From Actinomycetota bacterium (lineage in GTDB: Bacteria; Actinomycetota; Thermoleophilia; Solirubrobacterales; Solirubrobacteraceae): a stretch of DNA of 16,969 bases. Under the pieces are notes generated by a model, which was not told the origin of the DNA, made no database searches, and saw only the letters and a program-made list of their open reading frames with translations. Position 1 is the stretch's first letter. Each line of letters opens with the position of its first letter. The stretch lies in assembly GCA_005788585.1 (NCBI GenBank), contig SYBY01000454.1, forward strand, positions 1 through 16,969. The letters run 5' to 3'. The translations under genes were made by a program, and so were the position numbers. Below, piece after piece: positions 1-16,969 of the stretch.

Positions 1-1
1 G

Positions 2-148
2 GGCCAGGGCGACATCCACTACCGCTTCGTGCTCGACGTCCCGAAGGACCTCACCAAGGAGCAGCGCAAGGCCGTCGACGCGCTGAGCAAGGTCATGAAC
101 GGCAACCCGCGCGCGGCGCTGTTCGCGCACGAGAAGAAGGCCAGCTGA
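2..148 (+). CDS. dnaJ: DnaJ co-chaperone, C-terminal end (partial, 5' end outside window)
   Basis: The reading open at the window edge gives 48 residues ending in a stop at 146-148. The stretch [20 protein letters not shown] followed by a short helix ([11 protein letters not shown]) looks like the last beta-strand and dimerisation helix of the DnaJ C-terminal substrate-binding domain, where 'VPxxLTxEQR' is typical. DnaJ stimulates DnaK ATP hydrolysis and delivers unfolded clients in the cytoplasm. The stop overlaps the hspR start (TGATG), the arrangement expected for the dnaK-grpE-dnaJ-hspR operon of actinobacteria. The J domain and zinc finger lie outside the window, so the assignment rests on the short C-terminus plus the hspR neighbour. 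A DnaJ-like CbpA paralogue is possible. Confidence 0.85.
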
Positions 149-576
149 TGTCGACGCCGCGCCGCCGCACGACGACGCGTGTCGAGGTCTCCCACGACCG
201 CGGGGTCTTCATGATCAGCGTCGCCGCCGAACTCGCGGAGATGCACCCGCAGACGCTGCGCATGTACGAGCAGCGCGGCCTCATCGAGCCCAAGCGCTCG
301 CCGAAGGGCACGCGCCTGTACTCGCAGGCGGACGTGGAGCGCCTGCGGCGCATCCAGCAGATGACTGCCGAGCTGGGCCTGAACCTTGCGGGCGTCGAGA
401 AGGTCCTCGAGCTCGAGGAGCAGCTCGAGCGCACGCGTCGCAAGGTCGAGCAGCTGGAGGCCCGGCGCGAGGAGCTCGAGGCGGAGGTCCAGGCGCTCGA
501 GGCCCGCGCGCGCCAGGCGCGCGCGGACATCGTGCTCTACAAGGACGTCGCCGACGCGCTCAAGCCGCGCCGGTAG
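148..576 (+). CDS. hspR: HspR, MerR-family heat-shock repressor
   Basis: 142 residues. Residues 21-85 form a MerR-type winged helix with the hallmark run [20 protein letters not shown], then RGLI, GTRLYS, and [12 protein letters not shown] at about 76-87. Residues 86-126 are a Glu/Arg-rich heptad coiled coil for dimerisation, and the protein ends in KPRR as known HspR proteins do. HspR represses the dnaK operon and clpB by binding HAIR inverted repeats and uses DnaK as co-repressor (known for Streptomyces and Mycobacterium). ATG 148 overlaps the dnaJ stop, implying translational coupling. A later ATG at 211 would cut the first strand of the HTH domain, so 148 is preferred. The likely target in this window is the inverted repeat in front of clpB at 16287-16309. 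Cytoplasmic. Confidence 0.93.
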
Positions 577-585
577 CCGTCCGGC

Positions 586-2352
586 TCAGCCGGTGATGGT
601 GAACGTCACCCGCTGGCGCTCGCCGGGATTCAGCGACGCGTCGACCGGGACGAGGTCGGCCGTGTAGTCGCCCGGGGTCAGCGGGAGGCCGATGAGCCGC
701 CCGTCGAATGCCAGGTCCAGGCCGCCCGCGACCGTCGGGTACAGCTTGAACCCGACGAGCCGCCCGCTCCCCGCCCGGCGGACCGTGACCGTGAGGGCCG
801 CGTCCTCGACCTGCGGGTACTTCAGCGTCGATCCGGCTGCTCGGGTGAAGCGGTCGGGCACGAACGCGGGGCCGCTCTCCCCGGACTCCACGTCGGTGAA
901 CGGAGGGAACACGCGCGGCGCGACGCGGTCACGGCCGTGGGTCAGCAGGTATGCGCCGCCGGAGAACATCTTCCCTCCGACGGGGAGGCTGGTCGACCCC
1001 AGCACGAGGTCCGGCCTGCGGTCGCCGTCGACGTCGCCTGCCGACGCGATCGAGTATCGGACGGTGAACCCGAGCAGCGCGTCCGGCAGCCCGGGGACCT
1101 CGGCCTGCGTGCGGGCGTCGATGGTCGCCGGCGCGGGCCGGCCACGGATGACGCGCAGCTTGCCGATCGTGCCCTCGGCGTTCGCGGTCCGGACGACGAG
1201 GTCGGCCCGGCCGTCGCGGTTCTGGTCGCCGGCGGCGCTGTGGGTCGCCTCGAAGACGTTCGTGATCCGCACCACGGGTGTGGAGGCCACGTCGATCGTC
1301 CCCGGCGCTGCGCGACCCGGCACCACGGTCACGGCGAAGTCGCTGTAGGCCGGGGTGTAGGCGATGTCGGCGATGCCGTCGCCGGTGATGTCCCCGACGC
1401 CGTCGACGGGGGTCTTCACCGTGTCGTCCTCGGTCACGATCCGCTGACCGCGGTCGCCGAGGTTCTCGACGTCGAGCTCTTCCCGGGTCTCGGCGCCGAA
1501 CACGACGCTCAGCGTGCCGGCGTTGCCTTCGTCAGGCGCGACGAGCGCGTCGGCGAGGCCGTCGGCGTTGACGTCGCCCACGTTGGCGACCGAGCCGAGC
1601 GGCACGGGCGACGCGATGACCGCGACCCGCGTCTCGTCCTCGTTGGCGAGGTCGATCTGCTCGACCCGCGGGCCGCCGTAGAGGATCGTGGCGCCGGCGA
1701 GCTGGCCGCTGCCGAAGGAGGTGTCGGGGCTGCGCGGGAAGACGACATCGTCGTACCCGTCGCCGTCCATGTCGCCGACGCCGCGCGCCGGGGCGGTGCC
1801 TGAGGCGCTGGCAACGCGGGTGAAGCGCGCGCTCGGCTCCCCCATGATGTCGACCTCGGCGGTGCTCGGGCTGCCGTACACCAGGGTTGGAGGCGCGAAG
1901 AAGGACGTCACCAGCACGTCGGCGTACCCGTCGGCGTCGACATCGCCGGCGCGCGTCAGCGTGGGCCCGGTGATCGAGCCACGTGCCTTGATGGTGAACC
2001 CGCCGGATGCGAGGGCGGCGGTGCGGCGGACCCCGGACGGCTGGCCGCCGAAGATGACCCTGCTGCGGGCGGTGGCGTTGAAGTCCGCGGACTCCGCCTG
2101 GTCGGACACGGCGACATCGTCACGCCCGTCGCCATTGACGTCACCCAGGCCGTCGACCACCGCGCCGGTCAACGCGCTCTGCAGGTCGAACTCCTCGTCA
2201 GCGACAGTGCCCTGCATCGGCTCGCCCTCGTACAGCGAGGTGCCGGACAGGCCGGCGCTGGCCGGGGCGGCGAGCAGCAAGGCGGTGGCGGTGGTGAGCA
2301 GGGCGAGGCGCGCAGTGCGGGTGCGCCCCGGCACCCGAGGTCGAGTGGTCAT
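586..2352 (-). CDS. Secreted seven-repeat FG-GAP (integrin-alpha-like) beta-propeller protein
   Basis: 588 residues. A Sec signal peptide (Arg-rich start, hydrophobic ALLTTATALLLAAP, cleavage after ASA near 33) precedes seven calcium-loop motifs: DVNGDGRDD (71), DVDADGYAD (137), DMDGDGYDD (194), DVNADGLAD (260), DITGDGIAD (321), DQNRDGRAD (376), DVDGDRRPD (440). The 55-66 residue spacing predicts one complete seven-bladed propeller. The seventh loop lacks the usual Gly. Residues about 475-588 look like a beta-sandwich (VEDAALTVTVRRAG ... TPGDYTADLVPVDASLN) and may be an Ig-like tail. AGGAG lies 5 nt before the ATG. It is convergent with hspR (9-bp gap) and divergent from the operon at 2523. 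FG-GAP proteins bind Ca2+ and usually act in extracellular ligand binding. No catalytic residues or cell anchor were seen, and the ligand is unknown. Confidence 0.88.
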   Translation of the reverse strand: MTTRPRVPGRTRTARLALLTTATALLLAAPASAGLSGTSLYEGEPMQGTVADEEFDLQSALTGAVVDGLGDVNGDGRDDVAVSDQAESADFNATARSRVIFGGQPSGVRRTAALASGGFTIKARGSITGPTLTRAGDVDADGYADVLVTSFFAPPTLVYGSPSTAEVDIMGEPSARFTRVASASGTAPARGVGDMDGDGYDDVVFPRSPDTSFGSGQLAGATILYGGPRVEQIDLANEDETRVAVIASPVPLGSVANVGDVNADGLADALVAPDEGNAGTLSVVFGAETREELDVENLGDRGQRIVTEDDTVKTPVDGVGDITGDGIADIAYTPAYSDFAVTVVPGRAAPGTIDVASTPVVRITNVFEATHSAAGDQNRDGRADLVVRTANAEGTIGKLRVIRGRPAPATIDARTQAEVPGLPDALLGFTVRYSIASAGDVDGDRRPDLVLGSTSLPVGGKMFSGGAYLLTHGRDRVAPRVFPPFTDVESGESGPAFVPDRFTRAAGSTLKYPQVEDAALTVTVRRAGSGRLVGFKLYPTVAGGLDLAFDGRLIGLPLTPGDYTADLVPVDASLNPGERQRVTFTITG

Positions 2353-2361
2353 CGAGGCTCC

Positions 2362-2404
2362 TGACGTGGGAAGACTGACACGTCATTCCTATCGTGATGA
2401 CGTG
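2362..2404. promoter_or_regulatory. Probable operator: three alternating TGACGTG half-sites in the divergent promoter region
   Basis: TGACGTG (2362-2368), CACGTCA (2379-2385) and TGACGTG (2398-2404) alternate in orientation. The first gap is exactly 10 nt. The second pair extends to a perfect 8-bp inverted repeat, CACGTCAT-N10-ATGACGTG (2379-2386/2397-2404). The block lies 10-52 bp upstream of the minus-strand FG-GAP gene and 119 bp upstream of the plus-strand operon, so one dimeric regulator could control both. The regulator is not identified and no convincing -35/-10 pair was found here. Confidence 0.55.
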
Positions 2405-2446
2405 CGTTCTCGGTGAATCCCGTTCAGCGGCTCCCGGCCGGGTAAG

Positions 2447-2468
2447 TCAGATAACGAACAAAATCTGA
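2447..2468. promoter_or_regulatory. Inverted repeat TCAGAT-N10-ATCTGA upstream of the secreted-protein operon
   Basis: Perfect 6-bp arms separated by 10 nt in a locally A-rich stretch, 55 nt before the GTG at 2523. A weak -10-like TACTGT follows at 2475-2480 without a good -35 at the right distance. It could be an operator of the 2523-5778 operon. The short arms leave a real possibility of chance. Confidence 0.3.
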
Positions 2469-2522
2469 AACGGCTACTGTGGGGACCCTGCCTGTCCTGT
2501 TCCCGACCCGCAGGGGGTCACC

Positions 2523-3614
2523 GTGCGCACTCGCGCCATCGCTCGTTCTCTCATCGCCGCCGCCGCATGCGCGGCAGGTGCGTCACCCGCGCACGCGGAT
2601 GTCGCGCCGCTCGACATCCGCGGCACGATCACCGACGCCGCGGGTACCCCCACGGCCGCGACCGTCGGGCTCTATGTCTCCAGCGATCCGGCGCGCACAC
2701 CGGTCGCGACGACGACCACCGCGCCCGACGGGACGTACGCGTTCCAGCTTCCCGCACCCGACCTCGTGCGTCAGGCGGTGGAGACCGAGGGCGCAGCGAA
2801 CCTGTTCGTCGTCGCACTCAGCGACCGGGCCGCCGTCCCGCGCTTCTTCGTCTGGCGCCCCGAGGGCCTCGTGACGCGCGGCGCTCTGCTGCGTCAGGCC
2901 GCGCCGCCCGTCACGCAGGACGTCGTGCTCAGCCCCTCCTCACCCGGCGCGCTGAAGCGCAAGCCGGGTGCGAAGCGCCAGCAGGCGACCGTGTGCATCG
3001 CGATGTCGGCGGGCGAGACCGGGGCGAAGCTCACTCCCGTCGCGGAGGTGTGGATGACCCGCAACATCAACGCCGCGTTCTCGATGACCACGGCGTCGCA
3101 GATCGAGGTCTCCGCCTCGGCCGGCGGGAAGGCCGGCTTCCAGGCGCTTGAGGGGCGCGGCAGCGGCGCGTCGGCCAAGCGCGTCCTCGGGCCGAAGGAG
3201 AGCCGCGAGATCGTCGCGGGCGTGAAGTACCAGCGCAAGCAGCTGGTCTGCGGCGGGTTCAAGACCGGCAAGCCGTACATCGTGGGCGGCAGGTGGACCG
3301 GCAGCCTGCAGAAGCGCAAGGTGCTCCCGTCGCGCGCGTGGTGCCGCAAGCGCAATCGCGCGGAGATGGCGTTCGTCGTCAATCCCGGCGACGAGGTGGT
3401 CCGCGACAGGAGCGCGACGTCCACCTTCTCGGCCGGCGTGAACGTGGACGGCGTCGGTGGCGTGGACGTGAAGTCGACGTACACGCGCGGCATGCAGACG
3501 ACCTGGAGCGCGGACAGCCGCAAGAACCTCGAGCGGCCGCTGTGCTCGCAGGCGGCGGGCGTCAGCTTCATCGACGCACAGCGCGTCTACGCGGGCCCGA
3601 ACCGCCGCCGGTGA
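2523..3614 (+). CDS. Secreted protein of unknown function, first gene of a three-gene operon
   Basis: 363 residues, GTG start preceded by a purine-rich AGGGGG. The signal peptide MRTRAIARSLIAAAACAAGASPAHA is probably cut after Ala25. Residues 28-95 (LDIRGTITDAAGTPTAATVGLY ... TAPDGTYAFQL) resemble the carboxypeptidase-regulatory/SdrB-like Ig fold. Residues about 150-363 form a second basic domain with cysteines at 158, 243, 274 and 341, enough for two disulfides, and a Ser/Gly/Val-rich beta segment at about 190-235 and 296-325. I do not recognise this domain and assign no function. The stop overlaps the next gene's GTG (GTGA), suggesting coupled translation. Regulation may run through the inverted repeats upstream. 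No retention signal was seen, so it is presumably released or bound at the surface through its partners. Confidence 0.8.
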   Translation: MRTRAIARSLIAAAACAAGASPAHADVAPLDIRGTITDAAGTPTAATVGLYVSSDPARTPVATTTTAPDGTYAFQLPAPDLVRQAVETEGAANLFVVALSDRAAVPRFFVWRPEGLVTRGALLRQAAPPVTQDVVLSPSSPGALKRKPGAKRQQATVCIAMSAGETGAKLTPVAEVWMTRNINAAFSMTTASQIEVSASAGGKAGFQALEGRGSGASAKRVLGPKESREIVAGVKYQRKQLVCGGFKTGKPYIVGGRWTGSLQKRKVLPSRAWCRKRNRAEMAFVVNPGDEVVRDRSATSTFSAGVNVDGVGGVDVKSTYTRGMQTTWSADSRKNLERPLCSQAAGVSFIDAQRVYAGPNRRR

Positions 3615-4162
3615 GCGGGCGGACCCTCATCGCGGTGGCTGTCGCCGCCGGTGCCGTCGCGTCGTGCGGCGGCGACACCGGAGACGTCGTCGCCCCCGAC
3701 GGGCCGCTCGAGGCGGCGGCGACGGCGTTCACCGCGTCGACCGCGCTGGTCCCGGGCCGCCCCGTCAGCGCCGGGCTGTTCGTCGTCCGCCCCAGTGACG
3801 ACACAGGTGACGCGCCCATCGTGCTGGAGCGGGTGCGGCTGGCGTCGGCGAGTCCCGAGGTCCGCCTCGTCGGGGCGGTCGTCGCCGGGCCGGACCGCCC
3901 GATGGGCGCCTTCACCGCCGAGCGCCGCTGGCCGCCGTCGGTGCGGTTCACGGGCGTGGCCGCACCCGTCAAGGGCTACGCGATCCCCACGACCGAGCGA
4001 GCGCGACGGACCGGAACGCTCGTCGTGCTCGGGCTCCAGGCCGAGGACCTCGGCCGGTTCGAGGTGCGCGAGGTCCGCGTGGACTACCGCCGGGGCGACG
4101 AGCGCTTCAGCGAGCGCATGCCCATGCGCTTCTCCCTACAGGTCGACCGGAGGTACCCCTGA
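3611..4162 (+). CDS. Small lipoprotein of unknown function, second gene of the operon
   Basis: 183 residues, starting at GTG 3611 inside the stop of the preceding gene (4-nt GTGA overlap). The in-frame codons further upstream encode no signal sequence and lie wholly inside the previous gene. The N-terminus VSGRTLIAVAVAAGAVAS|C ends in a lipobox (V-A-S-C, Cys19), followed by GGD, so it is probably lipidated at Cys19 and tethered to the outer face of the membrane. The remainder is a predicted single beta-sandwich (alternating PVSAGLFVVRP, IVLERVRLA, EVRLVGAVVAG, GTLVVLGLQ, FEVREVRVDYRRG) with no catalytic motif seen. The stop at 4160-4162 overlaps the next ATG (TGATG). The context suggests a membrane-tethered partner of the two secreted operon products. 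Family not recognised. Confidence 0.78.
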   Translation: MSGRTLIAVAVAAGAVASCGGDTGDVVAPDGPLEAAATAFTASTALVPGRPVSAGLFVVRPSDDTGDAPIVLERVRLASASPEVRLVGAVVAGPDRPMGAFTAERRWPPSVRFTGVAAPVKGYAIPTTERARRTGTLVVLGLQAEDLGRFEVREVRVDYRRGDERFSERMPMRFSLQVDRRYP

Positions 4163-5778
4163 TGCTGCGACGCACCCTGATGACGCTCCTGACCGCCGGG
4201 GTCTTCCTCGTTCCGGTCCCCGCCCAGGCGGGGATCGTCGGCGTGCCTGCGTCGTCGGAGATCCCGAGCCGCAACTGCAGCTCGCCGTGCACCGGGCGCT
4301 ACACCATCAACGCGCCGAGCGCCGGCGCGGAGTTCACCGTCGACCCTGTGAGCGGGCGGCAGTTCAGCCACGGCGAAGCGGGCTGGGTCGATCTGCCGTC
4401 GGGATTCGACGAGTGGGAGTACACCGGGCGAGCGCAGGGCTACCGCGTGGTCCTCGATTTCCCGGGCAGCAACACGCGGCAGGAGTGGGGCATCGTCGTG
4501 TGCCGCCCGGCTGCGCCCTCGGAGAACCGGGTATGCGCGGGCAACGCGCCGATCGTGCCGTGGATGGGCTCGCCCGTCGCCTACGACCTGCCGACGCCGA
4601 GCATGCGCGTCCGGGCGGTGCTGCGGTACGGCGGCAGCTCCGGCAACGCGGCGGTCGCCGGGGTCATCCTGCGGGGCCGGGCCGCGTGGGTCGCGGTCGA
4701 CAACGAGGCCCCGGCGCTCAACGCGCTGCTCGCCGGCCGGCCGCTCGGGGACGGGATGGTGATCGGGGGCGGCGACGACGCCACCGGCCGGGGCGCCGAG
4801 CTGACGGTCGACGCGACCGACAACATCGGCGAGCCCGGCCTGGGTGCGCGGCTCGACAGCTCCCCGCTCGGGCTGGCAGACGGGATGGCCCGGGTGCCGG
4901 ACGGCCGCCGCACGGTCATCGCGCAGGCGTGCGACGCCAGCAGTCCGGCCAACTGCACCGAACGCGCGGCGAGAGTCACGATCGACACGGCTCGCCCCAT
5001 CGTCTCCCTGCCGCCACTCACCGCGTCGCGGGAGGAGCGTCCGGAGGTCACCGTCGAGGTCCGTGACCCGGAGACCAGCGGCTTCGCCTCGGGCATCGCG
5101 AGGTTCGCATTGCAGATCGGCGAGCAGCAGGTCGACGCCGACGTCGAGCGGGACAAGGCCGTCGCGCGGCTGCGGCCGCGCGAGCCGCTGCCCGAGGGCC
5201 GGTACCCGCTGGCGGTCCTGGCGACCGACGCCGCAGGCAACACGAACGATCCGGGCGAGGGCCGCGAGCTCGTCGCCGATCGCACGCCGCCGTCGGTCGC
5301 ACCCGCACTCCCGGTGCCGAGGACGACGGTGGTCGACCGGCCGGAGGCCGTGGTCGCGGCTGCGACCGACAACATGGGGTTCGCGTCGACGACGCTGCTG
5401 GTCGACGGCGGCGTCGTGCCTGCGGAGCTGGACGATGTCGCGGGACGGCTCGCGTGGTACCCGGACGGAGGCCTCTGCCCGGGCCGGCACACGGTCGAGG
5501 CGATCGGGACCGATCTCGCGGGACACACGGACCGCACCCGATGGTCGTTCCGGGTGCGAGGCGAGCAGACCGCCGCATGCCGGCGGCAGGCGTGCCTGCT
5601 GCGCCGTTCGGCGACGAAGCGCGCGGTCCGCGCCGTGGTCCGCGCGCGCAAGTCGCTGCGGGCCGCACGCAAGTACGGGACCCGGAAGCGGATCGTGCGC
5701 GCGAAGCGCACCCTCCGCGTCAAGAAGCGCACGCTCAGCACCGCCCGCCGCACGGAGCGGCGAGTCTGCCGTCGCTGA
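4162..5778 (+). CDS. Secreted Ig-like multidomain protein with basic cysteine-bracketed helical tail
   Basis: 538 residues. Signal peptide MLRRTLMTLLTAGVFLVPVPAQA, cut near 23. Residues 24-175 form a Cys-containing beta domain (Cys39, 43, 114, 125). About 180-275, 278-374 and 375-467 look like three bacterial Ig-like domains, each carrying an element such as VDATDN, LATDAAGNTND or IGTDLAGHTD next to xPP/xRP boundaries. Residues 470-538 are very Arg/Lys-rich, predicted helical, and bracketed by Cys473/478 and Cys536. Such basic tails recur on secreted proteins of Solirubrobacterales-type genomes (impression from memory). The tail might contact anionic wall polymers (inference). Translation is coupled to the lipoprotein gene by TGATG. 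The gene ends 9 bp before a strong hairpin and is convergent with the oxidase gene. Function unknown. Confidence 0.82.
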   Translation: MLRRTLMTLLTAGVFLVPVPAQAGIVGVPASSEIPSRNCSSPCTGRYTINAPSAGAEFTVDPVSGRQFSHGEAGWVDLPSGFDEWEYTGRAQGYRVVLDFPGSNTRQEWGIVVCRPAAPSENRVCAGNAPIVPWMGSPVAYDLPTPSMRVRAVLRYGGSSGNAAVAGVILRGRAAWVAVDNEAPALNALLAGRPLGDGMVIGGGDDATGRGAELTVDATDNIGEPGLGARLDSSPLGLADGMARVPDGRRTVIAQACDASSPANCTERAARVTIDTARPIVSLPPLTASREERPEVTVEVRDPETSGFASGIARFALQIGEQQVDADVERDKAVARLRPREPLPEGRYPLAVLATDAAGNTNDPGEGRELVADRTPPSVAPALPVPRTTVVDRPEAVVAAATDNMGFASTTLLVDGGVVPAELDDVAGRLAWYPDGGLCPGRHTVEAIGTDLAGHTDRTRWSFRVRGEQTAACRRQACLLRRSATKRAVRAVVRARKSLRAARKYGTRKRIVRAKRTLRVKKRTLSTARRTERRVCRR

Positions 5779-5787
5779 CGCGCCGAA

Positions 5788-5825
5788 CGGCAGATCCACG
5801 TCGCCCTGGCAACGTGGATCTGCCG
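5788..5825. terminator. Bidirectional hairpin terminator between convergent genes
   Basis: Perfect 14-bp inverted repeat CGGCAGATCCACGT / ACGTGGATCTGCCG with a 10-nt loop. It sits 9 bp after the plus-strand operon and 11 bp after the stop of the minus-strand oxidase gene. No T-run follows on either strand, as is common for hairpin terminators in high-GC actinobacteria. The only sizeable gap between these convergent genes is occupied by it. Confidence 0.85.
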
Positions 5826-5836
5826 GTCAGCGTGGT

Positions 5837-8800
5837 CTAGGCGCCGGTGGTCACGCGGACGTTCTTCACCGCGTGCCGGTTGGTCAGGCCACCGGTCGCG
5901 GCGCTGAACCCGACCAGCACCTTCGCCGGGACGGCCATGGCCTGCGTGACCGTCACCCCGCCGTCGATCACGGCGGTGACGGTCGTCGGCGTGACGGTCA
6001 CCTTCACGCGCTTCGTCGTGTTCTGCAGCGGCGTGAGCAGCGGCGTGGTGCTGACCCAGTTCAGGGTCTGCCACTCGCCCGCCTTCGCGCCGTCGCTGAT
6101 GCCGAGGCTGCTGCTCGGGTAGGTCGACATGCCGACCGCGATGCCGGGGATGCCACCGAAGCCGAGCGACCCGCCACCGCCGCCGACCGCGGTCGGGGTC
6201 GCACCCTTCGACGGGTCGGCGAGGATCATCGCGAGGCCGTCGGCACCGGTGCCATCGGCGATCGTCGCGTCGAACTCGACGGTCAGGCCCTTGGCCGTGT
6301 CGACGGCGGTCGGGTAGAACGCCGTCCCCTTCGCGTCATACGCGGCGGGCGTCAGCTGCAGCGTGTCGCTGGCGATCGAGGACGTGCCGTTCAGCTGCCA
6401 ACCGCCTGCGGCCGGGTCCGGCACCGTCGAGGCCGGCGGGTCGGTCGGCGGCGGGTCCGTGGGCGGCGGGTCGGTCGGGGGCGGCGTGGTGACGCCCCCG
6501 GAGACCACGAGGTCACGGATCTCGTGGCGGTTCGTCAGCCCGCCCGTCGAGGCGCTGAAGCCCAGCAGGACGCGGCTCGGAACCGCAACCGGCTGGGACA
6601 CGGTGGCCCCGTCGACCGTGGCGGTCATCGTGCCGCCCGAGATCGTGACCCGGACGCGGCGGGTCGTGTCCTGGAGCGGTGAGGGCAGGAGCGCCGTGCC
6701 GAGCCAGTTCAGGGTCTGCCAGGCGCCGGCCTTCGCGCCGTCGCTGATGCCGATGGTGCTCACGGGGTAGCTCGTTACGCCGACGCCCACACCGGGGATG
6801 CCGCCGAAGCCCAGCGAGCCGCCGCCGCCACCGAGCGACGTCGGCGTGGCGCCCTTCGACGGGTCGGCGAGGATCAGGGCCAGGCCGTCGGCGCCCGAAC
6901 CCCCGGCGAACGTCGCGTCGAACTCGACCGTCAGCCCGCCGCTCGTGTCGAGCGCGGTCGGGTAGAACGCGCTGCCCTTCTGGTCGGGCTGCGCCGGCGT
7001 CAGCTGCAGAGCCGAGCCGGCGATCGTCGCGACGCCGTTGAGCTGCCAGCCGCCGGCGGCGGGGCTCGGCACCGAGCTCGCCGGCGGCGGGGGCGGCGGG
7101 GTGGGCGCCTTGGACAGGGCGAGTCGGAGGGTGCTGCCGCTGCTCGGGGTCAAGACGAGGTTTCCGTCGACCGTGCCGCGCGTGAGCGTCAGCGTGGTCT
7201 CAGCGCCGGCCGCGACGGTGAACGGCGCGCCCGGGCCGGCGGTCTGTGCCCAGCCCGCGCCGGGGAGCGCGACCGACTGGATCGTCCCCGTGGCGGTGCC
7301 GGTGTTGGCGACCTTGACGGTCACCTGCTCGTCGGTCTGCCCGGTGGCGGTCAGCGCGAGCTTCGGCGCGGGCGTCGCGGCGAAGGTCGGCACGACCTCC
7401 TTGAGGTTCAGCGAGTCGGTGCGCGGCACCTGGATGCGGATGTACCGCGCGCTGCGGCCGAGCGAGACGTTGACCGTCGAGCCCACGGAGCTCGGCAGCT
7501 GCTTGGCCGTCACCCCGGCCTGGGCCCGCGTGCCGGCGACGGTGGTCGAGGTGAACGGCTGATCCGATGCGTACACCCAGGCCGAACGCAGGCGCTGGCG
7601 ATTCGTCGTCGTGTCCGTGCGGTTGTGGATCGTGATGCTCTCGACCTGACGCGAGCGGCCGAAGTCCAGCTGCCACCACGGCTCGGACTGCGACTTCGTC
7701 ACGACACCGAGGGCATTCGTGTCGCCGTCGTAGCCCTTCCACGCCGGGTACTGCGAACCGTTCTGCGAGCTCGCGGTCGCGGTCGTGTGCGGCGTGCTGT
7801 CGGCGGCCGGGTCGATGCGGACGATCGCCGCCTTCGACGGGACACCGGCGCTGTCGACCAGGAACACCATGTACGAGCCGGCCGGCGTCGTGTTGCCGTT
7901 GCTCGGCACGTCGACGGAGACCTGGTCGCCGTTGACCGACACGTCGAGCGGGACGAACGCGCTGGAGAAGTCGTACTGGTGGGTCGTCGCCGACAGGCGG
8001 ACGAGCGACGCCTTGCGGATCGACGCGGCCTGCGGGGAGCGGAACGTCATGCGCTCGCCCCACGAGGAGGACTGCGGCGCGGCCGTGATCTGCGGCCGCG
8101 GCGCGAGCTCGCCGGAGCCGTCCTTCTTGTAGAGGTACGGCGGCGAGAAGTACGCGCCGTTGTACTCGTTGGCGTTCGAGCCGTTGATCGACGTGCCCGC
8201 CGACCACACGCGGCCGTCCGGCAGGAGTGCGGCGACCGAGTGGTACTGGCGCTGGCGCGGCGTGTTCGCCATCGACGTCCACTGGCCCGTCTCAGGTGAC
8301 CAGCGCTCGGTGCCGTAGACCGGCGTGCCGTACGTCTCGCTGCCCGACGAGTTGCCGCCGATGACGATGGCCGAGCCGTCCGGCAGGGTCACGGCGGTGC
8401 CGGTGATGTGCGGGTCCTTCGTCGCGCCGGTGGCCCTCGGGACGGGGCGGCCGCCGGTGGAGACGTCGAGGAGGTACGTCTCCTTCGACGTGCCGCCGGT
8501 GATGCCGAGCATGGTGTACGGACCGACCATGGTGGCCGTCATCCGCAGACGCTGCTGGAGCAGCGTCTGGTCGTCGGCGCCGGTGAGCGTGCCGTTGCCG
8601 TTGATGTCGAGGATCTGGCGGGTCGGGTTGTTGCTCGTCCGCAGGTCGGTGACGTTCTCGATGGTGAAACGGCCGTCGGGCATCCGCAGGGCGAGCGGGT
8701 ACCAGTCGGCGCCGAAGTTGACGTTCAGCCGGCGGTTGCGCCCGGTCTCGGCATCGACGACATCCGCGCCGCTGCCGCCACGGCCGCCGAGCGCGACGAT

Positions 8801-9274
8801 GTCGCCGTTGCGGTTGATGCTCCCGCCGCCGTACCAGCGGCCCGTCGACAGGGTCGACCAGGTCCCGAAGGTCTTGGACTCCGGGTCGTAGATCTGCACG
8901 AGGTCGCTGTTGACCGTGTCGTTGCCGCCGCCGGTGATCGCGACCTTGCCGTCGGGCAGCGTCGTGATGAGCGGGCAGAAGACCGATGCCGGGGCGATGT
9001 TCGTGCTGCGGGTGATCGTGCCCGTCTCGGGATCGAGGATCATCGCCTTGCCGTTGTTCGGCGAGATCGAGTGCGGCGTCCCCGGGTCGGCCTGGTCCCA
9101 GGCCACGATCTTGCCGTCAGGCGTGACCGCAGCGGAGATCGGGACGACGGGGTAGTTCTGCACCGCGCTCCAGCGACCGGTCTGCGACGGGTCGGCGTGG
9201 GCAGCGGTGGATGACGCCAGGAAGGCGGCAGCGAGAACGGCAAGCGAGAGCCAGCGTGTGAGCACCGAGGGCAC
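5837..9274 (-). CDS. Secreted modular copper radical oxidase (galactose/glyoxal oxidase type) with F5/8C-like domain and two lectin modules
   Basis: 1145 residues from GTG 9274; GTG 9265 is an equally possible start, as neither has a good Shine-Dalgarno. Order: signal peptide 1-27; kelch propeller about 30-390; DUF1929-type E-set about 393-490; F5/8C/F-type-lectin-like domain 497-632 (PWWQLDFG, NRTD); one Ig-like spacer repeat 638-724; L-type lectin-like module 735-926; (PPPTD)x3 linker; second lectin module 951-1145. The copper radical site is complete: Cys100 (SVFCPLITTLPDG) and Tyr148 (GRWYGGG) for the Tyr-Cys cofactor, Tyr344-His345 (RQYHSVAALLPDG), and His432 (TTHQYDF). The family oxidises primary alcohols or aldehydes to give H2O2. 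Substrate here is unknown; the modules suggest a glycan. Best compared with Streptomyces GlxA and fungal glyoxal oxidase. It is a paralogue of the next gene upstream, with a terminator between, so probably transcribed separately. Confidence 0.88.
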   Translation of the reverse strand: MPSVLTRWLSLAVLAAAFLASSTAAHADPSQTGRWSAVQNYPVVPISAAVTPDGKIVAWDQADPGTPHSISPNNGKAMILDPETGTITRSTNIAPASVFCPLITTLPDGKVAITGGGNDTVNSDLVQIYDPESKTFGTWSTLSTGRWYGGGSINRNGDIVALGGRGGSGADVVDAETGRNRRLNVNFGADWYPLALRMPDGRFTIENVTDLRTSNNPTRQILDINGNGTLTGADDQTLLQQRLRMTATMVGPYTMLGITGGTSKETYLLDVSTGGRPVPRATGATKDPHITGTAVTLPDGSAIVIGGNSSGSETYGTPVYGTERWSPETGQWTSMANTPRQRQYHSVAALLPDGRVWSAGTSINGSNANEYNGAYFSPPYLYKKDGSGELAPRPQITAAPQSSSWGERMTFRSPQAASIRKASLVRLSATTHQYDFSSAFVPLDVSVNGDQVSVDVPSNGNTTPAGSYMVFLVDSAGVPSKAAIVRIDPAADSTPHTTATASSQNGSQYPAWKGYDGDTNALGVVTKSQSEPWWQLDFGRSRQVESITIHNRTDTTTNRQRLRSAWVYASDQPFTSTTVAGTRAQAGVTAKQLPSSVGSTVNVSLGRSARYIRIQVPRTDSLNLKEVVPTFAATPAPKLALTATGQTDEQVTVKVANTGTATGTIQSVALPGAGWAQTAGPGAPFTVAAGAETTLTLTRGTVDGNLVLTPSSGSTLRLALSKAPTPPPPPPASSVPSPAAGGWQLNGVATIAGSALQLTPAQPDQKGSAFYPTALDTSGGLTVEFDATFAGGSGADGLALILADPSKGATPTSLGGGGGSLGFGGIPGVGVGVTSYPVSTIGISDGAKAGAWQTLNWLGTALLPSPLQDTTRRVRVTISGGTMTATVDGATVSQPVAVPSRVLLGFSASTGGLTNRHEIRDLVVSGGVTTPPPTDPPPTDPPPTDPPASTVPDPAAGGWQLNGTSSIASDTLQLTPAAYDAKGTAFYPTAVDTAKGLTVEFDATIADGTGADGLAMILADPSKGATPTAVGGGGGSLGFGGIPGIAVGMSTYPSSSLGISDGAKAGEWQTLNWVSTTPLLTPLQNTTKRVKVTVTPTTVTAVIDGGVTVTQAMAVPAKVLVGFSAATGGLTNRHAVKNVRVTTGA
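5840..6424 (-). repeat. Lectin-module coding repeat, copy 2 of the first oxidase
   Basis: Encodes residues 951-1145: GGWQLNG at the start, FDATIADGTGADGL, GGGGGSLGFGGIPG, WQTLNW and TGGLTNRHAV at the end. It is one of five homologous modules of about 195 residues in the window (two here, two in the second oxidase, one in the lectin/FG-GAP protein). Similarity is obvious at protein level and partial at DNA level. The fold call, L-type lectin-like, rests on these motifs. Confidence 0.8.
6440..6484 (-). repeat. 15-bp tandem repeat x3 encoding the PPPTD linker
   Basis: Three successive 15-bp units encode PPPTD-PPPTD-PPPTD (residues 931-945) between the two lectin modules of the first oxidase. 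The units differ at a few positions. This is an extended, flexible Pro/Thr linker. The equivalent linker of the second oxidase is a plain poly-Pro run instead. Confidence 0.85.
6497..7072 (-). repeat. Lectin-module coding repeat, copy 1 of the first oxidase
   Basis: Encodes residues 735-926, with the same landmarks as the neighbouring copy (GGWQLNG, GSGADGL, GGGGGSLGFGGIPG, TGGLTNRHEI). It is separated from that copy by the PPPTD linker. The two copies read as an in-gene tandem duplication that has diverged. Confidence 0.8.
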
Positions 9275-9422
9275 CTATGCGATCGGGAGGTAAGGCCGTC
9301 ACACGTGCGCTGGGACGTTGCGTGCGATGGAACTTGAGAGACGCGACTGACCGGGTTGGACCCGCCGGCCGAAGCGTTACACCAGAAACGTGAACCATAC
9401 CGCTGACGCGCCGAAACACCAA

Positions 9423-9453
9423 GGACGCACGCCGCGTTGCGCGGCGAGCGTCC
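9423..9453 (-). terminator. Hairpin terminator downstream of the second oxidase gene
   Basis: Inverted repeat of 14-nt arms with one A/A mismatch and a 3-nt loop: GGACGC-a-CGCCGCG / CGCGGCG-a-GCGTCC. On the minus strand it starts 8 nt after the stop of the second oxidase. The rest of the gap, 9275-9422, should hold the promoter of the first oxidase, but I could not settle on a -35/-10 pair there. This hairpin is the reason I treat the two oxidases as separate transcription units. Confidence 0.75.
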
Positions 9454-9460
9454 AGACGGC

Positions 9461-12400
9461 TCAGCCCGAGACGGTCAGATTGCTGATCGCGTGGCGATTC
9501 GTCAGGCCGCCGGTCGAGGCCGTGAAGCCCAGCAGGACCCGCTCGGGCACGGTCGCGGCATGGGTGACGGTGAGCCCGCCGTCGATCGAGGCGGAGATCG
9601 AGGTGCGCGTCAGCGTGACCTTCACGCGCCGCGTCGTGTTCTGCAAGGGGGTGCCGAGCGCCGCGGCCGCGCGCCAGTTCAGCGTCTGCCACGCGCCGGC
9701 GAGCGCGCCATCGCTGATGCCGATGAAGTTGCCCTGGGACTGCGTGCCGTTCGGGAAGCTCGAGAGCGCGACCGCCCAGCCGGGAATCCCGCCGAAGCCG
9801 AGATGGCCGCCGCCGCCGCCGATGCTGCTGGGCGTCGCCCCGCGCGCGGGGTCGGCGAGCGCGAGCGTGAGCCCGTCTGCGCCCGAGCCGTCGGCGACCG
9901 TGGCCTCGTACTCCACGGTGATCCCGGTACCCACGGTGACGGGCGTGGGGTAGAAGGCGCTGCCCTTCTGATCCGCCGCCGCGGCGGTGAGCTGCAGCGC
10001 GCCGCCGGTGATCGTCGACGACCCGTTCAGCTGCCAGCCGCCCGCGGCCGGGTCGGGGACGGAGCTCGGCGGGGGCGGCGGAGGCGGCTCGACGATGCCG
10101 CCGCGCACGTCGACGTCGCTGATGGCGTGACGGTTCGTCAGCCCGCCGGTCGCCGCGCTGAACCCGAGCAGCAGGCGGTTCGGCAGGTCGACGGCACGGG
10201 TGATCATCGGCACGCCGTCGAGCGCCACGGTGACCGTGCCCGCAGCGATCGTCACGCGCACCGTGCGGGTGGTGTTCTGCAGCGGGGTGAGCAGCGGCGT
10301 GGTCTGCAGCCAGCTCAGCGTCTGCCACGCGCCGGCCTGCGCGCCGTTGCTGAGGCCGACGTAGTTGCCGCTCGTCTGGGTCCCGTTGGGGAAGCTGCCG
10401 AGCGCGACGGCCCAGCCGGGGATCCCGCCGAAGCCGAGATGCCCGCCGCCGCCGCCCATGCTGACCGGGGTCGCGCCGCGGGCGGGGTCGGCGAGGATCA
10501 TCGTCAGGCCGTCGGCGCCGCTGCCGGAGTCGATGGTCGCGTCGAACTCGATCGTCAGCCCCGAGGCGGTGTCGAGCGCCGTGGGCCAGAACGCGGTGCC
10601 CCGCTGGTCCGACGTCGGGGCGGTGAGCTGCAGCGCGCCGCCGGTGATCGTGGAGGAGCCGTTGAGCTGCCAGCCGCCCTCGGTCGGGTCGGGCACGGCG
10701 CTGGGCTCGGGATCCGGGTCGGGCACGGGCGCCTTCGCCAGCGCGAGGCGCAGCACACCGCCGGCCGTAGGCGTCAGCACGAGGTCCCCGTCGACGGTCC
10801 CGCGGGTGAAGGCCAGCGTCTGCTCGGCGCCGGCACCGACGGTGAAGGGCGCGCTCGGGCCGCTGACCTGTGCCCAGCCGGCACCCGGAACCGCGACCGT
10901 CTGGATGGTCCCGCCGGCGTTCCCGGTGTTGGCGACCTTGACCGTCACCTGGGTGTCGGTCTCGGCGGTCTTCGTCAGCGCGAGGTTCGCGGTGGGCGCG
11001 GGCGGTGCCTTCTCGAGCGCCAGGCGCAGGGCGGAGCCGGTGCTCGGCGTCAGGACCAGGTCGCCGTCGACCGAGCCGCGGGTGAGCGTCAGCGTGGTCT
11101 CTCCGCCCGCAGCGACGGCGAACGGCGCGGCCGGGCCGCCGACGCGCGCCCAGCCGGCACCCGGGAGGGCGACGGACTCGATCGTGCCGGTGGCGTCGCC
11201 GGTGTTCGCGACCTTGACGGTCACCTGGGTGTCCGTCTGCCCGACCTTGGTCAGTGCGAGATTCGGGGCCGGAACAGGCGGTGCCTTCTCCAGCGCGAGC
11301 CGGAGCGCCGCGCCGCTGCTCGGCGTCAGGACGAGGTCACCGTCGACCGTGCCCCGCGCCAGGGTCAGCGTGGTCTCCGCCCCGGCCGCGACGACGAACG
11401 GCGCGCTCGGGCCGCCCGTCTGCGACCACCCCGCACCCGGGAGCGTGACGGACTGGATCGTCCCGGCGCCATCGCCGGCGTTCGCGATCCGCACGCCGAT
11501 CTGCGTCGACGACTGCCAGAGCCGCGAGACCGACAGGTCGGCGACCGGGGGTGGTGGGGCCTTGTCGAGCGCCAGCCGGAGCGCCGCGCCGGTGGCGGGG
11601 GTGAGCACGAGGTCGCCGTCGACGCTGCCTCGCGCCAGCGTCAGCGTCGTCTCCGAGCCTGCGGCGACGGTGAAGGGCGCGCCGGGGCCGCCCGTCTGGC
11701 TCCAGCCGCCGCCGGGCAGGCCGACCGACGCGATCGTCCCGGGGCCCGTCCCCGTGTTCGTCACCTTCACGGTCACCTGGGTGTCGGTCTGGCCGACCTT
11801 CGCGACGCCGAGGTTCGGTGCCGCGACGGTGCCGAACTTCGGCACCACCTCGCGCAGGTTCAGGTGCTCGGGGTGCGGGAGCTGAATCCGGACGTACCGC
11901 GCCGAGCGGTTGAGGTTCACCGTCACGGTCTGCGGCTGGATCCCGGGCAGCTGGATCGCCGTCACCCCGGGCTGGGCCTGGGTCTCGGCGATCGAGGTGG
12001 ACGTGAACGGCTGGTCGGATGCGAAGACCCAGACGTTGCGCGTGCGGGACTGGAAGCGATCCGTCCGCGTGTAGATCGTGATGTTCTCGAGCGAGCGGGA
12101 GCGGCCGAAGTCGACCTGCCACCACGGCTCCTTGTCGACCAGCGTGTGGATCCCGTTGAAGTCGCCGTTCTTGCTGTTCGTCGTGTCGCCGTCGAGCGCC
12201 TTCGACGCGTTGAGGGCCCGCAGCTGGGAGCTCTGCGTCGCGATGACGTCGGGCGTCTCGTTGCTCGTCGGGTCGACGCGGATGACCGGCGCCTTCGACG
12301 GCACGCCCGCGCTGTCGGTCAGGAACAGCATGTACTGGCCGGCGGGGATCGTGTTGCCGTTCGACGGGACGGTCATGGAGACCCGGTCGCCGCTCACCGT

Positions 12401-13717
12401 GACGTCGAGCGGGACGAAGGTCTGATCGAACGAGTACTGGTGCGTGTTCGCGGCCAGCCGGATCAGCGAGGCCTTGCGGATCGATGCCGCCTCAGGCGAG
12501 CGGACGGAGAACGTCTCGCCCCATGCGACGGACTTCGGCGCGTCCTGCACCGTGGGGCGGTCGGCGAGCTGGCCTGAGCCGTCCTTCTTGAAGTGGTTCG
12601 GCGGCGTGAAGAACGCGCCGTTGTACTCGTCGACACCGCGGGCGGACGTGCCGGCGGACCACACGCGCCCGTCCGGCAGGAGCGCCGACACGGAGTGGTA
12701 CTGACGCTGGCGCGGGCTGTCCTCCATGCTCGTCCACTGGCCGGTGGCGGGCGACCACAGCTCCGGGGTCATGACCGGGATGCCGGTGGTCTCGCTGTTC
12801 GAGGCGTTGCCGCCGATCACGAGCGCGGAGCCGTCGGGCAGCGTCACCGACGTGGCCGTGATGCGCGGGAACTTCAGCGTCCCCGACGGCTTGGCGACCG
12901 GCGTTCCGCTGGAGACGTCGAGCGTGTAGCTGGTCTTCAGCGTTCCCCCGCCGATGGCGAGCATCGTGTACGGCCCGACCATCGTGCTCGTGAGCCGCAG
13001 ACGGGACTGCAGCAGCGAGCGGTCGCTGACGTTCGTCAGCGTTCCCGCGCCCGCGGAGTTCAGGATCGCGCGCTGCGGCTGCGTGGTCTGCGAGATGCTC
13101 TCGAGCGTGAACCGCCCGTCGGGCATGCGCAGGAGGTGCGGGTAGTACCAAGCGCCGAAGTTCACGCTGGACAGCCGCCGCGACACGCCGGTGGCCTTGT
13201 CGATGACGTCCGCGCCGTTCCCGCCGCGCCCGCCGAGCGCGACGATGTTGCCGGCCTTGTCGATCTGCCCGCCCGGGTACCAGCGTCCGCGCGACATCGT
13301 GCCCCACGCGCCGAAGGTCTTGGACTCGGGGTCGTAGATGACGTTGCGGTCGCTGTTGTACGTCTCGTTGCCGCCGCCCATGAGTGCGACCTTGCCGTCG
13401 GGCAGGGTGGTGATGAGCGTGCAGAAGACCGAGGTGGGCGCGAGGTTCGCGCTGCGCCCGATGACGCCGCGGTCCGGGTCGATGATCATGGCCTTGCCGT
13501 TGTTCGGTGAGAGGCCGTGCGGTACCCACGGGTCGGCCTGGTCCCACGCGACGATGTTGCCGTCGGGCATGACGGCCGCGGAGATCGGGATCGCCGGGTA
13601 CTGCTGCAGGGCACTCCATCGCCCGGTCTGGGCTGGGTCCGCCGCGGCGGCGACGGTCGCGGTGGCCGCGGTGACGGCGAGGAGGCCCGTGACGGTCGAG
13701 AGAAGTCGAGCAAGCAC
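9461..13717 (-). CDS. Secreted modular copper radical oxidase, paralogue with four spacer repeats and two lectin modules
   Basis: 1418 residues from GTG 13717. This start aligns with the paralogue and leaves a clean signal peptide (VLARLLSTVTGLLAVTAATATVAAAA). ATG 13765 falls inside the likely -10, and reading from 13924 would overlap the upstream gene. Order: kelch propeller about 28-385; E-set about 388-485; F5/8C-like 490-628 (PWWQVDFG); four Ig-like spacer repeats starting at 635, 727, 819 and 911 (exact 92-residue period); lectin module about 1008-1206; poly-Pro linker; lectin module about 1218-1418. The copper radical ligands are all present: Cys99 (SVFCTLI), Tyr147 (GRWYPGG), Tyr340-His341 (RQYHSVSALLPDG), His426 (NTHQYSF). 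Predicted extracellular alcohol/aldehyde oxidase producing H2O2. It needs copper, but no copper chaperone gene is in view. The repeat array probably works as a stalk holding the lectins away from the catalytic head (inference). Confidence 0.88.
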   Translation of the reverse strand: MLARLLSTVTGLLAVTAATATVAAAADPAQTGRWSALQQYPAIPISAAVMPDGNIVAWDQADPWVPHGLSPNNGKAMIIDPDRGVIGRSANLAPTSVFCTLITTLPDGKVALMGGGNETYNSDRNVIYDPESKTFGAWGTMSRGRWYPGGQIDKAGNIVALGGRGGNGADVIDKATGVSRRLSSVNFGAWYYPHLLRMPDGRFTLESISQTTQPQRAILNSAGAGTLTNVSDRSLLQSRLRLTSTMVGPYTMLAIGGGTLKTSYTLDVSSGTPVAKPSGTLKFPRITATSVTLPDGSALVIGGNASNSETTGIPVMTPELWSPATGQWTSMEDSPRQRQYHSVSALLPDGRVWSAGTSARGVDEYNGAFFTPPNHFKKDGSGQLADRPTVQDAPKSVAWGETFSVRSPEAASIRKASLIRLAANTHQYSFDQTFVPLDVTVSGDRVSMTVPSNGNTIPAGQYMLFLTDSAGVPSKAPVIRVDPTSNETPDVIATQSSQLRALNASKALDGDTTNSKNGDFNGIHTLVDKEPWWQVDFGRSRSLENITIYTRTDRFQSRTRNVWVFASDQPFTSTSIAETQAQPGVTAIQLPGIQPQTVTVNLNRSARYVRIQLPHPEHLNLREVVPKFGTVAAPNLGVAKVGQTDTQVTVKVTNTGTGPGTIASVGLPGGGWSQTGGPGAPFTVAAGSETTLTLARGSVDGDLVLTPATGAALRLALDKAPPPPVADLSVSRLWQSSTQIGVRIANAGDGAGTIQSVTLPGAGWSQTGGPSAPFVVAAGAETTLTLARGTVDGDLVLTPSSGAALRLALEKAPPVPAPNLALTKVGQTDTQVTVKVANTGDATGTIESVALPGAGWARVGGPAAPFAVAAGGETTLTLTRGSVDGDLVLTPSTGSALRLALEKAPPAPTANLALTKTAETDTQVTVKVANTGNAGGTIQTVAVPGAGWAQVSGPSAPFTVGAGAEQTLAFTRGTVDGDLVLTPTAGGVLRLALAKAPVPDPDPEPSAVPDPTEGGWQLNGSSTITGGALQLTAPTSDQRGTAFWPTALDTASGLTIEFDATIDSGSGADGLTMILADPARGATPVSMGGGGGHLGFGGIPGWAVALGSFPNGTQTSGNYVGLSNGAQAGAWQTLSWLQTTPLLTPLQNTTRTVRVTIAAGTVTVALDGVPMITRAVDLPNRLLLGFSAATGGLTNRHAISDVDVRGGIVEPPPPPPPSSVPDPAAGGWQLNGSSTITGGALQLTAAAADQKGSAFYPTPVTVGTGITVEYEATVADGSGADGLTLALADPARGATPSSIGGGGGHLGFGGIPGWAVALSSFPNGTQSQGNFIGISDGALAGAWQTLNWRAAAALGTPLQNTTRRVKVTLTRTSISASIDGGLTVTHAATVPERVLLGFTASTGGLTNRHAISNLTVSG
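9464..10066 (-). repeat. Lectin-module coding repeat, copy 2 of the second oxidase
   Basis: Encodes residues 1218-1418 (PDPAAGGWQLNG, DGSGADGL, GGGGGHLGFGGIPGWAVAL, FPNGTQ, TGGLTNRHAI). Within the lectin set it is closest to the neighbouring copy: both carry the GWAVAL and FPNGTQ blocks that the first oxidase lacks. That suggests duplication or gene conversion within this gene after the two oxidases diverged. Confidence 0.8.
10100..10696 (-). repeat. Lectin-module coding repeat, copy 1 of the second oxidase
   Basis: Encodes residues 1008-1206, with the same block order as copy 2 (GGWQLNGSSTITGGALQLTA shared almost word for word). It is joined to copy 2 by a poly-proline linker (PPPPPPP). Confidence 0.8.
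10727..11815 (-). repeat. Four in-frame 276-bp tandem repeats encoding Ig-like spacer domains
   Basis: Residues 635-997 of the second oxidase comprise four units with starts at 635, 727, 819 and 911, a constant 92-residue (276-bp) period with no indels. Each unit is an 87-residue domain plus a 5-residue linker. Consensus landmarks are QVTVKVxNTG, GTIxSVxLPGAGW, GGPxAPFxVAAG, ETTLTLxRG, VDGDLVLTP and LRLALxKAP. Unit 2 is the most divergent at its start (RLWQSSTQIGVRIANAG). A single copy is in the first oxidase (7104-7363) and one in the lectin/FG-GAP protein. The fold is probably a CARDB- or ASH-like beta-sandwich; the exact family is uncertain. Confidence 0.85.
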
Positions 13718-13760
13718 GGAATCTCGGACCGTAGCACCAGAAGACGGTCTTGCGAAATGA

Positions 13761-13800
13761 ATCATGTTCTGCTGCGACAGGGTGTCCAAAACGACCCTGT
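13761..13800 (-). promoter_or_regulatory. Candidate promoter with inverted repeat for the second oxidase gene
   Basis: On the minus strand TTGGAC (13784-13789) and CATGAT (13761-13766) are separated by 17 nt, an acceptable vegetative -35/-10 pair. The GTG start lies 43 nt further on. A perfect 7-bp inverted repeat ACAGGGT-N10-ACCCTGT (13777-13800) straddles the -35 box, the position expected of a repressor site. The promoter hexamers are only partial matches. Confidence 0.45.
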
Positions 13801-13828
13801 TGGCGGGCATTTTGTTCTGGACGGTGCT

Positions 13829-13861
13829 CCGCGCGGCGTGGCGCTCGTCCACGCCGCGCGG
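13829..13861 (-). terminator. Hairpin terminator downstream of the lectin/FG-GAP gene
   Basis: Perfect 13-bp inverted repeat CCGCGCGGCGTGG / CCACGCCGCGCGG with a 7-nt loop, starting 28 nt after the minus-strand stop at 13890. No T-run follows. It separates this gene from the second oxidase transcription unit, whose candidate promoter starts about 30 bp beyond. Confidence 0.8.
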
Positions 13862-13889
13862 GTGATGAGTGATCTCGAACTGCGTGCGG

Positions 13890-16169
13890 TCAGCCGGCCG
13901 TGACGACGACGTTCGACACGGCATGCCGCTGGTAGGCGCCGCCGGTCGCGGCGGTGAACATGAGCCGGGCGCGGGAGGGCAGGGCGACGGGGTGGCGCAG
14001 GCGTTCCACGCCGTCGATCGACACCACGACGGTGCCGCCGCTGCTGACGACCTTCACCCGTGTCGTGCGGCCGCGCAGTGTCACGCCCGGGTCGGCGGTC
14101 TTGGCCCAGGTCAGGCCGTTCTTGTTCGCGCCGTTCGTCAGGCCGATGAAGTTCGCCGACGGGTCGTTGCGGCCCTTCCACGTGTCGAGCGCGATCGCCG
14201 CCCCCGGGAGGCCGGCGAACCCGAGCCCGGCGCCGCCGGTGCCGAGCGCGTTCAGCATCACGCCCTGGTCGATGTCGGCGAACCCGATGGTCAGGCCCTC
14301 GGCGCCGGTCCCGTCGGTGATGGCGGCGTCGAACTCGACCGTGAGCTCGCGCGCGTCCACCGGCGTGGGGTACAGGACGGCGCCGCGTCGTGCCGGGCTT
14401 GCGGGCGTCAGCTCGCCCGGGCGTGCCAGGAGCGCGGCGTCACCCGTGGAGATCCACCGCGGGAACTCCGTCGGGTACGGCTCGGCCTCCGGCGACGGGA
14501 TTGTGGGGGTCGCGGCCAGGGAGATGCGCAGCGGCGCACCGGTGTCGCGCGTGATCACCAGGTCCCCGCTCGCGGTGCCGCGGCGCAGCGTGAGGGTCGC
14601 GCTCGCGCCCGGGGCGAGCGGGAACGGCGCATCCGGCCCGGCGGTCTTCTCCCATCCTGCGCCCGGGAGCGTCAGCGACGTGACCTCGCCGGCGCCCTGG
14701 CCGTCGTTCGTCACGCGCACCGTGACGTCGGTGTTCGTCTCGGCCGTCTTCGTCGCCGTGATCTGGCTGGGTGGTGCGGGTGTCTCGCCCGTCGCGAGCA
14801 CGATGTGCGCGGTCGCCTGCACGTTGCTGCCGGTCTTCCGATTGGAGACGGCCACGAGGTCTGCGCGTCCGTCGCCGTTGAAGTCACCGGCTGCCCCGAG
14901 GGTGATCAGGCCGAGATCGGGGAGGCCGTCGATCGTCGGCAGGGCCGTCGCGGTGGTGGCGGCGGGCGGGGTCGTGCCGGGCTGCAGGCGGATGTCGGCC
15001 GGGCTCTCGCCGGGGATGTTCGTGAACTCGAAGTCACCGCGCAGGACCGCCAGGTCCTGGCGGCCGTCGCCGGTGAAGTCTCCGGCCGGCTGGAGATCCC
15101 CCGGCCAGGGGAACCCGGCGGTGCCTCCGTCATCGAGCACCTGTGCCGGCGCGGTGAGCGGATCGATCGTGCTGGCCGTCCGGCTCCCGGGGACGATCAT
15201 CATGCGCGCGGTCCCGCGCAGCCGTCGCAGCCCGATGTCGTCGATGCCGTCGCCGGTCGTGTCGCCGATCCTGACGCCGACGAACCCGTTGTCGCTGCCA
15301 CCGGGGATCGTGATCGCCGGCTGGCTGATCGTGGCGGTGGAGATCGCGGTGGCTCCGGCGCGGCCCAGCAGGATGTGCCGGGTGCGCGCGGCGACGCTGA
15401 GGTCGTCGCGCCCGTCGCCGTTGACGTCGCCGACGGGCCGCGCCTCGTCCTCGGCGACCACGCACCTTCCGATCCCGAGGTAGTACAGCGCCGGGCAGGT
15501 CTTGGCCCCCGTCAGGCCGATGAGCCGGCTCGACGCCGTCCACGCATCGATCGCTCCGAGGCGCGTCCCGCCGCGAAGGATGACGCTGCCGGACTCCAGC
15601 AGCCGGGAGCTGCTGCGCCCGCGCCGCAGGAGGACGTCGTCGAAGCCGTCGCCGTCGAAGTCCCCGATGCCCGTATCTCCAGACACGCCAAACCCAGCCC
15701 CGGTCGCGATGGTCGTGACGCGCGGCCCGGCCGTCCGCGGAACCGCTGAGAGGTCGGGCGCGCCGTAGACGATGACGCTGGGCGTCCCGGTGACGACGAT
15801 GTCGTCGAAGCCGTCGCGATCGACATCGCCCGCCGCGGCGACATCGAGAAAGCCCGCCAGGAACCCGGCGGGCTCGGTCCTCGGGACGAAGAGCTGGATG
15901 CCCTCGCCGTTCGCCGGAGGCGTACGCCGGCCGAGGATGAGGGTCACGTTGTCGACGTTGCGGTTGTCGTTCAGGACGGTGACGTCGTCGAAGCCGTCGC
16001 CGTTGACGTCTCCGACGCCGGTGGCGCGGTCGCCGAAGTGGGTGTACGTCGACTCGAGCGGGCCGTCGACGCGCATCGCGGGCTCGAACGCCGCGGCTGC
16101 AGCCTGGTCTGCTGCGGCGGTGATCGCGATGGCACTCGCGACAAGTGCGCGGATGGCGTGGCGGCGCAT
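13890..16169 (-). CDS. Secreted FG-GAP beta-propeller protein with spacer repeat and L-type lectin module
   Basis: 759 residues from ATG 16169, chosen because GGGGGG sits 3-8 nt upstream and the signal peptide (MRRHAIRALVASAIAITAAADQAAAA) starts there. A longer reading to 16220 would run over the promoter. Seven intact calcium loops occur: DVNGDGFDD (54), DVDRDGFDD (115), DFDGDGFDD (170), DVNGDGRDD (248), DTTGDGIDD (303), DFTGDGRQD (364), DFNGDGRAD (429), i.e. one seven-bladed propeller. One Ig-like spacer (469-555) follows, then a lectin-like module (about 566-759; VEFDAAITDGTGAEGL, LGFAGLPGAAIAL, NFIGLTNG, TGGAYQRHAV). The last two modules are homologous to those of both oxidases. Cys225 and Cys236 could pair. 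There are no catalytic residues. It is likely an extracellular glycan- or Ca2+-dependent binding partner of the oxidases (inference from shared modules). Confidence 0.87.
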   Translation of the reverse strand: MRRHAIRALVASAIAITAAADQAAAAAFEPAMRVDGPLESTYTHFGDRATGVGDVNGDGFDDVTVLNDNRNVDNVTLILGRRTPPANGEGIQLFVPRTEPAGFLAGFLDVAAAGDVDRDGFDDIVVTGTPSVIVYGAPDLSAVPRTAGPRVTTIATGAGFGVSGDTGIGDFDGDGFDDVLLRRGRSSSRLLESGSVILRGGTRLGAIDAWTASSRLIGLTGAKTCPALYYLGIGRCVVAEDEARPVGDVNGDGRDDLSVAARTRHILLGRAGATAISTATISQPAITIPGGSDNGFVGVRIGDTTGDGIDDIGLRRLRGTARMMIVPGSRTASTIDPLTAPAQVLDDGGTAGFPWPGDLQPAGDFTGDGRQDLAVLRGDFEFTNIPGESPADIRLQPGTTPPAATTATALPTIDGLPDLGLITLGAAGDFNGDGRADLVAVSNRKTGSNVQATAHIVLATGETPAPPSQITATKTAETNTDVTVRVTNDGQGAGEVTSLTLPGAGWEKTAGPDAPFPLAPGASATLTLRRGTASGDLVITRDTGAPLRISLAATPTIPSPEAEPYPTEFPRWISTGDAALLARPGELTPASPARRGAVLYPTPVDARELTVEFDAAITDGTGAEGLTIGFADIDQGVMLNALGTGGAGLGFAGLPGAAIALDTWKGRNDPSANFIGLTNGANKNGLTWAKTADPGVTLRGRTTRVKVVSSGGTVVVSIDGVERLRHPVALPSRARLMFTAATGGAYQRHAVSNVVVTAG

Positions 16170-16217
16170 GGTCCCCCCCTGGACGTTGGCGGCCCGGGAC
16201 AGCGAGCCTGAGGTCAC

Positions 16218-16249
16218 CATCAGTATCAGAATGACGCGTCGTTCTGCAA
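16218..16249 (-). promoter_or_regulatory. Promoter with palindromic operator for the lectin/FG-GAP gene
   Basis: On the minus strand TTGCAG (16244-16249) and GATACT (16222-16227) are 16 nt apart. The near-perfect 20-bp palindrome CAGAATGACGCGTCGTTCTG (16227-16246; one mismatched pair) fills the space between the two hexamers, a classical repressor position. The start codon is about 52 nt downstream of the -10. Positions 16218-16240 also share 18 of 23 bases with the region at 2377-2399. Confidence 0.55.
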
Positions 16250-16275
16250 CGTGCCACGATGTCCGCTGGTGACGG

Positions 16276-16309
16276 TTGAGAAGAAAATCTCAGTCAGCTA
16301 CACTGAGAT
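16276..16309 (+). promoter_or_regulatory. clpB promoter overlapping an HspR (HAIR-like) inverted repeat
   Basis: TTGAGA (16276-16281), a 17-nt spacer and TACACT (16299-16304) make a good vegetative promoter. A perfect inverted repeat ATCTCAGT-N7-ACTGAGAT (16287-16294/16302-16309) covers the -10 box. It keeps the N7 spacing and inner AGT/ACT of the published HAIR consensus CTTGAGT-N7-ACTCAAG but differs in the outer bases. A third half-site, TTGAG, coincides with the -35. Start of transcription would fall near 16311, only about 3 nt before the ATG, so the mRNA would be leaderless or nearly so; indeed no Shine-Dalgarno is present. Confidence 0.7.
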
Positions 16310-16313
16310 CCAT

Positions 16314-16883
16314 ATGCAGGCCGACCGTTTCACCATCAAGTCCCAGGAGGCCCTGCAGGCCGCGATCGGCCTTGCCGCCTCCCGTAACCAGCCACAGGTG
16401 CTCCCTGAGCACCTGCTCAACGTCCTCCTCGAGCAGGACGACTCCCTCGTGCCCGGGCTCCTGCGCAAGGTGGGCGTCAACACGGGTGCGCTGCGCGGAG
16501 AGGTCAACGCCGCGCTTGACGCGCTGCCCACGCTCGGGTCCCCCGAGGAGCCCACCACCGCGCCTGAGCTCATGCAGGTCCTCCGGGCCGCCGAGCACGA
16601 GATGCGCGAGCTCTCCGACGAGTACATCTCCACCGAGCACCTCCTGATCTCGCTGGCGGGTCACAACTCGAAGGCCGGCGACGCCCTGCGCGCCGCAGGC
16701 GCTCGCAAGGACGCCCTGCTCGAGGCGCTCGGCGAGCTGCGCGGCAGCCACAAGGTCACCGACCAGAACCCCGAGGACAAGGTCGGCGCGCTGGAGAAGT
16801 TCGGCCGCGACCTGACCGAGGCCGCCGAGCGCGGCGAGCTCGATCCGGTCACATGGGCGCAGCACTCGCCGTCAGCGGCGTAG
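16314..16883 (+). CDS. clpB: ClpB disaggregase, N-terminal part only (reading broken after residue 179)
   Basis: ATG 16314 begins MQADRFTIKSQEALQAA, the usual ClpB start; a longer frame to 16251 would run through the promoter. Residues 1-145 are the two Clp-N repeats (PEHLLNVLLEQDDS, STEHLLISLAGH). The linker to the first AAA+ domain follows (KVTDQNPEDKVGALEKFGRDLTEAAERGELDPV). The family continues IGRDxEIRR and then Walker A, but here identity ends at Val179 (16850). Ten unrelated residues lead to a stop at 16881-16883, giving 189 residues instead of about 850-870. Both ATPase domains are missing, so this product could not disaggregate proteins with DnaK/DnaJ. The downstream DNA is part of an unrelated gene, so the break is a junction, not a point mutation. 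Regulation by HspR is likely. Confidence 0.9.
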   Translation: MQADRFTIKSQEALQAAIGLAASRNQPQVLPEHLLNVLLEQDDSLVPGLLRKVGVNTGALRGEVNAALDALPTLGSPEEPTTAPELMQVLRAAEHEMRELSDEYISTEHLLISLAGHNSKAGDALRAAGARKDALLEALGELRGSHKVTDQNPEDKVGALEKFGRDLTEAAERGELDPVTWAQHSPSAA

Positions 16884-16969
16884 GCATGCTCACACTCATG
16901 ATCGTGCAGAGCGACGAATGGGGTTGGGTCTCACAACGCGCACTCATCGTGTTTGGCACTTCGGCACTA
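16853..16969 (+). pseudogene. Internal fragment of a DHA2 (EmrB/QacA)-type MFS transporter fused to clpB, open at window edge
   Basis: A frame different from clpB is open from 16853 to the end and encodes 39 residues: GAALAVSGVGMLTLMIVQ, then SDEWGWVSQRALIVFGTSAL. The pattern small-hydrophobic helix, then (D/E)EWGW-S-x-x-L, then another hydrophobic stretch, is characteristic of the middle of 14-TM drug-proton antiporters. Normally a Gly-Ala after an Asp-containing loop begins this helix, so the similarity starts almost exactly at the junction 16850/16851. Third-position G/C is 26 of 39 codons, clearly below clpB (about 39 of its first 44). The fragment lacks the gene's start and is not expected to be expressed as a transporter. 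The assignment is from a short sequence. Confidence 0.6.

What the first reader, a model, noticed from the sequence alone, without database searches (positions are those of the whole stretch)
5837..13717. Tandem paralogous copper radical oxidases carrying lectin modules
Two adjacent genes encode 1145- and 1418-residue exported proteins that keep every recognisable copper radical ligand (Cys100/Tyr148/Tyr344-His345/His432 and Cys99/Tyr147/Tyr340-His341/His426). Each head is fused to an E-set, an F5/8C-like domain, Ig-like spacers and two L-type lectin-like modules. Characterised bacterial members such as Streptomyces GlxA are single-headed and lack this tail. The architecture suggests an extracellular H2O2-generating oxidase that docks on a glycan, perhaps the producer's own envelope or a neighbour's polysaccharide. 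No cellulose-synthase-like gene of the GlxA type is seen here, so the substrate may be different.
Basis: partly seen in the sequence, partly recalled or inferred. Interest (0 to 1): 0.75.

Follow-up and report, generated by a model that had tools for sequence, protein, structure and literature searches.

The report
Copper oxidases with lectin-fold tails
Two neighbouring genes of an actinobacterium encode large exported proteins that look like copper-radical enzymes making hydrogen peroxide, each with a tail of lectin-shaped domains; the enzyme part is of a known kind, while the tail and its altered binding site are the unusual part.

Summary

Two refinements. (1) Galactose oxidase's W290 position is absent and Trp stands directly before the cross-link Tyr (60/60), as in the fungal AA5_1 aldehyde oxidase structure; an aldehyde oxidase is likelier than a galactose oxidase. 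(2) The tails have the lectin fold, but 22/22 modules of this clade lack the metal-site Asp that 212/275 modules on other heads keep: glycan docking is plausible, not shown. The same modules sit on other propeller proteins, and their spread over the head tree needs three changes.

The array lies between hspR and clpB beside a heat-shock-type repeat, but both oxidase genes have their own conserved promoter-like elements. In Svornostia abyssi both copies are interrupted. New variant of a known kind; moderate interest.

The parts
9194..9274 (-). CRO1 signal-peptide-like N-terminus, residues 1-27
   Evidence: read by eye from the translation
7805..9193 (-). CRO1 copper-radical-oxidase head with E-set, residues 28-490
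7421..7780 (-). CRO1 F5/8C domain, residues 499-618
   Evidence: PF00754 40.0 bits, cut-off 28.2
7118..7375 (-). CRO1 Ig-like (choice-of-anchor-like) spacer, residues 634-719
6494..7063 (-). CRO1 L-type lectin-fold module a, residues 738-927
5843..6415 (-). CRO1 L-type lectin-fold module b, residues 954-1144
13640..13717 (-). CRO2 signal-peptide-like N-terminus, residues 1-26 (GTG start)
   Evidence: read by eye
12275..13639 (-). CRO2 copper-radical-oxidase head with E-set, residues 27-481
   Evidence: Pfam; PDB sequence match 3.5e-46 to 9g8h
11873..12241 (-). CRO2 F5/8C domain, residues 493-615
   Evidence: PF00754 37.5 bits, cut-off 28.2
10742..11827 (-). CRO2 four Ig-like spacers, residues 631-992
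   Evidence: direct repeats of 276 bases
10097..10687 (-). CRO2 L-type lectin-fold module a, residues 1011-1207
9464..10051 (-). CRO2 L-type lectin-fold module b, residues 1223-1418
9394..9422 (-). promoter-like element upstream of CRO1 (TTGGTR-N17..18-TATGGT)
   Evidence: once each in window, L001, L002, L003
13728..13756 (-). promoter-like element upstream of CRO2 (TTCGCM-N17-TACGGT)
   Evidence: once each in window, L001, L002, L003
13890..16220 (-). neighbour: exported FG-GAP propeller protein with one spacer and one lectin-fold module
   Evidence: PF18483 39.7 bits, below its cut-off of 78.3
16287..16309 (.). inverted repeat TCTCAGT-N7-ACTGAGA upstream of clpB (heat-shock-operator-like)
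148..576 (+). MerR-family gene taken as hspR (name from recall; MerR families by Pfam)
16314..16969 (+). start of clpB, cut by the window end
   Evidence: Clp_N 77.7 bits for 16314-16865

Best explanation
CRO1 and CRO2 are exported AA5-type copper radical oxidases. Shown by sequence and model: the propeller plus E-set fold, the five ligands, and a Trp directly before the cross-link Tyr. Inferred: after export the head binds one copper, forms the Cys-Tyr cross-link, and oxidises small aldehydes (as hydrates) or primary alcohols with O2, releasing H2O2; the second-shell Trp arrangement and the missing galactose oxidase W290 favour aldehydes over galactose. Inferred: the F5/8C domain, spacers and two lectin-fold modules hold the enzyme at the producer's own surface or matrix, by contacts that need not be the classical Ca/Mn-dependent sugar site, since that site is lost here. 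The two paralogs carry distinct conserved promoter-like elements and may be used under different conditions.
Confidence: 0.6

Rival explanations
1. A galactose- or alcohol-oxidising enzyme (AA5_2-like) that uses the F5/8C domain to find galactosides.
For: Best sequence and structure match is the Pseudarthrobacter siccitolerans galactose oxidase; the F5/8C domain resembles galactose-binding modules (PF22633).
Against: W290 position absent, Trp moved to the position before the cross-link Tyr.
Confidence: 0.2
2. A GlxA-like oxidase working with a cellulose-synthase-like protein in glycan deposition at the envelope.
Against: GlxA family score 135 against a cut-off of 800; no cellulose-synthase-like family among the 7 window proteins scanned. 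The related genomes were not searched for one.
Confidence: 0.1
3. Part of the heat-shock response, switched by HspR together with clpB.
For: The array lies between hspR and clpB in the window, L001, L002 and L003; the repeat beside it also precedes groES-groEL and lon.
Against: Each oxidase gene has its own conserved promoter-like element; a third head in G001 lies on another contig; hspR-clpB gaps elsewhere hold unrelated genes.
Confidence: 0.1
4. Inactive propellers kept as adhesins or matrix proteins.
For: Non-enzymatic FG-GAP and other propellers carry the same tail modules.
Against: All five ligands and the second-shell Trp are kept throughout; CRO1 head dN/dS 0.035.
Confidence: 0.08

Closest known systems
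Fusarium graminearum aldehyde oxidase (AA5_1, PDB 9n3u)
   Different: WSC modules at the N-terminus, no F5/8C-Ig-lectin tail; low sequence identity (24% in the structural alignment)
Galactose oxidase, Pseudarthrobacter siccitolerans (9g43) and Fusarium (1gof)
   Same: closest fold and sequence, ligands, E-set lid
   Different: W290-type stacking residue absent here; Fusarium's galactose-binding module is N-terminal (PMC12355970, passage), here the F5/8C domain follows the head; no lectin tail
Streptomyces GlxA (4unm)
   Different: family score far under cut-off; no tail modules; different place of the second-shell Trp (W288, passage)
L-type lectins (7elv from Methanocaldococcus jannaschii, legume lectins)
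   Different: metal-site Glu and Asp lost in all 22 clade modules, loop shortened in CRO1

Membership tests
AA5 copper radical oxidases | Cys, two Tyr and two His ligands at the aligned positions | tested here: met
AA5 copper radical oxidases | propeller plus E-set fold | tested here: met
AA5 copper radical oxidases | five ligands meet at one site in space | not testable with these tools
AA5 copper radical oxidases | Cys-Tyr cross-link, copper and oxidase activity | not testable with these tools
   needs purified protein
AA5_1 aldehyde/glyoxal oxidases | second-shell Trp directly before the cross-link Tyr, as in FgrAldOx | tested here: met
   60 of 60 rows; feature from PMC13094651 passages
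AA5_1 aldehyde/glyoxal oxidases | PF07250 over its cut-off | tested here: not met
   25.3 and 21.9 against 37.5 bits; so it is not filed as an AA5_1 member, only likened to it
Galactose 6-oxidases (AA5_2) | W290/R330 pair | tested here: not met
   W290 falls in a gap beside Arg; R330 aligns with Met (CRO2) or Thr (CRO1), register uncertain
GlxA | NCBIfam NF052501 over its cut-off | tested here: not met
   135.1 and 134.8 against 800
L-type lectins | family score and fold | tested here: met
L-type lectins | Glu-x-Asp of the Ca/Mn site | tested here: not met
   Asp absent in 22 of 22 modules of 13 clade proteins, Glu absent in 22 of 22; residue list of the site from PMC12355970 passage
L-type lectins | binds a sugar | not testable with these tools
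   needs glycan-array binding

The most novel reading that the evidence does not exclude
A Solirubrobacterales surface kit in which one interchangeable tail, an L-type lectin fold stripped of its metal site on the oxidase side, is joined to different propeller heads (radical oxidase, FG-GAP, sugar-dehydrogenase-like, PQQ-like), so that H2O2-making aldehyde oxidases and structural propellers are parked on the same target by metal-free lectin modules; the fusion to AA5 heads arose more than once.
Probability: 0.3. Interest if true: 0.6.

Novelty: new variant of a known kind. Interest (0 to 1): 0.42.

Why it matters
If the heads are aldehyde oxidases, the Trp-Tyr arrangement of the single solved fungal AA5_1 enzyme would extend to a large set of uncharacterised bacterial proteins (60 of 60 rows here), giving a sequence rule for substrate class that can be tested. 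The tail offers a test of whether an L-type lectin fold without its metal site still binds glycans and how an oxidase that makes H2O2 is held near its target.

Tried and rejected
Heat-shock co-regulation was the most attractive reading of the neighbourhood and was weakened by the own promoter-like elements. In one search the CRO2-type element was also found once elsewhere (L059); the remaining hits are the same places in overlapping loci.

A special cargo site between hspR and clpB was considered. In 95 same-contig pairs the gap is at most 330 bases in 42, 331-999 in 6, 1-5 kb in 23 and 5 kb or more in 24. The pairs were transcribed by hand from the capped listings (more matches existed than were listed; genomes with the genes on different contigs were left out; G118 and G119 count twice; three pairs are G001-G003, which carry this array). 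Twenty stretches from 19 other genomes, picked for gaps over about 2.7 kb, held mixed genes with no common theme to the eye (no family scan). So this is a variable interval, not a dedicated site.

The heat-shock-type repeat was found in 7 of those 20 stretches. In G001-G003 one of the one-mismatch sites (G002, L125) has no recognised heat-shock gene beside it. The backward control pattern gave 0 in all three genomes.

A single origin of the lectin tail on AA5 heads: on 73 rows the label needs 3 changes, forced by well-supported branches; many losses after one gain are not excluded, and P0014 may be cut by its short contig. 125 proteins had a head match, 113 passed the length filter, and 73 were used (P0001 and P0007, the window's own, replaced by the window rows).

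One search (a short head stretch against PDB sequences) returned mostly kelch proteins and did not show the AA5_1 enzyme. Paper searches for this architecture found nothing on it: (11 papers; 3; 0; 1; 3; 0; Svornostia abyssi) 0. These cover the held open-licence library only, read as listings.

Full report
What is there. The window is from an actinobacterium near Svornostia abyssi: its CRO2 is 93% identical to a protein of a Solirubrobacteraceae MAG and 85% to one of S. abyssi, which NCBI places in Solirubrobacterales, Baekduiaceae. CRO1 and CRO2 lie in tandem on the minus strand. Each has a signal-peptide-like start, a head, a PF09118 E-set, an F5/8C domain, Ig-like spacers (one and four) and two L-type lectin-fold modules. 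Upstream on the same strand lies an FG-GAP protein with one spacer and one more lectin-fold module.

Which kind of oxidase. In galactose oxidase a Trp (W290) stacks on the Cys-Tyr cofactor, and the W290/R330 pair marks galactose 6-oxidases (PMC11267884, passages). In the fungal aldehyde oxidase FgrAldOx this Trp is instead W509, directly before the cross-link Tyr510 (PMC13094651, passages). Here a Trp directly precedes the cross-link Tyr in 60 of 60 rows, and in the alignments the W290 position of the bacterial galactose oxidase falls in a gap. The R330 position reads Met in CRO2 and Thr in CRO1, but the two alignments differ in register, so that point is weak. Against this reading, PF07250 is below cut-off and the closest solved structure is a galactose oxidase. 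I therefore call it AA5_1-like in its active site, not a member of AA5_1.

Spread of the tail. The best 120 of 239 hits to the CRO1 tail are mostly proteins without AA5 families in their precomputed lists; of 7 proteins I scanned, P0121 has a glucose/sorbosone-dehydrogenase head and P0129 a PQQ-type propeller match. On a 73-row head tree, the lectin label (18 rows) needs three changes and well-supported branches force three: the TIG clade, the CRO1 clade and the CRO2 pair. CRO1 and CRO2 fall in different clades, so the duplication is older than the species compared. CRO2's nearest relatives P0010, P0011 and P0016 have head and F5/8C but no lectin family.

Distribution. PF09118 occurs in 46 of 232 genomes of the order, but heads with 65% identity or more only in G001-G003, the three genomes of L001-L003 (17 of 232 at E 1e-30, the rest at most 46% identical). 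In the plasmid collection 24 records match, the listed ones at most 34% identical.

Neighbourhood and control. In the window, L001, L002 and L003 the array sits between hspR and clpB. An inverted repeat TCTCAGT-N7-ACTGAGA precedes clpB in all four. In G001-G003 the same repeat precedes groES-groEL and lon (exact or one mismatch; L122's lon by likeness to L124). It resembles the HAIR operator of HspR, which is known upstream of Streptomyces clpB (PMC6102357, passages); the exact HAIR letters are from recall. However, CRO1 and CRO2 each have an own promoter-like element, kept once per locus in the window, L001, L002 and L003, so shared control with clpB is not supported.

Constraint and loss. 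dN/dS against L001 is 0.105 for CRO1 (head 0.035, tail 0.130) and 0.168 for CRO2 (head 0.161, tail 0.148). In S. abyssi the CRO2 counterpart reads in pieces of different frames, and the CRO1 counterpart likewise with three stops in its last piece. This may be decay or sequencing error.

Verdict. A confirmed and well-conserved pair of AA5-type oxidases in an uncommon architecture; an aldehyde-oxidase-like active site is the main inference, and a metal-free lectin tail the most surprising testable point.

Noticed in passing
L003 (CAMCUD010000004.1): The record is titled Bifidobacterium breve, but its locus is a close match of this Solirubrobacterales array with hspR and clpB in the same order; probably a mislabelled MAG.
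   Followed up: partly
L002, CP088295.1 (Svornostia abyssi): Both oxidase copies are interrupted in this complete genome.
   Followed up: partly
window 4162-5778: Exported Ig-like protein with a very basic C-terminal tail rich in Arg and Lys, convergent to CRO1.
   Followed up: no
window 586-2352 and 13890-16220: Two exported FG-GAP propeller proteins flank the array; the second bears a lectin-fold module that keeps the metal-site Asp.
   Followed up: partly
window 16287-16309; L117, L121, L123, L122, L124: TCTCAGT-N7-ACTGAGA precedes clpB, groES-groEL and lon in this clade: a likely heat-shock operator.
   Followed up: partly
window 16865-16969: The clpB reading frame breaks near the end of the window, probably an assembly-end error.
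   Followed up: no
hspR-clpB interval in 232 genomes of the order: hspR and clpB are near-adjacent in 42 of 95 same-contig pairs and separated by 1 kb or more in 47.
   Followed up: partly
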